Source of the DNA: Streptomyces sp. NA02950
GTDB lineage: Bacteria > Actinomycetota > Actinomycetes > Streptomycetales > Streptomycetaceae
Direction of reading: 5' to 3'
Assembly (NCBI RefSeq): GCF_013364155.1
Contig: NZ_CP054916.1
Span: forward strand, 8,152,001-8,216,000
DNA: 64,000 bases
Part shown: one piece after another, positions 1-64,000 of the stretch
How positions within the stretch are numbered: the first letter of the stretch is position 1
Layout of the letters: the number at the start of each line of letters is the position of its first letter
The notes under the pieces: generated by a model
What the model was told of the DNA's origin: nothing
The model's input: the letters and a program-made list of their open reading frames with translations, nothing else
Database searches by the model: none
Translations under genes and position numbers: made by a program

Positions 1-1897
<1,897 letters not shown>

Positions 1898-2161
1898 TCA
1901 CGGTGCTCATGAACTGCGGGATGGTGGGCAGAGGTCCTCGCATACGACGGAGGGGGAGACAGGGGACCACGCGAAGGTGTGACCCGGAGGCGAACGCCCC
2001 GATACCGAGGTGGTCACCGCTCCGGACGGCCCCGAGCAGCGTGGCGCGGGCGGCCGTCACCCGCCGACCCGCACCGCGGAGCTGCTCGGCGGTGGTCCCG
2101 TCACGTCTCTTTCTCCTGTTCGTACGGGAGTCTTCCTGTCTCTTGGCTCTCGCCGGAACCG

Positions 2162-2189
2162 ATCCTACGATGGACAGAATCTAAGTCAA
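2162..2189 (-). promoter_or_regulatory. Candidate katG promoter
   Basis: On the minus strand TTGACT (2189-2184) and TAGGAT (2167-2162) are 16 bases apart, close to the sigma-70/HrdB consensus, and point at katG. Transcription would begin near 2155 and leave an unusually long leader of about 280 bases before the katG ATG at 1873. The site sits inside the katG-fur divergent gap, where a Fur/CatR-type repressor would be expected to bind. No operator was assigned. Confidence 0.5.
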
Positions 2190-2277
2190 GAAGTGCACCA
2201 AACCCATATCCGATCGGATCCCGGATGTCCATTGGTAAACTTCGGGTATCCCGCCGAACCTGAATAGGTGAACCGAT

Positions 2278-2688
2278 ATGAGTGACCTGCTGGAGCGACT
2301 GCGAGGGCGTGGCTGGCGAATGACCTCCCAGCGGCGTGTCGTTGCGGAGGTCCTCGATGGCGATCATGTGCATCTCACGGCCGACGAGGTGCATGCCCGC
2401 GCGGCCCAGCGGCTGCCCGAGATCTCCCGGGCGACCGTCTACAACACCCTGGGGGAGATGGTGTCCCTCGGTGAGGTCATGGAGGTCTCCACCGACGGTC
2501 GCGCCAAGCGCTACGACCCCAACGCACACCGGCCGCACCAGCACCTGGTGTGCTCCGGCTGCGGCACCATCCGCGATGTCCATCCGACCGGCGACCCGTT
2601 GGCCCACCTCCCCGCGGCGGAACGGTTCGGCTTCACGGTGTCCGGGGTCGAGGTCACCTACCAGGGGCTGTGCCCGTCCTGCGCCTAG
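2278..2688 (+). CDS. Fur-family peroxide-type repressor (PerR/CatR/FurA-like)
   Basis: A 136-residue Fur-family metalloregulator. The winged helix occupies about residues 1-80 (recognition region around ISRATVYNTLGEM). The C-terminal dimerisation domain has two CxxC pairs, CSGC near residue 93 and CPSC at the extreme C-terminus, typical of the structural zinc site. The His-rich stretch HRPHQHLVC provides regulatory metal ligands. Its position divergent from katG suggests a peroxide sensor of the CatR/PerR/FurA type that represses the catalase until oxidised, rather than an iron-uptake Fur. The metal it senses cannot be read from sequence. The ATG is preceded by only a weak AGGTGAACC ribosome site. 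Confidence 0.9.
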   Translation: MSDLLERLRGRGWRMTSQRRVVAEVLDGDHVHLTADEVHARAAQRLPEISRATVYNTLGEMVSLGEVMEVSTDGRAKRYDPNAHRPHQHLVCSGCGTIRDVHPTGDPLAHLPAAERFGFTVSGVEVTYQGLCPSCA

Positions 2689-3013
2689 GCAGGCAGGGAA
2701 ACGTTCACGGTCCGGTGAGTCCGGTGAGTTGATCACCGAGCGCGCTCCGCCCGGTACGGGGCCTGCCGTCCGTGGCGTGCCCGGGTGCAGCCGGGACCCG
2801 GAGCCTCGGACGTCGATGTCGGACGGCGACGTCCTCGGCCGTGGACGGGCGCTTGACCTGATCGCCCGTATCGCCCGTATCCCGCGGCCGTCACGGTCCC
2901 GGTCACCGCCGACATCGAGGACGGCACCCGGCCGCCGGGCGAACTCGTGACGCGGCCGGCCGCGGCCCGGCAGGCTGCCGACAGGGCGGACGCCGACCCC
3001 TTCCCCAACTTCC
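2689..3013. other. Gene-free stretch after the Fur gene
   Basis: About 325 bases with no convincing gene on either strand. All open frames here are low-complexity Arg/Pro/Gly translations typical of high-GC non-coding DNA. It directly borders the truncated ABC-transporter relic and probably holds eroded sequence from the same lost gene. Confidence 0.5.
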
Positions 3014-3382
3014 TCAACGCCCGTATCGACACCTCCCCGTTCGGGCCCGCACCTCGCCAACACGCCGCTCGGGCAGCCGGTTCGATGCGGCGAGCCCCCG
3101 CGGATGCTCGCGCGCGGTACGCCCGCTGTGCACGGCCTTCGCCTCCAGCAGGGCGCCGGCGGCGCACAGCGGACGGGCGAGCTCCCGGTAGGGACGGCCG
3201 CACACCGTCGCCGTACCGGAAGTCCGCTGGTCGAGGCCGACGATGATCCGCAGGGTGGTGGACTTCCCGGCCCCGTTCGGCCCGAGGAAACCGGTGACGA
3301 GCCCGGGCCGGACCGTGAAGCTCACGTCATCCACGGCGCTCTTGTCGCCGTAGCGCTTGGAGAGTCCCTTTACTTCAATCGT
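3014..3382 (-). pseudogene. Relic of an ABC transporter ATP-binding subunit
   Basis: Reads TIEVKGLSKRYGDKSAVDDV followed by FTVRPGLVTGFLGPNGAGKS, the typical first 50 residues of a multidrug/antibiotic-type ABC ATPase with an intact Walker A box. It continues through recognisable family sequence (GALLEAKAVHSGRTAREH, LAASNRLPERRVGEV) and then stops after about 120 residues. The Q-loop, signature motif, Walker B and switch regions are absent, where an intact protein has about 300 residues. No ATG or GTG sits at the expected start; the codon there is ACG, so the start also appears lost. No permease partner is nearby. This is a decayed gene, not a functional transporter. Confidence 0.75.
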
Positions 3383-3622
3383 GCAGGTGCCTTTCGCGGC
3401 ACCCCTTCGGGGACGGACATGACGCTGAGTCGCCCTGCTCCAGGGCCGCGTCAGCCGCGAGTGCCGCTCTCGTACGCCGCGGGCATCAAGAGGACGGTCA
3501 GCCGTGATGCCTGAGAGGTAGCGGACATTCGGTGGCGAAACGCGCGCGCTTCCGCTACCGGCTGCCCCCAGTAGCCTGCCCGTGGCCGCACGGGGCGGGA
3601 GTCCCTTCCGTGATCTGGTGTG

Positions 3623-3639
3623 GTGATGGCTCCCATCAC
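3623..3639. promoter_or_regulatory. Perfect 7+3+7 palindrome upstream of gap2
   Basis: GTGATGG-CTC-CCATCAC is a perfect inverted repeat about 85 bases before the gap2 start. It lies in the otherwise gene-free stretch 3383-3724 (no credible coding frame seen). Its size fits a dimeric repressor operator better than a terminator because no T-run follows. The cognate regulator is unknown. Confidence 0.4.
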
Positions 3640-3724
3640 AGGAGTCCGCCCCAGGGGGGTGATTGAAAGATCATCGTGATGGCAGGGGTAGCATATGAGC
3701 ACCGCCTAGCTCGAAAGATGCACT

Positions 3725-5170
3725 GTGACTGTCAACGAGGACTCGTTCACAAACTGGAAGACCCGCGAGGAGATCGCGGAGTCGATGATCCCGATCATCG
3801 GGAAGCTGCATCGGGAGCGGGACGTCACAGTCCTGCTTCACAGCCGCTCCTTGGTGAACAAGTCGGTGGTCAGCATCCTCAAGACCCACCGGTTCGCCCG
3901 GCAGATCGCGGGTGCGGAGCTCTCGGTCACCGAGACCCTGCCGTTCCTGAAGACGCTCACCACGCTCGATCTCGGGCCTTCCCAGATCGACATCGGCATG
4001 CTCGCCGCGACGTACCGGACCGACGACCGCGGTCTCTCGGTGGAGGAGTTCACCGCCGAAGCCGTCGCGGGCGCCACGGGTGCCGACAAGATCGAGCGCC
4101 GTGAGCCGCGCGATGTTGTGCTCTACGGGTTCGGCCGCATCGGCCGTCTCGTCGCCCGCCTGCTCATCGAGAAGGCCGGATCCGGCAACGGACTGCGGCT
4201 GCGCGCCATCGTCGTCCGCCAGGGCGGTGACCAGGACATCGTCAAGCGCGCCTCGCTGCTGCGCCGTGACTCCATCCACGGCCAGTTCCAGGGCACGATC
4301 ACCGTTGACGAGGCGAACAGCACGATCGTCGCCAACGGCAACGAGATCAAGGTGATCTACGCCAACGACCCGTCGGAGATCGACTACACGGCGTACGGCA
4401 TCAAGGACGCCATCCTCATCGACAACACCGGCAAGTGGCGCGACCGCGAGGGCCTGTCGCAGCATCTGCGTTCCGGTGTCGACAAGGTCGTGCTGACCGC
4501 GCCGGGCAAGGGCGATGTCCCCAACATCGTGCACGGCGTCAACCACGACATGATCAAGCCGGATGAGCAGATCCTGTCCTGCGCTTCCTGTACCACCAAC
4601 GCGATCGTCCCGCCGCTGAAGGCGATGGCGGACGAGTATGGTGTGCTGCGCGGCCACGTGGAGACCGTCCACTCGTTCACCAACGACCAGAACCTGCTGG
4701 ACAACTACCACAAGGCCGATCGCCGCGGCCGCTCCGCGCCGCTCAACATGGTGATCACCGAGACGGGCGCCGCCTCCGCCGTGGCCAAGGCGCTGCCCGA
4801 CCTCGAGGCGCCCATCACCGGCAGCTCCATCCGTGTGCCGGTGCCGGACGTCTCGATCGCCATCCTCAATCTGCGGCTCGCGCGTGAGGCCACCCGCGGG
4901 GAGGTCCTCGACTACCTCCGCGATGTCTCGCTGACCTCGCCGCTCAAGCGCCAGATCGACTTCACCAGCGCCCCCGACGCGGTCTCCAGCGACTTCATCG
5001 GCTCACGCCACGCCTCGATCGTCGACGCCGGTGCCACCAAGGTCGAGGGTGACAACGCGATCCTCTACCTCTGGTACGACAACGAGTTCGGCTACTCCTG
5101 CCAGGTCATCCGCGTGGTCCAGTACGTCTCCGGGGTGGAGTACCCGACGTACCCGGCACCGGTGGTCTGA
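3725..5170 (+). CDS. Long-form glyceraldehyde-3-phosphate dehydrogenase
   Basis: Converts glyceraldehyde-3-phosphate, NAD(P)+ and phosphate to 1,3-bisphosphoglycerate in central carbon metabolism. The 481 residues exceed the roughly 335 of classical GAPDH because of an N-terminal extension of about 130 residues. The Rossmann fold then begins at VVLYGFGRIGRLVARLL. The catalytic Cys289 lies in SCASCTTN, and the C-terminal WYDNEFGYSCQV is canonical. Long-form GAPDHs of this type occur in actinobacteria as a second gap gene (often called gap2) beside the glycolytic one. The start is GTG at 3725, with a weak GAAAGA ribosome site. The gene is monocistronic and closes with a strong hairpin. Confidence 0.93.
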   Translation: MTVNEDSFTNWKTREEIAESMIPIIGKLHRERDVTVLLHSRSLVNKSVVSILKTHRFARQIAGAELSVTETLPFLKTLTTLDLGPSQIDIGMLAATYRTDDRGLSVEEFTAEAVAGATGADKIERREPRDVVLYGFGRIGRLVARLLIEKAGSGNGLRLRAIVVRQGGDQDIVKRASLLRRDSIHGQFQGTITVDEANSTIVANGNEIKVIYANDPSEIDYTAYGIKDAILIDNTGKWRDREGLSQHLRSGVDKVVLTAPGKGDVPNIVHGVNHDMIKPDEQILSCASCTTNAIVPPLKAMADEYGVLRGHVETVHSFTNDQNLLDNYHKADRRGRSAPLNMVITETGAASAVAKALPDLEAPITGSSIRVPVPDVSIAILNLRLAREATRGEVLDYLRDVSLTSPLKRQIDFTSAPDAVSSDFIGSRHASIVDAGATKVEGDNAILYLWYDNEFGYSCQVIRVVQYVSGVEYPTYPAPVV

Positions 5171-5223
5171 CCCCGGCGTACGGCTCGATCCGGCATCCGG
5201 CATCCGGCACAGAGCCTCTGGTG

Positions 5224-5269
5224 GGCGGGGGAGCGATCGATCCCGATGGGATCCGGTCGCTCCCCCGCC
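5224..5269 (+). terminator. Strong two-tier hairpin after gap2
   Basis: A perfect 13-base stem (5224-5236 GGCGGGGGAGCGA with 5257-5269 TCGCTCCCCCGCC) encloses a second inner hairpin, GATCCC-GAT-GGGATC. It lies about 55 bases after the gap2 stop and just before the end of the convergent LysE relic. It probably terminates gap2 transcription and may work in both directions. Just upstream, ATCCGGC is repeated three times in tandem (around 5190-5210). Confidence 0.75.
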
Positions 5270-5282
5270 GCCGGTACGGACC

Positions 5283-5506
5283 TCAGTGGGTCTGGGTGGC
5301 GATGCGCGCCCCGAAGCCGATGAGCACCACGCCCGTCACGCGGTCCAGCAGACGGCGGACCTTGGGCCGCTGGACCACCCCGCGTGCCCGGGAGACGAGG
5401 ACGGCGTGGAGGCGATCGCGCGCTTGGTGACCACGGCCATGTCCGGCCCCGGCACCACGGTCAACAGGGCGAGCACTCCGGCCGCCGTCACTGTCTGCGT
5501 CCACAT
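5283..5506 (-). pseudogene. LysE/RhtB-family exporter with internal deletion
   Basis: From ATG at 5506 the minus strand reads MWTQTVTAAGVLALL then TVVPGPDMAVVTKRAIA, the hallmark first helix and PGP loop of LysE/RhtB amino-acid exporters. In a different frame it then jumps to RPKVRRLLDRVTGVVLIGFG, the family's last transmembrane helix and C-terminus. About 140 central residues are missing and the 224-base remnant is not a multiple of three, so a frameshifting internal deletion has removed the gene's core. Intact members have about 205-215 residues. The product is non-functional. Confidence 0.7.
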
Positions 5507-5606
5507 GGGGGCCAGTCTGCGGGCAATCGATCACGTTGCCGGCGTGAAAGCCGTGTGAACCGGTGTGAAAGCGGTCACGGTCCGCCGTGTTGTGTCGGCG
5601 GGCCGC

Positions 5607-6022
5607 TCACGCGGCCATCGGGTGTGCCGCTGCCACCGGCAGGGTGGCGCGGACCCAGCGGCCGTTGTCGTGGTGGCGGGTTTCGACCCGGGCGGTCAGG
5701 GCTTCCACCAGGTGGATTCCGCGGCCGTGTTCATCGGGGTCGGGGACCGCGTGCGGCCGCCTGGGGCGGGGGAGCAGACCGTGGTCGGACACCACGAGGT
5801 GGAGGGCGTCCGGAGCGAGGGTCATCCGGCTGCGGCCGTGACGGGCCGCGTTGGCGGCCAGTTCTCCGACGACCGCGGATTGGGCACCACGGCCACCGAG
5901 ACGGTGGTGCCGCCACCGGGCCCCACCCCGCCGAATCCGCCACAGCCCACCGCCAGCAGCGCCGTCGCACAGCTGACGGCCGCGACACCGGTCACCGGCC
6001 GCCCCAGCGCTGGTCGTGACAT
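5607..6022 (-). pseudogene. Deletion chimera: lipoprotein N-terminus joined to HATPase C-terminus
   Basis: ATG at 6022, with a purine-rich ribosome site, opens a lipoprotein signal with lipobox LLAVGC. It is followed by GGGTTVSVAVVPNP, resembling the mature N-terminus of sugar/polyol ABC-transporter binding proteins. Near 5885 this stops matching. In another frame the sequence becomes SAVVGELAANAARHGRS ... DPDEHGRGIHLVEALTARVE, the N-box and G-box half of an anti-sigma/HATPase_c_2 regulator, ending at 5607. Each half is recognisable and neither is complete, so a deletion has fused the start of one gene to the end of another. The lipoprotein half points towards the DeoR-type regulators next door. 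Confidence 0.6.
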
Positions 6023-6362
6023 ACCGGATCCCTCTCCGCCGTCGGCGTGCCTGCCGGACCGGCACGGCGTCGTCCACGGTCGGCACGAGCATGATCGCGG
6101 GCCTTCATCGTGATGCTCTCACCTCCGCCGGGCGCGCGCGGCAACGGGCGGTGGCGGGGTGACCGTGCCACGGAGGGGCGGTGGCGGTGGCCGCCGGTGG
6201 CAGGGCCGTCGGTGGCGCCGGGGCCGTATCGCCTTGCGCCCGCGGCGTCATATGGGAACCTCGACATCGAGGTCACCGAGGGGCGCCGACCGCGGTCGCG
6301 CGGTGTCGAGCGCGCCACGAGGACCGGCCGCCGGAGCCGGTACGGCCAGCCAGGGAGGACAG

Positions 6363-7163
6363 GTGCCCGCCAAGGTACGGTCGTCGCAGGCCACCGTGGA
6401 ACAGCGCCGCCAGGACGTGCTGCGCCATGTCGCCGAGCACGAGGAGATCCGCATCGACGACCTCGCCGCCCACTTCGGCGTGAGTCTGATGACGATGCGC
6501 CGGGATCTCGACGACCTGGCCGCCCGTCATCTGCTGCGCAAGGAGCGCGGGCGGGCCGTCGCCTTCCCCGCCCTCACCATGGAGACCGCCACCCGCTTCC
6601 GCGCATCGGAGAACCTCGCGGCCAAGGAGGCCGTCTGCGCGGCCGCGGCCCGCTGGATCCGGCCCGGTGACACCCCCGTCATGGACGACTCCACCACCCT
6701 GTACCCACTGGCCGGCCTGCTGGCCGGGTCCGAACAGCTGTCGGTGGTCACCAACTCGGTCGGCATCGCCCGGCGGCTGGGACCGGCGGCCGGAGTGGAG
6801 ATCACCCTGCTGGGCGGCCGCTGCCGGAGTGAGTTCAACTCCTGCACCGGCCCCGAGGTCATCCGCGCGCTGTCCCGGATCCGCGCCGAGCTGTCCCTGA
6901 TGTCCGCCACCGCGGTCCTGGAAGGCCGTCTCTTCCACCCGCTGCGCGAGTACGCGGAGGTGAAGGAGGCCATGATCGCCTGCTCCGGGCGTTCGCCGCT
7001 GCTGGCCGACCACACCAAGTTCGGCAAGACCGCCACGTACGCCTTTGGTGACATCGGCTCCTACGAGGCGGTCATCACCGACACCGGCGCACCGGAGCAC
7101 GAGACCGACGCGATCCGGGGCCACGGAGTCCGGGTGGAGACCGTCGTCCCGGCCGGTCAGTAG
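6363..7163 (+). CDS. DeoR-family transcriptional regulator (copy 1)
   Basis: A 266-residue DeoR-type repressor of sugar metabolism. The N-terminal winged helix-turn-helix spans about residues 12-65 (IRIDDLAAHFGVSLMTMRRD). The C-terminal DeoRC sensor domain with DDSTTLYPLA and TLLGGR motifs normally binds a sugar phosphate. GTG at 6363 is chosen because GGGAGGA lies just upstream and because the paralogue starts at the same residue; longer frames upstream are low-complexity. It converges with a close paralogue 11 bases away and is divergent from the lipoprotein remnant at 6022. The regulated sugar-uptake operon therefore appears to have been lost. Confidence 0.88.
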   Translation: MPAKVRSSQATVEQRRQDVLRHVAEHEEIRIDDLAAHFGVSLMTMRRDLDDLAARHLLRKERGRAVAFPALTMETATRFRASENLAAKEAVCAAAARWIRPGDTPVMDDSTTLYPLAGLLAGSEQLSVVTNSVGIARRLGPAAGVEITLLGGRCRSEFNSCTGPEVIRALSRIRAELSLMSATAVLEGRLFHPLREYAEVKEAMIACSGRSPLLADHTKFGKTATYAFGDIGSYEAVITDTGAPEHETDAIRGHGVRVETVVPAGQ

Positions 7164-7174
7164 ACGCGGACGGG

Positions 7175-7978
7175 TCAGGCGGGTTCGTCCGGGGCCACCC
7201 GCTCCACGCGCACCCCGAGGCCACGGATGGCCGCGATCTCCTCCTCCGGTGTACCGGTGTCGGTGAGCACCGCGTCGTAGACGGCGGCCGTGCCGTACGC
7301 GTACGTGGCCGTCCTGCCGAACTTGGAGTGGTCGGCCAGCAGCAGGGACCGGTTCGCGGAGGCGAGCATCGCCTCCTTGATCTCGGCGTACTCCCGCAGC
7401 GGATGGAACAGCCGCCCCTCCAGGATCGCGGTGGCCGACGTCAGGGCGAGATCGGCGCGGATCCGGGACAGGGCACTGACAACATCGGGGCCGGTGCAGC
7501 AGTTGAACTCGCCGTTGTAGCGCCCGCCCAGCAGGGTGATGTCCACCTCGGCCGCGCCGCTCAGCCGCTGGGCGAGGCCCACCGAGTTGGTGACGACGGT
7601 GAGTTGGCGGACCGACGCCAGGACATCGGCCAGCGGGTAGAGGGTGGTGGAGTCGTCGAGCAGCAGGGTGTTCCCCGGAGAGATCCGGTCGGCCACCGCG
7701 GCGCACAGCGCGGTCTTCGCCGCCAGCCGGGCGCTCTCCCGGAAGCGGGTGGCCGTCTCCATGGTGAGGGCGGGGAAGGCGACGGCCCGCCCGCGTTCCT
7801 TGCGCAGCAGATGACGGGCGGCCAGGTCGTCGAGGTCGCGGTGCATCGTCATCAGACTCACGCCGAAGTGTGTGGCCAGGTCGTCGATGCGGATCTCGCC
7901 CCGCTCGACCACATGGCGCAGGACGGCCTGGCGCCGCTCCTCGACGGCGGCCTGCGACAGCCGTGCCTTGGCCGGCAT
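7175..7978 (-). CDS. DeoR-family transcriptional regulator (copy 2)
   Basis: A 267-residue paralogue of the gene at 6363, with the same architecture: helix-turn-helix IRIDDLATHFGVSLMTMHRD and a DeoRC sensor domain carrying DDSTTLYPLADVLA and TLLGGRYNGEFN. Most residues match the partner, and the recognition region is nearly identical, so the two may share operators. The sensor domain differs more (for example NTLLLDD for DTPVMDD), so the effector may differ. ATG at 7978 aligns with the partner's start and follows AAGGAGG. A frameshifted remnant of a sugar-binding protein lies upstream on the same strand, again suggesting an eroded sugar-transport locus. Confidence 0.88.
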   Translation of the reverse strand: MPAKARLSQAAVEERRQAVLRHVVERGEIRIDDLATHFGVSLMTMHRDLDDLAARHLLRKERGRAVAFPALTMETATRFRESARLAAKTALCAAVADRISPGNTLLLDDSTTLYPLADVLASVRQLTVVTNSVGLAQRLSGAAEVDITLLGGRYNGEFNCCTGPDVVSALSRIRADLALTSATAILEGRLFHPLREYAEIKEAMLASANRSLLLADHSKFGRTATYAYGTAAVYDAVLTDTGTPEEEIAAIRGLGVRVERVAPDEPA

Positions 7979-8206
7979 ACGGCCTCCTTCCCCTCCGCGC
8001 CAGGCGCGGTTCGGCCCGTTCCCGGGCACACCAGCGGCTTGATGGTCCTACGGTCGCGGGCGGATCCGGTCGGTGTCCCGCTCCGCTTCCTTCCGTTCCT
8101 CCTGATCCTCCTGATCCTCCCGTCGCTCCAGACCGTACCGGTGCGATGACCGGCGCCTCCACCTCCGCTTCCGGCGCAGGGGATGTGGCCGAAGACGTGT
8201 CCATCG

Positions 8207-8801
8207 TCAGTTCGCCCGCCCGCGGGCGGTGACGCGGTCGATGCGGTCGGCGGCGGCGCGCATCGCCGCGGCGGGCGAGGTGTCCCCGGCGAGCACCCCG
8301 GACAGCTCGGTGTAAATGGCCGTGTCGCACTCAGCCCACCTGGGGATCTTCGGCCTGAGTCCGATGTTCTGGATCCCACGCCTGACGTACGGCGCGTGTG
8401 GAGAGCATGGTGGGCATCGTGGAGGGCCGGTGCTCGGCCGCGGTGACACGTGGCATCGCGTACACGCAGGTGCGGGTGGGGGTGCCGCCGCCCGCTCTGC
8501 TCGTCAGGTTGGCCAGCTGGGTCCGCGGGGCGGTGGCCCAGTTCAGGAACAGCCAGGCGGCCCTTCGGCGCCGGGGCGGGATGAGGTGCGAGATGGCGAT
8601 ACCGGTGCCGCCGTACATCCCGGCCGGGCGGACCGGGCCCTTCGGCAGCCGGGCGTAGCCCAGCTTGCCGGGCATGGCGGCCTCGTCGGACGCCGCGTAC
8701 TCGTGCCAGTGGGGGCACATCGCGATGCGTCCGGCGCGGAAGGCGGCGCTGAGCCCGCTGTCCGCGGTCGCGGGCTCGACCGGCATCAAGGCCGTTGTCA
8801 T
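8207..8801 (-). pseudogene. C-terminal part of a sugar ABC-transporter solute-binding protein, frameshifted
   Basis: Frame one from 8801 reads AAFRAGRIAMCPHWHEYAAS, then GGTGIAISHLIPPRRRRAAW and FLNWAT, then GGGTPTR. This is the typical C-lobe of family 1 sugar-binding lipoproteins. Around 8400-8440 homology moves to another frame, which continues NIGLRPKIPRWAECDTAIYT and SGVLAGDTSPAAAMRAAADRI to the stop at 8207. The N-terminal two thirds and the signal peptide are absent. Two frames plus a missing front mean a broken gene. Frameshift position is approximate. The sequence 8802-8935 upstream holds nothing I can identify. Confidence 0.7.
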
Positions 8802-8935
8802 GGGGTGATGTGCCGCGGCCGGCGACGGTCACGCGGTACGGGCCGCCCCGCCCCACCACGAACTCGCCCCGCGCGGAAGTGCGGGGGTGCCCCCAACAGG
8901 AGGGCACCCCGCGGATGGATCGGTGTCGCCAGTGG

Positions 8936-9427
8936 CTACCGGAGCTTGACGATGTGCAGCACCGCCGTATCGTCCCCGCCCGGTGCGCTCGCGGAGATCG
9001 TCACAAAGCCCGCCGCACGCCGGTACCTGCCGGTGCCGCCCGTGATGGCCTGGTCGAAATCGCCGGGAGGGGCACCGGCCGGGCGGGTCTTGATGCCCTG
9101 GGTGGTGATCTGACCGTGCGGGGTGTCGAACGTGCCCACACACTGGGTCGTGGCCTCGGTCCTGGTTGCCCGCAGTACGGTGCACTGAATGCCGAACGTG
9201 CCGAACGCCCGGTGTTCCGGCTCCCGGAAGGCGTTCGACGTACTCCCGAATTCCGCACCGGGCACCTGGTTGCCGAAGTTTCCGAAACGGCTTGTGTTCT
9301 CGAGCGACAGACGGATTGTCTGCTTGTCGCTCCCGCGCGGCTCCGTGGCCATGGCCGGTGCCGACATGGCGGCGGCGAGGAGCAGTGTTCCGGCGGCGAG
9401 GCAGTGGCGTGATCTGAGGATGGGCAT
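8936..9427 (-). CDS. Secreted allene-oxide-cyclase/dirigent-like beta-barrel protein
   Basis: A 163-residue exported protein. The first 27 residues are a classical Sec signal (MPILRSRH, hydrophobic core, AMA cleavage site). The mature part resembles the AOC-barrel/dirigent-like group: FDTPHGQITTQGI and especially AITGGTGRYRRAAGFVTI are the recurrent barrel signature. Such proteins bind small hydrophobic ligands, but no enzymatic role can be read here. Two Cys (in IQCTVL and TQCVGTF) may form a disulfide. It stands alone between the sugar-binding relic and the SseB pair. The upstream 9428-9611 is a short gap without a gene. Confidence 0.75.
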   Translation of the reverse strand: MPILRSRHCLAAGTLLLAAAMSAPAMATEPRGSDKQTIRLSLENTSRFGNFGNQVPGAEFGSTSNAFREPEHRAFGTFGIQCTVLRATRTEATTQCVGTFDTPHGQITTQGIKTRPAGAPPGDFDQAITGGTGRYRRAAGFVTISASAPGGDDTAVLHIVKLR

Positions 9428-9611
9428 ACGGGCCTCCTACGAGGTATATGCGTCCGGTGACGACGCCACCTTAAGGAGCGATTCAGATGAAATGCTCATT
9501 CCTTGGCCCCCTGTGCCCCTGCGTGTCGTCGAGAGCCGCTGGGCGGGCGGAAGTGGTCCGGTCATCTCCCCTGAGCGAGGGGTTCCGCGCCGGCGACGTC
9601 CTGCTGACGGG

Positions 9612-10172
9612 TCATGCGATGGTTCCCTTCCCCCCGCCGTCGGACTCCCAGCCGCCGCCGTCGTATCGAAGCCGCGGGTTGGTGGGAACGTCTCCGGTGA
9701 CGGTGGTGCCGTCGTCGTCCAGCCACGGTTCCTGGTAGATCTCCGGCGGCGGGTCGAACTTCGGCCGGTAGCCGTCCTTCCACGCTTTCATTCCGTGCTC
9801 GCCGAAGGGGAGTTTGGCGATGTTGTCCTCGGTGGGGGCGAAGTCCTTGATGCGCAGAAGGTCCGCGAGCATGTAAGCGGCGATCACCTGTCGCAGGGTT
9901 TCCACCACGACCTTGGCCTGATCGGCGACCCGCCCCATGCCGAAGCCCCAGGAGGAGAGCATCTTCTCCGAGGAGGAGTAGATGTCGAAGTCCGCGGTGA
10001 CCCCGATGCTCTCCGCCAGCGCCTTCCAGTCCTTCTTGATCTTCCCCGCGGCGACGACCGACTCCTCCAGCGGGGTCAGCACCCTCCGCACCGAGGCGAT
10101 CTCCACCCGATAGCCGTCACCGGGCTTCGGACCCTCCGCCCCCGGACCACCCTTGCCATGGCCGTCGCTCAC
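9612..10172 (-). CDS. Conserved hypothetical protein coupled to the SseB-like gene
   Basis: A 186-residue soluble protein I do not recognise. It has a Gly-rich N-terminus, a helical middle (VRRVLTPLEESVVAAGKIKK ... VADQAKVVVETLRQVIAAYM) and a proline-rich acidic tail. The helical middle is loosely reminiscent of WXG100/ESX-type or T7SS-associated proteins, but the WxG hairpin is not clear; WGFGMG near residue 75 is the only hint. The GTG start at 10172 overlaps the TGA of the upstream SseB-like gene (GTGA) and is preceded by GGAGGAAGACCA, so the two are translationally coupled and probably act together. Confidence 0.6.
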   Translation of the reverse strand: MSDGHGKGGPGAEGPKPGDGYRVEIASVRRVLTPLEESVVAAGKIKKDWKALAESIGVTADFDIYSSSEKMLSSWGFGMGRVADQAKVVVETLRQVIAAYMLADLLRIKDFAPTEDNIAKLPFGEHGMKAWKDGYRPKFDPPPEIYQEPWLDDDGTTVTGDVPTNPRLRYDGGGWESDGGGKGTIA

Positions 10173-10516
10173 TGGTCTTCCTCCGGCGTCTGCTCGTTGT
10201 TGTCCTCCAGTGACGCCGCGTCCAGCAGAACGGTGCGTGGCCCCAGCGGGTCGACCAGTGCGCGTACGCCCTCGGGCAGCAGCTCCACCACGTCCTCGAG
10301 CGTGGTGGAGGCCCATCCGCACACGCCCGCGAACAGTGCGAGCCGCTCGAGCGAGGTGAAGACCGGGACGACCGGACCGTCCTCCGTCTCGGAGACCAAA
10401 AAGCCCGGCTCGTCCGGTCTTTGGAAGTACAGCCGCGCAGAGCGCAGCGCCGTCAACCGTTCCGAACGAGACATCGAGGCAATCGCCTCATCACGCACCA
10501 AATCGCGCAACGACAT
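10169..10516 (-). CDS. SseB-domain protein
   Basis: A 115-residue protein built almost entirely of an SseB-like domain: LTALRSARLYFQRPDEPG, then PVVPVFTSLERLALFAG and LLPEGVRALVDPLGPRTVLL. In actinobacteria these domains occur in small proteins next to WXG/ESX-like or toxin-type genes and may act as chaperones or binding modules; the exact role is unknown. ATG at 10516 is chosen because GGGGGAAAG precedes it and homology begins there. It is the first gene of a two-gene operon with the overlapping gene at 9612-10172. Confidence 0.7.
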   Translation of the reverse strand: MSLRDLVRDEAIASMSRSERLTALRSARLYFQRPDEPGFLVSETEDGPVVPVFTSLERLALFAGVCGWASTTLEDVVELLPEGVRALVDPLGPRTVLLDAASLEDNNEQTPEEDQ

Positions 10517-10744
10517 GTCTTTCCCCCGTATCGCTCCGTCGCTACCAGGTGTGCCCACCCACCGGAGATCGTCGCACATCAGGTCCATGTTCCGGCTGGG
10601 GGTGGGCCGTCAGTACCCATGACGAAGCCCACCGCTGTGCGGTTGCGCTTCCGCTCCATCGGTGGCCTGAAAGGTAAGGCTGCACGCGGACGGTGCCGTC
10701 TCTGGATTCCCCGTCGGTGTGATGCATCGCTCAAATGGGCTTTC

Positions 10745-10772
10745 TTGCACTGTCCTAGCCTTCCCCTAACCT
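10745..10772 (+). promoter_or_regulatory. Candidate promoter of the carbonic anhydrase/SulP operon
   Basis: TTGCAC (10745-10750) and TAACCT (10767-10772) are 16 bases apart, a fair HrdB-type promoter, about 75 bases upstream of the carbonic anhydrase GTG. The surrounding 10700-10850 is locally AT-richer than the rest of the region. Confidence 0.4.
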
Positions 10773-10848
10773 TCGCCTATTGGTTGCCCTCATATGGTGC
10801 CGGTACGTGGCCGACTCGTCGGTCTGACCCCCAATCAGGGAGGTAATC

Positions 10849-11469
10849 GTGCAGGCATTGCTGGACCGTGCGCGTTCGCTGAGGCAGCGGGTGGATTTCG
10901 CGGGTACTGAATACAGGAAGCTGGCGGAGGGGCAGAATCCGGAGGCTTTGTTCATTACCTGCTCCGACTCGCGGGTGATACCCGCATTCATCATGGAGGC
11001 GCGTCCCGGGGAGATATTCGAGCTGCGGAACGCGGGGAATATCGTCCCCCCGCCCGGCGGGCACGGAGCATCGGGTGAGGCCGCCACCATTGAGTACGCG
11101 CTCCGGGTGCTGAACGTTCAGGACGTTGTTGTCTGCGGCCACTCGCACTGCGGGGCCATGGGCGCACTGCAAGCCGGGACCGATCTCTCGGATCTGCCGG
11201 GTGTGGACTCCTGGCTCGAGCTCGCCCGCCCCGGACTCGCCCCCTTGCTGGTACGGGACGCCGCGAAGGGCGGCGGGGACGGGCCGTCGCTGCCGGAGGT
11301 GGTCCAGCGCAATGTGGTCAACCAGCTGTCCGTGCTGGCGCAGTACCCGGCAGTGCGGGAACGGGTGGCGGCGGGGCGGCTGCGGCTGCACGGCTGGTAC
11401 TACGAGGTGGACACCGGCCGACTGTATGAGCTGGGCATTGACGGGCTGTTCCAGGAGCATGCCTCATGA
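10849..11469 (+). CDS. Beta-class carbonic anhydrase
   Basis: Interconverts CO2 and bicarbonate with a zinc ion. The 206 residues contain the beta-class ligands: Cys and Asp of ITCSDSRV (around residue 38) and the His and Cys of VVCGHSHCGAMGAL (around residue 97). RNAGNIVPP is also typical. The GTG start at 10849 follows GGGAGGTAATC. Its stop overlaps the start of a SulP transporter (ATGA), so the two are co-translated. This physical coupling of carbonic anhydrase and SulP suggests linked bicarbonate supply or pH control. Confidence 0.93.
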   Translation: MQALLDRARSLRQRVDFAGTEYRKLAEGQNPEALFITCSDSRVIPAFIMEARPGEIFELRNAGNIVPPPGGHGASGEAATIEYALRVLNVQDVVVCGHSHCGAMGALQAGTDLSDLPGVDSWLELARPGLAPLLVRDAAKGGGDGPSLPEVVQRNVVNQLSVLAQYPAVRERVAAGRLRLHGWYYEVDTGRLYELGIDGLFQEHAS

Positions 11470-13286
11470 GTGGCGCCCACGCCAGGCCCCGGCGAAAACC
11501 AGGGCGAGCCCCCAGCGGACCTCAGCCGGTCAAGGACACCGCGCACACCACCGCCCCCGCCGCTGACACTTCCACCGACGCGGCCCGTGCGGGCCGCGTC
11601 TCGGGGAAGGACGGTCAGGCGAAGGACGGTCGGGCGAAGAGCGGATGGGACCGGGGGAACCTGGCCACCGACTTCGCCGCGTCGCTGGTCGTGTTCCTCG
11701 TCGCCCTGCCGTTGTGCATCGGGGTGGCGGTGGCGTCCGGTGTCACGGCCGAGCTGGGCATCATCTCCGGGGTCATCGGCGGACTGGTCGTCGGCATGGC
11801 CCGGGGCAGCACCCTCCAGGTCAGCGGACCGGCGGCGGGTCTGGCGGCCCTGGTGGCCGAGACGGTGCTGGAGCATGGTGTGGCCATGCTCGGGATCATC
11901 GTTCTGGGCACCGGCATCCTTCAGATCAGCCTGGGCCTGGTCCGGCTGGGGCGGGTCTTCCAGGCCATCTCCCTGGCCGTGGTGCAGGGCATGCTCGCCG
12001 GTATCGGACTGCCGCTGATGTTCAGCCAGTCCTACCCCCTGGCCGACGCCAAGGCGCCCGGTACCCCGATCGAGAACGTGGCCGGTCTCCCCGGCCTGGT
12101 CGCGGACACCGTGCAGAATCCGCAGGCCCTCATCGCCGCGGGCCTCGGCATCGCGACCGTGGTGCTCAGCTTCGTCTGGAAGAACGCACCCGGAGCGGCC
12201 GGGAAGATACCGCCCGCCCTGGTGGCGGTGGGCGTCGGCATCGTCGTGACGAGCCTGCCGGGCGTGGAGGTGAAGACACTTCAGGTCGGTGACCTGCTGG
12301 GTTCCGTGCATCTGCCGGGGGCCGAGGAGTTCGCCGGGCTGGCGGATGTCGGGATCATCACCTCGATCCTGACCTTCACCGTCATCGCCTCCGCCGAGTC
12401 GCTGTTCACGGCCGCGGCCGTCGACCGGATGCACAGCGGTCCCCGCACCCGCTACAACGCCGAACTCATCGCCCAGGGCACCGGTAACACCGTGGCCGGA
12501 GTGCTCGGCGCCCTCCCCATCACCGCGGTGGTGGCCCGCAGTTCGGCCAATGTCCACGCCGGTGCGAAGACCAGGCTCTCGCGCACCCTGCACGGGCTGT
12601 GGCTGCTCGCCTTCGCGCTGTTGCTGCCGCAGGTCCTGGCTCTGATCCCGATTTCCGTACTGGCCGGAGTCCTGGTCCACAGCGGCTGGAAGCTCTTCGC
12701 TCCCGCGGAGTTCCCGAAGATGTGGCGCCAGGACCGGGGTGAGTTCGGTGTCATGACCCTCACCACGCTTGTCATCTTCGCCACCGCACTGCTCGAAGGT
12801 GTTCTGACCGGTCTGGCCGCGGGAATGATCCTCGCCGCCCTGCGCATGTCCCAAGCCGTCGTCACACACCACACCGAAGGTGACACCACGACCGTCACCC
12901 TCACCGGCAACGCCACTTTCCTCCGGCTTCCCCGTCTCATCGAGACCCTCGAGGCCGCCGGGGAAGCGGACACCCCACACCTTCGACTCGACCTCTCGGG
13001 CGCCACCCACCTCGACCACGCCTGCCACAGCCAGATCACCGAATTCGCGGAGCAGCAGCGGGCCAAGGGCACCCGGGTCGATCTGCTGATGCCGGGCCAG
13101 GTCCCCTCCACGGCGACCGCGCCCGCCGCACAAGCCCCTCCCGCCTCGGCCCCCACCGCGGAAGCGCCCACCGTCACCGGACCCACGGCGCGGTGGCTCG
13201 ACCTCGACGCCCACCCCACGGAGCGATCCGACTGGCAGGAATGGGAGGACGACCTCAGGTCCGCGACGGGGCGCACGCCCCGCTGA
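11466..13286 (+). CDS. SulP-family inorganic anion transporter with STAS domain
   Basis: A 606-residue membrane protein. A charged cytoplasmic N-terminal extension of about 55 residues precedes the SulP transmembrane core (starting DFAASLVVFLVALPLCIGVA, with the VSGPAAGLAALV substrate-site region). It ends in a STAS domain (LTGNATFLRLPRLIETLEAA ... LRLDLSGATHLDHACHSQIT) and an Ala/Pro-rich tail. SulP proteins carry sulfate, bicarbonate or other anions. Overlap with a beta carbonic anhydrase favours bicarbonate, and such pairs and fusions are known. Direction of transport cannot be read. The operon ends in a long hairpin shared with the convergent hydrolase gene. Confidence 0.92.
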   Translation: MSGAHARPRRKPGRAPSGPQPVKDTAHTTAPAADTSTDAARAGRVSGKDGQAKDGRAKSGWDRGNLATDFAASLVVFLVALPLCIGVAVASGVTAELGIISGVIGGLVVGMARGSTLQVSGPAAGLAALVAETVLEHGVAMLGIIVLGTGILQISLGLVRLGRVFQAISLAVVQGMLAGIGLPLMFSQSYPLADAKAPGTPIENVAGLPGLVADTVQNPQALIAAGLGIATVVLSFVWKNAPGAAGKIPPALVAVGVGIVVTSLPGVEVKTLQVGDLLGSVHLPGAEEFAGLADVGIITSILTFTVIASAESLFTAAAVDRMHSGPRTRYNAELIAQGTGNTVAGVLGALPITAVVARSSANVHAGAKTRLSRTLHGLWLLAFALLLPQVLALIPISVLAGVLVHSGWKLFAPAEFPKMWRQDRGEFGVMTLTTLVIFATALLEGVLTGLAAGMILAALRMSQAVVTHHTEGDTTTVTLTGNATFLRLPRLIETLEAAGEADTPHLRLDLSGATHLDHACHSQITEFAEQQRAKGTRVDLLMPGQVPSTATAPAAQAPPASAPTAEAPTVTGPTARWLDLDAHPTERSDWQEWEDDLRSATGRTPR

Positions 13287-13289
13287 TCT

Positions 13290-13353
13290 CCCGGCACCGC
13301 CCGCCGTCCCCGCCCCGACCCCCGCCGGGGCGGGCCCGGCGGAGGGTGCCGGG
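13290..13353. terminator. Long hairpin between convergent genes
   Basis: CCCGGCACC (13290-13298) pairs with GGTGCCGGG (13345-13353), and the interior GCCCCG/CGGGGC and CCCGCC/GGCGGG segments extend the fold. It lies between the convergent SulP and serine-hydrolase genes, 3 bases after the SulP stop. It is most simply a bidirectional intrinsic terminator, without a T-run as is common in Streptomyces. Confidence 0.6.
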
Positions 13354-13387
13354 ATGCCCCGCGGCCCGCCCTCCGGGGCTCCTGCGG

Positions 13388-14608
13388 CTACGGGTTGCCG
13401 AAGGCCGCGACCATGAGGTTCATCGCCACCTCGTTCATGTCATGGCCCTTGGCGTCGGTGGAATTGACGCTGTAGACCAGGGTGCGGGAGCCGCCGCGGG
13501 TGGCGGCGATGGCCGTGTTGTAGCCCCAGCGGCCGCCCGACTTGCCCCACACCTCGCGGCCGCCCAGCTTCTTCATGGCCAGTCCGACGGAGTACGCGGC
13601 CGGGGCGCCGCTGGTGCCGTCCTTCACCTTCGGCAGGGTGAACATCTCTTCCAGGAGCGGCCCGCGCACCACTCGGCCGGCGAACAGGGCTCGGGTGAAA
13701 CGCTCCAGGTCGGCCGTGGTCGAGATGATGTCCCCGGCCGCCCAGCCGTCCGTCGGCCCCCACACCGACACATCGCGCAGCCCGGTCGTGCCGTCGTCCA
13801 GCCGCATCCTCTGGTAACCGTGGTTGTGCGGGCCGCTGATGCGCGGGTCCGTCCCCGGGTACGAGGTGTCGCGCAGTCCGAGCGGGCGCAGTACCCGGCG
13901 GGCCACCTGGTGTTCGTACGTGTCGCCCGTGACCCGCTCGATCAGCAGCCCGGCGATGGTGTAGCCGATGTTGAGGTAGTGCTGCTCGGTACCCGGCGCG
14001 AACTCGCGCTTCTTCGCCGTCGCCGAGCGGACCATCTCCTCCGGGCGGTAAATCCGGAAGCGGTCGGCGTACCACTCCTCGACGGTGTCCCCGGGGACGT
14101 CGGCGGCCGGGATGCCATGGGTGTGATTGAGCAACTGCCGGACCGTGACCTGCCCGTACGAGGCCGGGATCAGCTCGGGCAGATACGAGCGGGCGGTACG
14201 GTCCAGATCGAGCCGGCCCTCGGCGGCCAGTTGCAGGGCGACCGCCGCCGTGAACACCTTGGTGACGGAACCGGCGCGGAAACGGGCGTCCGGATCGGCC
14301 GGGCGGTGGCTCTTCAGATCGTGCACACCCGCACTGCCCCGCCACACACCCTCGGTGCCTCCGACCCGTACCAGCGCGGCCGTGGTGTCCGCCGTCGGGA
14401 GGCCCGCGATGGCATCCTCCAGGGCGGACTTCGAGGGCGCTGCCGGGGCCGACGGCGAAGCAGGGGTCGAGGCCGCGGGGGAGGGGACGGCGCCGGCCGC
14501 CGCCGTCGCGTCGGCCGCAAGGGCCGCCGGGCCCGCCACGACGCTCAGTACGAGCGCCGCGGCCGGCAGGGTGCGGGAGGTGGTCTTCTCGAACGGTGTG
14601 CCGCGCAT
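13388..14608 (-). CDS. Secreted beta-lactamase-family serine hydrolase (D-Ala-D-Ala carboxypeptidase-like)
   Basis: An exported 406-residue class C beta-lactamase/DD-peptidase homologue. The N-terminal signal (SRTLPAAALVLSVVAGPAALA) is followed by an Ala/Pro/Ser linker. The catalytic domain carries Ser-x-x-Lys in AGSVTKVFTAA, Tyr-x-Asn in QHYLNIGYTIAGLL and the third element in WGKSGGRWGYN. All catalytic elements are intact. Such proteins in streptomycetes usually trim or sense cell-wall peptides rather than confer resistance. ATG at 14608 has GGAG six bases upstream; ATG at 14626 is an alternative adding six residues. It is transcribed alone, towards the SulP terminator. Confidence 0.88.
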   Translation of the reverse strand: MRGTPFEKTTSRTLPAAALVLSVVAGPAALAADATAAAGAVPSPAASTPASPSAPAAPSKSALEDAIAGLPTADTTAALVRVGGTEGVWRGSAGVHDLKSHRPADPDARFRAGSVTKVFTAAVALQLAAEGRLDLDRTARSYLPELIPASYGQVTVRQLLNHTHGIPAADVPGDTVEEWYADRFRIYRPEEMVRSATAKKREFAPGTEQHYLNIGYTIAGLLIERVTGDTYEHQVARRVLRPLGLRDTSYPGTDPRISGPHNHGYQRMRLDDGTTGLRDVSVWGPTDGWAAGDIISTTADLERFTRALFAGRVVRGPLLEEMFTLPKVKDGTSGAPAAYSVGLAMKKLGGREVWGKSGGRWGYNTAIAATRGGSRTLVYSVNSTDAKGHDMNEVAMNLMVAAFGNP

Positions 14609-14704
14609 GGTCAACTCCATGGACATGAGCCGGTGTTGTCGATGGCTCCCATCCTGCTGACCGGCGACGATGCGCGGATCGCCCGCGCAGCCGGTCTTCC
14701 CGCG

Positions 14705-15424
14705 TCAGTTCCTCGCCGACGCGGGGGAGGAACCGGGACCGGGGGCTCCCCCGGGCGGGGGAGCTCCCGCCGACCCCGCCGCGACCAGCCCCGTCTCGTA
14801 CGCGCAGATCACCGCCTGGATCCGGTCCCGCAGCCCCAGCTTGGCGAGCACATTGCCGACATGGGTCTTGACCGTGTGATCGCTGACCGTCAGCTCCGTG
14901 GCGATCTCGGCGTTCGACAGGCCTCGTGCGAGCAACAGCAGGGTCTCCCGCTCCCGACCGGTCAGCACCTCCAGCCGGGGGTCGGGTCGGCGCGGCCGGA
15001 CGGCCGACCGGGTGTACTGCTCCACCAGGCGCCGGGCCACGGACGGCGCGAGCAGCGAGTCGCCGCGGGCCACCACCCGTACCGCATGGACCAGGTCGTG
15101 ACGGCGTACGTCCTTCAGCAGAAAGCCACTCGCGCCCGCGTGCAGCGCCTCGTACACATACTCGTCGGAGTCGAAGGTCGTCAGCATCACCGTCCGGCAG
15201 GCGCTGTCCGCGCTGATCGTGCGGCAGGCGTCGATGCCGTCCACGCGTGGCATCCGGATGTCCAGCAGCGCCACATCGGGCGAGTGCCGCCGCACCGCCT
15301 CGACCGCCTCGGCCCCGTCGCCCGCCTCCGCCACCACCTCGATGTCCGGCTGGACGTCCAGGATCATGGCGAAGCCGCTGCGCACCAGCTCCTGGTCGTC
15401 GGCCACCACCACACGGATCGTCAA
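14705..15424 (-). CDS. NarL/LuxR-type response regulator
   Basis: A 239-residue two-component response regulator. The receiver domain covers about residues 1-120 with VVADDQE acidic pocket, phospho-acceptor Asp in DVALLDIRMP, Thr in VMLTTF and Lys in FLLKDV. The C-terminal LuxR helix-turn-helix is at about 150-215 (LTGREREtLLLLARG, NAEIATELTVSDHTVKTHVG). It starts with TTG at 15424, overlapping the stop of the histidine kinase gene, so the two are a translationally coupled pair. Targets are unknown; the kinase and the mycothiol-type enzyme share its operon. Confidence 0.93.
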   Translation of the reverse strand: MTIRVVVADDQELVRSGFAMILDVQPDIEVVAEAGDGAEAVEAVRRHSPDVALLDIRMPRVDGIDACRTISADSACRTVMLTTFDSDEYVYEALHAGASGFLLKDVRRHDLVHAVRVVARGDSLLAPSVARRLVEQYTRSAVRPRRPDPRLEVLTGRERETLLLLARGLSNAEIATELTVSDHTVKTHVGNVLAKLGLRDRIQAVICAYETGLVAAGSAGAPPPGGAPGPGSSPASARN

Positions 15425-16629
15425 TGTGCCACCTCCGCCGCGGATGGTACGGGGGCCGATACCGGGGTGGCGGCGCGGGACGGTACGGGGATCCGCACCC
15501 GCACCTCGAAGCCCCGGCCGTCCGGGCCCGGCCCGGTCACCGCCGTACCGCCGTGCGCCGCCGCCCGCTCCCGCACACCGACCAGACCGTGGCCGCCACC
15601 CGGACCGGGCTGCGGCCCGCGCCCGTCGTCCGTCACCCGGATCTCCAACTCGTCTTCACCGTAGGCGAGATGGACCGCCACGGTGCGGGCGGCCGCGTGC
15701 TTGACCGTGTTCGTCAGCGCCTCCTGGACGATCCGGTACCCGGTCGCACCGGTCGCGTCCGGCAGTGGCCGTACCGCCCCCGTCGTCCGGTACACCACCT
15801 CGAGACCGCCGGCCCGTACCCGGTCCAGGAGATCGGGCAGTCCGGCGAGGTCGGGTTGCGGTTCACGCGGAGCGGCGGCGCCGCCGTCCGGCTCGTCGCC
15901 CGCGCGCAGTACCCCGAGCATCCGGCGCAGTTCCGCCATGGCGCCCCGGCCCGTTTCGGAGATCGCGTCGAAGGCGGCCTCCGCCCGCTCGGGGGCCGTG
16001 CGCACCGCCACCGGGCCGGCCTCCGCCTGCACGATCATCAGGCTCACCGCATGGGAGAGGATGTCATGCATCTCGCGTGCGATCCGGGCCCGTTCGCGGG
16101 CGGCGGCCTGCTCGGCCTCGATCCGGTTCGCCCGCCGGCGGGCGTCGGTGAGCCGCCCGAAGACATAGGCCGCCGCGAACACGAAGGCGGCGAAGGACAG
16201 TTCACGCGCCGACCGGGTGTTGAGCCACACCGACACCGGCACGGCCACCAGCATCAGTAGCCCGGTGGCCAGCCGTTTCCGCGGGGGCGACAGGGCGGCG
16301 ACGGTGTAGACGACCACGAGCCCGGGGTACGGCAGCGGCTGCCCGGGACCGTCCAGCGCCAGTTGGTACAGGGCGCCGGCCGCCACGATCGCCAGCAGGA
16401 CGGCGAGGGGTGCGCGCCGCCGCCAGACCAGGGGGAGCACCATGAGGGTGGTCAGCCCGTAGGCGGGCCAGGTCGCGGGTTCGAGCTCGGGCGCGCGTGG
16501 CACCACGAACGGCATCGTCATCGCCGCCTGGACCAGGAGCGCGATCCCGATGTCCAGCGCCAGGGGATTGGCCGCCCCCAGCGCCCGGCACCCCTCCCAC
16601 CAACGCCGCAGGTGTCGGCGGGGGCCCAT
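15421..16629 (-). CDS. Two-component sensor histidine kinase (HisKA_3 type)
   Basis: A 402-residue membrane kinase partner of the response regulator at 14705. The N-terminal half has several transmembrane helices (from GIALLVQAAMTMPFVVP to LSFAAFVFAAAYVFG) and no sizable extracellular loop, as in intramembrane-sensing kinases. The dimerisation box IAREMHDILSHAVSLMIVQA contains the phospho-accepting His, followed by a HATPase domain (QEALTNTVKHA, DDGRG, GHGLVGVRERA). ATG at 16629 overlaps the TAA of the preceding gene by one base, so the three-gene operon is tightly coupled. A longer upstream frame is rejected because it would run through that gene. Confidence 0.92.
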   Translation of the reverse strand: MGPRRHLRRWWEGCRALGAANPLALDIGIALLVQAAMTMPFVVPRAPELEPATWPAYGLTTLMVLPLVWRRRAPLAVLLAIVAAGALYQLALDGPGQPLPYPGLVVVYTVAALSPPRKRLATGLLMLVAVPVSVWLNTRSARELSFAAFVFAAAYVFGRLTDARRRANRIEAEQAAARERARIAREMHDILSHAVSLMIVQAEAGPVAVRTAPERAEAAFDAISETGRGAMAELRRMLGVLRAGDEPDGGAAAPREPQPDLAGLPDLLDRVRAGGLEVVYRTTGAVRPLPDATGATGYRIVQEALTNTVKHAAARTVAVHLAYGEDELEIRVTDDGRGPQPGPGGGHGLVGVRERAAAHGGTAVTGPGPDGRGFEVRVRIPVPSRAATPVSAPVPSAAEVAH

Positions 16630-17279
16630 TACGGTGTGCCGTCCCAGCGCCAGGTGGTGCGGCGGGGGTGGCCGGGCAGTTCGGCACGGCCGGTGGCCCA
16701 CAGCAGCGTGAGCCATGGGTCGGTGGTGGTGGGGGCGTCGCGGAACAGCCGGGCCAGTGCCCGTGTGCACAGATCGGCGGGCGGGTCCCAGACGAGCCCG
16801 AGACCCTCGGCCATGTCGTATGTGTGCACCAGGGTTTCCACGATGCCCATCGCGGCGAAGCCCGCGGGGTCCGCGTTGCCGAAGACGTGGTAGGCGCGGG
16901 TGTCCGGGGATGCCGACCGCACCATGGCCACCAGCAGCGCACCGCTCGCCTCGAGTACGCACAGCAGCCCGGCGGATCCGGCCGCGCGGTCGGCGTGGAT
17001 GGCGTTCGCCGGGCCCCCGGGGCGTCGTCTCTCCCATAGGAAGGGCACTTCGCCATCCAACGGCGGTGTGGCCGGGCCCAGTTGGGCGGCATAGGCGAAG
17101 AGGTCGTCGCTGAGGTGCTCGGCCGTCTCCCAGCAGTCCCAGTCCAGCGCCCCGGCCCTGCCGTCCCAGGCGGCCGGGGATGCCGTGCGCAGCACCTCCA
17201 CGGCGAGCCGTACGGCGAGGTCGAGGTCGTCCGCGGTGACGGGGGAGGGGCGGGGGCTGGTCTCTTCTGATCGAGGCAT
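16629..17279 (-). CDS. DinB/mycothiol-dependent maleylpyruvate-isomerase-fold protein
   Basis: A 216-residue protein of the DinB/MDMPI superfamily, recognised by the N-terminal helix bundle with WDGRAGALDWDCWETAEHLS and the later VETLVHTYDMAEGLGL. His and Asp in these helices correspond to the metal-binding positions (EHLSDDLFAYA, HTYDMA). Family members transfer or isomerise using mycothiol or act as uncharacterised metal proteins. ATG at 17279 is the first clear start after a low-complexity stretch. It is the first gene in an operon with the kinase and regulator downstream, so it may take part in the stress response they control. Confidence 0.75.
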   Translation of the reverse strand: MPRSEETSPRPSPVTADDLDLAVRLAVEVLRTASPAAWDGRAGALDWDCWETAEHLSDDLFAYAAQLGPATPPLDGEVPFLWERRRPGGPANAIHADRAAGSAGLLCVLEASGALLVAMVRSASPDTRAYHVFGNADPAGFAAMGIVETLVHTYDMAEGLGLVWDPPADLCTRALARLFRDAPTTTDPWLTLLWATGRAELPGHPRRTTWRWDGTP

Positions 17280-17417
17280 GGCGGGACCGTACCCCGGGTG
17301 CGGGAACCGCGCCCACGCAGTTTCCGCCCGGGGGCCCGGGGCCGCACGGTTTCCGCGCGGGGGCCCGGGGCTGCGACCTGGAAGCGCGCTGGATCCGGGC
17401 CCCGCCACTCCGCGCGC

Positions 17418-17918
17418 TCAGGACGCCCGGTGTTCCTCCTCCAGAGCCTCCTTGAGCCGCCGCAGGGTCTGCCGCATACCGCGCCGGTTGAACCCGGCCC
17501 GGTCGCGCACCCCCGAGACCACCGGGCTGATCCGCCGCATCAGCCATCCGCGCTGGTCGATCCAGGTTTCGGTGACCTGGGTGGCCCGGCCCTCGTCGAG
17601 CGGTTCGAAGCGGTAGCTCCAGACCGCGATACGCAGGCCCACCGCGCGTACGACGAAGGTGAAGCGCTCACCGGGATCGGCCGCGGTGACGGTGCACCGG
17701 GTCGACCACGGGCGCCGGTCGGAGCGGTTGTGGCCGGTGAACAGGGTGCCCGCGCGTATCTCCGCGGCGCCACCGCCGCCCTTGACCTCGCCCCCGGTGC
17801 ACTCGGGGCTCCAGCGGCCCATGTCCGCCACCCGGGTCACGGTGTCGTACACCGCCCGCGGTGGCACGGCGATCCGCAGGGTTTCGGACACCATGTCGTC
17901 CGTCGTCGCTCCTGTCAT
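17418..17918 (-). CDS. SRPBCC-family (polyketide cyclase/dehydrase-like) protein
   Basis: A 166-residue START/Bet v1-like (SRPBCC) domain protein. It shows the usual pattern of an N-terminal strand IAVPPRAVYDTVTRVADMGR, the WSPEC turn, GTLFTGHNRSDRRPWSTRC and a C-terminal amphipathic helix (RQTLRRLKEALEEE). Such proteins hold hydrophobic ligands, and no catalytic residue can be named. ATG at 17918 has GAGGAG six bases upstream; a GTG at 17963 is a weaker alternative. It is followed upstream by a 14-base tandem repeat and the diacylglycerol kinase gene, about 110 bases away. Confidence 0.8.
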   Translation of the reverse strand: MTGATTDDMVSETLRIAVPPRAVYDTVTRVADMGRWSPECTGGEVKGGGGAAEIRAGTLFTGHNRSDRRPWSTRCTVTAADPGERFTFVVRAVGLRIAVWSYRFEPLDEGRATQVTETWIDQRGWLMRRISPVVSGVRDRAGFNRRGMRQTLRRLKEALEEEHRAS

Positions 17919-17969
17919 CGGCCTCTCCTCATCGGCTCCTCCATCGGTGCTGCCGGTGGACACAACGGC

Positions 17970-18045
17970 TTCAGCACACCAGCTTCAGCACACCAGCTTC
18001 AGCACACCAGCTTCAGCACACCAGCTTCAGCACAACAGGTTCAGC
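17970..18045. repeat. 14-base tandem repeat overlapping a gene end
   Basis: TTCAGCACACCAGC is repeated four times perfectly (17970-18025), then once imperfectly (18026-18039, TTCAGCACAACAGG), then as a partial TTCAGC. The last copies overlap the stop codon and final codons (NLLC) of the kinase gene at 18027-18905. The array therefore looks like an expansion of the gene's own 3' end, by slippage, into the gap before the SRPBCC gene. Spacing is far too short and uniform for a CRISPR array. Confidence 0.9.
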
Positions 18046-18905
18046 GCCCCGGGCAACACCCGTGCCGTCACCGGCAGTTCGGCCTCCACCTCGCCGTCGG
18101 CGCCGTAGGGCAGCTCCCGGTCGGCCTCGATCCGCACCTCGCGCCCGTGCAGGATCTCCACCTCCGGCCGCCGGATGTGCCGTCCGGTCTTGAGTTCGTT
18201 CATCATGCTGAAGAACAGCAGCCGCGACGCGTGGTGGATGACCACCACGTCGAGCACGCCGTCGCGCACGGAGGCGCCGGGCGCGATCTGCCGGCCGAAG
18301 CCGTAGTAGCCGGAGTTGGCCGCCACCACGGTGTATCCGCTGCGTTCGTGCACGGTGCCGTCGATGGTGATGCGGTACCGGACGGGCCGCCAGGTGGTGA
18401 CCGCCCGCAGTCCGCCCACGTAGTACGAGGCGGCGCCGCCCAGGGCGCGGTAGGCGTCGGCGTGGCGGTTGGCCAGCGCGTCGACGCCCGCGTACACACT
18501 GCCCAGGGCCGCCATCCGCTGGTGAACGGCGGACTCGACCTCGATGGCGTCGGTCTTCACGGGTTCGGCGTGCAGCAGTACTTCGGCGAGGTCCGCCACG
18601 TTCTCGGGCAGCCCGAGCGCCCGGGCGAAGTCATTGCCGCGGCCCGCGGGCACGATGCCCGCGACGGCGTCGGTCCCGGCCAGGGCGCCGACGACCCGCC
18701 CCGCCAGCCCGTCGCCGCCCACACCGAGGACGACCCGGTCCCGTTCGGCCGCGCGCAGGGCCAGGTCCCGCGCATGGCCGAGACTGCGGCTGTACTCGAC
18801 TTCGAGCTCCGCGCCACCCTCGCGGAGGGCACGGGCCAGCGGGACCAGGGACTCGCTGCCCGAACTCCCCGAGGTGGGTTTGACGACGGCGGTGAAGTGG
18901 CGCAT
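18027..18905 (-). CDS. Diacylglycerol/lipid kinase (DAGK catalytic domain)
   Basis: A 292-residue soluble lipid kinase of the DgkB/YegS family that phosphorylates diacylglycerol or a related lipid with ATP. The catalytic domain shows VVLGVGGDGLAGRVVGALAG (GGDG nucleotide loop) and VPAGRGNDFARALGLP. The C-terminal lobe contains NSGYYGFGRQIAPGAS and YGADGEVE. It starts 2 bases after the stop of the flavoprotein gene upstream (18908-20506), which is alkyl-DHAP-synthase-like. With GlpD divergent nearby, this points to a glycerophospholipid or ether-lipid function. The 3' end runs into the 14-base tandem repeat. Confidence 0.9.
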   Translation of the reverse strand: MRHFTAVVKPTSGSSGSESLVPLARALREGGAELEVEYSRSLGHARDLALRAAERDRVVLGVGGDGLAGRVVGALAGTDAVAGIVPAGRGNDFARALGLPENVADLAEVLLHAEPVKTDAIEVESAVHQRMAALGSVYAGVDALANRHADAYRALGGAASYYVGGLRAVTTWRPVRYRITIDGTVHERSGYTVVAANSGYYGFGRQIAPGASVRDGVLDVVVIHHASRLLFFSMMNELKTGRHIRRPEVEILHGREVRIEADRELPYGADGEVEAELPVTARVLPGALNLLC

Positions 18906-18907
18906 GG

Positions 18908-20506
18908 CTACGCTCCGGGGGACGTCAGGGGCGGCAGGAGAATACCCGGGTTGAGGATGCCGGACGGGTCGAGCCGGTTCTTCACGGCGTGCAGGACCTC
19001 CACGCCCAGCGGACCGATCTCCTGTGCGTACCAGGCCCGGTGGTCGGTGCCCACCCCGTGGTGGTGGCTGATGGTGCCGCCGGAGGCGAGGATCGCGTCG
19101 CAGGCCGCCTGCTTGGCGCCCGCCCAGTGGCCCTCGGGCTTGTCGCCCTGGGCGCTGAGCACGGTGAAGTACAGCGACGCGCCCGCCGGATAGACGTGGG
19201 AGATGTGGCACAGCACCGCCGGCGGGGTGCCCGCGTCGGTGAGGGCGGTGGTGAGCGCGGTGCGCACGTTCTCGTAGAGCGCGGGGATCTGCGACCAGTA
19301 CGCGGCGGTCTCCAGCGTCTCCGCGAACGCGCCCGCCTCGAGCAGCGCGTCGCGCAGATACGGGGCGGAGTAGCGGCCGTGGTTCCACTTCTCGCCGGGC
19401 TCCTCCCCGAGGAAGGTGCCCGCATGGGCGCGCAGCGCGGCGTGGGCGCGTTCCCTGCGGACCGCCACCTCCTCGGCGCTGCCCTCGTACCCGGCGATGG
19501 CCAGGCACCCCGACTCCGCGGCGCCCTTCCCGATGGCGGCGGGGTCGGCCAGGCCCACCAGGGTCTCGGTCTCGTCCGACAGCCGCAGCACGGTGGGCAG
19601 CGGACCGTCCTGGGCCAGGGCGCGCAACGCGTCCCGGCCCTCCTCGAAGGAGGTGAAGCGCCAGCCCTCGTAGACACGGGTGGCGGGGCGCGGTCGGATC
19701 CGCACGGTCACCGAGGTGATCACACCGAAGGCGCCCTCGGACCCCAGCACCAGGTGGCGCAGATCCGGTCCGGCGGCCGAGCGCGGGGCGCTGCGCCCGG
19801 TCTCCCAGGTGCCCTCGGGCGTGGCCACGCGCAGGGCGGTCACCATGTCGTCGAAGCGGCCGTAGCCCGCCGACGCCTGGCCGCTGGAGCGCGCGGCGGC
19901 GAATCCGCCGATCGTCGCCCACTCGAAGGACTGCGGGAAGTGGCCCAGGGTGTAGCCGCGTTCGGCGAGCAGCGCCTCGGCCTCGGGCCCGCGCAGACCG
20001 GGTTCGAGCACCGCGGTGCGGGAGACGGTGTCCAGGTCGGTCAGCCGGTTCATCCGGCGCAGGTCGAGCGAGACGAAGCAGCCGTGACCGCCGGGGGCCA
20101 GACCACCGACGACGCTGGTGCCGCCGCCGAAGGGGACGACCGCGATCCGGTGTTCGGCGCACAGCCGCAGGACGGCCACGACCTCGTCGTGGCTGCCGGG
20201 CCGCACCACCGCGTCGGGGGCGTCGTCGACGGCGCCGGACCGGATGTGCAGCAGGTCGGGCGTGGACTTGCCGCGGGTGCGGCGGATCCGGCTCTCGCCG
20301 TCGGTGCGGACGTGGTCCGCGCCCACGATCCGGGCGAACGCCTCGCGCGCGTCCCCGGTGAGCCGGGAGGCGCGGGGCTCGACGGCCTCCAGGGCGACGG
20401 AGCGGCCGTCGGACGGCCGTACGCCGAGCAGTTCGCCCAGCAGGCCGACGACCGGCTCGGGCAGCGGCGCCGCCCGGTCCGGATCGCCCCAGCCGTTCCA
20501 CAGCAT
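18908..20506 (-). CDS. FAD-linked oxidase resembling alkyldihydroxyacetonephosphate synthase
   Basis: A 532-residue flavoprotein. The PCMH-type FAD domain (PDAVVRPGSHDEVVAVLRLC, VPFGGGTSVVGGL, ATIGGFAAARSSGQAS) precedes a FAD-oxidase C domain. It ends with the ISHHHGVGTDH motif followed by VKNRLDPSGILNPG, characteristic of alkyl-DHAP synthases, which swap the acyl chain of acyl-DHAP for a fatty alcohol to make ether lipids. D-lactate/glycolate dehydrogenase-like enzymes are the alternative, but the HHH motif and the lipid-gene context favour the ether-lipid type. Start ATG 20506; GTG 20521 (five more residues) also has a GAGGA site. Two bases separate it from the lipid kinase. Confidence 0.82.
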   Translation of the reverse strand: MLWNGWGDPDRAAPLPEPVVGLLGELLGVRPSDGRSVALEAVEPRASRLTGDAREAFARIVGADHVRTDGESRIRRTRGKSTPDLLHIRSGAVDDAPDAVVRPGSHDEVVAVLRLCAEHRIAVVPFGGGTSVVGGLAPGGHGCFVSLDLRRMNRLTDLDTVSRTAVLEPGLRGPEAEALLAERGYTLGHFPQSFEWATIGGFAAARSSGQASAGYGRFDDMVTALRVATPEGTWETGRSAPRSAAGPDLRHLVLGSEGAFGVITSVTVRIRPRPATRVYEGWRFTSFEEGRDALRALAQDGPLPTVLRLSDETETLVGLADPAAIGKGAAESGCLAIAGYEGSAEEVAVRRERAHAALRAHAGTFLGEEPGEKWNHGRYSAPYLRDALLEAGAFAETLETAAYWSQIPALYENVRTALTTALTDAGTPPAVLCHISHVYPAGASLYFTVLSAQGDKPEGHWAGAKQAACDAILASGGTISHHHGVGTDHRAWYAQEIGPLGVEVLHAVKNRLDPSGILNPGILLPPLTSPGA

Positions 20507-20641
20507 GTCTGTCGACTCCACCTGATTCCTCGCTTCTCCGTGCGGCTCAGCCGTGCTTCTCGGTGCGGATCGCTCGCACCCGGGGCGGCCCCGGCCTTCG
20601 CCCGGCGCCGCATCCCGGGGGGGGCCGTTACACTGTGACAG

Positions 20642-21241
20642 ATGACGTCCAAACGCAACACCTCTCGGCATGACGATGCCGTGCTCGACGCCGCACGGGA
20701 CTGTGTGCTGGCCGTCGGCGTACGGCGGACGACCCTGACCGACGTCGCGCGCCGCGCGGGCGTGTCCCGGATGACGCTCTACCGGCGCTGGCCCGACGTA
20801 CGGGGGCTGGTCGGCGACCTCATGACCCGGGAATGGCTGGCCGTCACCGTGGGGTCCGTGCCGCGGCCGGGCCCGCTCGGGTCGGCGGACGTCCCGCTCG
20901 TCGACGCCCTGGTCGGCGGGCTCCGGGCGCTGCGCGCCCACCCGCTGCTCCGCAAGATCCTCGACGTCGACCCCGAGTTGATGCTCCCGTACCTCTTCGA
21001 CCGCCGCGGCGCGAGCCAGAACCGGCTGCTGGAGCTCATCGAGGAGGCGCTGCGGCGCGGCCACGCGGACGGCTCGGTCCGGGAGGACCACCCGGTGCGG
21101 CAGGCCCGTGCCCTGGTGCTGGTGCTCCAGTCGTTCGCCCTGTCCCTGCAGACCATGACCGACGACACCGATCCCGAACTGGACGACACCGCCTTCTACG
21201 CGGAAGTCCGCCGCATCCTGGAAAGGATCCTCGCCCCATGA
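20642..21241 (+). CDS. TetR-family regulator
   Basis: A 199-residue TetR-type repressor. Its N-terminal helix-turn-helix is clear (VRRTTLTDVARRAGVSRMTLYRRWPD, here split as TLTDVARRAG and VSRMTLYRRW). The C-terminal helical ligand domain is of ordinary length. It lies divergent from the flavoprotein/lipid-kinase operon and overlaps glpD by an ATGA, so it is well placed to control both. The start codon ATG at 20642 lacks a clear ribosome site, so the transcript may be nearly leaderless. The effector, possibly a lipid or glycerol derivative, is inferred from context only. Confidence 0.9.
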   Translation: MTSKRNTSRHDDAVLDAARDCVLAVGVRRTTLTDVARRAGVSRMTLYRRWPDVRGLVGDLMTREWLAVTVGSVPRPGPLGSADVPLVDALVGGLRALRAHPLLRKILDVDPELMLPYLFDRRGASQNRLLELIEEALRRGHADGSVREDHPVRQARALVLVLQSFALSLQTMTDDTDPELDDTAFYAEVRRILERILAP

Positions 21242-22812
21242 GTGCTGCCGCAGGCCCCCGCCCCGACCACTCCCTCACCGCCGCGCGCCGCTCCCGGGAA
21301 CTGGAGGAGCTGGCCGCCGGCGGCGCCGGCGCCCTCGTCGACGTGCTGGTCGTGGGCCTCGGTATCACCGGCGCCGGAGCCGCCCTGGACGCCGCCTCGC
21401 GGGGCCTGTCGGTCGCCGCGGTGGACGCGCACGACCTGGCCTTCGGCACCTCTCGCTGGAGCTCCAAGCTGGTCCACGGCGGACTGCGCTATCTGGCCAC
21501 CGGAGATGTCGGCGTGGCCTATGAGAGCGCGGTGGAGCGCGGCGCGCTGATGGAGCGCACCGCCCCGCACCTGGTGCGCGCCCAGTCCTTCGTGATGCCG
21601 CTGACCGCCCTCACCTCGCACCGCAACGCCGCGCTGGTGCGCGCCGGGCTGCGCGCCGGTGATGCGCTGCGGCTGTCCGCGCGCACCGGCCGCGCCACCC
21701 TGCCCGCCCCCCGGCGGCTGTCCGCCGTCGAGACCCTGGCCGCGGCGCCCGGGCTGCGGCGGCAGGGCCTGCGCGGCGGACTGCTGTCCTGGGACGGCCA
21801 ACTCGCCGACGACGCCCGGCTGGTGACCGCCATCGCGCGCACCGCCGCCGGACACGGCGCCCGGGTGCTCACCCGCACCCGCGCCCTGTCCCTCACCGGC
21901 GGGGAGGCCCTGGTCCGCGACGAACGCACCGGACAGGAGATCCGGATCCGGGCCCGGACCGTCATCAACGCCACCGGTGTCTGGGCCGCCGGGCTGACCG
22001 AGGGCATCCGGCTCCGCCCCTCCCGCGGCACCCATCTGGTGCTCCGCGCCGAGAGCCTGGGGGGCTTGCGCACCGGACTGCACATCCCCGTCCCCGGGGA
22101 GACCAACCGCTTCGTCCTGGTGATCCCCCAGGACGACGGCCGCGTCTACGTGGGGCTGACGGACGAGCCGGTGGACGGCCCGCTGCCGGACGTCCCCGAG
22201 GCGCCGGAGTCCGACATCGGCTTCCTGCTGGACATCCTGGGATCCGTGCTCGACGTGCCCGTCCGCCGCGAGGACGTGGCCGGCGCCTTCGCGGGGCTGC
22301 GCCCCCTGCTGGAGACGGACCACACCACCCGCACCGCCGACATCTCCCGCCGCCACGCCGTCCTCACCTCCGCCGAGGGCGTGGTGACCGTCGTCGGCGG
22401 CAAACTCACCACCTACCGCCGGATGGCTCAGGACGCCGTGGACGCCGCACTCACCGCGGGCCGCCTGGACGCGCCCGGGCCCTGCCGCACCTCCCGCCTC
22501 CCCCTGGTGGGCGCCGCCCCCCGGCCCGCCCTGGCCGCCCTGGCCGCGCCCCGCAGGCTGGTCGACCGCTATGGCACCGAGGCCCCCGCCGTCCAGGCCC
22601 TGGCCGACGCCGACCCCCACCTCGCCGAACCGGTGGCCGACGGGGTCCGGACCACTCGCGCCGAACTCCTGTGGGCCGTACGCCACGAAGGCGCCCTCGA
22701 CGAGTCCGACCTGCTCGACCGCCGCACCCGGATCGGCCTGGTCCCCGAGGACCGGACCGCTGCGGTGGACGCGGCCCGCGAGGCGCTGGCGGCGGTGGCC
22801 CACCGGGTGTGA
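21238..22812 (+). CDS. glpD: FAD-dependent glycerol-3-phosphate dehydrogenase
   Basis: Oxidises glycerol-3-phosphate to dihydroxyacetone phosphate at the membrane, passing electrons to quinone. The 524 residues begin with an FAD Rossmann motif (VLVVGLGITGAGAALDAASR) and include SRWSSKLVHGGLRYLATGD, the hallmark GlpD stretch. The substrate domain carries TNRFVLVIPQDDGRVYVGLTD and VVTVVGGKLTTYRRMA, and a C-terminal helical DAO_C domain follows. Its ATG overlaps the TetR stop. Since alkyl-DHAP synthase acts on DHAP derivatives, this neighbour could feed or balance that pool. Streptomycetes usually have another glpD in a glycerol operon, so this one may be specialised. Confidence 0.92.
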   Translation: MSAAAGPRPDHSLTAARRSRELEELAAGGAGALVDVLVVGLGITGAGAALDAASRGLSVAAVDAHDLAFGTSRWSSKLVHGGLRYLATGDVGVAYESAVERGALMERTAPHLVRAQSFVMPLTALTSHRNAALVRAGLRAGDALRLSARTGRATLPAPRRLSAVETLAAAPGLRRQGLRGGLLSWDGQLADDARLVTAIARTAAGHGARVLTRTRALSLTGGEALVRDERTGQEIRIRARTVINATGVWAAGLTEGIRLRPSRGTHLVLRAESLGGLRTGLHIPVPGETNRFVLVIPQDDGRVYVGLTDEPVDGPLPDVPEAPESDIGFLLDILGSVLDVPVRREDVAGAFAGLRPLLETDHTTRTADISRRHAVLTSAEGVVTVVGGKLTTYRRMAQDAVDAALTAGRLDAPGPCRTSRLPLVGAAPRPALAALAAPRRLVDRYGTEAPAVQALADADPHLAEPVADGVRTTRAELLWAVRHEGALDESDLLDRRTRIGLVPEDRTAAVDAAREALAAVAHRV

Positions 22813-23138
22813 CGGCGTACGGGGTGACAGCTACCTCAATTGAATGAGGCGGGGTCGTTCGACTGGTGCACCCAAATGTCGGCTAGCCGTACGAAGCCGC
22901 AGGCCAGGTCGGTTCCCTAGGGTCTCTGGCGTATGGAAAAAGCCGTCGAAGGGTCTGAGCCGCGCGCTCGGGACAGCCGCACCGACGTGGCGCGACGTGT
23001 CCGTAACGTCGCTCACGGTGGAATCCAGCAGGTATCCGTGACTCCCTCGGACCCCCATCGGCGAGCAGCAGCACAACCGGCGGCTGCCGTGCCGCCGCGC
23101 TGCCTTTGCCCCGCCCCCGCTTCGGAAGTACTGACGCC
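22813..23138. other. Intergenic region between glpD and the GH9 gene
   Basis: No convincing gene. A short imperfect hairpin, CCTCA (22834-22838) with TGAGG (22845-22849), follows glpD by about 20 bases and could be a weak terminator. I looked for the cellulose-responsive CebR 14-base palindrome (TGGGAGCGCTCCCA) and did not find it. Small open frames here have no family features. Confidence 0.5.
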
Positions 23139-25037
23139 TTGATTCACTCCGCTCCCCGGACACGTCCTGCCCTCGACCGGACCGGCCGCCGTCGGCGCAC
23201 CGTGGGCGCCGCGGTCGCCGCGGGGCTGGCCCTGGGCGCTCTGACCGCACCCGCGGCAGTGGCCGCGGACCACTCCGGTCCGCGTGGCGCCGGGGCCGAC
23301 CGCCCCCAGGCCGACACCGGCTCCCCGGTGCGCGTGAACCAGGTCGGCTATCCGACGCACGGCCCCAGGAAGGGCACGGTCGTCACCCCCGCCACCAAGC
23401 CCCTGACCTGGACCCTCCGGGACGCCGACGGTATCGAGCGGGCCCGTGGGACCACCACCCCCGCGGGGATCGACCGCAGCTCCGGCCAGCGCGTCCAGAC
23501 CTTCGACTTCAGCGAGGTCACCGCCGCGGGCAAGGGGTACACCATCACCGTCGGCGGGCAGAAGAGCGAGCCGTTCACCATCGGTGACCACCTCTACGGC
23601 GCGCTGCGCTCCGACGCGCTCGCGTACTTCTACCACAACCGCAGCGGTATCAAGATCGACAAGAAGCTCGTCGGGGACGCGTACGCCCGCCCCGCGGGCC
23701 ACGACAAGAAGGCCCCGCTGCGCGGTGACACCGACGCGCGCTGCCAGAAGGGCGTGTGCGACTACCGGCGCGATGTCGCCGGTGGCTGGTACGACGCCGG
23801 TGACCAGGGCAAGTACGTGGTCAACGGCGGCATCTCGGTGGCTCAGCTGATGTCCGCGTACGAGCGAACCCTGACCGCCCCGGGCGCCGACGCCGCGCCG
23901 TTCGGCGACGGCCGGCTCCGGGTGCCCGAGCGCGGCAACGGCACCCCGGACCTCCTCGACGAGGCCCGCTGGGAGATGGACTTCCTGATGCGCATGCAGG
24001 TGCCGAAGGGCAAGCCGCTCGCCGGGATGGCGTTCCATAAGGTGCACGACAAGCAGTGGACCGGGATGCCGACCCGGCCGGACCAGGACAAGCAGCCGCG
24101 TGAGCTGCATGCGCCGTCCACCGCGGCCACGCTCAACCTGGCGGCCACCGCCGCGCAGGCCGCCCGCCTCTTCCGGCCCTACGACGCGCAGTACGCGGAC
24201 CGGTGCCTGGAGGCGGCCCGCACCGCGTGGGCCGCGGCCAAGGCGCACCCCAGGAAACTCGCCGGCGACGGGGATTCCATCGGTGGCGGCGCCTACGGCG
24301 ACCGCGACGTCCGGGACGAGTTCTACTGGGCGGCCTCCGAGCTGTTCATCAGCACCGGCGAGGACACCTACCGCAAGGCGGTCCTCACCTCACCGCTGCA
24401 CGGCGACGCCGACGCGCTCTTCCCGCGCGTCAGCGGAGTCTCCTGGTCGTCGGTGGCGGGGCTCGGCGCGCTCGACCTGGCCACCGTGCCCAACAACCTC
24501 ACCGGCGAGCAGCGCGCCGCGGTCCGCTCGGTGGTCGCCAAGGCCGCCGACCGCTACGCCTCGTTCTCCGCGAAGTCGGCCTACGGTGTTCCGTACGCGC
24601 CCAAGGGCGGCAAGTACGAGTGGGGCTCCAACAGCCAGGTGCTGAACAACATGGTCGTTCTCGCCACCGCGCACGACCTGACCGGCAAGACCCGCTACCG
24701 GGACGCGGTGCTGCGCGGCATGGACTACCTGCTGGGCGGAAACCCGCTCAACCAGTCCTACGTCACCGGCTACGGCGAACGGGACTCGCACAACCAGCAC
24801 CACCGCTTCTGGGCGCACCAGCTGAACGCCAAGCTGCCGCACCCGGCACCGGGTTCGCTGGCCGGAGGCCCGAACTCCGGGCTCGAGGACCCCGTCGCCA
24901 AGAAGAAGCTGAAGGGCTGCGCCCCGGCGATGTGCTACACCGACGACATCATGGCGTTCTCCACCAACGAGATCACCATCAACTGGAACGCGCCGCTGGC
25001 CTGGATCTCGTCGTACATCGACGATCAGGAGCGGTAG
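23139..25037 (+). CDS. Secreted glycoside hydrolase family 9 endoglucanase
   Basis: Extracellular inverting cellulase of about 632 residues. A twin-Arg-like N-terminus (RTGRRRRTVGAAVAAGLA) and AVAA cleavage region suggest export, possibly via Tat. Next comes a CelD_N Ig-like domain (VRVNQVGYPTHGPRKGTVV), then the GH9 (alpha/alpha)6 barrel. The barrel has WYDAGDQGKYV (Asp219/Asp222, base), the HHRFWAHQ histidine motif and acid Glu611 in TNEITINWNAPL. No carbohydrate-binding module follows. TTG at 23139 is chosen for its GGAAG site; TTG at 23106 would add 11 residues without one. The gene stands alone and ends in a 14-base stem hairpin. Confidence 0.92.
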   Translation: MIHSAPRTRPALDRTGRRRRTVGAAVAAGLALGALTAPAAVAADHSGPRGAGADRPQADTGSPVRVNQVGYPTHGPRKGTVVTPATKPLTWTLRDADGIERARGTTTPAGIDRSSGQRVQTFDFSEVTAAGKGYTITVGGQKSEPFTIGDHLYGALRSDALAYFYHNRSGIKIDKKLVGDAYARPAGHDKKAPLRGDTDARCQKGVCDYRRDVAGGWYDAGDQGKYVVNGGISVAQLMSAYERTLTAPGADAAPFGDGRLRVPERGNGTPDLLDEARWEMDFLMRMQVPKGKPLAGMAFHKVHDKQWTGMPTRPDQDKQPRELHAPSTAATLNLAATAAQAARLFRPYDAQYADRCLEAARTAWAAAKAHPRKLAGDGDSIGGGAYGDRDVRDEFYWAASELFISTGEDTYRKAVLTSPLHGDADALFPRVSGVSWSSVAGLGALDLATVPNNLTGEQRAAVRSVVAKAADRYASFSAKSAYGVPYAPKGGKYEWGSNSQVLNNMVVLATAHDLTGKTRYRDAVLRGMDYLLGGNPLNQSYVTGYGERDSHNQHHRFWAHQLNAKLPHPAPGSLAGGPNSGLEDPVAKKKLKGCAPAMCYTDDIMAFSTNEITINWNAPLAWISSYIDDQER

Positions 25038-25063
25038 CGGACGCACAACGTCACGAGGGCACG

Positions 25064-25094
25064 CGATGCGGCCGGCGGCTCGCCGGCCGCATCG
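25064..25094 (+). terminator. Perfect 14-base-stem hairpin after the GH9 gene
   Basis: CGATGCGGCCGGCG (25064-25077), loop GCT, CGCCGGCCGCATCG (25081-25094). It lies 26 bases after the GH9 stop, a textbook intrinsic terminator apart from lacking a T-run. Confidence 0.8.
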
Positions 25095-25768
25095 CCGTTC
25101 CCCCTGCACCGTCGAAGCCGCGAGGGAAGTCCTGGTCGAGGGTGGGGGCCGATTGGGTTATCACGTGCCGCTCCGCGTCCTGGTCCCTGCAAAGGCTTTA
25201 CGGAGACCGGCCGGTAAAGCCGGGCGGCCTGCCGATGGGGCCCAGCGCCGTGGCGAACTCATCGATAGTCCCGACAATTCCGCGTACGGTGTGGTGGTCA
25301 TGCGGACCGTGATAGCACGTGACACCGACAGGCTGAGCGGGCCGGGCAACCGGAATATTGGATTCAGGCGGTTTCGGTTCCGCTTGCGAGGTCATCCGAG
25401 GTCATCCATGGTCCGTGCCCGGCCCTCGGCCCGGCCGTCCCGCCGGGATCGCGGGTGAATCCGGCCCTGTTCGCGGGTCATTGAATACATCGTTGAATAC
25501 CTGACGCCGGTACGTCATTATGTCATTCTGAAGTTTTTCGTGCGTGGCATCCTGTGGTCACCGGTCCAAGGAATAGTCGGAGATCGGCAACTTCCTGCCA
25601 AACCCCTCCGGATAGCTGGCAGTAAGAGGACACGGATGCTTTCCTGGATTCTGTCTTACGGCCGCTAGCGTGGTTGTCGACGCAGTGACATCCAAGCGCC
25701 AGTCAGATCCACCCCAGCCGTGGGACGGCACCCCGCCTTCGTTCGCTGACCGTTGGGAGATTTCGTAT
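25095..25768. other. Long regulatory gap before the biosynthetic cluster
   Basis: About 670 bases without a credible gene, locally AT-richer than the flanks, ending at the first cluster gene. It holds two direct copies of TTGAATAC 12 bases apart (25481-25488 and 25493-25500). An interrupted inverted repeat, GTAAG (25622-25626) with CTTAC (25655-25659), is extended by ACA/TGT. These are plausible sites for the missing cluster regulator. No promoter was assigned with confidence. Confidence 0.5.
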
Positions 25769-26620
25769 ATGGCTGAGGTGGAACTCTCGGCAGGGACCAT
25801 CGAGTACGAAGACACCGGTGGCGACGGGCCGGTTGTTGTCCTCCTGCACGGCGTTGCCATGGACGGTTCGCTGTGGCGGAACGTGGTCACCGAGCTGCGT
25901 GCCGACTTCCGGTGCGTGGTGCCCACACTGCCGCTGGGCGGGCACCGGCGTCCGATGCGCGCCGACGCGGATCTGTCCATCCTGGGGGTGGCGCGGCTGG
26001 TCGCCGAGTTGCTGGAGCGGCTCGACCTGCACGACGTCACCTTGGTGATGAACGACTGGGGCGGGGCGCAGGCCCTGGTCGCCGACGGACGTGACCAGCG
26101 GATCGGACGGCTCGTCATCACCTCCTGCGAGGCCTTCGAGAACTTCCCGCCGGGGCTGCCCGGCAGCAATCTGTACATGTCGGCCAAGATGCCCGGTGGC
26201 ATCAATCTGGCGTTCAAACTGCTGAAGCTCACGCCGATGCGGCGGATGCCGATGACCTGGGGGAGGATGAGCAAGCGGCCGGTGCCGCACGAGGTCATGA
26301 ACCAGTGGTTCCAGCCGCTGTGGACCTCCAAGGAGATCCGCCGGGATCTGAAGAAGTACGTCCTCGGTGTGCCCGCGAAGAGCGAACTGAACAACTGGGC
26401 CGAAAGGCTGCGGGACTTCGACCGTCCCGCGCTCGTCGCCTGGGCCGCCGAGGACAAGGTCATGCCGCCCGAGCACGGCCGGAAGCTGGCCGAGCTGCTG
26501 CCCAAGGGGCAGCACGTGGAGATCACCGACAGCTACACCCTCATCCCCGAGGACCAGCCGGGACAACTCGCAGCCGCGGTGCGGACGTTCCTGCTGGAGG
26601 GGTCCGCGGCAGCGGAGTAG
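25769..26620 (+). CDS. Alpha/beta-hydrolase with Asp nucleophile (haloalkane dehalogenase/epoxide hydrolase-like)
   Basis: A 283-residue alpha/beta-hydrolase, first gene of the polyketide operon. It shows oxyanion loop VVLLHGVAMDG, then VTLVMNDWGGAQAL, where the nucleophile elbow has Asp rather than Ser, as in haloalkane dehalogenases and epoxide hydrolases. VAWAAEDKVMPPEHG supplies the acidic segment. Where the catalytic His is expected the sequence is DSYTLIPEDQPG, with no His, so the triad is incomplete. I have seen this TLIP-type variant in actinobacterial members of unknown function. ATG 25769 with GGGAGA upstream is preferred over longer frames. Seventy-three bases separate it from PKS1. 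Confidence 0.8.
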   Translation: MAEVELSAGTIEYEDTGGDGPVVVLLHGVAMDGSLWRNVVTELRADFRCVVPTLPLGGHRRPMRADADLSILGVARLVAELLERLDLHDVTLVMNDWGGAQALVADGRDQRIGRLVITSCEAFENFPPGLPGSNLYMSAKMPGGINLAFKLLKLTPMRRMPMTWGRMSKRPVPHEVMNQWFQPLWTSKEIRRDLKKYVLGVPAKSELNNWAERLRDFDRPALVAWAAEDKVMPPEHGRKLAELLPKGQHVEITDSYTLIPEDQPGQLAAAVRTFLLEGSAAAE

Positions 26621-26693
26621 CACAGGCCGGACGGGGGGTGTCGCGGCGAGCGTGCTCCGGCCGGGTGGCGAGTGGAACGTGTAGGAGGAGCAC

Positions 26694-29600
26694 ATGGCTG
26701 AGGACGCGGACGCGCAGACGAGTTCCGCAAGCGACACCCACCCGGGAGCACGGACCGGATCCGAGGGGCCGGGGCCCGGGGCCGGACCGGCCCCCGGGTC
26801 CTGGGCCGGCCGACTGGGCGAGCTGTCCGCCGAAGACCGCTACGCCGCCGTAGTGGACCTCGTACGCGAACAGACCGCCGGACTGCTCGGCACGGATCCC
26901 GCGACCATCGACCCGGAGCGCGCCTACCGCGACTACGGCTACAACTCCCTGGCGGCCGTGGAGCTGACCAACCAGCTCCGCAAGGCCACCGGGATGGAAC
27001 TGCCGCTCACCCTCCTGTTCGACCACCCCAACCCGGCCGCCGTGGCCCAGAACCTCCTGGAGCGGGCCGGGTTCGAGATGCCCGCCCCCGAGCCGGCTCC
27101 CACCGTGCCGTCAGCCGGGACCGAGACCGACGACGACCGCATCGCCATCGTCGGGATGGCCTGCCGCTACCCGGGCGGGGTGGGATCACCCGCGCAGCTG
27201 TGGGACGTGGTGGCGCGGGGCCGGGACGTGGTCTCGGGTTTCCCCGAGGACCGTGGCTGGGATCTGGAGGGGCTGTACGACCCGGACCCCGACCAACCCG
27301 GCAGCTGCTACACCCGTGCGGGCGGATTCCTCGACGGGGCCGCCGACTTCGACGCCGGCTTCTTCGGGATCGCCCGCCGTGAGGCGCTGGCGATGGACCC
27401 GCAGCAGCGGCTGCTGTTGCAGACGGTGTGGGAGGCGCTGGAGGACGGCGGGATCGACCCCGGCACCCTGCGCGGGTCCGCCACCGGTGTGTTCATGGGC
27501 ACCAGCGGCCAGGACTACGACCAGGTCGCCCGCTCGGGCCCGGCGGAGCTGGAGGGGTACTGGGGCATCGGCTCGGCGGCGAGTGTGCTGTCGGGCCGGG
27601 TGAGTTATGTCTACGGCTTCGAGGGCCCCGCGCTGTCCGTGGACACCGCCTGCTCGTCCTCGCTGGTGGCGGTCCACCTCGCCGCGCAGGGACTGCGCCG
27701 CGGTGAGTGCACCCTCGCCCTCGCGGGTGGTGTCACGGTGATGTCCACCCCCAAGGTGTTCACGGAGTTCAGCCGTCAGCGGGCGCTGTCGCCCGACGGC
27801 CGCTGCAAGTCGTTCGCGCAGGCCGCGGACGGTACGGGCTGGTCCGAGGGGGTCGGTGTGCTGCTGCTGGAGCGGCTGTCGGACGCCCGGCGCCACGGTC
27901 ACCGGATCCTGGGGCTCGTCCGCGGCACCGCCGTCAACCAGGACGGCGCCAGCAACGGCCTCACCGCCCCCAACGGCCCCTCGCAGGAGCGGGTCATCAC
28001 CGCCGCGCTCGCGGACGCGGGCCTCACCCCGGCCGACATCGACGCGGTCGAGGGACACGGCACCGGCACCACACTCGGCGATCCGATCGAGATCGCGGCC
28101 CTGGCGTCGGCGTACGGCGAGGGCCGGGCGGCGGACCGGCCGCTGCGGCTCGGTTCGCTGAAGTCCAACATGGGCCACGCACAGGCGGCCGCCGGAGTGG
28201 GCGGGCTGATCAAGATGGTGCAGGCGCTGCGCCACGGTGTGCTGCCGCGCACCCTGCATGTCGACCGGCCGACCGACAAGGCCGACTGGTCCGCGGGCCC
28301 GGTGTCGCTGCTGACCGAGCCGGTCGAGTGGCCGCGCGGTGAGCGCATACGCCGGGCCGGTGTCTCCGCGTTCGGCGTGGGCGGCACCAACGCCCATGTG
28401 ATCGTCGAAGAAGCACCCTCCGATGAACTCGCCGACCGGCCTCCGGAGTTCACCGGACCCGTGCCCTGGCTGCTCTCCGCCACTTCTCCGGCGGCGCTGC
28501 GCGAGCAGGCCCGGCGGCTGCACACCCACCTCTCCGGCCCGGAGCACACCGACACCTCCCCCGGCCGGGTCGGCCACGCCCTCGCGCTCGGCCGTGCGCG
28601 TTTCGACCACCGTGCGGTGGTGGTCGGCGAGCGGCGCGAGGAGCTGCTCACCGCGCTGGACGCACTGGCCCGCGGTGCCCACGACGCGGGAGAGACAGCC
28701 GAGTACGCCGCCCAGGCCGCCGCGCGCACCGGCAGGACCGCCTTCGTCTTCCCCGGCCAGGGCTCCCAGTGGCTCGGCATGGGACGCGAACTGGCCGCCG
28801 CCCACCCCGTGTTCGCCGATGAACTCCGCGCCTGCGCCGACGCGCTGGCCCCGCATGTCGACTGGTCCCTCGACGATGTGCTCAGCGGTGCGCCCGGCGC
28901 CCCGCCGCTGGACCGGGTCGATGTGGTGCAGCCCGCGCTGTTCGCCGTGATGGTGTCCCTGGCCGCGCTCTGGCGCCACCACGGTGTCCGGCCCGACGCG
29001 GTGGTCGGCCACTCACAGGGTGAGATCGCCGCCGCGTATGTGGCGGGCGGGCTGACCCTGGCCGACGCCGCCCGCGTGGTGGCACTGCGCAGCAAGGCCA
29101 TCGCCGCGATCGCGGGCGGGGGAGGGATGGCGTCGGTCACCGCGACGCCCGCCCGGCTCACCCCCCTGCTGGAGCGGTGGGAGGGCCGGATCTCGGTGGC
29201 CGCCGTGAACGGACCCGCCTCCCTGCTGGTCTCCGGCCCCGCCGACGACCTCACGGAACTGCTCGACGTCTGCGCGGCCGAGGACATCTGGGCCCGCCGT
29301 GTCAATGTCGACTACGCCTCCCACTCCGCCGGGGTCGATCCGCTGCGCGAGGAGCTGGCCACCGCGCTGGCCCCGGTCAGCCCGCATGACGGCCAGGTGC
29401 GTTTCCAGTCCACCGTGACGGGCGGCGAGTTGCCCACCTCCCAGCTCACCGCCGACTACTGGTTCCGCAATCTGCGGCGGACGGTGCGCTTCGAGGAGGC
29501 CGTGACGGACCTGGTGGGCCGCGGCTTCACCACGTTCGTCGAGATGAGTCCGCACCCGGTGCTCACCGTCGCCGTCGAGCAGACCACGGAGGCGTCCCCG

Positions 29601-32549
29601 GCCGGCCGCGCGGCGGTCGTCGGCTCCCTGCGGCGCGACGACGGCGGCCCGCGCCGCTTCCTGGCCTCGCTCGGCGAAGCACACGCCCACGGGGTGCCGG
29701 TGTCGTGGGACGTGGTGTTCGGCGGGACCGGCGGCCAGCTGGACCTGCCCGCCTACCCGTTCCGGGCCGAGCGGTTCTGGGCGGCGCCCCGGAACACGGA
29801 CGGCGGCGATGTGTCCGGCGCCGGTCAGCGCGCCGTCGACCACCCGCTGCTCGCTGCGGCCGTGCCCATGGCCGCGGGCACGGGGTGGCTGTGCACGGGG
29901 CGGGTGTCCCGCCGTACGCACCCCTGGCTGACGGACCACGCGGTGCACGACGTGGTGCTGCTGCCCGGCACCGCGTTCGTGGACATCGCGGTACGGGCCG
30001 GTGAGCTGACCGGCTGCCCGGTGGTCGAGGAACTCACCCTCGAGGCGCCGCTCGCGGTCTCCGGCGACACCGCGGTGGACCTCCAGGCCGTGGTCGGCGA
30101 ACCGGACGGCCAGGGCGGGCGGCCGCTCGCGCTGTACTCGCGGGCCGCCGGCACCGAGGGCGAACACGGCTGGACCCGGCATGCCACGGGCACCCTCGCG
30201 GCCGAGGACCGGACCACCGCGGCCGCCCCGTCCGCGGCGGTGTGGCCGCCCGCCGACGCGGAGCGCCTGGACATCGACGATCTCTACGACCGGCTGGCGG
30301 ACCGGGGTTTCGGCTACGGCCCCGCCTTCCAGGGCCTGTGCGCGGCGTGGCGGCACGGCGAAACCCTGTACGCCGAGGTGGCCGCGCTCCCCGAGGACGA
30401 GACCGCCGACGGCAAACGCCACGGAGTCCATCCGGCGCTGCTGGACGCCGCGTTCCACGCCCAGCTCATCGACCTGGGCCGCGCCGGCGCGAAGAACGGC
30501 GCCTGGCTGCCCTTCGCCTGGTCCGGCGTACGGATCGGCGCCCCCGGCGCAACCGGACCGCTGCGGGTCACCCTCACACCGCTGGGCGAGGGCACGGTCG
30601 GAATGACGGCCGTGGACGGCACCGGCGCGCCGGTGGTGTCCGTCGAGTCGGTCGTGGCCCGCCCGGTCTCCACCGAGCAGCTGGCGGCGGTTCGTACCGC
30701 CACCGCCGACGACGCGCTGTTCCGCCTGGACTGGGTGCGTGCGGCGGCGTCGGACGGGCCCGCCGCGGCACGCAGCTGGGCGGCCCTGGGAGCCGTCCCG
30801 TTCGACCTTCCCGGGACGGAGCTGCGGCACCACCCCGACCTGGGCGCGCTGGCCGCCGCGGTGCGGGAGGGGGCGCCCGTCCCGGACGTCGTGGTGGTCT
30901 TCACGGAGCCCCCCGCCGACCGCACCGCCACCGCTGTCCGTGCGGTCGCCCACACCACCCTGGAGCTCCTGCGGGAATGGCTGGCCGACGACCGGTTCAG
31001 CGGCACGGAACTGGTGTTCGTGACCCGCAACGCACTAAGGGCTTCCACCTCCGGGTCCGGCACCACGGCACCGGACGGCCCGGAACCGGGACTCGCACCC
31101 CTGTGGGGGCTCGTCCGCACCGCGCAGTCCGAGCACCCCGGCCGCATCAGGCTCGTCGACCTCGACGAGGAGACGGCGTCCGCGCACGCCCTGCCCACCG
31201 CCCTCGCCACCGGTGAACCCCAGCTGGCCATCCGGTCGGGAACGGCCCTGGTGCCCCGACTGGTACGGGCCACCGGTGGCCCCACCGGCGGACCGCTGGA
31301 GTTCGACCGTGACGGCACGGTCCTCATCACCGGTGGCACCGGCGGTCTGGGCTCGCAGGTGGCCCGGCACCTGGCCACCGTGCACGGGGCACACCACCTG
31401 CTGCTCGTCAGCCGACGCGGGCGCGACGCCGAGGGCGTGGCGGAACTGGAGCGTGAACTGACCCACGCGGGCGCCCGGGTGACGGTGGCCGCGTGCGATA
31501 CCGCAGACCGGGACGCGCTCGCCGCGCTCCTGGACACGATCCCCGCCGACCGGCCGCTCACCGCCGTGATCCACTCCGCGGGCGCACTCGACGACGCACT
31601 GCTGGAGTCGCTGACCCCCGAACGTCTGGACCGGGTACTGCGGCCCAAGGTGGACGCGGCACTCCATCTGCACGAGCTGACCGCCGGGCTCGGCCTCGCC
31701 TCCTTCGTGCTGTTCTCGTCCGTGGCGGGCACCGTCGGCGGACCCGGCCAGGGCAACTACGCCGCGGGGAACATGTTCCTGGACACGCTCGCCCAGTGGC
31801 GCCGCGCCCAGGGGCTGCCCGCGGTCTCCCTCGCCTGGGGGCTGTGGGAGGAAGAGAGCGATATGACCCGCCACCTGGGCGGATCCGGTGTCGCCGCACT
31901 CGGCCGGTCCGGGCTCGCCCCGCTGTCCACCGCGGACGGGCTCCGGCTGTTCGACACCGTGCACGGCACACCCGACGCGACGCTCGTCCCGGCCCGGCTG
32001 GACACCGCCGCGCTACGCGCCCAGGCGCGGGACGACAGCCTGCCCGCCGTGCTGCGCTCCCTGGTGCCCGCTCCGGCACGGCGGCGATCCACACCCGCCG
32101 ACGGCGATCTGCTCGCCCGGCTTGCGGCCGCGTCCCCGGAGACACGTGACGACCTCGTCCTGGAGGTGGTCGCGGTCCATGTCGCCGCGGTGCTCGGACA
32201 GGACGGCCCGGACACGGTGGAGCCCGAGCGCGCCTTCAAGGAACTGGGGCTGGATTCCCTCGGCGCGGTACGGCTGCGCAACCGGCTGCAACAGGCCACC
32301 GGGCTGACCCTGCCCTCCACCCTGGTGTTCGGCCACCCGTCGCCCGCCGCGCTCGCCGCTCATCTGCGGACCCTGCTCGAGCGGAATCTCCCCGGCAACC
32401 AGGCACCGCCCCGCGCGCACCCCGAGGTGACCGGGGACGGGCCGGGAACGGCGGACCGGGACATCGCCGGCAGTGCCCGGGAACACGTCGAAACGGCCAC
32501 CGCGGAAGAGCTCTTCGCCTTTATCGACAACGACTTGGAGGTGGGCTGA
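26694..32549 (+). CDS. Type I polyketide synthase, ACP-KS-AT-DH-KR-ACP (1951 aa)
   Basis: First PKS of the cluster. Domains: N-terminal ACP (about 45-125, phosphopantetheine Ser85 in GYNSL), KS (148-570, Cys320 in [21 protein letters not shown]), AT (680-985, Ser774 in GHSQGE; YASH at 874-877 predicts methylmalonyl-CoA), DH (1045-1330, His1082, Asp1251), KR (1540-1720, GGTGGLG, LDD at 1632-1634 predicting B-type stereochemistry, Tyr1689) and ACP (Ser1855 in LDSL). There is no ER, TE, loading AT or KSQ, so the N-terminal ACP must be primed in trans. The tail [12 protein letters not shown] is a docking helix for the next protein. AGGAGGAGCAC precedes the ATG. It should add one methyl-branched, ketoreduced and perhaps dehydrated unit. 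Confidence 0.96.
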
Positions 32550-32552
32550 GTC

Positions 32553-35500
32553 ATGTCCGGCACCCCGTCCGACACCATGTCCGACGCGGACAAGTCGCTT
32601 CGCTACCTCCGCCGGGTCACCGCCCAACTCGCCGAGACCCGGCAGAAGTTGAAGCTCCTCCAGGAGCCGATCGCCATCGTCGGGACGGCCTGCCGCTACC
32701 CGGGCGGGATCGGGTCCGCCACACAGCTGTGGGAGACGGTGGCGCGGGGCCGGGACGTGATCTCGGACTTCCCCGAGGACCGTGGCTGGGATCTGGAGGG
32801 GCTGTACGACCCGGACCCCGACCGGCCCGGCACCTGCTACACCCGCGCGGGCGGATTCCTCGACGGGGCCGCCGACTTCGACGAGGAGTTCTTCGGCATC
32901 GGCCGCCGTGAGGCGCTGGCCATGGACCCGCAGCAGCGGCTGCTGTTGCAGACCGTGTGGGAGGCGCTGGAGGACGGCGGGATCGACCCCGGCACCCTGC
33001 GCGGATCCGCCACCGGTGTGTTCGTCGGGACGACCGGTCAGGACTACGCGTGGCTCGCCCGCTCCGGCTCGGCGGAGCTGGAGGGGTACTGGGGCATCGG
33101 CTCGGCGGGCAGCGTGCTGTCGGGCCGGGTGAGTTACGTCTACGGCTTCGAGGGCCCCGCGATGACCGTGGACACCGCCTGCTCGTCCTCGCTGGTCGGG
33201 GTCCATCTCGCGGTGCAGGCGCTGCGCCGCGACGAGTGCACCCTCGCCCTCGCGGGCGGTGTCACGGTGATGTCCACCCCCGCCACCTTCACCGAGTTCA
33301 GCCGTCAGCGCGGACTGTCACCCGACGGCCGCTGCAAGTCGTTCGCGCAGGCCGCGGACGGGACGGGCTGGTCCGAAGGGGTCGGCCTGGTGCTGCTGGA
33401 GCGGCTGTCGGACGCCCGGCGCCACGGTCACCGGATCCTGGGGCTCGTCCGCGGCACCGCCGTCAACCAGGACGGCGCCAGCAACGGCCTCACCGCCCCC
33501 AACGGCACCTCACAGGAACGCGTCATCACCGCCGCCCTCAAGGACGCCGGTCTCACCCCCGCCGACATCGACGCGGTCGAAGGACACGGCACCGGCACCA
33601 CACTCGGCGACCCCATCGAGATCGAGGCCCTGGCATCCGTCTACGGCAGGGACCGCGCGGCCGACCGTCCGCTGCGGCTGGGAGCGCTGAAGTCCAACCT
33701 CGGGCACACCCAGGCGGCCGCCGGAGTGGGTGGGCTGATCAAGATGATGCAGGCCCTGCGCCACGGTGTGCTGCCGCGCACCCTGCACGTCGACCGGCCC
33801 ACCGACAAGGCCGACTGGCTCTCGGTGTCCCTGCTGACCGAGGCGGCCGACTGGCCGCGTGGCGAGCGCATCCGCCGGGCGGGCATCTCCGCCTTCGGCA
33901 TCAGCGGCAGCAACGCCCATGTGATCGTCGAAGAGGCACCGGCCGAAGAACCCGCCTACCCGGCAGCCGAGTTCACCGGGCCGGTCCCGTGGGTGCTCTC
34001 CGCCGCCTCCCCCGCGGCGCTGCGCGAGCAGGCCCGGCGGCTGCACATCCACCTCTCGGACCCGGAGCGCACCGACACGCCACCCGGTGAGGTGGCCGCG
34101 GCGCTCGCGGTGACCCGGGCCCGCCTCGATCACCGGGCCGTGGTGGTCGGCACCGGCCGCACCGAACTGCTGGCCGGACTGGACGCCTACGCCCGGGGCG
34201 AGCTCCCCGCCAACGTGGTGCACGGCACCGCCGCCCGCAAGGCCAGGACCGCTTTCCTCTTCTCCGGCCAGGGATCGCAGTGGCCGGGCATGGGTGCGGA
34301 GCTGTACGCCACCTATCCGGTGTTCGCCGACGCGCTGGACGCCGCCTGCGCCGAACTCGACCGTCATCTGCCGCGACGCCTGCGCACCGTGATGACCGCG
34401 CCCGAGGGCAGCGCGGACGCCGAGCTGCTGCACCGGACGCAGTACACCCAGCCCGCGCTGTTCGCCCTGGAGACGGCGCTGTTCCGGCTCGTCACCTCAT
34501 GGGGGCTGCGGCCGGACTTCCTGATGGGCCACTCGATCGGCGAGCCGGCCGCGGTGCACGCCGCGGGGGCCCTCTCCCTGGCCGACGCCGCCGCGCTGGT
34601 GGCCGCCCGTGGCCGACTGATGCAGCAACTGCCCTCCGGTGGCGCCATGGTCGCCGTGGAGGTGACGGAGGACGAGGCCAGGGCCGCCCTCGACGGCCAC
34701 GGCGGGCACCTCGCCCTCGCCGCGGTCAACGGACCGCGCGCGGTGGTGGTGTCGGGAGCCGAGGGCGAAGTGCTGGAGTGGGCCGGGCAGTGGAGGGAAC
34801 GCGGACGCCGCACCCGGCGGCTGCGGGTGAGCCACGCCTTCCACTCGCCCCTGATGCGGCCCATGCTCGGCGAACTCGAGTCGGTCGCAGATGAGTTGAC
34901 GTTCACGACGCCGCGTGTCCCCGTTATCTCCAACGTCACGGGCGCACCGCTGACCCCCGAGGAGGTGGCCGATCCGGCGTACTGGGCGCGCCACGCCGAG
35001 CAGCCGGTGCGCTTCCAGGACGGGATACGCCGACTGGAGAGCGCGGGGATGACCGCGTACCTCGAGATCGGCCCCGACGCGGTGCTCACCTCCATGGCGC
35101 GGGGATGTCTGTCCGGCCAAGGGGCCGCGACCCTGGTGCCCGCGCTCTACGCCGGTAAGCCCGAGGCCCAGGCGCTGGTCACCGCGGTCGGCGAACTGCA
35201 TGCCCACGGTGCGGGCGGTACGGACCTGGCCGGGCTGTTCGACACGATGGCCGCGCGCCGGGCGGCGGGCGCCCTGGAACTGCCCAGCTATCCGTTCCGG
35301 CGCAACCGCCACTGGATCGACGCCCCGGCGCGTACCGTGGCCGCTGCCGAGTCCATCGCCGAGACGGCCGATGAATCCCCGGCCGCCACCGGCGATCAGA
35401 GCGAAGGCCCGCGCGATGTGCTCGCCATGGTCCGCACCCAGGCGGCCTTGGTCCTCGGCTACGAGGACGGTGCCACGGTGGACGAGCACCGCACCCTGCT

Positions 35501-36503
35501 GGAGCTGGGCATCGACTCGATGGGCGCGGTGCGGTTGCAGCAGCGGCTGACCGCCGCCACCGGCCTGGACCTGCCGCCGACGCTCCTGATCGACCATCCG
35601 ACCCCGGCGGCCATCGCCGGCCATCTGCGCACCCTGCTCGGCATCCCCGACACCGGCCAGGACCCCACCGAACAACCGGTGGGCCCCGCCCACACCTCGG
35701 ACGACGGCTCGTTCACCACGCTGCTGCGCACCGCCCACGCCCGGGGTGACCTGGCCGCCTCCGTACCGGTGTTGGCGTCGGCCGCCGCCTACCGGCCCGG
35801 TTTCACCATTGCCGCCGAACTGGACGGCCCGCCCCGGGCCGTGCTGATCTCCGACGGGCCCGCCGAACCCGCGGTCATCTGTGTGCCGTCCTTCCTCGCC
35901 GGGTCCGGCCCACACCAGTTCGCCCGCTTCGCGGCCGGGTTCGAGCGCCGCCGTCATGTCTCGGCGCTCACCCTGCCCGGCTTCGGAGACTCCCCCCTGC
36001 TGCCCGCCACCTGGGAGGCGGCGATCGAGGCGCTGGCCGACAGCGCCGTACGGACCGCCGGCGGCGCTCCGGCCCTGCTCGTCGGCCACTCCATCGGCGG
36101 TGTCCTCGCCCACTCCGTGGCGGCCCGGCTGGAGCGCGACGGCCATCCGGTCCGGGGGGTCGTACTGATCGACACCTATGAGCCGGAACCCGCCGAGCGG
36201 GCCCAGGTGTTCGCCTGGGCGATGGGCAGTGTGCTGGACCGCGACCACGCCTACATCGACGTCAGCGAGGCGGGTGTGCTGGCGATGGGCGGCTATCTGC
36301 GGCTGCTGGAGAACTGGGCCGCGGACCGGCTCACCGCGCCCGCCCTGCTGCTGACCGCCAAGGTGCCCCCGCCCGTCCCGGAGGCCGGTACCTGGACCCT
36401 GTGGCGCGCGGCGGACACGGTCACCCCGCTGCCCGGCGACCACTTCTCGGTCCTTGAGGAACACGCCGGACACACCGCGCGGACCGTCGAGGAATGGCTG
36501 TGA
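32553..36503 (+). CDS. Type I polyketide synthase, KS-AT-ACP-TE (1316 aa)
   Basis: Terminal module. An N-terminal coiled docking helix ([20 protein letters not shown]) precedes KS (38-465, Cys210 in DTACSSS). The AT (565-860) has Ser661 in GHSIGE and HAFH at 761-764, predicting malonyl-CoA. The ACP has Ser989 in GIDSM. The thioesterase (about 1085-1310) has Ser1180 in GHSIGG and His1297 in [10 protein letters not shown]. There is no reductive domain, so the last unit stays a beta-ketone. It starts 3 bases after PKS1 and is translationally linked. The beta-ketoacyl product could be hydrolysed or cyclised by the TE, or intercepted by the AfsA-like protein encoded downstream, since AfsA enzymes use beta-ketoacyl-ACP. 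The KS is nearly identical to that of PKS1. Confidence 0.96.
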
Positions 36504-36514
36504 AAGGAAACACC

Positions 36515-37534
36515 ATGCAACCTCCCTTGGGCATAGTCGACTTGGGGAGCCATCTGCCCGAGAACGTCGTGGGGCCCGAGTTCTTCCTGGACGCGAACGC
36601 CGCCGCGGATCCGCTCGCCGACCTGCCGCTCTTCCGTGTCCCGGCCACCCGCCACCACGTCGGCCGCGAGGACCGCGCCGCCGAGATGATCGCCAAGGCG
36701 GCCCGGCCGGTCTTCGAGCGGCTCGGCAGGGATCCCGCGGGCCAGGTGGATGTGCTGATCACCAATGTGCTGCTGCCCGACGAGCCGTTCATGGGCATCG
36801 GAGCGGAGGCCGCACACCGCATCGGCTGCGACCCCGAGTGGATCGTCGATCTGCACAACGGCGGCTGCGCCTCGTTCATGTACATGCTGCGGCTGGCCGA
36901 GAAGATCATGGCGGACGGCTCGGCCCGTACCGCGCTCATCGCCAATGTGCAGAACGCGGCGGGCCAGGTGTTCGCCCAGTCCGACGTCCGCACGCTCTCC
37001 CACGCCCCGATGCCGGGCGACGGCTGCGGGGTGGCCTATCTGGAGGCCGGCGGCGGCTCCCCGGTGCTCGGCGTGCGGACCCGCAGCACCCCCGGTTACG
37101 CGTACGACCTGGGGATGGTCACCCCGGACAAGCGGAAGTACTGGGAGCCGGGCAGCGGCCAGATGGACATCCACTTCGACGAGTCCAAGACCACCGAGAT
37201 CCTGGAGCGCGGCAACACCCTGGTGCCGGAGCTGGTCAAGGAGCTGTGCACGGACCTCGGGGTGCCGACGTCCGAGATCGATGTGCTCGTCACCAACCAG
37301 CCCAACCGCATCTTCCTCAAGAACTGGCGGGAGGCGCTCGATATCGACGCCCGGCGCCACTTCGACACCTTCGACCGCTGCGGCAACCTCTATGGCGCGG
37401 CCGTACCGATCACGCTCGAACAGGCCCTGCGCAAGGGGGATGTGAAGGATGGCGACCTCGTGGTGATGGCCGGGTTCGCCCACGCCGGTGACTTCGCCTC
37501 GGCGGCCGCCGTGCGCTGGAACGGGGGTGCGTGA
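36515..37534 (+). CDS. KASIII-like (FabH-fold) protein with altered catalytic triad
   Basis: A 339-residue thiolase-fold protein of the KASIII/acyltransferase group. The nucleophile Cys118 lies in LHNGGCASFMYML and Asn291 in CGNLYGAAVPI. The third position, normally His in HQAN, is Asn261 in VTNQPNRIF. KASIII homologues in clusters can prime a PKS, condense, or transfer acyl groups to oxygen. Loss of the His argues against ordinary decarboxylative condensation and for acyl transfer or another reaction. ATG at 36515 has AAGGA six bases upstream; an earlier ATG at 36494 inside the PKS2 gene has no site. Its stop overlaps the next ATG by one base. Confidence 0.87.
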   Translation: MQPPLGIVDLGSHLPENVVGPEFFLDANAAADPLADLPLFRVPATRHHVGREDRAAEMIAKAARPVFERLGRDPAGQVDVLITNVLLPDEPFMGIGAEAAHRIGCDPEWIVDLHNGGCASFMYMLRLAEKIMADGSARTALIANVQNAAGQVFAQSDVRTLSHAPMPGDGCGVAYLEAGGGSPVLGVRTRSTPGYAYDLGMVTPDKRKYWEPGSGQMDIHFDESKTTEILERGNTLVPELVKELCTDLGVPTSEIDVLVTNQPNRIFLKNWREALDIDARRHFDTFDRCGNLYGAAVPITLEQALRKGDVKDGDLVVMAGFAHAGDFASAAAVRWNGGA

Positions 37535-38967
37535 TGACCGTGCCGAGCGAACGGTTCGACGTGGTCATCGTCGGCGCACGGGTCGCGGGCTCCTCGCTCG
37601 GCGCCCTGCTGGCCCGGCGCGGACTGCGGGTGGCCGTGCTCGACCAGGCCGGATCCCTGGGCTTCACCCTCTCCTCCAACATTCTCCAGGCCGATTCGCT
37701 CGCCTTCCTCGACCGGCTCGGTGTCACCGGCCGACTGCGCGACGCGGGTGTCACCCCGATGACGCGCGTCGACATGCGGCTGGAGGACTTCCGGGTGCAC
37801 GCCCGCTTCCCGCAGCGCCCCGGTGACATGGGCGGCGCGGCCTGCATCCGGCGTGAGGTCCTGGACCCGATCGTGCGGGACGCGGCCATCGCCGCCGGGG
37901 CGACGGTACGGCTCGACACCCGGGTGACGGAGCTGGTCCGGGAGCACGGCAGGGTGACGGGTGTGCGCGTGGTGCGCGAGGGTGCCGAATCCGTGCTGCA
38001 CGCCCGGCTCGTGGTCGGCGCCGACGGCCGGAACTCCACCGTCGCCGCCCTGGCCGGTGCCCGTCCGTACCACCTCACCACCAATGAACGCCGCTACCAC
38101 TGGACGTACTTCGAGGGCGCCGACCTCGGGGACACCCCCACCTTCGTCTTCCACCGCTGGGGCGATCGCCATATGCTCGGCGGCCCGGCCGACGGCGGGC
38201 TGTACATCGTCGGTGTGTCGCCGCAGGCCCATGAGACGGAGAGTTTCCGCACCGACCTCGAGGGCTCGATCGCCGCCCACATCGCCGCGTGCGAACCGAT
38301 CGCCACCGCCCTCGCCGACGCCAAACGCGCCACCAGGATCTACGGCATCCAGCGCTTCCAGGGGTACTTCCGGGAGGCGTCCGGGCCCGGCTGGGTGCTC
38401 ATCGGCGACGCCGGACACTTCAAGGACCCGGCCGGCGGACGCGGTATCGGCGACGCCTTCCACCAGGCCGAACGGCTCGCACCCTCCGTCGAGGCCGCGC
38501 TGACCGGACCGGTGGCCGCCCTCGACCGGGCCACCGCGGAGTTCGGCCGCTGGCGCAACCGCACCTACGCCGAGTACTACGGCCTCGCCGCCGACCTGGG
38601 CGTGGCCGGGCCCATCGCGGCCGCCGTGCCCGAGGTCGTCCGCCGACTGCACGCACGCGGGCGGATCGGCGACGTCCTGGACCTGCTGAGCCACCGCGCC
38701 ACCCTGCTCGAGGTCCTCACCCCCGCACGGGTGCTGGGCGCCACCGGCAGACTGCTGATGCGCGGCGGCCGGAGCTTGGCGGACGGCCCCGGCCCGGGAA
38801 GCGGCCGCGGCGCACTGCTCCGCGAGGCCGGGGCCCTGGCCGCGACCGAGGTGCGCCGCCGCAAGGCCATGTGGCGCCCGGTCTACGGCCCGGCGCCCGC
38901 GGTGCGGCGGGACCACCGCACCGAGCCACACCCATCGGGCCGTACCGAACAGGAGCTCAACCGATGA
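37534..38967 (+). CDS. FAD-dependent oxidoreductase/monooxygenase (PHBH-like)
   Basis: A 477-residue group A flavoprotein. It has the N-terminal FAD motif VVIVGARVAGSSLGALLARR, the middle VVGADGRNSTVA (DG motif) and IGDAGHFKDPAGGRGIGDAF, which binds the FAD ribityl chain. This is the aromatic-hydroxylase/geranylgeranyl-reductase architecture. The C-terminal 120 residues are less conserved and basic. It would hydroxylate or oxidise an intermediate using NAD(P)H. ATG 37534 overlaps the preceding stop (TGATG) and its own TGA overlaps the next ATG. The substrate is not predictable from sequence. A saturase/reductase role as in GGR proteins is an alternative. Confidence 0.88.
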   Translation: MTVPSERFDVVIVGARVAGSSLGALLARRGLRVAVLDQAGSLGFTLSSNILQADSLAFLDRLGVTGRLRDAGVTPMTRVDMRLEDFRVHARFPQRPGDMGGAACIRREVLDPIVRDAAIAAGATVRLDTRVTELVREHGRVTGVRVVREGAESVLHARLVVGADGRNSTVAALAGARPYHLTTNERRYHWTYFEGADLGDTPTFVFHRWGDRHMLGGPADGGLYIVGVSPQAHETESFRTDLEGSIAAHIAACEPIATALADAKRATRIYGIQRFQGYFREASGPGWVLIGDAGHFKDPAGGRGIGDAFHQAERLAPSVEAALTGPVAALDRATAEFGRWRNRTYAEYYGLAADLGVAGPIAAAVPEVVRRLHARGRIGDVLDLLSHRATLLEVLTPARVLGATGRLLMRGGRSLADGPGPGSGRGALLREAGALAATEVRRRKAMWRPVYGPAPAVRRDHRTEPHPSGRTEQELNR

Positions 38968-40031
38968 CCACGCCCACCCCCACGGACACCGGCGCCGCGG
39001 CCGCGCCACCGCGACCGGACTTCCCGCACCCCCTGCTGCCGCCGGAGGTGGAGCTGTCCTTCGAGCAGACCGTGCCGCGGGCCATCGCACACCGCCGCCA
39101 GATCGGCGAGGTGTTCGTCGCGGACTCCGCCCAGGTCGGCGAGGACGACTTCGGCCTCTCCTTCCAGGTGCCGCGGGCGCACAGCCTGTGGTCCGACCAA
39201 TGGGACGCCTACCACGACCCGTTCGCCTCCGCCGAGGCCGCACGGCAGGCCATCTTCGTCCTGCTGCACCGCCACGTCGGCGTGGAGGTCGGACTGCCGT
39301 TCAGCCTCCAGCGGATCAGCTTCCGGATCGAGGACGTGGAGGCGTACCGCAACGACCACGCCTGGCCGCTCCAGGGCCATCTGCGCTACCGCGTGGCCGG
39401 GCGCCGCAACCGCGGCTCCGACGTGGTCGGCATGACGCTCGAGGGCGCGATGGAGATCGGCGGACGCCCCGCCATGACCCTCACCGCCGAACTCGCCTTC
39501 ATGTCACAGCAGGACTACGACGTCTTCCGGGCCTTCCAGCGGGCGCAGAAGCCGGTGGCCACCGCCACCACCTCACCACGCCGCCCCCTCGACCCGGCCC
39601 TCGTCGGCCGGAGCAACCCGCAGAACGTGGTCATCGGGACCCCCGGTGACAACACGGGCGGACCGGACGGCCATCTGCTCGCCGCCGACCGCCGCCACCC
39701 CGCCTTCTTCGACCACGAGTACGACCACGTCCCCGGGCCCCTCATCGCCGAGGGCCTGCGCCAGGCGGCGCTGGTGGCGGCCTGCCGCGCCGGTGCGGTG
39801 CCCTCACCGCACGCCATCACCGTCGGCTGCGAGGCCGCGTTCCTCGACTTCGGGGAGTTCGAGGCGGACCTCACCTGCACCGCCACCGTCGGCGACCCCG
39901 CCGCCGACGGCCGGGTGCCGGTCGAGGTCGGCCTGCACCAGTTCGGCAAGGCGATGGTGACCGGCCGCATCGACCTGCTGCCCGACACCCGCACCTCCGC
40001 ACACGCACATTCTCACGCACACGGAGTCTGA
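38964..40031 (+). CDS. AfsA/ScbA-family protein (A-factor biosynthesis hotdog repeats)
   Basis: A 355-residue AfsA homologue. Two hotdog-like repeats are visible: one starts near FEQTVPRAIAHRRQIGEVFV, and the second near HPAFFDHEYDHVPGPLIAEGLRQ, the most conserved AfsA segment. AfsA enzymes condense a beta-ketoacyl-ACP with dihydroxyacetone phosphate, the first step to gamma-butyrolactone, butenolide and furan signals. Here it sits in the middle of a PKS operon whose final module delivers exactly a beta-ketoacyl thioester. It starts at an ATGA overlap with AGGAGCTC upstream. A His-rich tail (HAHSHAHGV) is unusual. It may instead act in chain modification. Confidence 0.88.
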   Translation: MTTPTPTDTGAAAAPPRPDFPHPLLPPEVELSFEQTVPRAIAHRRQIGEVFVADSAQVGEDDFGLSFQVPRAHSLWSDQWDAYHDPFASAEAARQAIFVLLHRHVGVEVGLPFSLQRISFRIEDVEAYRNDHAWPLQGHLRYRVAGRRNRGSDVVGMTLEGAMEIGGRPAMTLTAELAFMSQQDYDVFRAFQRAQKPVATATTSPRRPLDPALVGRSNPQNVVIGTPGDNTGGPDGHLLAADRRHPAFFDHEYDHVPGPLIAEGLRQAALVAACRAGAVPSPHAITVGCEAAFLDFGEFEADLTCTATVGDPAADGRVPVEVGLHQFGKAMVTGRIDLLPDTRTSAHAHSHAHGV

Positions 40032-40034
40032 TAC

Positions 40035-41369
40035 ATGGCGAATCAGCGAGCAGGAAACCGCGGCCGGGTGGCGGTCGTCGGGGCGGGCATATCCGGCCTG
40101 GCCGCGGCCCTCCGGCTGGAACGGAACGGCTACGACGTCGAGATCGTCGAGGCGGACGACACCCTGGGCGGACGGTTCGGAGTGGCGCGGCTGGGCGACC
40201 GGCAGATCATGACCGGCGGCAAGAACATCGGCCGCCGCTACACCGCCTTCCGCGCCTTCACGGCCGAACTCGGCGCGGACACCTACGAGTCCTTCGGCTA
40301 CAACGCCTCGCGGATCAAGGACGGCGAGGTGCTCACCCTCGACAGCGAGCGCCGCAGCCAGACACTGAAGAACATCCGCAAGATGGGCTCCACCCGCGAC
40401 TTCGCACGGATGGCGGCGATGGCGGCGCGCATCCGCATGGACGACACCAACCGCTTCCTCGGCTCCCGCCACTTCACCAACCTCTCACGCGCCCACGACC
40501 ACGCACCGCTCAGCTCCTACTTCGGGCCCCAGATGACGGACATGCTGGTGCGCCCGATGGTGATGCGGAACAACGGCGCCGAGCCCGACGAGGTCTACCC
40601 GGGCACCTTCGGCACCAACCTGGCCATGCTGATGGACCACTACGACCAGCTCGCGGGCGGTATCCAGCCCGCCCTGGAGGCCATCGCCAAGCGGGTCTCG
40701 GTCCGGCTCGGCGCCCGGGTGGAAGGGCTGGTCCTACGCGCCGGACGGGTCACCGGGCTGCGGGTGTCCGACCACGGTGCGCCCGCCGAGGAGAGCTCCT
40801 ACGACGGAGTGGTCATCGCCACCCCGGCGCACGCCACGGCCGGGATCGTCCACTCCGAGCGGCCCGCCCTCGGCCGCCGGCTGAAGGACGTGCGGTACTT
40901 CCCGGCCACCGTGGTGATCGTCGAGTACGACCAGCCCATGTTCAACCGTGAGGTACGGGCGCTGGCCATGGACGACGGCCCGTGCAGCAACGCCGGTTCG
41001 TACGGCATGGAGGAGCGCCACATCGTCCGCTACACCTACAGCGGACGGCAGGGGCGGCTCATCGATCCCACGCCGGAGCGCATCGACGAGCTGACGAGCC
41101 AGACCGAGGAGAAGCTGCGCACCTACCTGGGCGCGCCGCGCGCCCGGCGCGTCAACACCACGGTCAAGCACTGGAACGCCGCCTACTCCGGCTACCTCCC
41201 CTTCCACGCCGACTTCCTCCGCGAGGTCCGCGAGTCCGTGGCCACGCTGCCCGGCCTGGAGCTGGCCGGCGACTACATCCAGGGCGTGTGCATCGAGGCG
41301 TGCTGCCGTTCGGGCAATGCCGCGGGCTCCCGGCTGGCCGCCTACCTCACCGGGACGGGCACCCGATGA
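40035..41369 (+). CDS. FAD-dependent amine-oxidase/desaturase-like flavoprotein
   Basis: A 444-residue protein of the amine-oxidase/phytoene-desaturase/protoporphyrinogen-oxidase superfamily. It opens with RVAVVGAGISGLAAALRLER and the EADDTLGGRFG stretch that holds FAD, and ends with LAGDYIQGVCIEACCRSGNA, the C-terminal FAD loop. The central domain (residues 60-230) would bind substrate. Such enzymes introduce double bonds or oxidise C-N bonds. Together with the FAD oxidoreductase, SDR, desaturase and acyl-CoA dehydrogenase, it belongs to a run of five redox genes tailoring the polyketide or its starter. It begins 3 bases after the AfsA-like gene and overlaps the SDR gene by ATGA. Confidence 0.85.
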   Translation: MANQRAGNRGRVAVVGAGISGLAAALRLERNGYDVEIVEADDTLGGRFGVARLGDRQIMTGGKNIGRRYTAFRAFTAELGADTYESFGYNASRIKDGEVLTLDSERRSQTLKNIRKMGSTRDFARMAAMAARIRMDDTNRFLGSRHFTNLSRAHDHAPLSSYFGPQMTDMLVRPMVMRNNGAEPDEVYPGTFGTNLAMLMDHYDQLAGGIQPALEAIAKRVSVRLGARVEGLVLRAGRVTGLRVSDHGAPAEESSYDGVVIATPAHATAGIVHSERPALGRRLKDVRYFPATVVIVEYDQPMFNREVRALAMDDGPCSNAGSYGMEERHIVRYTYSGRQGRLIDPTPERIDELTSQTEEKLRTYLGAPRARRVNTTVKHWNAAYSGYLPFHADFLREVRESVATLPGLELAGDYIQGVCIEACCRSGNAAGSRLAAYLTGTGTR

Positions 41370-42202
41370 GCCACGGCAGGCCGGCGGTGGTGACCGGCGC
41401 CTCCTCCGGGATCGGCGCCGACCTCGCCCGGGGGCTCGCCGCCCGCGGCCACGACCTGTGGCTGATCGCCCGTGGCACCGACGCCATGGAAACGCTCGCC
41501 GCCGAACTGCGCGACGCCCACAAGACGGAGGTGCGGGTGCGGCCCTGCGACCTCGCCGACCCCGCACAGCGGGAGGAACTGGCCGCGGAGCTCGCGGCCA
41601 CCGAGGTGTCCGTGTTCTGTGCCAACGCGGGCTTCCCCACCTGTGGTGCGCTCGCCGACAACGACCCGGTCCAGGAGGCCGCCGAGGTCCAGGTCAACGT
41701 GGTGGCATTGCATCAGCTGACCCTGGCCGTACTGCCCGGCATGCTGGCGCGGCGCCGCGGGCGCATCCTGATCACCGGCTCCACGGCGGGCCGTCAGCCC
41801 GTGCCCACCGCCGCCACCTACTCCGCCACCAAGGCGTTCGCCAACACCTTCGCCGAGTCGCTGCACGCCGAACTCCGCGGCACCGGTGTCACCTGCACCC
41901 TGCTGGCGCCCGGCCCGGTACGTACCCGGTTCTACGACGTCGGTGGCATTCCGCGGCTGACCGACCAGAAGATCCTGGCCTGGCTCTCGCCGCGGCGGGT
42001 CGCCGACGCCGGGCTGGACGGACTGGCGCGCGGGCGCCGGGTCGTCGTACCCGGCCCGGTCGCCAAGGCCCAGAACCTCGCGGGCCGCCACACACCCCGT
42101 GCGCTGCTCTTTCCCGTACTGCGTACCGCGATCCTGCCCCGTCTGCGCAAGGCGCGGGGCGGGGGAGCGGACACTCCGCTGCCCCAGCTCTCCCGGAAGT
42201 GA
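41366..42202 (+). CDS. Short-chain dehydrogenase/reductase
   Basis: A classical SDR of 278 residues. It has the cofactor motif VVTGASSGIGADLARGLAAR (TGxxxGIG), NAG in CANAGF, catalytic Ser in LITGSTAG and the YSATK Tyr/Lys pair, followed by LAPGPVRT. A C-terminal extension of about 40 residues, rich in Arg/Pro, resembles that of long-chain acyl/ketoacyl reductases of the DltE/YqjQ type. NADPH-dependent reduction of a ketone is likely. If the AfsA-like step occurs, this is the obvious candidate for the butyrolactone ketone reduction done by ScbB/BprA-type enzymes, but that is inference. Start overlaps the preceding gene (ATGA). Confidence 0.9.
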   Translation: MSHGRPAVVTGASSGIGADLARGLAARGHDLWLIARGTDAMETLAAELRDAHKTEVRVRPCDLADPAQREELAAELAATEVSVFCANAGFPTCGALADNDPVQEAAEVQVNVVALHQLTLAVLPGMLARRRGRILITGSTAGRQPVPTAATYSATKAFANTFAESLHAELRGTGVTCTLLAPGPVRTRFYDVGGIPRLTDQKILAWLSPRRVADAGLDGLARGRRVVVPGPVAKAQNLAGRHTPRALLFPVLRTAILPRLRKARGGGADTPLPQLSRK

Positions 42203-42209
42203 GGAAACC

Positions 42210-43217
42210 ATGGACGGCAGGGAACACCGCTGGTTCATGCTCATCGCGTCGGTCGTGCCGCTCGTCGCCGTCTTGGGCGCGATGGTGCTGCTGTGGAACC
42301 AGATCTTCTCCTGGTCCGATCTGGTGGTCACGCTGGTGATGTACGTGATCTCCGGCTTCGGTATATCCACCGGCTACCACCGGATGCTGACGCACCGCTC
42401 GTTCGAGACCTACAAGCCCATCCGTTACAGCCTGGCCACGGCCGGTGTCCTGGCCGGCCAGGGTCCGCCGATCATCTGGGCCGCACACCACCGCAAGCAC
42501 CACCGGGTCGCCGACAAGCCGGGCGATCCGCACAGCCCGCACCTGGACTTCGAGCCGGGATTCAAGGGCATGATGAAGGGTCTGTGGCATTCCCACCTGG
42601 GCTGGCTCTTCGACACCGGCCTCACCTCCGACCCGATGCGGTACTGCCCCGACCTGGTCCGTGAGAAGCCGCTGCGCTGGCTGAGCGAGAACCTGCTGCT
42701 GGTCACAGCCGCCGGAGTGGTGGCCCCGGGTCTGCTGGCGTTCGCCATCACCGGGGGCGACGTCGAGGCGCTGTTCACCGGCATGCTGTGGGGCGGTCTG
42801 GTCCGCATCTTCCTCATCAACCATGTGACCTACGCGGTGAACTCCATCGGCCACTACTTCGGCCGCCGCCGCTTCGAGACCACCGACCACTCCCGCAATG
42901 TCGCCTGGCTGGCCATCCCCTCCTTCGGCGAGGCGTGGCACAACAACCACCACGCCTTCCCGCGCTCGGCGCACCACGGCATGAAGTGGTACGAGGTCGA
43001 CCCCAGCGCCATCCTCATCTGGAGTCTGGAGAAGACCCGTCTGGCCTGGAAGGTCATCCGGATCGACACCGAGCGGATGGAGATGCGCGAGGCGGGCATC
43101 AGTCGGGTCTCCGGCAGCGCGGCCGACAAGAAGGAACTGCTGGAGAGTCAGCAGAAGATCGCGCCGATGGCCGACCGCACCCGTGGCAGCCAGGAATCCC
43201 TGGTCGACGTCGAATAG
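42210..43217 (+). CDS. Membrane fatty acid (acyl-CoA/acyl-lipid) desaturase
   Basis: A 335-residue membrane di-iron desaturase. Its three histidine boxes are HRMLTH, HRKHHR and HNNHH (EAWHNNHHAFP), with hydrophobic segments at about 10-55 and 150-205. It resembles delta-9 stearoyl-CoA desaturases. Position inside the PKS operon suggests it desaturates the acyl starter or an acyl precursor rather than bulk lipid, but a housekeeping-like desaturase captured by the operon is possible. GAGGAAACC precedes ATG 42210. An acetylenase role, as for JamB-like enzymes, cannot be excluded from sequence. Confidence 0.92.
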   Translation: MDGREHRWFMLIASVVPLVAVLGAMVLLWNQIFSWSDLVVTLVMYVISGFGISTGYHRMLTHRSFETYKPIRYSLATAGVLAGQGPPIIWAAHHRKHHRVADKPGDPHSPHLDFEPGFKGMMKGLWHSHLGWLFDTGLTSDPMRYCPDLVREKPLRWLSENLLLVTAAGVVAPGLLAFAITGGDVEALFTGMLWGGLVRIFLINHVTYAVNSIGHYFGRRRFETTDHSRNVAWLAIPSFGEAWHNNHHAFPRSAHHGMKWYEVDPSAILIWSLEKTRLAWKVIRIDTERMEMREAGISRVSGSAADKKELLESQQKIAPMADRTRGSQESLVDVE

Positions 43218-43223
43218 GTGAAG

Positions 43224-45050
43224 ATGAGCCACTACCAACCCAACCTCCGGGACCTCGAGTTCAACCTCTTCGAGGTGTTCGGCCGGAGCGAGGTGTACGG
43301 ACGGGGCGCGTTCGCCGAGATGGATCCCTCGACGGCGCGCACCGTCCTGGCCGAGGTCGCCCGGATGGCCACCGACGACCTGGCCGACAGCCTCGTCGAC
43401 TCCGACCGCAACCCGCCGGCTTACGTCCCGGGCAGCCGGTCGGTGACCCTGCCGGACACCTTCAAAAAGGCGTACCGCACCTGGACGGAGGCCGGTTTCC
43501 ACCGGCTGGACCTACCACCGGAACTGGGCGGCGCCGGTGCCCCGCCGTCCTTGTACTGGGCGGTGTCCGAACTCGTCCTGGGCGCCAACCCCGCCGTCCA
43601 CCTGTACTCGCTGGGGATCGGCATCAAGGTCGTGCACCGGCTCGGCACCCCCGAGCAGCGCCGGCTCGCCAAGGTCATGGCGGACCGCGAGTGGGGCTCG
43701 ACCATGGTGCTCACCGAGCCCGAGGCGGGCAGCGATGTGGGCGCGGGCCGTACGAAGGCCGTCCGGCAGGAGGACGGCTCCTGGCACATCGAGGGCGTCA
43801 AACGCTTCATCACCTCGGGCGAACACGACCTGTCCGAGAACATCGTGCACCTGGTGCTGGCCCGCCCCGAGGGCGCCGGACCCGGCACCAAGGGGCTGTC
43901 GCTGTTCATCGTGCCCAAGTTCCAGGTCGCCGACTGGACCACCGGTGAGCTCGGCGCCCGCAACGGCGTCCACGCCACCGGTCTGGAACACAAGATGGGG
44001 CTCAAGGCGTCCGCCACCTGCGAACTGACCTTCGGCGCCGAACACCCCGCGGTCGGGTATCTGCTGGGGGAGGTGCACGACGGCATCCGGCAGATGTTCC
44101 ACATCATCGAAGCCGCCCGGATGACGGTGGGCACCAAGTCCATCGCCACCCTCTCCACCGGCTATCTCACCGCGCTGGCCTACGCACGGCAGCGCGTCCA
44201 GGGCGCCGACCTCACCAGGGCGGCGGACAAGACCGCGCCACGTGTCACCATCGTCCACCACCCCGACGTGAAACGCTCCCTGCTGCTCCAGAAGGCCTAC
44301 GCCGAAGGGATGCGCGCGCTGGTGCTGTTCGCCGCCACCGTGCAGGACCGGATGGCGGCCGCCGAGGCGGCGGGCGGCACCGACGAGGAGGCCAGGGCGC
44401 TCAACGATCTGCTGCTGCCGATCGTCAAGGGATACGGCTCGGAGAAGTCCTTCGAGCAGCTGACCCAGTCCCTCCAGACCCTCGGCGGCTCCGGCTACAT
44501 CCAGGACTTCCCCGTCGAGCAGTATCTGCGCGACGCCAAGATCGACTCGCTGTACGAGGGCACCACCGCCATCCAGGGCCTGGACTTCTTCTTCCGCAAG
44601 GTCACCCGTGACCAGGGCAAGGCGCTCACCGCGCTCTTCGCCGGCGTACGGGAATTCCTCGACGCCGAAACCGGCGGCGAGCCCCTCGCGGCCGAACGCG
44701 CCCTGCTGGCCACCGCGTTCGACGATGTGCGAGCCATGGTCGACACCATGACCGATCAGTTCGTGGCCTCCCTCGAGGACCCCACCTCCCTCTACCGCGT
44801 GGGCCGCAACACCACCCGGCTGCTGTTCGCCACCGGCGACCTCCTGCTGGGCTGGCTGCTGCTGCGCCAGGCGGCGGTGGCCCTGGACAAGCAACCCGCG
44901 GCAACGGCCAAGGACACCGCCTTCTACCGGGGCAAGGTCGGCTGCGCGGCCTTCTTCGCGCAGGAAGTACTGCCTCTGCTGACGGCGCAGCGCGCCATCA
45001 CGCGGTCGGCGGGGGCGGAGTTCATGGATGTGCCGGAGGATGCCATGTGA
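43224..45050 (+). CDS. Acyl-CoA dehydrogenase (long form)
   Basis: A 608-residue flavoprotein that makes alpha,beta-double bonds in acyl thioesters. It has the middle-domain motif MVLTEPEAGSDVGAGRTK, KRFITSGEHD and the C-terminal catalytic Glu in SLYEGTTAIQGLDFF. A further helical C-terminal domain of about 150 residues is typical of the long-chain/AcdB-like group. ATG 43224 is the start chosen; GTG at 43218, one base after the desaturase stop, is the alternative. Last gene of operon A. With the desaturase it suggests a conjugated or dienoic acyl unit entering or leaving the pathway. A hairpin follows about 20 bases later. Confidence 0.92.
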   Translation: MSHYQPNLRDLEFNLFEVFGRSEVYGRGAFAEMDPSTARTVLAEVARMATDDLADSLVDSDRNPPAYVPGSRSVTLPDTFKKAYRTWTEAGFHRLDLPPELGGAGAPPSLYWAVSELVLGANPAVHLYSLGIGIKVVHRLGTPEQRRLAKVMADREWGSTMVLTEPEAGSDVGAGRTKAVRQEDGSWHIEGVKRFITSGEHDLSENIVHLVLARPEGAGPGTKGLSLFIVPKFQVADWTTGELGARNGVHATGLEHKMGLKASATCELTFGAEHPAVGYLLGEVHDGIRQMFHIIEAARMTVGTKSIATLSTGYLTALAYARQRVQGADLTRAADKTAPRVTIVHHPDVKRSLLLQKAYAEGMRALVLFAATVQDRMAAAEAAGGTDEEARALNDLLLPIVKGYGSEKSFEQLTQSLQTLGGSGYIQDFPVEQYLRDAKIDSLYEGTTAIQGLDFFFRKVTRDQGKALTALFAGVREFLDAETGGEPLAAERALLATAFDDVRAMVDTMTDQFVASLEDPTSLYRVGRNTTRLLFATGDLLLGWLLLRQAAVALDKQPAATAKDTAFYRGKVGCAAFFAQEVLPLLTAQRAITRSAGAEFMDVPEDAM

Positions 45051-45069
45051 CCCTCCGCGGTGTGCGGTG

Positions 45070-45114
45070 CCGCGGGCGGCGGTCAGACACGAAGGCCCTG
45101 CCGTCAGCCCGCGG
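45070..45114 (+). terminator. Candidate terminator of operon A
   Basis: CCGCGGGC (45070-45077) pairs with GCCCGCGG (45107-45114) across a 29-base loop, 20 bases after the acyl-CoA dehydrogenase stop. A second hairpin (GCCGTG-C-CACGGC) follows near 45157. The loop is long, so the call is tentative. Confidence 0.4.
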
Positions 45115-45235
45115 GCAGCGCACCGCCCGGGAGCTCCACCCGCCCCACGTGCGGGCCGTGCCACGGCACCCGGTTACGCTACGGATCGATCTTGCATGAC
45201 TCGGTTCGGGGCGGGACCGGAGGAAAGGAAATCCC

Positions 45236-46483
45236 ATGCACGTGGTGAGCGAGGACGAACTCCACGACGAGTTCTTCCCGTCCATACCGCCCCCGGAGGA
45301 CGCCGCCCGCTGGCAGGCGCCGACCGATCTGGAACAGCATCTGTACAAGCTGGCCCGGGCGGACAACGGATACGCCTATCTGCGCACCCTCGCGACCGAG
45401 GGGGTGTACTACCCCGTCCGTCTCGACCACGCACGCGAGGCCGCCGAGGACGAACACCCGATGCTGACCGTCGACACCTCAGACGGCCGGGTCGTGGCGC
45501 AGGTCTACACCGCCGGTGTGCTGCCGCGGCCGCATCCGTACCTCGTCTACGAGTACGCCACGCTCGGTGCCCTCGCCCATATCGTCCCCGGCCACGTGGA
45601 CGTCCTCGTGGTCAACGCGGCCACCCCGTGCGAACACTACTTCCTCACCGACGACGAGGAACGCGACGTCTGGCTGGACCTGCACCACGAACTCTTCGTG
45701 CCGGACGAGCTGATGGACCGGGTGGTGACCAGGCGCACCCGGGTCCCCGAGCCAGGTCCGCTGCTGCACGGTCTGGCCTGCGGAGCGCATCTGTGCTTCC
45801 GCAACGGCGACGCCTGGAACACCCCGCACTGGCACGGCATGGGCTACCGGGGCGAGATGGAGCGGATCGCCCGCGACTGGGGTGTGGACAGCCGGGAGGA
45901 GTGGCTGCGGATGCAGGAGTCGCTCCTCGACACCGAGGTGAGCCCCTGGTACTGGGACTTCGTCCTGGGCGCACGGAACGCGCTGCTCCAGAGCGGGACC
46001 GGCCACCCCGACCAGTGGCGCGACGGTGTGGAGGCGTCCCTGCGCGCCCGCGCCCGCCAGGCCCGCACCCCCACCGACGACTCCGACCTCAGCGAGTTCG
46101 TGGCACACCTGCGGGACCTGGTGGGCAAGATCCTGCGGTACGAGGCCCGCTTCCGCGCCGACGGACTGCTGCCGCCGGACGGGATCGTGGGCTCGGTCGC
46201 GGCCTGGGACATCGGCCGCGCGTCCAAGATGGCCCGCTGGGGTCTGGGTGCGCGGTACGCCACCGAGACCGAGATGTACACCGCGCTGCAACGCGCGTCC
46301 AGGAGCGCCCGGTCCGCGTACCGCACGTGGGAGGAGTTCTCCGCCGGTTACATCCTCGGGCGGTGCCTCCACTTCGACGAGGAGCGGTTCGGCTCCTGGT
46401 ACACCACCGTCCTGGACGCGCACCGGGAGCTGACCACCGACCCCGACAGCCCCTGGCTGACCGTGCCGTTCAGCACGCCCTGA
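45236..46483 (+). CDS. DUF1266-domain protein
   Basis: A 415-residue soluble protein. The C-terminal 180 residues match the DUF1266 pattern: AAWDIGRASKMARWGLGARY, then SAYRTWEEFSAGYILGRCLH and DSPWLTVPF. The N-terminal 200 residues are unfamiliar, acidic, with two Cys in PCEHYFL and LACGAHLCF. DUF1266 has no agreed biochemical role; many members sit beside polymorphic-toxin or secretion genes. It is preceded by its own gap of 185 bases and AGGAAAGGAAATCCC, and converges with the aminotransferase 19 bases away. Whether it belongs to the biosynthetic pathway is unclear. Confidence 0.7.
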   Translation: MHVVSEDELHDEFFPSIPPPEDAARWQAPTDLEQHLYKLARADNGYAYLRTLATEGVYYPVRLDHAREAAEDEHPMLTVDTSDGRVVAQVYTAGVLPRPHPYLVYEYATLGALAHIVPGHVDVLVVNAATPCEHYFLTDDEERDVWLDLHHELFVPDELMDRVVTRRTRVPEPGPLLHGLACGAHLCFRNGDAWNTPHWHGMGYRGEMERIARDWGVDSREEWLRMQESLLDTEVSPWYWDFVLGARNALLQSGTGHPDQWRDGVEASLRARARQARTPTDDSDLSEFVAHLRDLVGKILRYEARFRADGLLPPDGIVGSVAAWDIGRASKMARWGLGARYATETEMYTALQRASRSARSAYRTWEEFSAGYILGRCLHFDEERFGSWYTTVLDAHRELTTDPDSPWLTVPFSTP

Positions 46484-46502
46484 CCCGCTCGCGCTCTGCG
46501 CG

Positions 46503-47390
46503 TCAGCCCCGGCCGTCCGGGTGACGCACCAGACGGGCGTACGCCTCGGCCAGGGACCGGGTCACCTTGCCGACGCCGTAAGGGTGGCCGTCCACCGCCC
46601 GGACCGGCTGCACCTCGTAGGCGGTGCCGGTCAGGAACACCTCGTCGGCGTCGGCGAGGGCGTCCGGGGTGAGCGCGCGCTCATGGACCGTTATGTCCAG
46701 GTCCCGGGCGAGGCCGATGACGGTCTGCCGGGTGATGCCGTTGAGGAAGGTGTCCGCGACGGGTGTGTGCAGGGCGCCGTCGATGACGAGGAAGAGATTG
46801 GCGCCGGTGGCCTCCGCCAGCAGACCCCGGTGGTCCAGCAGCAGCGCGTCGTCATGACCGGCCGCCTCGGCCTCCTCGCGGGCGAGGGTGCAGATGTTGT
46901 ACAGCGATGCCGCCTTGGCCCGGACCGGGGCGGTGTCGGGTGCCGGGCGGCGCCACCGCGACGTACCGAGGCTGATGCCCTCGTCGCGGGCCGGGCCCGA
47001 GAACACCCGCGGCCACTCCCAGGTGGCGATGGCGACATGGACCCGGGCGCCCGCGCCGGACACGCTCATCTGCTCACTGCCCCGCCAGGCCACGGGCCGG
47101 ACATAGCCGTCCGTGATGTTCTGCCGCCGGACCAGCTCCCGGGTGGCGTCGTCGAGTTCGGACACGGGGAAGGGGATGGCGAAGCCCAGTTCGCGCGCGG
47201 AGGTGTGCAGCCGTTCGTTGTGCTCGGTGAGCTTGAAGACCGCGCCGCCGTAGACCCGTTCACCCTCGAACACACCGCCGCCGTAGTGCAGCCCGTGGGA
47301 GAGGACATGCAGCTTCGCCTCCCGCCAGGGCACGAAAGCGCCGTCGTACCAGAGGGTCCCGTCCCGCTCGTCGAAGGGGAGCACGGTCAT
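46503..47390 (-). CDS. Class IV PLP aminotransferase (branched-chain type)
   Basis: A 295-residue fold-type IV aminotransferase. It has HVLSHGLHYGGGVFEGERVY near the N-terminus, PLP Lys in APVRAKAASLYNICTLA, then EATGANLFLVIDG and NGITRQTVIGLARD. This is the IlvE-like group, acting on branched-chain or aromatic 2-oxo acids; D-amino-acid transaminase and aminodeoxychorismate lyase share the fold. It is the last gene of operon B and overlaps the ATP-grasp gene by ATGA. There it would convert a keto acid made by the BacA-like branch into the amino acid used by the ligase, a role comparable to the aminotransferase in bacilysin biosynthesis. That role is inferred. Confidence 0.88.
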   Translation of the reverse strand: MTVLPFDERDGTLWYDGAFVPWREAKLHVLSHGLHYGGGVFEGERVYGGAVFKLTEHNERLHTSARELGFAIPFPVSELDDATRELVRRQNITDGYVRPVAWRGSEQMSVSGAGARVHVAIATWEWPRVFSGPARDEGISLGTSRWRRPAPDTAPVRAKAASLYNICTLAREEAEAAGHDDALLLDHRGLLAEATGANLFLVIDGALHTPVADTFLNGITRQTVIGLARDLDITVHERALTPDALADADEVFLTGTAYEVQPVRAVDGHPYGVGKVTRSLAEAYARLVRHPDGRG

Positions 47391-48655
47391 CGGTCACTGC
47401 CTTCCGGGGTGTACTCGACGGAGACGGCGGTCTCCAGGGTGCGGTGGAACTCCTCGGCCTCGGCGGTCGTGGTGTGCCGGGAGAGCACGAACGCCGGATA
47501 TCCGGTGAAGTCCGGGTAGGGGCGCACCACATCGCCGGGGAAGAGCATCTGGACAACATGGTCCACCCGCGGATCGTCATGGAGCTCCGCCAGCCCGTGG
47601 ACCGACTCGATCCGGCCCGAACCGCCGCACGGCACGATGTAGTTGGCCGCGGCGCCGGTGGCGGCGGGGGTGCGGCCGTCACCGAAGGACAGCGGTGACA
47701 GCCCGGCGGCGATCCGCAGCGCGTCCGCGGCGAAGTCCCGTCCGGTGACATGCTGGACGATGTACTGGGACACCCCCGAGCCACCGATCCGGGCGCCCAG
47801 CTCCAGCAGATACGGCCGTTCGCCACCGCGCAGCCGCAGCTCGGTGTGGGTGGGGCCGTCGGAGATGCCGAGGGCGGTGTGTGCGGCCGTGACCTCCCGC
47901 CGGACGGCGTCCTCGACCGCCGCGGGCAGCAGGGCGGGTGCGCGGTAGACGCTCTCCTCGAAGTAGGGGCCTTCGGGCTCGCCCTTGTAGCCGATGGTGC
48001 ACACCGTCACTTCACCCCGGTGGGCCAGGGATTCCACCGCGAACTCGGGCCCGTCGAGAAACTCCTCCACCACCAGGCCCTCGACCCGCCCCAGCTTCGC
48101 GCGGCAGATCTGCCAGACCTCATCGACCACGGCCTTCAGCCGCTCCGGGCGGTCCGCCTTGGTGACACCGAGGCTGGAGAAGCCGTGGGCGGGTTTGACC
48201 ACCACGGGGAAGTCCAGCCGGGTGGCCTCCTCCCAGCCGCGCGGATCCTCCAGCCGTACGAAACGGGGCACATTGAGCCCGGCCGTGGCCAGCCGCTCGC
48301 GCATCACCCGCTTGTCCTGGGCGCCGAGCGCCGCGTCCCGGCCGATACCGGGCAGCCCGAGGAGTTCGGCGGCCTCCGCGACAAACGGCACGGCCGGGTC
48401 GTAGAGGGAGCAGATCCCCTGGAACGGAGTGGTCTCGTGCAGCTTCCGCAAGGCGGCCAGGGCGCCCGCCCGGTCCCGGTCGACGTCCAGGCGCAGGACG
48501 TCCGACACGGCCGGGGGCAGCCGGTCCGGTGCCACGTCCTCGTCGGGGCGGGGGACCAGGACCAGACGGATTCCGGCGCGCTCGGCGCTGTCGAAGACCC
48601 AGGGCAGCGTGGTGCGCTGGTACACCAGGACGACGGTGGGCGGTGATGTGTTCAC
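47387..48655 (-). CDS. ATP-grasp ligase (amino-acid/dipeptide ligase type)
   Basis: A 422-residue ATP-grasp enzyme. The ATP-binding core runs from FPVVVKPAHGFSSLGVTKAD through VEEFLDGPEFAVESLAHRG to LLELGARIGGSGVSQYIVQH, whose Glu and Arg hold Mg-ATP. The N-terminal pre-ATP domain is Rossmann-like (VVLVYQRTTLPWVFD). This is the architecture of BacD-type L-amino-acid ligases and carnosine-synthase-like enzymes, which activate a carboxylate as acyl phosphate and form an amide. It lies between the aminotransferase and an exporter, overlapping both by 4 bases, so formation of a small peptide or amide followed by export is likely. Confidence 0.88.
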   Translation of the reverse strand: MNTSPPTVVLVYQRTTLPWVFDSAERAGIRLVLVPRPDEDVAPDRLPPAVSDVLRLDVDRDRAGALAALRKLHETTPFQGICSLYDPAVPFVAEAAELLGLPGIGRDAALGAQDKRVMRERLATAGLNVPRFVRLEDPRGWEEATRLDFPVVVKPAHGFSSLGVTKADRPERLKAVVDEVWQICRAKLGRVEGLVVEEFLDGPEFAVESLAHRGEVTVCTIGYKGEPEGPYFEESVYRAPALLPAAVEDAVRREVTAAHTALGISDGPTHTELRLRGGERPYLLELGARIGGSGVSQYIVQHVTGRDFAADALRIAAGLSPLSFGDGRTPAATGAAANYIVPCGGSGRIESVHGLAELHDDPRVDHVVQMLFPGDVVRPYPDFTGYPAFVLSRHTTTAEAEEFHRTLETAVSVEYTPEGSDR

Positions 48656-49695
48656 GAGGTTCCTTGTTCCTGACGGATTCCGGACGGCTGGTCGGTGGCG
48701 CTATCGGCGTCGGTGGCATCGGCATCGGCATCGGCGTCGGCGTCGGTGGCGCCGGATGGGGCGGGGTCCGCCCGGCGGGAGCCGCCCACCGTCAGCCACA
48801 CCCCGGCCGCGCAGGCGACGATGAGGACCAGTACCACCGGACCGGGGGCTCCCGCCCACCCCAGCGTCCATTCCCCGAGCCGGATCAGGAAGGGCACGAT
48901 CAGCGCCACCGCGGAGGTGTACAGCGGGCCCCTGCGCAGGATGAGCTCGTGCGAGATGAGGAACACCGGGGCGGTCAGCCCCGCGCCGAGCAGGGCGACG
49001 CCGCCCCAGTCGGCCGCCGTGACACCGTTCAGCGGAACGAAGAGGACGGTCGTCAGCCCCAGCATCACCGCACCCGCCCCCGTGATGGCGGGAAGCGCCG
49101 CCAGCGGTGACACATCGGCCATGCGCTGCCGGTACGCATAGCCGTACAGGGCATAGGTGAAGGTGCCGCCCAGCGCCAGCAGCACACCGGTCAGCAGGGC
49201 GCCGGTGCCGGCCGCCGCCTCGTGGCCCGGGCCGTCCGCCGCCGCGTATCCGCACGCCGCGGCCACCGCGAGCACGGTGCCGCACACCTTGCGGACGGTT
49301 CCGCGCTCGCCGAAGGCCACCAGGCCGATGACGAACGTCAGGCAGGGCAGCAGCGAGACGATCAGACCCACCCGGGAGGCGCCGATCCGGCCGATGCCGA
49401 GCAGGGTGCCCGAGTAGTACGCGAAGAACCCCAGGAACGCCAGCAGCACATACCCGGCCGGGCGGCCGAACGCCGTGCGGACGTCCCGCCAGCCGCGCCG
49501 GTGGCACAGGGCGACCAGTGAGATCGCCAGAAAGCTCGCCGCCGTCCGGCCGGTGGCCACCGCGAGCGCGGGAACACCGTCCACCAGCCGCGCGGACATC
49601 AGCCAGCCCGCGGCGAGCAGCAACACCATCAGCACCGACAGGGCGGGCACCACCAGGGGCCCGCCCTGCCGACGGGGCACCGGACCGCCCGTCAC
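48652..49695 (-). CDS. EamA/DMT-family exporter
   Basis: A 347-residue membrane protein with about ten hydrophobic helices and the two EamA repeats (GYVLLAFLGFFAYYSGTLLG in the first, ADWGGVALLGAGLTAPVFLI in the second). The tail is hydrophilic, Asp/Ala/Thr rich, encoded by a GTCGGC-type triplet repeat around 48700-48750. DMT transporters export amino acids and small metabolites. Overlap with the ligase gene suggests export of its product. GTG at 49695 overlaps the upstream stop as GTGA; GTG at 49698 is possible. Low-complexity C-terminus may vary between strains. Confidence 0.86.
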   Translation of the reverse strand: MTGGPVPRRQGGPLVVPALSVLMVLLLAAGWLMSARLVDGVPALAVATGRTAASFLAISLVALCHRRGWRDVRTAFGRPAGYVLLAFLGFFAYYSGTLLGIGRIGASRVGLIVSLLPCLTFVIGLVAFGERGTVRKVCGTVLAVAAACGYAAADGPGHEAAAGTGALLTGVLLALGGTFTYALYGYAYRQRMADVSPLAALPAITGAGAVMLGLTTVLFVPLNGVTAADWGGVALLGAGLTAPVFLISHELILRRGPLYTSAVALIVPFLIRLGEWTLGWAGAPGPVVLVLIVACAAGVWLTVGGSRRADPAPSGATDADADADADATDADSATDQPSGIRQEQGTS

Positions 49696-50960
49696 CACTG
49701 CGCCATGGCGAACGTCAGCGGCGGCAGCCGGTCCAGCCCCTGCTTGGCGCGCAGCAGTACGCGCTGGTCCTCGGTGAACCGATAGCGCTGCTTCTCCTCC
49801 CCGGCGGGGAGGTACCCGCGCACCAACTCCTTGGCGGCGGCCCGGTAGGCGTCGTCGGTGGTGACCTCGGCCTCCAGTTTCTCGACGGTGGCGACATAGT
49901 CCCGCAGCGCGGCCACGGTGGCCTCCCGGTCCAGGCGCAGCAGACCGCCGTTGTCCGGGGAACCGGTCAGCGCACCGTGCTCACGCAGCCAGGAATACAC
50001 GAACACACCCGTGCCCGAGTCGAAGTTGCGGGTCGCGTCATCGGCTTGCGGGTAGCGGAAGACACGTTCCAGCAGGATCATGGCGATCTGTTCCTCTGCG
50101 TACGGAACTCCACCGTCGGCGCAGGCCAGCGCGGTCTTGGCGTCCACCTTGATCTCTTCGAGCAGCCCCACGAACCAGTTCATCTTCAGCGAGATGTGCT
50201 CGTCGAACGGCCACAGCCCCTGGTAGTGCAGGGAGTCGTGCAGATAGCCCCAGAGCGCGCGGGCCTCGTAACACACCTCCGGTGCCAGATCGCTGGAGGC
50301 GCGGGGCACCGAGTCCGGGGTGAGCACGGCCGCCGCCCCGGGGAGCGCGTAGGTCTCGTGGATGCTGCGCATCTTGTTGTAGAAGAACATGGCGTACGGC
50401 TGCTCAGTGATCTTGTCGTGAGCGGCCACGTTCTCCGGGAAGAAGACCAGGCAGTTGCCCTGCGCGAAGCCGTGGCTGCCGGTGATGAGGATCAGGGCCT
50501 GGCAGTTGTTCTTGGGGTGCGGACAGCTGACGGCCAGCTCCGGCAGCGCCGCGGGCTCCTTGCGCAGCGCGAAGAAGCAGTCCAGCCGCTTGCCCACGGG
50601 CGGTGCGCTGTTGGTGCTCCGCAGCGGCGCGAGGAAGAACACCACATCCCCGTCCTCCGGCGGCCGCAGCGTGTCCCGGGAGCGGGCGAAGTGCGGCGGC
50701 GTGTCCAGCCCGGCAGCGAGCCAGTCCGCCACATCGGCGTGCAGCGCGTCGGCCTGGTGCCCGCGCCCGTGCCGCCGGTACCAGGCGCACGCCTCGTCCG
50801 ATATCCGCGTGAGCAGGGCATGGTCGTCCGATGTGGCCCCGGCGACCGTACCGTCATCGGCCTGACGGGTCCGGAAGCGGTTGACCCACGGTATGAGCGT
50901 GTCCTTGAGCCTCTGGGCCTCGGCGAGCCACCGGGGGTCGAGAGGTGCCTGTGCCGTCAC
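49692..50960 (-). CDS. Large unknown protein with possible metal site (DUF6421-like)
   Basis: A 422-residue soluble protein. I associate it, with limited confidence, with the actinobacterial DUF6421 group. It shows conserved-looking blocks: CPHPKNNCQALILITGSHGF, CLVFFPENV, MRSIHETYALPG, LWGYLHDSLHYQGLWPFDEH and WFVGLLEEIKVDAKTALAC. The His-Asp-x-x-His of LHDSLH followed by EE-x-K-x-D twenty residues later looks like a carboxylate/His metal centre, and the two Cys of CPHPKNNC could also bind metal. No known catalytic family was recognised. It overlaps both neighbours in operon B by 4 bases (GTGA), so it is part of the same pathway as the BacA-like protein and ligase. Confidence 0.65.
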   Translation of the reverse strand: MTAQAPLDPRWLAEAQRLKDTLIPWVNRFRTRQADDGTVAGATSDDHALLTRISDEACAWYRRHGRGHQADALHADVADWLAAGLDTPPHFARSRDTLRPPEDGDVVFFLAPLRSTNSAPPVGKRLDCFFALRKEPAALPELAVSCPHPKNNCQALILITGSHGFAQGNCLVFFPENVAAHDKITEQPYAMFFYNKMRSIHETYALPGAAAVLTPDSVPRASSDLAPEVCYEARALWGYLHDSLHYQGLWPFDEHISLKMNWFVGLLEEIKVDAKTALACADGGVPYAEEQIAMILLERVFRYPQADDATRNFDSGTGVFVYSWLREHGALTGSPDNGGLLRLDREATVAALRDYVATVEKLEAEVTTDDAYRAAAKELVRGYLPAGEEKQRYRFTEDQRVLLRAKQGLDRLPPLTFAMAQW

Positions 50961-51565
50961 AGCGCCACTCCCGCCGTCAGCGCGGCCCCGGCTCCGGCGC
51001 CCATGCCTCCGGTGTCCGCCACCGCCGTATCCATGGCCAGCACCTGGTGGACGGTGAAGACCATCGGGACCGGCCCGAAGTCGCGGATCACCCGCAGCCC
51101 GTGCCGCTTGGCGGCGACGACCGTGGTGATGCAGCCCTCCACCCTGCCCTCGGCGCAGTCGATGGCGGCCTGCGCATTGCTCAGCACCTCATGGATCTCG
51201 GCCGAGTCGGGGACCAGCCCCCTGGGTGCCGGATGCGAGGCCACGGTGGCCGGTGTCGCCGTGCCCCGGGAAGCGAACACCATGTTGTGCGTCGGCATGA
51301 CGAAGCTGTCGACCATCCGTAACCGGTGGAGGTTGCCGAAGACCAGTGTGTGCAGTGCTGGATAGACCGCGCAGGCGGTCAACGCGTGCTCCCCGTCCGC
51401 CGGGACGGCCTCCAGCGCCGATTCGATGGAGGAGTGCAACTGCACGGTTCCCTCGATACCGCGCCTGCGCAGCCATTCGTGGGATGCGGCTTCCAGATTG
51501 GTCCCGTGCGGACCGAGTGTGTGCAGATGACGGACGTGGTCGGGTCCGGCATGGATATGCCGCAT
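50957..51565 (-). CDS. BacA/prephenate-dehydratase-fold protein
   Basis: First gene of operon B, 202 residues. HTLGPHGTNLEAASHEWL corresponds to the start of prephenate dehydratase-like proteins. The ASHPAPRGLV, STSQAA-like NAQAAIDCAEGRVEGCITTV and FGPVPMVFTVHQ segments follow the order seen in BacA, the prephenate decarboxylase of bacilysin. The N-x-T-R-F motif of true dehydratases is missing, which favours a BacA-like role, giving a dihydro-hydroxyphenylpyruvate. No BacB cupin or ACT domain is present. The last 25 residues are Gly/Ala-rich. ATG 51565 follows GGGGGAATC. It shares no promoter with the FolD operon; 420 bases separate them. Confidence 0.7.
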   Translation of the reverse strand: MRHIHAGPDHVRHLHTLGPHGTNLEAASHEWLRRRGIEGTVQLHSSIESALEAVPADGEHALTACAVYPALHTLVFGNLHRLRMVDSFVMPTHNMVFASRGTATPATVASHPAPRGLVPDSAEIHEVLSNAQAAIDCAEGRVEGCITTVVAAKRHGLRVIRDFGPVPMVFTVHQVLAMDTAVADTGGMGAGAGAALTAGVAL

Positions 51566-51985
51566 GATTCCCCCATGTGTTGGTGATTCCTGGTGGGCCT
51601 CGGTGGATGTCTCTTCGAAGCCACGAGGATCAAAACAGGAAAAAACGCATGGAAACAAGTGTCGTCGGTAGATCTTTGCAAATGACATGCAGGGGTGGCC
51701 GATTATCGTCGGTAGCCGGCCAACCGGGTGGAGAGCCAAACGGAATTCGGCGATCCACCCCATCCCGCGCCGGCCGCGCATCCGTCTCCGGCTCGACACC
51801 GGCCCTGACGCCGCGGTGGTGCGACCGACGGCTCCGATCGTGAACAGTGGTTCACGGGTGGGGGCGGCGACGCGTGGCCGGTGTTTTCCGGGTTTCGGGA
51901 ATAGCCGAAAACCATTGACACGGGTTCAAGCCCACACGGGCCGCCGCCTTCGGCATCGCGGCGCCGCCCGTGTCCACCGCCGCGG
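51566..51985. other. Intergenic region between operon B and operon C
   Basis: No gene seen. The left half, which must hold the operon B promoter, is AT-rich and contains two direct copies of TCGTCGGTAG (51662-51671 and 51706-51715). The right half has an imperfect hairpin, GGTTTCGG (51891-51898) with CCGAAAACC (51905-51913), lying downstream of folD and a candidate terminator for operon C on the minus strand. Confidence 0.45.
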
Positions 51986-52828
51986 TCAGCCGCCCGCGGC
52001 CTGGACGGTGTGGCTCAGTAGCAGGGCGGTGGTCACCGGCCCCACACCGCCGGGCACGGGAGTCAGCGCCCCCGCCTTCCCGCTGACGGCGGTGGCGTCG
52101 ACGTCACCGGTCAGTCCGCCGTCCTCGGTGGGGTTGGTGCCCACGTCGATCACCACGGCGCCGGGTGCGACATGGTCGGCCGTGATCATTCCGGCCCGGC
52201 CGACGGCGGCCACCACCACGTCCGCCGCCGAGGTGACCGCGGCCGGCTCCCGGGTGCGCGAATGACACACGGTGACCGTGGCGTTGGCGTTCAGCAGCAG
52301 ATGGGCCACGGGCTTGCCGACCACCATCGAGCGGCCGACGACAGCGACATGGCGCCCGGTGAGTTCGACCCCGTGGTGTTCCAGGACGCGCACCACCGCC
52401 TCGGCCGTCGCCGGGGCGAACGCGGGCAGCCCGGCGGCCAGCCGCCCCAGGGACACCGGGTTGGCCCCGTCGACGTCCTTCTCGAACGCGATGGCCCCGG
52501 CCAGCTCCTGGAGCGAGGCGCCCGCGGGCAGCGGGGTCTGGAGGATGATGCCGTGCACCCGGTCATCGGCGGACAGCTCCGCCAGCCGCGCCCGGATGGT
52601 CTTTGGCGCGGCCGTGGCTCCCAGGTCGACGATGTCGCAGGTGATACCGGCCTTCCCGGCCGCCCTGGCGATCGACCGGACGTACCACGCGCTGGACTCG
52701 TCCGCGGTGGCCACCACGACTGCCAGCCTGGGTTCCGTACCGGCGGCGGTCAGCGCCGCCGCGCGGTCGGCGGTCCCGGCACGGATCGCGGCCGACAGCT
52801 CCTTGCCGGTAAGCACCGTGGCGCTCAT
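51986..52828 (-). CDS. FolD-like methylene-THF dehydrogenase with altered cyclohydrolase site
   Basis: A 280-residue FolD homologue. Family motifs include IILQTPLPAG (Gln97), FEKDVDGANPVSLGRL (Asp120), HVAVVGRSMVVGKPVAHLL, the NADP site, and GALTPVPGGVGPVTTALLL. The catalytic lysine of Tyr-Val-x-x-Lys is Ile53 here (WYVRSIARAAG), while Tyr49 remains. In characterised FolD this Lys is essential for cyclohydrolase activity, so this protein may only interconvert methylene- and methenyl-THF, or act differently. It overlaps the cyclodeaminase gene by 4 bases. Being inside a biosynthetic region, it is probably not the housekeeping FolD but a one-carbon supply enzyme for the pathway. Confidence 0.9.
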   Translation of the reverse strand: MSATVLTGKELSAAIRAGTADRAAALTAAGTEPRLAVVVATADESSAWYVRSIARAAGKAGITCDIVDLGATAAPKTIRARLAELSADDRVHGIILQTPLPAGASLQELAGAIAFEKDVDGANPVSLGRLAAGLPAFAPATAEAVVRVLEHHGVELTGRHVAVVGRSMVVGKPVAHLLLNANATVTVCHSRTREPAAVTSAADVVVAAVGRAGMITADHVAPGAVVIDVGTNPTEDGGLTGDVDATAVSGKAGALTPVPGGVGPVTTALLLSHTVQAAGG

Positions 52829-53445
52829 GCGGCGATCCGCTCGCGCACGGCGGTGGTCACCCGCTCCGCCCGCGCCACCAGAGTGGGCACCCTCGCCGCC
52901 GCCGCGGTCAGCTCCCCGTAGACGAGCTCGTCCCGTACACCGCCGAGGTTGATCTCGACATTGACCCGGGCCGTGGTGGCCGCGGCCCGCGCGGCCTCCG
53001 ACGCGGCGGCCACATCGGTGATGACATTGGGGTTGCCGACCGGCAGTAGCTCCTCGGCCAGTTCGACCACCACCTGCGCCACCTCGATCACCTCGGCCGG
53101 TGGTCTGCCCGCCTCGGCCAGCGCCCGCGCGATCGCCGCCGAACGCGCGGCCTTCGCCTCATCGGTGTCCTTCGGCAGCCCGTACGCCTCGGACACCGCC
53201 GTGAACGCCGCCGCGTCCGCCTCCGCCAGCCGCAGCGCCTCGTCCCGCAACCGGTCCGACTCGGACGTGACCCACTCGACGATGTCCTGGTGCTCGGCGT
53301 ACTTCTCACCCGTGCTGTAGCGGGCCACCATTCCGAGCAGCGCCGCGGCCTGCGCCGCGTGCAGCGCGGCGACGGCGCCGCCACCGGGCGCCGGTACCCG
53401 GGCGGCGAGTTGGGTCAGGAATTCGCCGATCTTCTCATCACGCAT
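52825..53445 (-). CDS. Cyclodeaminase/cyclohydrolase family protein (FTCD C-domain type)
   Basis: A 206-residue helical protein matching the formimino-THF cyclodeaminase domain: MRDEKIGEFL, then VPAPGGGAVAALHAAQAAAL and LLPVGNPNVITDVAAASEAA, TTARVNVEINLGGV. In the known reaction, 5-formimino-THF gives 5,10-methenyl-THF plus ammonia. Paired with a dehydrogenase-only FolD, it would provide methenyl- and then methylene-THF without 10-formyl-THF. ATG 53445 is used, with GGAGG 11 bases upstream; an in-frame GTG at 53466 is possible. First gene of operon C, divergent from the lectin-type gene. Confidence 0.88.
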   Translation of the reverse strand: MRDEKIGEFLTQLAARVPAPGGGAVAALHAAQAAALLGMVARYSTGEKYAEHQDIVEWVTSESDRLRDEALRLAEADAAAFTAVSEAYGLPKDTDEAKAARSAAIARALAEAGRPPAEVIEVAQVVVELAEELLPVGNPNVITDVAAASEAARAAATTARVNVEINLGGVRDELVYGELTAAAARVPTLVARAERVTTAVRERIAA

Positions 53446-53723
53446 GAACGCTACGTCCTCCGTCACGGATACAGCCCACGTACACCACCCGCCCCGGAAT
53501 CCTCCCACGCGGGCGAGGGCCGCCGCCGGGACGTGGACGGGCGCGCCGCCGGATCGTCCCCGCCCGCGGGAACGGTGCCGGACCCGCCGCCGGACAAGGC
53601 CCGGGAACTCCCAGCGCGATCCGGTGCGACGATCCTGTCGCCGTCCCTGGGCCTACCGGCGGTGACCTGGTACAAAGGCCACTCGATCCGGCACCACCGC
53701 AAGACCGAGAAGAGGCGCCCTCC

Positions 53724-54686
53724 ATGACGACGTGTCGATTCTGCGATGACCCGTCATGCTCCGGCACCGCAGGGTGCGAGGGGCCGTCCGGCGCCGCACC
53801 GGACGGCCGGGGACCCGGCGCCGCGCCGGACGCCCCGGGAGGCGATGGCGATCCGGCTTTCCGGGCCTCCGTCTTCCTGCCCTCGGGCTCGACCACACCC
53901 GATCCCGCTGTCGTGGCCGCGTTCGACCAGGAGCGCATACGGCCCTCGGGCGCCCCGGAAGCGCAGCCCGAGGGCACACCGGATGCCGGCGGTCGCGCGG
54001 CCCGCGGGACCGGGCGGCTGTGGATCGTGGCCGCCGTCCTGATCGGCGCCACCGCCACCGCCGCCTTCCTCCTCTACCCGGACCAGGAGAGACGAGACAC
54101 CGCGTCGCCCACCCGCACCGCGACACGGGTGCCCACCCTGCCCCGGGCCACCGCTCCCACCGTCGCGACCTCGCCCACCAGCCACCGGCCGTCGCACTCG
54201 GCCCGCCCTTCCGCCACGCGGTCCCCGAAGGCCGGGCACAAAGGTGCCGCCCCCACGGCGTCGAAGTCCCCCAAGCCCACGCCCACCCGGGCACCCGGCC
54301 CCGCCGCCTACGCCTATGTCGGGGTCCGATCGGGGCTCTGTGTCGATGTGCCGTACCAGGAGGGCATGCAGCTGCGCCTCGCGCCCTGTTCGGGATCGAG
54401 CGGTCAGAAGTTCACCTACACGGACGCCGGAGAGCTGCGGGTGTACGGCGACACCTGTGTGACGGCGATGGGTACGGAAGGCGCGCTGGGGACACCGGTC
54501 GTCATCGCCTCGTGCGGCGGCGGGGACCGGCAGCGGTGGCAGCTCGAGGGCGACGGCACCATCCGGCAGCACGGAACCTGTGTCGACGCGTTCAACGGCT
54601 ACAGCGACCCCGGTACCCCGTTGCAGATGTGGGAGTGCGCGGTCTCCACCAACCAGCAGTGGACGCGGGCGAAACCGTCCGCCTGA
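53724..54686 (+). CDS. Membrane-anchored ricin-type lectin-domain protein
   Basis: A 320-residue protein in three parts. The N-terminus has a Cys-rich head (CRFCDDPSCSGTAGC), possibly zinc-binding. One membrane helix at about residues 93-112 (LWIVAAVLIGATATAAFLLY) is followed by a long Thr/Pro/Ser linker. The C-terminal ricin B beta-trefoil (about 192-317) has three Gln-x-Phe/Trp repeats (GQKFTY, RQRWQL, NQQWTR) and four Cys. Topology suggests a cytoplasmic head and extracellular lectin that binds cell-wall or other glycans. A role in the pathway is not evident; it may be a resident gene between operons. It converges with the PLP decarboxylase 18 bases away. Confidence 0.85.
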   Translation: MTTCRFCDDPSCSGTAGCEGPSGAAPDGRGPGAAPDAPGGDGDPAFRASVFLPSGSTTPDPAVVAAFDQERIRPSGAPEAQPEGTPDAGGRAARGTGRLWIVAAVLIGATATAAFLLYPDQERRDTASPTRTATRVPTLPRATAPTVATSPTSHRPSHSARPSATRSPKAGHKGAAPTASKSPKPTPTRAPGPAAYAYVGVRSGLCVDVPYQEGMQLRLAPCSGSSGQKFTYTDAGELRVYGDTCVTAMGTEGALGTPVVIASCGGGDRQRWQLEGDGTIRQHGTCVDAFNGYSDPGTPLQMWECAVSTNQQWTRAKPSA

Positions 54687-54704
54687 CCGCCGCACGCGTG
54701 CCCG

Positions 54705-55934
54705 CTACTCCACCGCCACCGAGGTGGTGACCGACCGCCACGCCCCGACGCACCGCTCCCCGTCGTAGACCGCCTCCACCACCGCGGGACGGCTCAGGAA
54801 ACGGACCAGGCTCGCGCTCAGCCCGTACGCGCCCACGTTGGGCACGTACAGCAGATCGCCCTCGCGCGGGGCGGGCAACGACGCCCGGACGGCCAGCCGG
54901 TCCAGCGGTGTGCACAGCGGCCCGACCACATCGGCGGTGACCGGTTCACGGTGCCCAGCAGGGAGAGCCTCCCCATCAACCACGAGCGGGAGGAAACCCG
55001 TGGTCGGCCTCAGCACCCGGCCCAGTCCGCTCATCCCGCCCAGCACATTGATCCCGGCGTCCAGCACCACCACCGTGCCCTCGGGGCGCTCCTTGACGTC
55101 CCGCACCGTGGTGACCAGACGGCCCGCCGACGCGACCAGGCGGCGGCCGGACTCGAAGTGCACCTCGGGCGCCGGGCCGGTGGCCCAGTCGGACAGCAAC
55201 CTGCCCAGCCCCGCCCGCAGTCCGGTCAGCGCTGGACCCGTCCCGGCCGTGGCGTACGGCCAGGGGAAGCCGCCGCCCAGGTCGACCACACCGGGGGTGA
55301 TCCCCGCCATTCCGCTGACCCGCTCGATGGTGTTCTTGGCGGTGGCGAATCCCTCCAGCAGGGCGGTGACATCCGGGAACTGCGACCCGAGATACACATG
55401 GCAGCCGCGGAGCGCGATCCCGCGCGGCAGTACGGCGCACGCGTGTGCGGCGTCCTCGGGCGTGAACCCGAACTGGCGGCCGTCGCCCATGGACAGCCCC
55501 GCCTTGGTCCCGGTCGGCGGCTGGAGCCGGAGCAGCACCTCCGCCGTACGTCCGGATCCGGCCACCGCACGGCCGAGACGGCGCAGTTCGGCGGCCGACT
55601 CACAGGAGAACCACCTCACGTCCCGCGCGAGCGCCTCCTCGATCTCGGCGGGGGATTTGCCCGGGCCCGTGTACAGGACGTCCCGCGGGCGGTATCCGGC
55701 CTCGAGCGCCGCGGCCAGCTCCCCGGGAGAGGAGACCTCGGCCCGGCATCCGGCCCGCCGGAGTTCGGCGGCGACCGACGGATGGGGGTTGGCCTTGAGC
55801 GAGTAGAACAGCCCGGCCGACGCGGGGAGGGCCGACCGCAGATCCGCCACCCGGCCCCGCAGTTCGGCGAGATCGTAGACGTAGAGCGGTGTGCCGAACC
55901 GCTCGGCGGCCCGGCGGAGAATGCGCTCGATCAC
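54705..55934 (-). CDS. PLP-dependent decarboxylase (BtrK/DapDC/OrnDC type)
   Basis: A 409-residue alanine-racemase-fold decarboxylase. It contains the PLP lysine in FYSLKANPHPSVA, the phosphate-binding GGGFPWPY, HVYLGSQFPD, and the substrate-site Cys of LCTPLDRL contributed across the dimer, followed by VGAYGLSAS. This is the LysA/ornithine decarboxylase family, including BtrK, which decarboxylates glutamyl-ACP in butirosin biosynthesis. Divergence from a free ACP gene 247 bases away, plus nearby ATP-grasp and luciferase-like genes, favours an acyl-ACP substrate over diaminopimelate. GTG 55934 is the likely start, immediately before homology. Confidence 0.86.
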   Translation of the reverse strand: MIERILRRAAERFGTPLYVYDLAELRGRVADLRSALPASAGLFYSLKANPHPSVAAELRRAGCRAEVSSPGELAAALEAGYRPRDVLYTGPGKSPAEIEEALARDVRWFSCESAAELRRLGRAVAGSGRTAEVLLRLQPPTGTKAGLSMGDGRQFGFTPEDAAHACAVLPRGIALRGCHVYLGSQFPDVTALLEGFATAKNTIERVSGMAGITPGVVDLGGGFPWPYATAGTGPALTGLRAGLGRLLSDWATGPAPEVHFESGRRLVASAGRLVTTVRDVKERPEGTVVVLDAGINVLGGMSGLGRVLRPTTGFLPLVVDGEALPAGHREPVTADVVGPLCTPLDRLAVRASLPAPREGDLLYVPNVGAYGLSASLVRFLSRPAVVEAVYDGERCVGAWRSVTTSVAVE

Positions 55935-56042
55935 GTCGCAGCGTCCGTTCCTGGTTCGTCGCCCGCGGCAGCCGTGATGGTGCCCCTCGGCGGATGCCCC
56001 GGTTCCGCGGGCCGGGCGTCCGACGCGCCCGTCGCCCCGTGC

Positions 56043-56071
56043 TTGCAGCGGGTAGATCGCGCGCTTACTGT
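56043..56071 (+). promoter_or_regulatory. Candidate promoter of operon D
   Basis: TTGCAG (56043-56048) and TACTGT (56066-56071) with 17 bases between them form a good HrdB-type promoter in the decarboxylase-ACP divergent gap, about 110 bases before the ACP start. Between it and the gene lie two direct copies of AAGGCYGTTG (56101 and 56117), 16 bases apart, which could be regulator sites. Confidence 0.5.
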
Positions 56072-56181
56072 ACTCCCATTCGCCGCCTGCGGAATGGCCC
56101 AAGGCCGTTGCGAGACAAGGCTGTTGAGCCTCCTGGGACTCGATGGAACACAGGTGCGTCGCACTGAGAGAGGGGGGTCTC

Positions 56182-56454
56182 TTGAGCGGTATCGACACCA
56201 CCGGTCCGGCCATCACCGATCGACTGGTGGAGACACTCAACAGCCACCTGCGGAACGTGCCGCCCGACGTGGACTGGGCCACCGTCAGGCTGCCCGACGT
56301 CGGCCTGGACTCGATGTCCGCGATCGAACTGGTCATCACCCTCGAGGAGCTCTTCGGCGTGCAGTTCCCCGATGAGCTGCTGGTGCGGGAGACCTTCGAA
56401 CACCTGCCGTCGCTGGAGGCCGCCGTCCGCTCCCTGCTGGGCGAGCGGGCCTGA
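56182..56454 (+). CDS. Free-standing acyl carrier protein (BtrI-like)
   Basis: A 90-residue discrete ACP. The phosphopantetheine Ser lies in VGLDSMSAIELVITLEELFG, followed by acidic helix III (FPDELLVRETFEHLPSLEAA). TTG at 56182 is chosen because AGAGAGGGGGG sits just upstream; an ATG at 56143 would give 13 extra residues without a site. First gene of operon D, opposite a BtrK-type decarboxylase. It most likely carries the amino-acyl group (for example glutamyl then 4-aminobutyryl, as on BtrI) while the decarboxylase and luciferase-like enzyme act on it. An ACP dedicated to the PKS starter is the alternative. Confidence 0.9.
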   Translation: MSGIDTTGPAITDRLVETLNSHLRNVPPDVDWATVRLPDVGLDSMSAIELVITLEELFGVQFPDELLVRETFEHLPSLEAAVRSLLGERA

Positions 56455-56510
56455 CGCCGCGCGGCGGCCGCGCCGCCACCACCCCCCCACCAGATGGGAG
56501 ACACCACGGG

Positions 56511-56765
56511 ATGAGCGCCCACGTACCCACGTTCGAGGAATTCGTCCGCCCGCTGCTCGCCACCGCCGGTGCGCCGGACTACGAGACCACCCCGCTGAGC
56601 CGGCTGACCGCCGGTGACTTCGCCGTCCTGGCCTGGCTCGACGACCTCGGTGTCGACCTCCCCGCCGATGTGGAGGCGGAGCTGGTGGCCCGCTGGGACA
56701 CCGCGACCCCCCGCGATGTCTACGAGATGGTCTTCTCCACCACCCCGGGAGCCGCGTGCTCATGA
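56511..56765 (+). CDS. Small ACP-like protein without the phosphopantetheine serine
   Basis: An acidic 84-residue protein. Its helices follow an ACP-like rhythm: TTPLSRLTAGDFAVLAWLDD corresponds to the loop and helix II region, then GVDLPADVEAELVARWDTAT, PRDVYEMV. At the expected attachment site the sequence is AGDFAVL rather than DSL, so it cannot be pantetheinylated. It may be a degenerate carrier protein acting as a docking or scaffolding partner of the true ACP just upstream or of the hydrolase whose ATG overlaps its stop. GGGAGACACCACGGG precedes the ATG. I recognise no named family. Confidence 0.65.
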   Translation: MSAHVPTFEEFVRPLLATAGAPDYETTPLSRLTAGDFAVLAWLDDLGVDLPADVEAELVARWDTATPRDVYEMVFSTTPGAACS

Positions 56766-57934
56766 CCGTGACCACGGAGCTCGACCTCAGTGCGGTGCGA
56801 CGGCTGTTCGACGCGGAGATCGACCGCGGAATCGAGACCGGGGTGCAGCTCTCGGTCTCCTGCCGGGGCCGGGTGATGGACCTCGCCGTCGGCGACAACG
56901 GCGCGGGCCACCCGATGACCACCGACACCTTCGTCCCCTGGACCTGCTCCTCCAAACCGGTCGGCGCCCTGGCCTTCGGCCGGGCGTGGGAGTCCGGCGC
57001 CGTCGACCCCGACACCCCGGTGTCCACGGTGCTCCCGGAGTTCACCGGCGGTGGCAAGGAACGGGTCAGGGTCCGCGATCTGCTCACCCACACACTGGGC
57101 ATGCCGGACCCGGTGCTGGCCGTGAACACCGGGGACACCGATCTCTCCGCGTTCACCTGGTCCGATATCGACGCGCTGATCTGGGCGGTGATCTGCGACG
57201 CCACCACCGGGCCACTGCCCGGCGCCGCCATGGTCTACAACCCGGTGACCACCTGGTACGTGCTGGACCGGCTGCTCACCACCCTCACCGGCGGCCGGTC
57301 CGGGGACAGTTACCGCGACCTCCTCGGCCGCCTCGGCCTCACCGCCACGCTCGGCCTCGACCCCGGCGTACCCGCCGACCGCCAGGTCACCGTCACCGCC
57401 TCGGCCGACCAGGCGGAGGGCTTGGCCTACCTGCGGCTGGCCAGCGCGCTCCCGCTGCCCGGAGTCGGCGTCTGGGGCGCCGTACGGGATCTGCGCGTCG
57501 TCGGCGAAGTGCTGCTGATGAAGGGCGTCCACCAGGGTGTTCCGCTCGTCGGGCCCGCCACGGTGGAGGCGCTGACCGCCACCCACTGGCCCGGTTCGCC
57601 CGACCGCTCCATCTGCGACACCGACTTCCCCTACGGCCTCGGGGTGATGACCCTCCCGGCCGTCTTCGGCCGCCGCACCTCCGCACGGACCTTCGGCCAC
57701 GCGGGCGGCAACACCTCCACACTGCTGGTCGACCCGCTGTTCGACCTGGTGGTGGCGGTGTACTGGAACGGCCGGCTCGACGACGTACGGACCTTCGCCC
57801 GCCGCTACGCACTGGTGCGGGCGCTCTACGACGACCTCGGACTGCCCCGGCTGCCCCGCGCGGGACGACCGGTGGCACCGGCCGGGACGGAAGAGGAGCG
57901 GCCATGGGCAGCGCCCGCACCAGGACCCTGGTGA
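56762..57934 (+). CDS. Beta-lactamase-fold protein with Cys-x-x-Lys active site
   Basis: A 390-residue class C beta-lactamase/esterase homologue without a signal peptide, so cytoplasmic. The nucleophile motif Ser-x-x-Lys is changed to Cys-Ser-Ser-Lys in VPWTCSSKPVGALAFG. A Tyr in MVYNPVTTWYVLDRLL and HxG in GHAGGNTSTLL supply the other elements. Cytoplasmic relatives such as CapW of the capuramycin-type pathways act as transacylases that form amides. An ACP-linked acyl donor would fit here, since the gene overlaps the ACP-like gene (ATGA) and the P450 gene (31 bases). A Cys nucleophile would suit thioester exchange. Hydrolytic activity is the alternative. Confidence 0.85.
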   Translation: MTVTTELDLSAVRRLFDAEIDRGIETGVQLSVSCRGRVMDLAVGDNGAGHPMTTDTFVPWTCSSKPVGALAFGRAWESGAVDPDTPVSTVLPEFTGGGKERVRVRDLLTHTLGMPDPVLAVNTGDTDLSAFTWSDIDALIWAVICDATTGPLPGAAMVYNPVTTWYVLDRLLTTLTGGRSGDSYRDLLGRLGLTATLGLDPGVPADRQVTVTASADQAEGLAYLRLASALPLPGVGVWGAVRDLRVVGEVLLMKGVHQGVPLVGPATVEALTATHWPGSPDRSICDTDFPYGLGVMTLPAVFGRRTSARTFGHAGGNTSTLLVDPLFDLVVAVYWNGRLDDVRTFARRYALVRALYDDLGLPRLPRAGRPVAPAGTEEERPWAAPAPGPW

Positions 57935-59283
57935 ACCGGCTGCCGGGCCCCACCCCGCTCGGCCACCTCCGCTACCTCAAAGGGCTGCTCGGCAAGCCCT
58001 ACGACGCCCTGCTCGAACTGCACCGCGGCTACGGTCCGGTGTGCGCGTTCGGCGTCGGCGGCCAGAAGTACGTACTGCTCTTCGGCGCCGAGGCCAACGA
58101 ACTGCTGCTCACCGACTCCCCGCGCAACCCCAGGTTCCTCTCCCGCGACGTCCTCACCCTGCTCATCCCGGTGGTCGGCGCCAACGCCATGGTCGTCAGC
58201 GACGGTGAGGACCACCGGCGCCGCCGGGCGCTGGTCCGCCCCGCCTTCGTCCGCAAGCGCATCGAGGGCTATGTCCCGGTCATGGTGAACGAGATCCACC
58301 GCATGATCGACGGATGGCGGCCCGGACACACCGTGGACGCCTTCGCCGATGTGCGCTCCTGCATCCGGCGGATCGCGATCCGTTCCCTCTTCGGCGACCG
58401 GCTGAAGGCGCACACCGACGAGATCGGCCGTGAACTCCAGACAGCGCTGAACTACATCAACCGCTCCCCGTTCCTGCGCTTCGACCACGATCTGCCCGGC
58501 ACCGCCTACCGCCGCGCCATGGCCGCACGCGAGCGCGTCGACCGTTACGTACGGGCGGAGATCGCCAACCGGCGGGCCGAACCCAACGACCAGGGCGATG
58601 TTCTCGACGCCCTGCTCGAGTCGTACTTCGAGGGCGACCACCTCGCCGACCTCGAGGTGCGCGACCAGGTCATCAGCCTCATCGCCTCGGGCTACGACTC
58701 CAGCAGCTCGGCGGCCGGATGGGCGGTGTACGCCCTGCTGAAACACCCCGAGGTGCTGCGCCGTGTCCGGGACGAGGTGGCGCGGGCCGCGGGAGACGAG
58801 CCGCTCAGCGCGGAACTCGTGGGCAGGATGGACTACATCGGCTGGACCGTCTCCGAGATCCTGCGCCTGTACACCCCCGGAGTGCTCACCGGAAGGACCT
58901 CGGTGGAGGACTTCGAGTTCGGCGGACACCTCGTCCCCAGGGGTGCCAGGGTGCTCTACTCCCAGTACGTCACCCACCGGATGCCCCGCCTGTGGACCGA
59001 CCCGCTCCAGTTCCGCCCGGAGCGCTGGAACACCGCCGCCCCGGACTACCGCGAACCCGTTCCCTACAGCTTCGTCCCCTTCGGCGGGGGCTACCGCCGG
59101 TGCATCGGATACGCCTTCGCCGAGCTCGAACTGAAGCTGCTCATCGCCGAGTTGGCCCGCCGCGCCGACCTCGCACCGGTCAGGAGCACGGTCCGGCCCA
59201 CCGGCGTGGCCACCATGTGGCCCGACGGCGGAGTCCCGGTGGCGGTGCGGGAGATCAGACCGCCGGTGGGTGGCCCCGGATGA
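57904..59283 (+). CDS. Cytochrome P450
   Basis: A 459-residue P450. It has the haem motif FGGGYRRCIGYAFAELELKL with the proximal Cys, the ExxR pair in TVSEILRLY, and the I-helix LIASGYDSSSSAAGWAV, where the usual acidic-Thr pair is Asp-Ser. The sequence resembles bacterial CYP102/CYP110-like class E P450s more than the short class I type, with PERW (FRPERWN) before the haem loop. No reductase domain or ferredoxin gene lies nearby. Start ATG 57904 has AAGAGGAGCGGCC upstream and overlaps the preceding gene by 31 bases. It would oxidise the pathway product or the carrier-bound acyl group. Confidence 0.93.
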   Translation: MGSARTRTLVNRLPGPTPLGHLRYLKGLLGKPYDALLELHRGYGPVCAFGVGGQKYVLLFGAEANELLLTDSPRNPRFLSRDVLTLLIPVVGANAMVVSDGEDHRRRRALVRPAFVRKRIEGYVPVMVNEIHRMIDGWRPGHTVDAFADVRSCIRRIAIRSLFGDRLKAHTDEIGRELQTALNYINRSPFLRFDHDLPGTAYRRAMAARERVDRYVRAEIANRRAEPNDQGDVLDALLESYFEGDHLADLEVRDQVISLIASGYDSSSSAAGWAVYALLKHPEVLRRVRDEVARAAGDEPLSAELVGRMDYIGWTVSEILRLYTPGVLTGRTSVEDFEFGGHLVPRGARVLYSQYVTHRMPRLWTDPLQFRPERWNTAAPDYREPVPYSFVPFGGGYRRCIGYAFAELELKLLIAELARRADLAPVRSTVRPTGVATMWPDGGVPVAVREIRPPVGGPG

Positions 59284-59314
59284 CACCCACCGAGCCGGAA
59301 GAAGGGGACCGCCC

Positions 59315-60283
59315 GTGCCGTCGTGGCCGCTCACACTGAGCTTCATCGTCCCGCCGCACTCCGCGCAGTTCGGCTACGGCGGCAGACTGAAGCCCTCGGT
59401 CTACCTCGGGCGGCTCACGGCCTATATGGACGCCGCCGAGGCGATCGGGGTCACCGGGGCCTTCGTCTACGACTTCCCGGTCGCCATGGACCCCTGGCTC
59501 GCCGCCTTCGACGTGCTCGCGGCCTCCACCGCGCTCGAACCCGTCGTCGCCGTCCGCCCCCACCAGGAGAGCGCGGAGTCGGTGGCGCGCCGCGTCGCCG
59601 ACCTCGGCTACCGCTTCGGCCGCCCCACCCACGTCAATGTGGTCGCCGGAGCCACCCGCCCCTCCCGCGCCACGGCCGACGACCGGGGTGACAAGGTCGC
59701 GGCACGCGCCGAACTGGGCCGCTACGCCGAGCGGTTGAGGGAAGAACTGGACCAGCGGTGCGACCCCGCCACCGGACACCCCCTGCTCGTCACCCCCTCC
59801 TCCGCCACCCCGGGCCTCGTCCCGGCCGACTGCGTGCTGATGATGGCCCGGCCACGGATCGCGCTCGCCGAGAGCGTCGGCCGGGCCCGCGAGGAACAGA
59901 ACGTGGACCGGGTCTCCATGCTCGTGGGTGTGGTGGCCCGGAACACCGAGGACGAGGCGTGGGCGGCCGCCCGCCGCCTCAGCGCACCCGACCGGCGGCA
60001 GCAGGTCGCCGGGCGGATGTTCATGTCCCAGGTGGTCTCCAGCGAGCACCTCGCCAGTTACGCCCTCGCCGAGGAGGAGGAGACCCACGACGAACGCCTC
60101 TGGTACGGGGCACCGGCGCGGGGGATCGACGCGCCGAAACTGGTCGGCTCGGTGGACCAGGTGGCCGCATGGCTGATGTCGTGCCGGTCCCTGGGCGTCA
60201 CCGACCTCATCATCGACCTGGCCCCCGACAGCGCCGAGTACGCCTTCGTGGGTCAGGTGGTCCGGGCGTGCGGACGCCCCTGA
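59315..60283 (+). CDS. Luciferase-like flavin monooxygenase (BtrO-like)
   Basis: A 322-residue LLM-family FMN/F420 enzyme (TIM barrel). The typical blocks are LKPSVYLGRLTAYMDAAEAI, VYDFPVAMDPWLAAFDVLAA, THVNVVAGATRPS and the C-terminal LVGSVDQVAAWLMSCRSLGV. It is closest in style to alkanesulfonate-monooxygenase-like enzymes, which use FMNH2 and oxygen. BtrO, which hydroxylates the 4-aminobutyryl-ACP intermediate in butirosin, is of this family; the neighbouring ACP and decarboxylase suggest the same type of substrate. No flavin reductase (BtrV equivalent) is in the window. GTG 59315 has AAGGGGACC upstream; a longer frame from 59270 has none. Confidence 0.87.
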   Translation: MPSWPLTLSFIVPPHSAQFGYGGRLKPSVYLGRLTAYMDAAEAIGVTGAFVYDFPVAMDPWLAAFDVLAASTALEPVVAVRPHQESAESVARRVADLGYRFGRPTHVNVVAGATRPSRATADDRGDKVAARAELGRYAERLREELDQRCDPATGHPLLVTPSSATPGLVPADCVLMMARPRIALAESVGRAREEQNVDRVSMLVGVVARNTEDEAWAAARRLSAPDRRQQVAGRMFMSQVVSSEHLASYALAEEEETHDERLWYGAPARGIDAPKLVGSVDQVAAWLMSCRSLGVTDLIIDLAPDSAEYAFVGQVVRACGRP

Positions 60284-60346
60284 CCACCGCACCGGCGCCC
60301 GCCCGGCGATCCGGCGAACTCACGGCACAACCCGGCAGGAGTACCC

Positions 60347-61618
60347 ATGAAGAGGTGGACGGCCTCGACCCGGCTGCTGCGCGACCCCCGGTTCCGGCGC
60401 TTCTCCATCGGCTACTTCGCCTCCCTGTTCGGTACCGGCATGGAGGCCGTCGGAGTGGCGTTCGCCGTACTGGACAGCGGCCACTCCGCCGCCGGGCTCG
60501 GCAACGTCCTGACCGCCGGGGTCGCCGCCAACGTCTGCTGTCTGCTGGTCGGCGGAGTGATCGCGGACCGTTTCAGCCGCCGTACGGTGATGCTCTGCTG
60601 CGACACCGTCCGCTGTGCCGGGGAGGCGTCGTTCGCCGCCCTCATCCTGTTCGGGCACCCACCGCTGTACTGGCTGGTCATCCTGTACATGGTGCAGAAC
60701 GCGGCGGCAGGGTTCTACATGCCCGCCCTCGGCGGGCTGACCCCGCAGTTGGTCCCGGTCGACGATCTGCACGACGCCAACACCTACCTCGGGCTGGCCA
60801 GGGACATCGGCCGGGTGCTGGGGCCTGCCGCGGCGGGTGCCGTCGCCGCCGCGCTGGAACCCGGCGCCGTCCTGGCCATCGACGCGTTCACCTTCGCTGT
60901 CAGCGCGGTCACCCTCGCCTCCATCAGGGTGCCCGCGAAACGGGGGAAGGAACGCCCCTCACCGCTGCGCGACCTCGCCGACGGCTGGCACGCCTGGCGG
61001 TCACGCCCCTGGATCTGGATCACCAGCGCACGGTTCGCCCTGTTCAACTCGGTCGTCTACGCACCGCTCATCGTGCTCGGCCCGGCGCTCGCCAAGGAGC
61101 GCTTCGGCGGCGCGGACGGCTGGGGGATCGTGCTCACCGCGCTGGGTATCGGCGCGGTGGCCACCGGACCGGTCATCATGGGCCGCACCCCCGCCCGGCC
61201 CCTGGTGGTGCTCACCGCCTTCCATGTGACCTGGGCGCTGCCGCTGCTGGCCCTCGCTCTGGACCTGCCGCTGGCCGTGATCGCCGGAGGCGCACTGCTC
61301 GCCGGTACCGGCTCCGCCGTCTTCAACGCCGTCTGGTCGTCGACCCTGCAACGCAACGTCCCGGCCGAGGTGATGGCCCGGATCACCTCGCTCAGCACCC
61401 TGTGCTCCTACGCGCTCGCACCGCTCGGCCTCGCGGTCGCCGCCTCGGTGGCGGACTCCGTCGGTGCCGACAACGTCCTGCTGTTCGGCGCGGGCTGGCA
61501 TGTGCTGAGCGTGCTGCTGGTGCTGGCCCTGCCGCCCGCGCGGCGCTTCACCGGTCAGACACCCACGGCCCCCGCGCGGACCGCCCAGCCGGTCGGGATC
61601 GAGAGCGACACCGTCTGA
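60347..61618 (+). CDS. MFS exporter
   Basis: A 423-residue major facilitator superfamily protein with about 12 helices. It starts FSIGYFASLFGTGMEAVGVA and contains the loop 2-3 motif GGVIADRFSRRTVMLCCDTVR. This is the drug-efflux (MFS_3/enterobactin-exporter EntS-like) type. Last gene of operon D, 63 bases after the luciferase-like gene, with GGCAGGAG upstream. Likely exports the finished compound and contributes to self-resistance. A weak hairpin (CGGCC/GGCCG near 61640) lies between it and the convergent GNAT gene. Confidence 0.92.
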   Translation: MKRWTASTRLLRDPRFRRFSIGYFASLFGTGMEAVGVAFAVLDSGHSAAGLGNVLTAGVAANVCCLLVGGVIADRFSRRTVMLCCDTVRCAGEASFAALILFGHPPLYWLVILYMVQNAAAGFYMPALGGLTPQLVPVDDLHDANTYLGLARDIGRVLGPAAAGAVAAALEPGAVLAIDAFTFAVSAVTLASIRVPAKRGKERPSPLRDLADGWHAWRSRPWIWITSARFALFNSVVYAPLIVLGPALAKERFGGADGWGIVLTALGIGAVATGPVIMGRTPARPLVVLTAFHVTWALPLLALALDLPLAVIAGGALLAGTGSAVFNAVWSSTLQRNVPAEVMARITSLSTLCSYALAPLGLAVAASVADSVGADNVLLFGAGWHVLSVLLVLALPPARRFTGQTPTAPARTAQPVGIESDTV

Positions 61619-61658
61619 CCCCGCCACGGAAACCGGTGCGGCCCTTCCGGCCGACGTG

Positions 61659-62837
61659 TCAGGCGTACACCGTCCACTCGTCCTCGTCCAGCGCGCCCTT
61701 GACCGCCGGGACGGACTCGCGCAGCTCCTCGGCGAAGGCACGGTTGTGCGCCCGGACCGCGTCGTCATGGCCGCGCAGCACACTGTCCTCCGACAGATCC
61801 AGCAGCCACAGGGGGCTCAGCCGGGCGCCCCGGAGCACCTTGGCGCCGGGTGAGGACATCCCCAGATGCAGGCGGCGTACCCCCGGCAGGCCCAGCAGCC
61901 GGTAGTACGTGAGGTTGGCGTACTCCGCCGCGCCACGCAGCCTCGGATAGTCGAACCCCACGGCCCGGGCGTACACCGTGTCGCCGCTGCGGCAGTACAT
62001 ACAGCAGCCGACCGCGGCCCCGTCGTCCGGATCGCGCAGCAACAGCACCTCGGCGACCTCGCCCGCCAGCTCGCCGTGGCGGCGGAAGCCCTCGGTGAAC
62101 GCCTCCAGGTCCACCGCATGGCCGTACCGCCGCTGGGTCCCGGCCGCCAGCCGGGCCACGTCGCCGTACACCTCGGGCAGCGGATGGTGCTCCACCCGGT
62201 ACCCGGCGCGCTCGAAGTCGGACAGTTCCCGGCGCACCGTCTGCCGCCGCTTGGAGGTCAGCGAGGCCAGCCAGGCGTCCCGGTCGCCCTCCGGTACGTC
62301 GATCGCCGCGTCCGCGGCCAGCACGACCGGCAGGGTGTCCACCCCGGCGGAGCGCAGCGCGGCCACGTCCTCGCTGGTGAAGTACATCGCCACCCGGGTG
62401 CGGGTGTCCTCCAGCGGGGAACCGGCCGCGCGGACCCCCGCCAGCAGGCCCCCGGCCGCGTCAGCGGTGTGCGAAGCGTCCGGGGTGGCGCGCGGCCCGG
62501 TGAGCAGATGGGCGAGATAGCCACGCCGCTGGCCCACCAGGATGCCCTGCGGCGGGGGCTGGGGGAGGCCGTGCCGGGCCAGCACATCGCTCCAGCGGTA
62601 GTTGGTGTTCTGTTCGCCCGTCACCGCGGAGACCGGTACCGCGGCCCGTCCGCCGCCCGTGAGCCGGGTGTGGACCGCCCCCGACACACCGCCGGGCTCC
62701 AGCGCGCACAGCCGCAGCCACAGAGCCGAGGAGTAGAAGCGGTCGGCAGCCAGTTCGTCCCACGTGGTGTCGTCCAGACCGCCCAGGGGATCCGTGAAGC
62801 AGCCGGTGGTCGTCGACGGACTCGTTGAGTGGTCCAT
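61659..62837 (-). CDS. FemAB/BioF2-like GNAT-fold acyltransferase
   Basis: A 392-residue double-GNAT protein. SLTSKRRQTVRRELSDFERA, then LLLRDPDDGAAVGCCMYCRS and RGAAEYANLTYYRLLGLPGV, GMSSPGAKVLRGARLSPLW are the blocks of the CelD/BioF2 (peptidoglycan-interpeptide-like) acetyltransferase group. Relatives use acyl-CoA, acyl-ACP or aminoacyl-tRNA to build amides. Next to an ATP-grasp gene and an ACP pathway, transfer of the carrier-bound amino acid is plausible. ATG 62837 is chosen at the start of homology-like sequence; no strong ribosome site precedes it. It is divergent from the ATP-grasp gene and converges with the MFS gene. Confidence 0.75.
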   Translation of the reverse strand: MDHSTSPSTTTGCFTDPLGGLDDTTWDELAADRFYSSALWLRLCALEPGGVSGAVHTRLTGGGRAAVPVSAVTGEQNTNYRWSDVLARHGLPQPPPQGILVGQRRGYLAHLLTGPRATPDASHTADAAGGLLAGVRAAGSPLEDTRTRVAMYFTSEDVAALRSAGVDTLPVVLAADAAIDVPEGDRDAWLASLTSKRRQTVRRELSDFERAGYRVEHHPLPEVYGDVARLAAGTQRRYGHAVDLEAFTEGFRRHGELAGEVAEVLLLRDPDDGAAVGCCMYCRSGDTVYARAVGFDYPRLRGAAEYANLTYYRLLGLPGVRRLHLGMSSPGAKVLRGARLSPLWLLDLSEDSVLRGHDDAVRAHNRAFAEELRESVPAVKGALDEDEWTVYA

Positions 62838-62980
62838 ATGGGCAGCATACAAAGGCAGTTGACGCAGATCACGGATGTCGTGGCGTCCTCGACTCGATAT
62901 GTCACGCGCCGTAGACTCGGCTGACGATCTGACAGATGGCGCCGGTCTCCGCACCGTCGGTGCCCGCTCGGAAGGCGGAC

Positions 62981-64000
62981 ATGACCCACACCCCTGCCCG
63001 TTCCGATGGCTACCTCCTGGCGATCGGGGCACATATGGCTCTGCGGGAGCGGGCGCTGGTGTCCGCGATCCGCCTGTTCCCGGGACCGATCGCCACCATC
63101 TTCGCCGCCCCCGGCGCGCGCTCGGCCAAGTTCTTCGATCACATCATCACCGGAGACCCCTTCGCCCCACGGGCGGCCCTCGAAGCGGTCCAGGCGTTCG
63201 AGCGGGAGACCGGGCTGCGCCCGGCGGCCGTCGTCCCCTTCATCGACGGCGGCCTCTGGGCGGGCTTCGCCATCGCCGAGCACTACGGGGTCCCGTACCT
63301 CTCCCGGGAGGCGATCGAGAACTCCTCCATCAACAAGGACCGGATGAAGGACGTGCTGCGGGCCGCCGGGGTGCGGACACCGCGCTACGTCAAGGTCGCG
63401 GGCGCCGCCGAGGTGGCGGCGGCCGTCGCCGAGCTGGGACTGCCGTGTGTGATCAAGCCCGCCGCGTTCGGCGGCAGCCTGGGCGTACGCCTGGTCGGCT
63501 CCACGGCCGAGGCCCAGGAGGCCTTCCGGTACGTCATGGAGATCATCGACCGCAACGCCGCCACCTTCTCCGTCGTCAACCGAAGTGTTCAGGTCGAGGA
63601 GTTCTGCGACCTCACCGAAGAGGTGTCCGTGGAGGTGCTCAACCACGGCGACCGGCGTGAGGTGCTGGCCGTCGTGGACAAGGCGCTGGGCCCGCGTCCG
63701 CACTTCGCCGAGATCGGACACCGGGTGCCGAGTGTTCACACGGACGATACGGAGCTGCGTGACCTGGCCGTCAGGGCCTGTCAGGCGATCGGGCTCGACC
63801 GGGGTCTGGCCCATGTCGAGATCCGGCGGCAGGACGGGCATGAGCCGGCCGTCATCGAAGTGGGCGCCCGGACGGCCGGTGGCGGCATCCTCGACCAGGT
63901 GGAACGGGCCACCGGCCTTGCCCCGTACGCCCTGCACATCGCGTCCTACCTCGACCTCGACCCCGACTTTCCCGACCCGGGCCCGACCAGTCCGGAGGCC
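62981..64000 (+). CDS. ATP-grasp enzyme (BtrJ-like carrier-protein ligase?), cut by window edge
   Basis: The first 340 residues of an ATP-grasp protein, still open at the window end. It shows LPCVIKPAAFGGSLGVRLVG (P-loop-like), VQVEEFCDLTEEVSVEVLNH, AHVEIRRQDGHEP and AVIEVGARTAGGGILDQV (Mg-ATP Glu and Arg). The length missing is probably 50-90 residues. In butirosin synthesis an ATP-grasp enzyme, BtrJ, loads glutamate onto the ACP BtrI; this gene is the best candidate for that step. Carnosine-synthase or BacD-like amide ligases share the fold. ATG 62981 has GGAAGGCGGAC upstream. A 143-base divergent gap separates it from the GNAT gene. Confidence 0.87.
   Translation, partial: MTHTPARSDGYLLAIGAHMALRERALVSAIRLFPGPIATIFAAPGARSAKFFDHIITGDPFAPRAALEAVQAFERETGLRPAAVVPFIDGGLWAGFAIAEHYGVPYLSREAIENSSINKDRMKDVLRAAGVRTPRYVKVAGAAEVAAAVAELGLPCVIKPAAFGGSLGVRLVGSTAEAQEAFRYVMEIIDRNAATFSVVNRSVQVEEFCDLTEEVSVEVLNHGDRREVLAVVDKALGPRPHFAEIGHRVPSVHTDDTELRDLAVRACQAIGLDRGLAHVEIRRQDGHEPAVIEVGARTAGGGILDQVERATGLAPYALHIASYLDLDPDFPDPGPTSPEA

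Follow-up and report, generated by a model that had tools for sequence, protein, structure and literature searches.

A conserved NRPS- and PKS-free gene cluster in Streptomyces sp. NA02950 with a probable role in tailoring a beta-aminoacyl-ACP and lengthening it through tRNA- and ATP-grasp-dependent amide bonds

What would the genes at the end of a 64,000-nt stretch of Streptomyces sp. NA02950 (GCF_013364155.1, NZ_CP054916.1, 8,152,001–8,216,000; "the window," within which all coordinates are given) do with a carrier-bound amino acid, and does a polyketide synthase (PKS) take part in it? A sequence-only reading had described them as butirosin-like machinery, within a polyketide cluster, for an amino acid on an acyl carrier protein (ACP); the genes were real, but this framing did not hold. 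By Pfam, the PLP decarboxylase (PF02784/PF00278), ACP (PF00550), P450, beta-lactamase-fold, MFS, LPG-synthase/FemAB-like and ATP-grasp genes were all found where that reading had placed them. Starting at 54,705, ending approximately 8 kb beyond the window edge and measuring some 18 kb overall, the cluster encodes, in order, a VinO/BtrK-type PLP decarboxylase (54,705–55,934, minus strand; the ORF opens at 56,522, with a probable GTG start at 55,934), a free ACP (56,143–56,454, plus; PF00550, 5.2e-8), a small Ser-less ACP-like protein (56,511–56,765, plus), a beta-lactamase/esterase-fold protein (56,762–57,934, plus; PF00144, 4.3e-35), a cytochrome P450 (57,904–59,283, plus; PF00067, 1.5e-65), a luciferase-like (SsuD-like) flavin monooxygenase (LLM; 59,315–60,283, plus), an MFS transporter (60,347–61,618, plus; PF07690), a FemX-like, predicted double-GNAT transferase (61,659–62,837, minus; PF09924, 6.1e-7) and an ATP-grasp ligase (62,981–64,000, plus, continuing to 64,264 outside the window; PF13535, 2e-14). 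Beyond the window edge come metH, a pair of FGE-like genes, and genes for an AMP ligase and a radical SAM enzyme. At the other end, FolD (51,986–52,828, minus) and an FTCD_C/FchA-type cyclodeaminase (52,825–53,508, minus) mark a possible cluster edge.

Most of this gene set was common, by tblastn, to 11 actinomycete loci in four genera, and because the set recurs in this way, its co-occurrence is more than chance. A Paenibacillus locus (L024) was counted apart from these 11, L026 (LLM 26%, 5.5-kb contig) was excluded from the counts, and L043, an incorrect contig, was not used. The P450 had a tblastn match in all 11 loci, split over two frames in M. parastrephiae, and the ATP-grasp and LLM genes were likewise matched in 11/11, while glutamate mutase genes were present in 8 of the 11 clusters. 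The NA02950 genome carries two glutamate mutase copies, which we rejected as orthologues of those in the clusters (only 31–41% identity; one copy adjoins a VinO-type PKS locus). No title or abstract among the matches listed from the open-licence PMC literature described the gene set, which is apparently undescribed.

The bimodular PKS in the window (26,694–36,503) lies 18–28 kb from the cluster, and the 18 kb between them contains an L-amino-acid-ligase operon of five genes, folD/FTCD_C and a lectin gene. PKS1, PKS2 and KASIII had no tblastn match over at least 35% of their length in any of the 11 other joined loci, the sole likeness to PKS1 being an ORF (34.8% blastp identity) at the far end of the stretch from A. 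auranticolor, and the shared set contained no PKS or NRPS acceptor for a beta-aminoacyl unit. Given the intervening operons and the lack of conservation with the tailoring set, we ruled out the PKS as part of the cluster, and the polyketide setting proposed from sequence alone was dropped. That the ACP branch supplies a starter or side chain to this PKS is very improbable on the same evidence, even though the two share a genome neighbourhood and VinO-type routes are known (PMC11284099) to supply PKS starters.

Which amino acid, then, would be loaded, and by which enzyme? The ACP carries a GLDSM Ser site, and GLDS could be read in 10/11 loci, the Symbioplanes row being unusable. Judging from the sequence, the AMP ligase, rather than the ATP-grasp enzyme, most likely loads it. 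Equivalents of VinN Asp230, Ser299 and Arg331 (numbering from the 3wvn alignment) were found in this ligase in 10/10 checkable actinomycete loci, plus Paenibacillus; the genome's own separate VinN-like ligase has Thr at the Ser299 position. Since these residues are kept, aspartate or 3-methylaspartate, activated at the beta-carboxyl, is the expected substrate, not glutamate, which speaks against the earlier proposal of butirosin-style glutamate loading by the ATP-grasp enzyme. Among PDB structures, the decarboxylase matched BtrK best (7ru7, E = 9.4e-45; 2j66, 5.2e-42), against 2.5e-39 for the best diaminopimelate decarboxylase. In the tree, where inner forks were open and long-branch warnings were raised, it grouped with BtrK and a VinO-type paralogue, apart from the genome's two lysA proteins (split support 89/91). 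Both results support decarboxylation of a carrier-bound amino acid, as first proposed.

A fully butirosin-like route would have the ATP-grasp enzyme both charge the ACP with glutamate and attach a protecting gamma-glutamyl group, the decarboxylase yield GABA-ACP, the LLM hydroxylate it and the AMP ligase do something else. We consider this improbable: BtrK does top the structural matches, and ATP-grasp and LLM genes do accompany the set in 11/11 loci, but the VinN specificity residues are present in 10/10 ligases, the decarboxylase is nearer the genome's own VinO-type enzyme (44.6% identity) than BtrK (31%), a BtrH-like gene was found in only two of the 12 joined loci (M. parastrephiae and Paenibacillus), and the best PDB matches of the ATP-grasp enzyme are BacD and L-amino acid ligases, which are dipeptide ligases.

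Among the other enzymes, the beta-lactamase-fold protein has Cys (CSSK) replacing the catalytic Ser in an alignment with esterase A, and this nucleophile was conserved as CSSK or CSAK in 11/11 loci, bearing out the Cys-nucleophile assignment of the sequence-only reading. The adjoining 84-aa pseudo-ACP, which that reading had missed, has G[DE][FY] in place of the DS of an ACP, and in A. auranticolor the pseudo-ACP is fused to the beta-lactamase-fold protein. The luciferase-like monooxygenase itself had no Pfam match at E ≤ 0.1; it gave SsuD-type NCBIfam matches far under cut-off, and some relatives carry PF00296. The name BtrO did not appear among the 45 matches of the Paenibacillus LLM relative, most of which were nameless, and we treated a family name missing from structure match lists as uninformative.

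The FemX-like protein was modelled as a double GNAT fold (pLDDT 81) whose best structural matches were Sbb17 and Sba18, and its K334, in an AKxLRGA stretch, was invariant in 9 aligned rows, of 11 loci. The model best fits aminoacyl-tRNA-dependent peptide synthases, making tRNA use likely. VlmA of valanimycin biosynthesis is also a FemX-like seryl-tRNA transferase, according to PMC12945691, and oxidases, a decarboxylase and a FemX-like gene are found together here, as would suit an amine antimetabolite of that kind: the decarboxylase would act on a free amino acid, the LLM and P450 would oxidise the free amine, the FemX-like protein would add a tRNA-borne amino acid, and the ACP and AMP ligase would serve the acyl partner only. 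This, too, is quite unlikely, since the tree places the decarboxylase with the BtrK/VinO enzymes, apart from lysA, and together with the ligase and the ACP it corresponds to the trios VinN-VinL-VinO and BolO-BolC-BolN.

From the genes, their conservation, their motifs and their predicted folds, we infer a substrate, an order of steps, activities, tRNA dependence, an acyl-transfer role and a product, and we consider it fairly probable that in this NRPS/PKS-free cluster a beta-aminoacyl-ACP is tailored and then lengthened, apparently into a small peptide, by amide formation that depends on tRNA and ATP-grasp. The AMP ligase would activate the beta-carboxyl of aspartate, or of 3-methylaspartate where the cluster has glutamate mutase genes, and load it onto the free ACP, and the decarboxylase would convert it to beta-alanyl-ACP (or 2-methyl-beta-alanyl-ACP). 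Tailoring of this unit may fall to the LLM flavoenzyme and P450 together with the two FGE-like proteins and the radical SAM enzyme, after which the FemX-like protein would attach an amino acid taken from aminoacyl-tRNA and the ATP-grasp enzyme would form one more amide bond. The Cys beta-lactamase-fold protein, docked via the pseudo-ACP, could remove the acyl group from the ACP by transthioesterification and transfer or release it, and the MFS protein would export the product.

The in-cluster metH is not a plain single housekeeping gene, because the genome carries a second copy. Differences between the two copies are nearly all confined to the homocysteine domain, a pattern of divergence hinting at target or self-resistance. 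One could imagine, though we think it improbable, a new family of NRPS/PKS-free, tRNA-assembled peptides whose ACP-tailored beta-amino acid warhead hits B12-dependent methionine synthase at its homocysteine domain, with a mosaic MetH, in which only that domain is kept diverged, protecting the producer. The mosaic thereby offers a direct hypothesis for the product's target. If the proposed pathway is true, beta-aminoacyl-ACP supply and aminoacyl-tRNA-dependent peptide bond formation, hitherto known separately, would be joined in one compact cluster family across four actinomycete genera; in the examples of PMC11284099 and PMC7756342, such supply feeds a PKS or NRPS. The Cys-nucleophile beta-lactamase fold adjoining a pseudo-ACP may be a new carrier-protein off-loading pair.

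Compared with known systems, the ligase and decarboxylase resemble the exosortase A-associated pair, whose families were their top NCBIfam matches (TIGR03098 and TIGR03099, respectively; both under cut-off), but an exosortase gene is absent from the genes annotated here. Iyer et al. (2010; PMC2922099) predicted tRNA-synthetase-linked peptide operons that likewise have an ACP with associated enzymes, tRNA-related peptide ligation and BtrO-superfamily flavin monooxygenases; however, the methionyl-tRNA-synthetase-like protein and cupin at their core were not found among the genes annotated here. With FemX, VlmA, Sba18/Sbb17 and MprF, GNAT-fold aminoacyl-tRNA-dependent transferases, the FemX-like protein shares the predicted double-GNAT fold and the invariant Lys in AKxLRGA, but it is only ~9–17% identical to them and its acceptor may be carrier-bound. 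Like butirosin BtrI/J/K/O, whose sequence record PMC11405602 gives as AB097196, the cluster brings together an ACP-bound amino acid, a BtrK-like decarboxylase, an LLM flavoenzyme and an ATP-grasp enzyme; unlike it, it has an AMP ligase, a probable Asp/3-MeAsp substrate and no aminoglycoside genes that we could see. Also close are the ligase-ACP-decarboxylase trios of vicenistatin (VinN-VinL-VinO) and bolagladin (BolO-BolC-BolN), as described in PMC11284099 and PMC7756342, with which the cluster shares an AMP ligase with the Asp230/Ser299/Arg331 equivalents, a free ACP, a BtrK/VinO-type decarboxylase and, in 8/11 loci, glutamate mutase genes. In contrast to both, its shared set is without a PKS/NRPS acceptor and adds LLM, P450, FGE-like, radical SAM, Cys beta-lactamase-fold, FemX-like and ATP-grasp enzymes.

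The genes that the sequence-only reading had described as butirosin-like machinery in a polyketide cluster were present in the window (C1:8152001-8216000, contig NZ_CP054916.1, in a 9.77-Mb genome), and Pfam backed them. To the left of this set lies a two-gene PKS region (window 26,694-36,503), accompanied by genes for KASIII, an FAD monooxygenase, an AfsA-like protein, an amine oxidase, a desaturase and an acyl-CoA dehydrogenase; with its KASIII, AfsA-like, desaturase and acyl-CoA dehydrogenase genes it forms a separate region (window 26694-45050). Next come five overlapping genes on the minus strand (window 46503-51799), encoding a class IV aminotransferase, an L-amino acid ligase, an EamA transporter, a DUF6421 protein and a PDT-like protein, which we take to resemble a bacilysin-type dipeptide operon; S. 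coffeae retains only the ligase, adjoining folD. After this operon come folD and FTCD_C (window 51986-53508), whose products belong to an unusual subfamily and which also occur as a pair at the A. auranticolor cluster edge, and a lectin gene. The ATP-grasp gene continues past the right-hand end of the window, where it is followed by metH, a pair of genes with FGE-sulfatase domains, genes for an AMP-binding ligase and a radical SAM enzyme and, beyond these, genes for a methyltransferase and a LuxR-type regulator.

The luciferase-like flavoenzyme (LLM; window 59315-60283, plus strand) is rare, occurring in 2 of 394 family genomes at E ≤ 1e-20. At E ≤ 1e-10 its search gave 76 matches, 75 of them (including the window's own) at 53–100% identity and one at 27%. 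The beta-lactamase-fold protein gave 97 matches, 90 at 50–94% and seven at 31% or less. A scan of GTDB genomes yielded 12 loci: ten from actinomycetes, a further one (35%) in Paenibacillus athensensis, and a last one (26%) that is unrelated, so that with Streptomyces sp. NA02950 counted in there are 11 actinomycete loci. We counted genes by tblastn on the fetched flanks, requiring a match to cover at least 35% of the query. The LLM, P450, beta-lactamase-fold, ACP, FemX-like and ATP-grasp genes were each found in all 11, the ATP-grasp of M. parastrephiae at only 26%. The AMP ligase and both FGE-like genes were present in 10/10 loci (S. coffeae was uncounted, its contig stopping within metH), the decarboxylase in 10/11 and the radical SAM gene in 9/10, S. 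zingiberis being the exception for both. Glutamate mutase E, S and L genes occurred in eight of the 11 (the loci of Streptomyces sp. NA02950, S. coffeae and S. zingiberis being the exceptions), as did the Ser-lacking pseudo-ACP (window 56511-56765, plus strand), and ThiF-like and F19 genes in four. Gene order was not constant, and the counted genes covered 13–27 kb in ten loci (S. coffeae left out). The window's PKS genes had no tblastn match of at least 35% of query length in the 11 other loci; in the A. auranticolor stretch, an ORF lying at its edge showed 34.8% identity to the window protein PKS1. The gene content of the cluster and its conservation are solid.

Several loci differed in their particulars. 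ThiF-like and F19 genes were present at the S. zingiberis locus (L025 with L050 and L051), and decarboxylase, radical SAM and mutase genes were not found in the 50 kb fetched. The M. parastrephiae P450 gene (L023:6641-7998) was matched in two frames, possibly reflecting a frameshift or a sequencing error. The single Paenibacillus locus, L024, combines genes for a BtrH-like protein, two AMP ligases, a decarboxylase, an ACP, an acyl-CoA dehydrogenase, an LLM, a DegT aminotransferase and glutamate mutase. A BtrH-like gene is common to L024 and L023, as are the ligase, ACP-like and dehydrogenase families.

FTCD_C was detected in 2 of 41 genomes (Streptomyces sp. NA02950 and one relative) and in 3 of the 11 genomes behind the loci (S. 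coffeae, A. auranticolor and A. bangkokensis, in the last on a different contig). The cluster-edge FolD was 79% identical to that at the A. auranticolor cluster edge, versus 61–62% for the next best (A. bangkokensis and one Streptomyces relative) and 38–46% for other copies, which suggests that folD was transferred together with the cluster.

Streptomyces sp. NA02950 has two MetH copies, one just past the window end (L007:10306-13902) and one at C1:7400101-7403598; among 40 relatives, four likewise have two and the other 36 a single copy. From residue 376 onward the two copies of Streptomyces sp. NA02950 are identical codon for codon over 823 codons, one residue excepted; within residues 1–375, 366 codons show 86 residue differences and another 54 codons that differ synonymously. 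The diverged part of the cluster copy is the homocysteine domain, which retains GLNC and GGCC and pairs with an S. coffeae copy in the tree (100/100, branch 0.27). Assembly error may also account for the identical C-terminal parts. S. coffeae, which has a MetH piece at its contig end, carries both N-terminal types, each at a separate contig end, as expected if the remainder of MetH is near-identical there, so that assembly breaks. The MetH gene within the M. sonchi cluster is of a type ordinary for its relatives (76–84%, both halves). On the other fetched stretches tblastn gave no MetH match of at least 35% of length; the sole MetH of M. parastrephiae sits at about 57.5 kb of the contig that carries its cluster. 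Gene conversion that kept the homocysteine domain apart would be consistent with self-resistance or an altered thiol acceptor.

The cluster decarboxylase was 44.6% identical to the genome's VinO-type paralogue versus 31% to BtrK, which headed its PDB list. In a 17-row tree that gave long-branch warnings and left its inner forks open, a split (89/91) placed BtrK, the VinO type, protein L006 and all cluster enzymes apart from L004 and the genome's two lysA proteins (L001 and L002, both above the NCBIfam cut-off); the ten actinomycete cluster decarboxylases formed one group (100/99). The clustering with free diaminopimelate enzymes that would have refuted the sequence-only reading was therefore not observed.

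The cluster AMP ligase could be aligned with a VinN-type ligase from another locus of the same genome, whose best PDB match was VinN (3wvn, E = 5.2e-188). This genome has a second carrier-bound beta-amino acid locus, L036 (C1:8530001-8550000), in which genes of the VinN and VinO types sit alongside glutamate mutase and PKS sequence. Equivalents of VinN Asp230, Ser299 and Arg331 were retained in 10/10 actinomycete rows and in Paenibacillus. Counting against a strict residue code, the genome's VinN-like ligase itself carries Thr at the position of Ser299, and in the cluster ligase the residue pair preceding the Arg is AF rather than CK. VinO decarboxylates 3-MeAsp-VinL (PMC11284099). We rank the cluster, whose chemistry is inferred, within the beta-aminoacyl-ACP kind.
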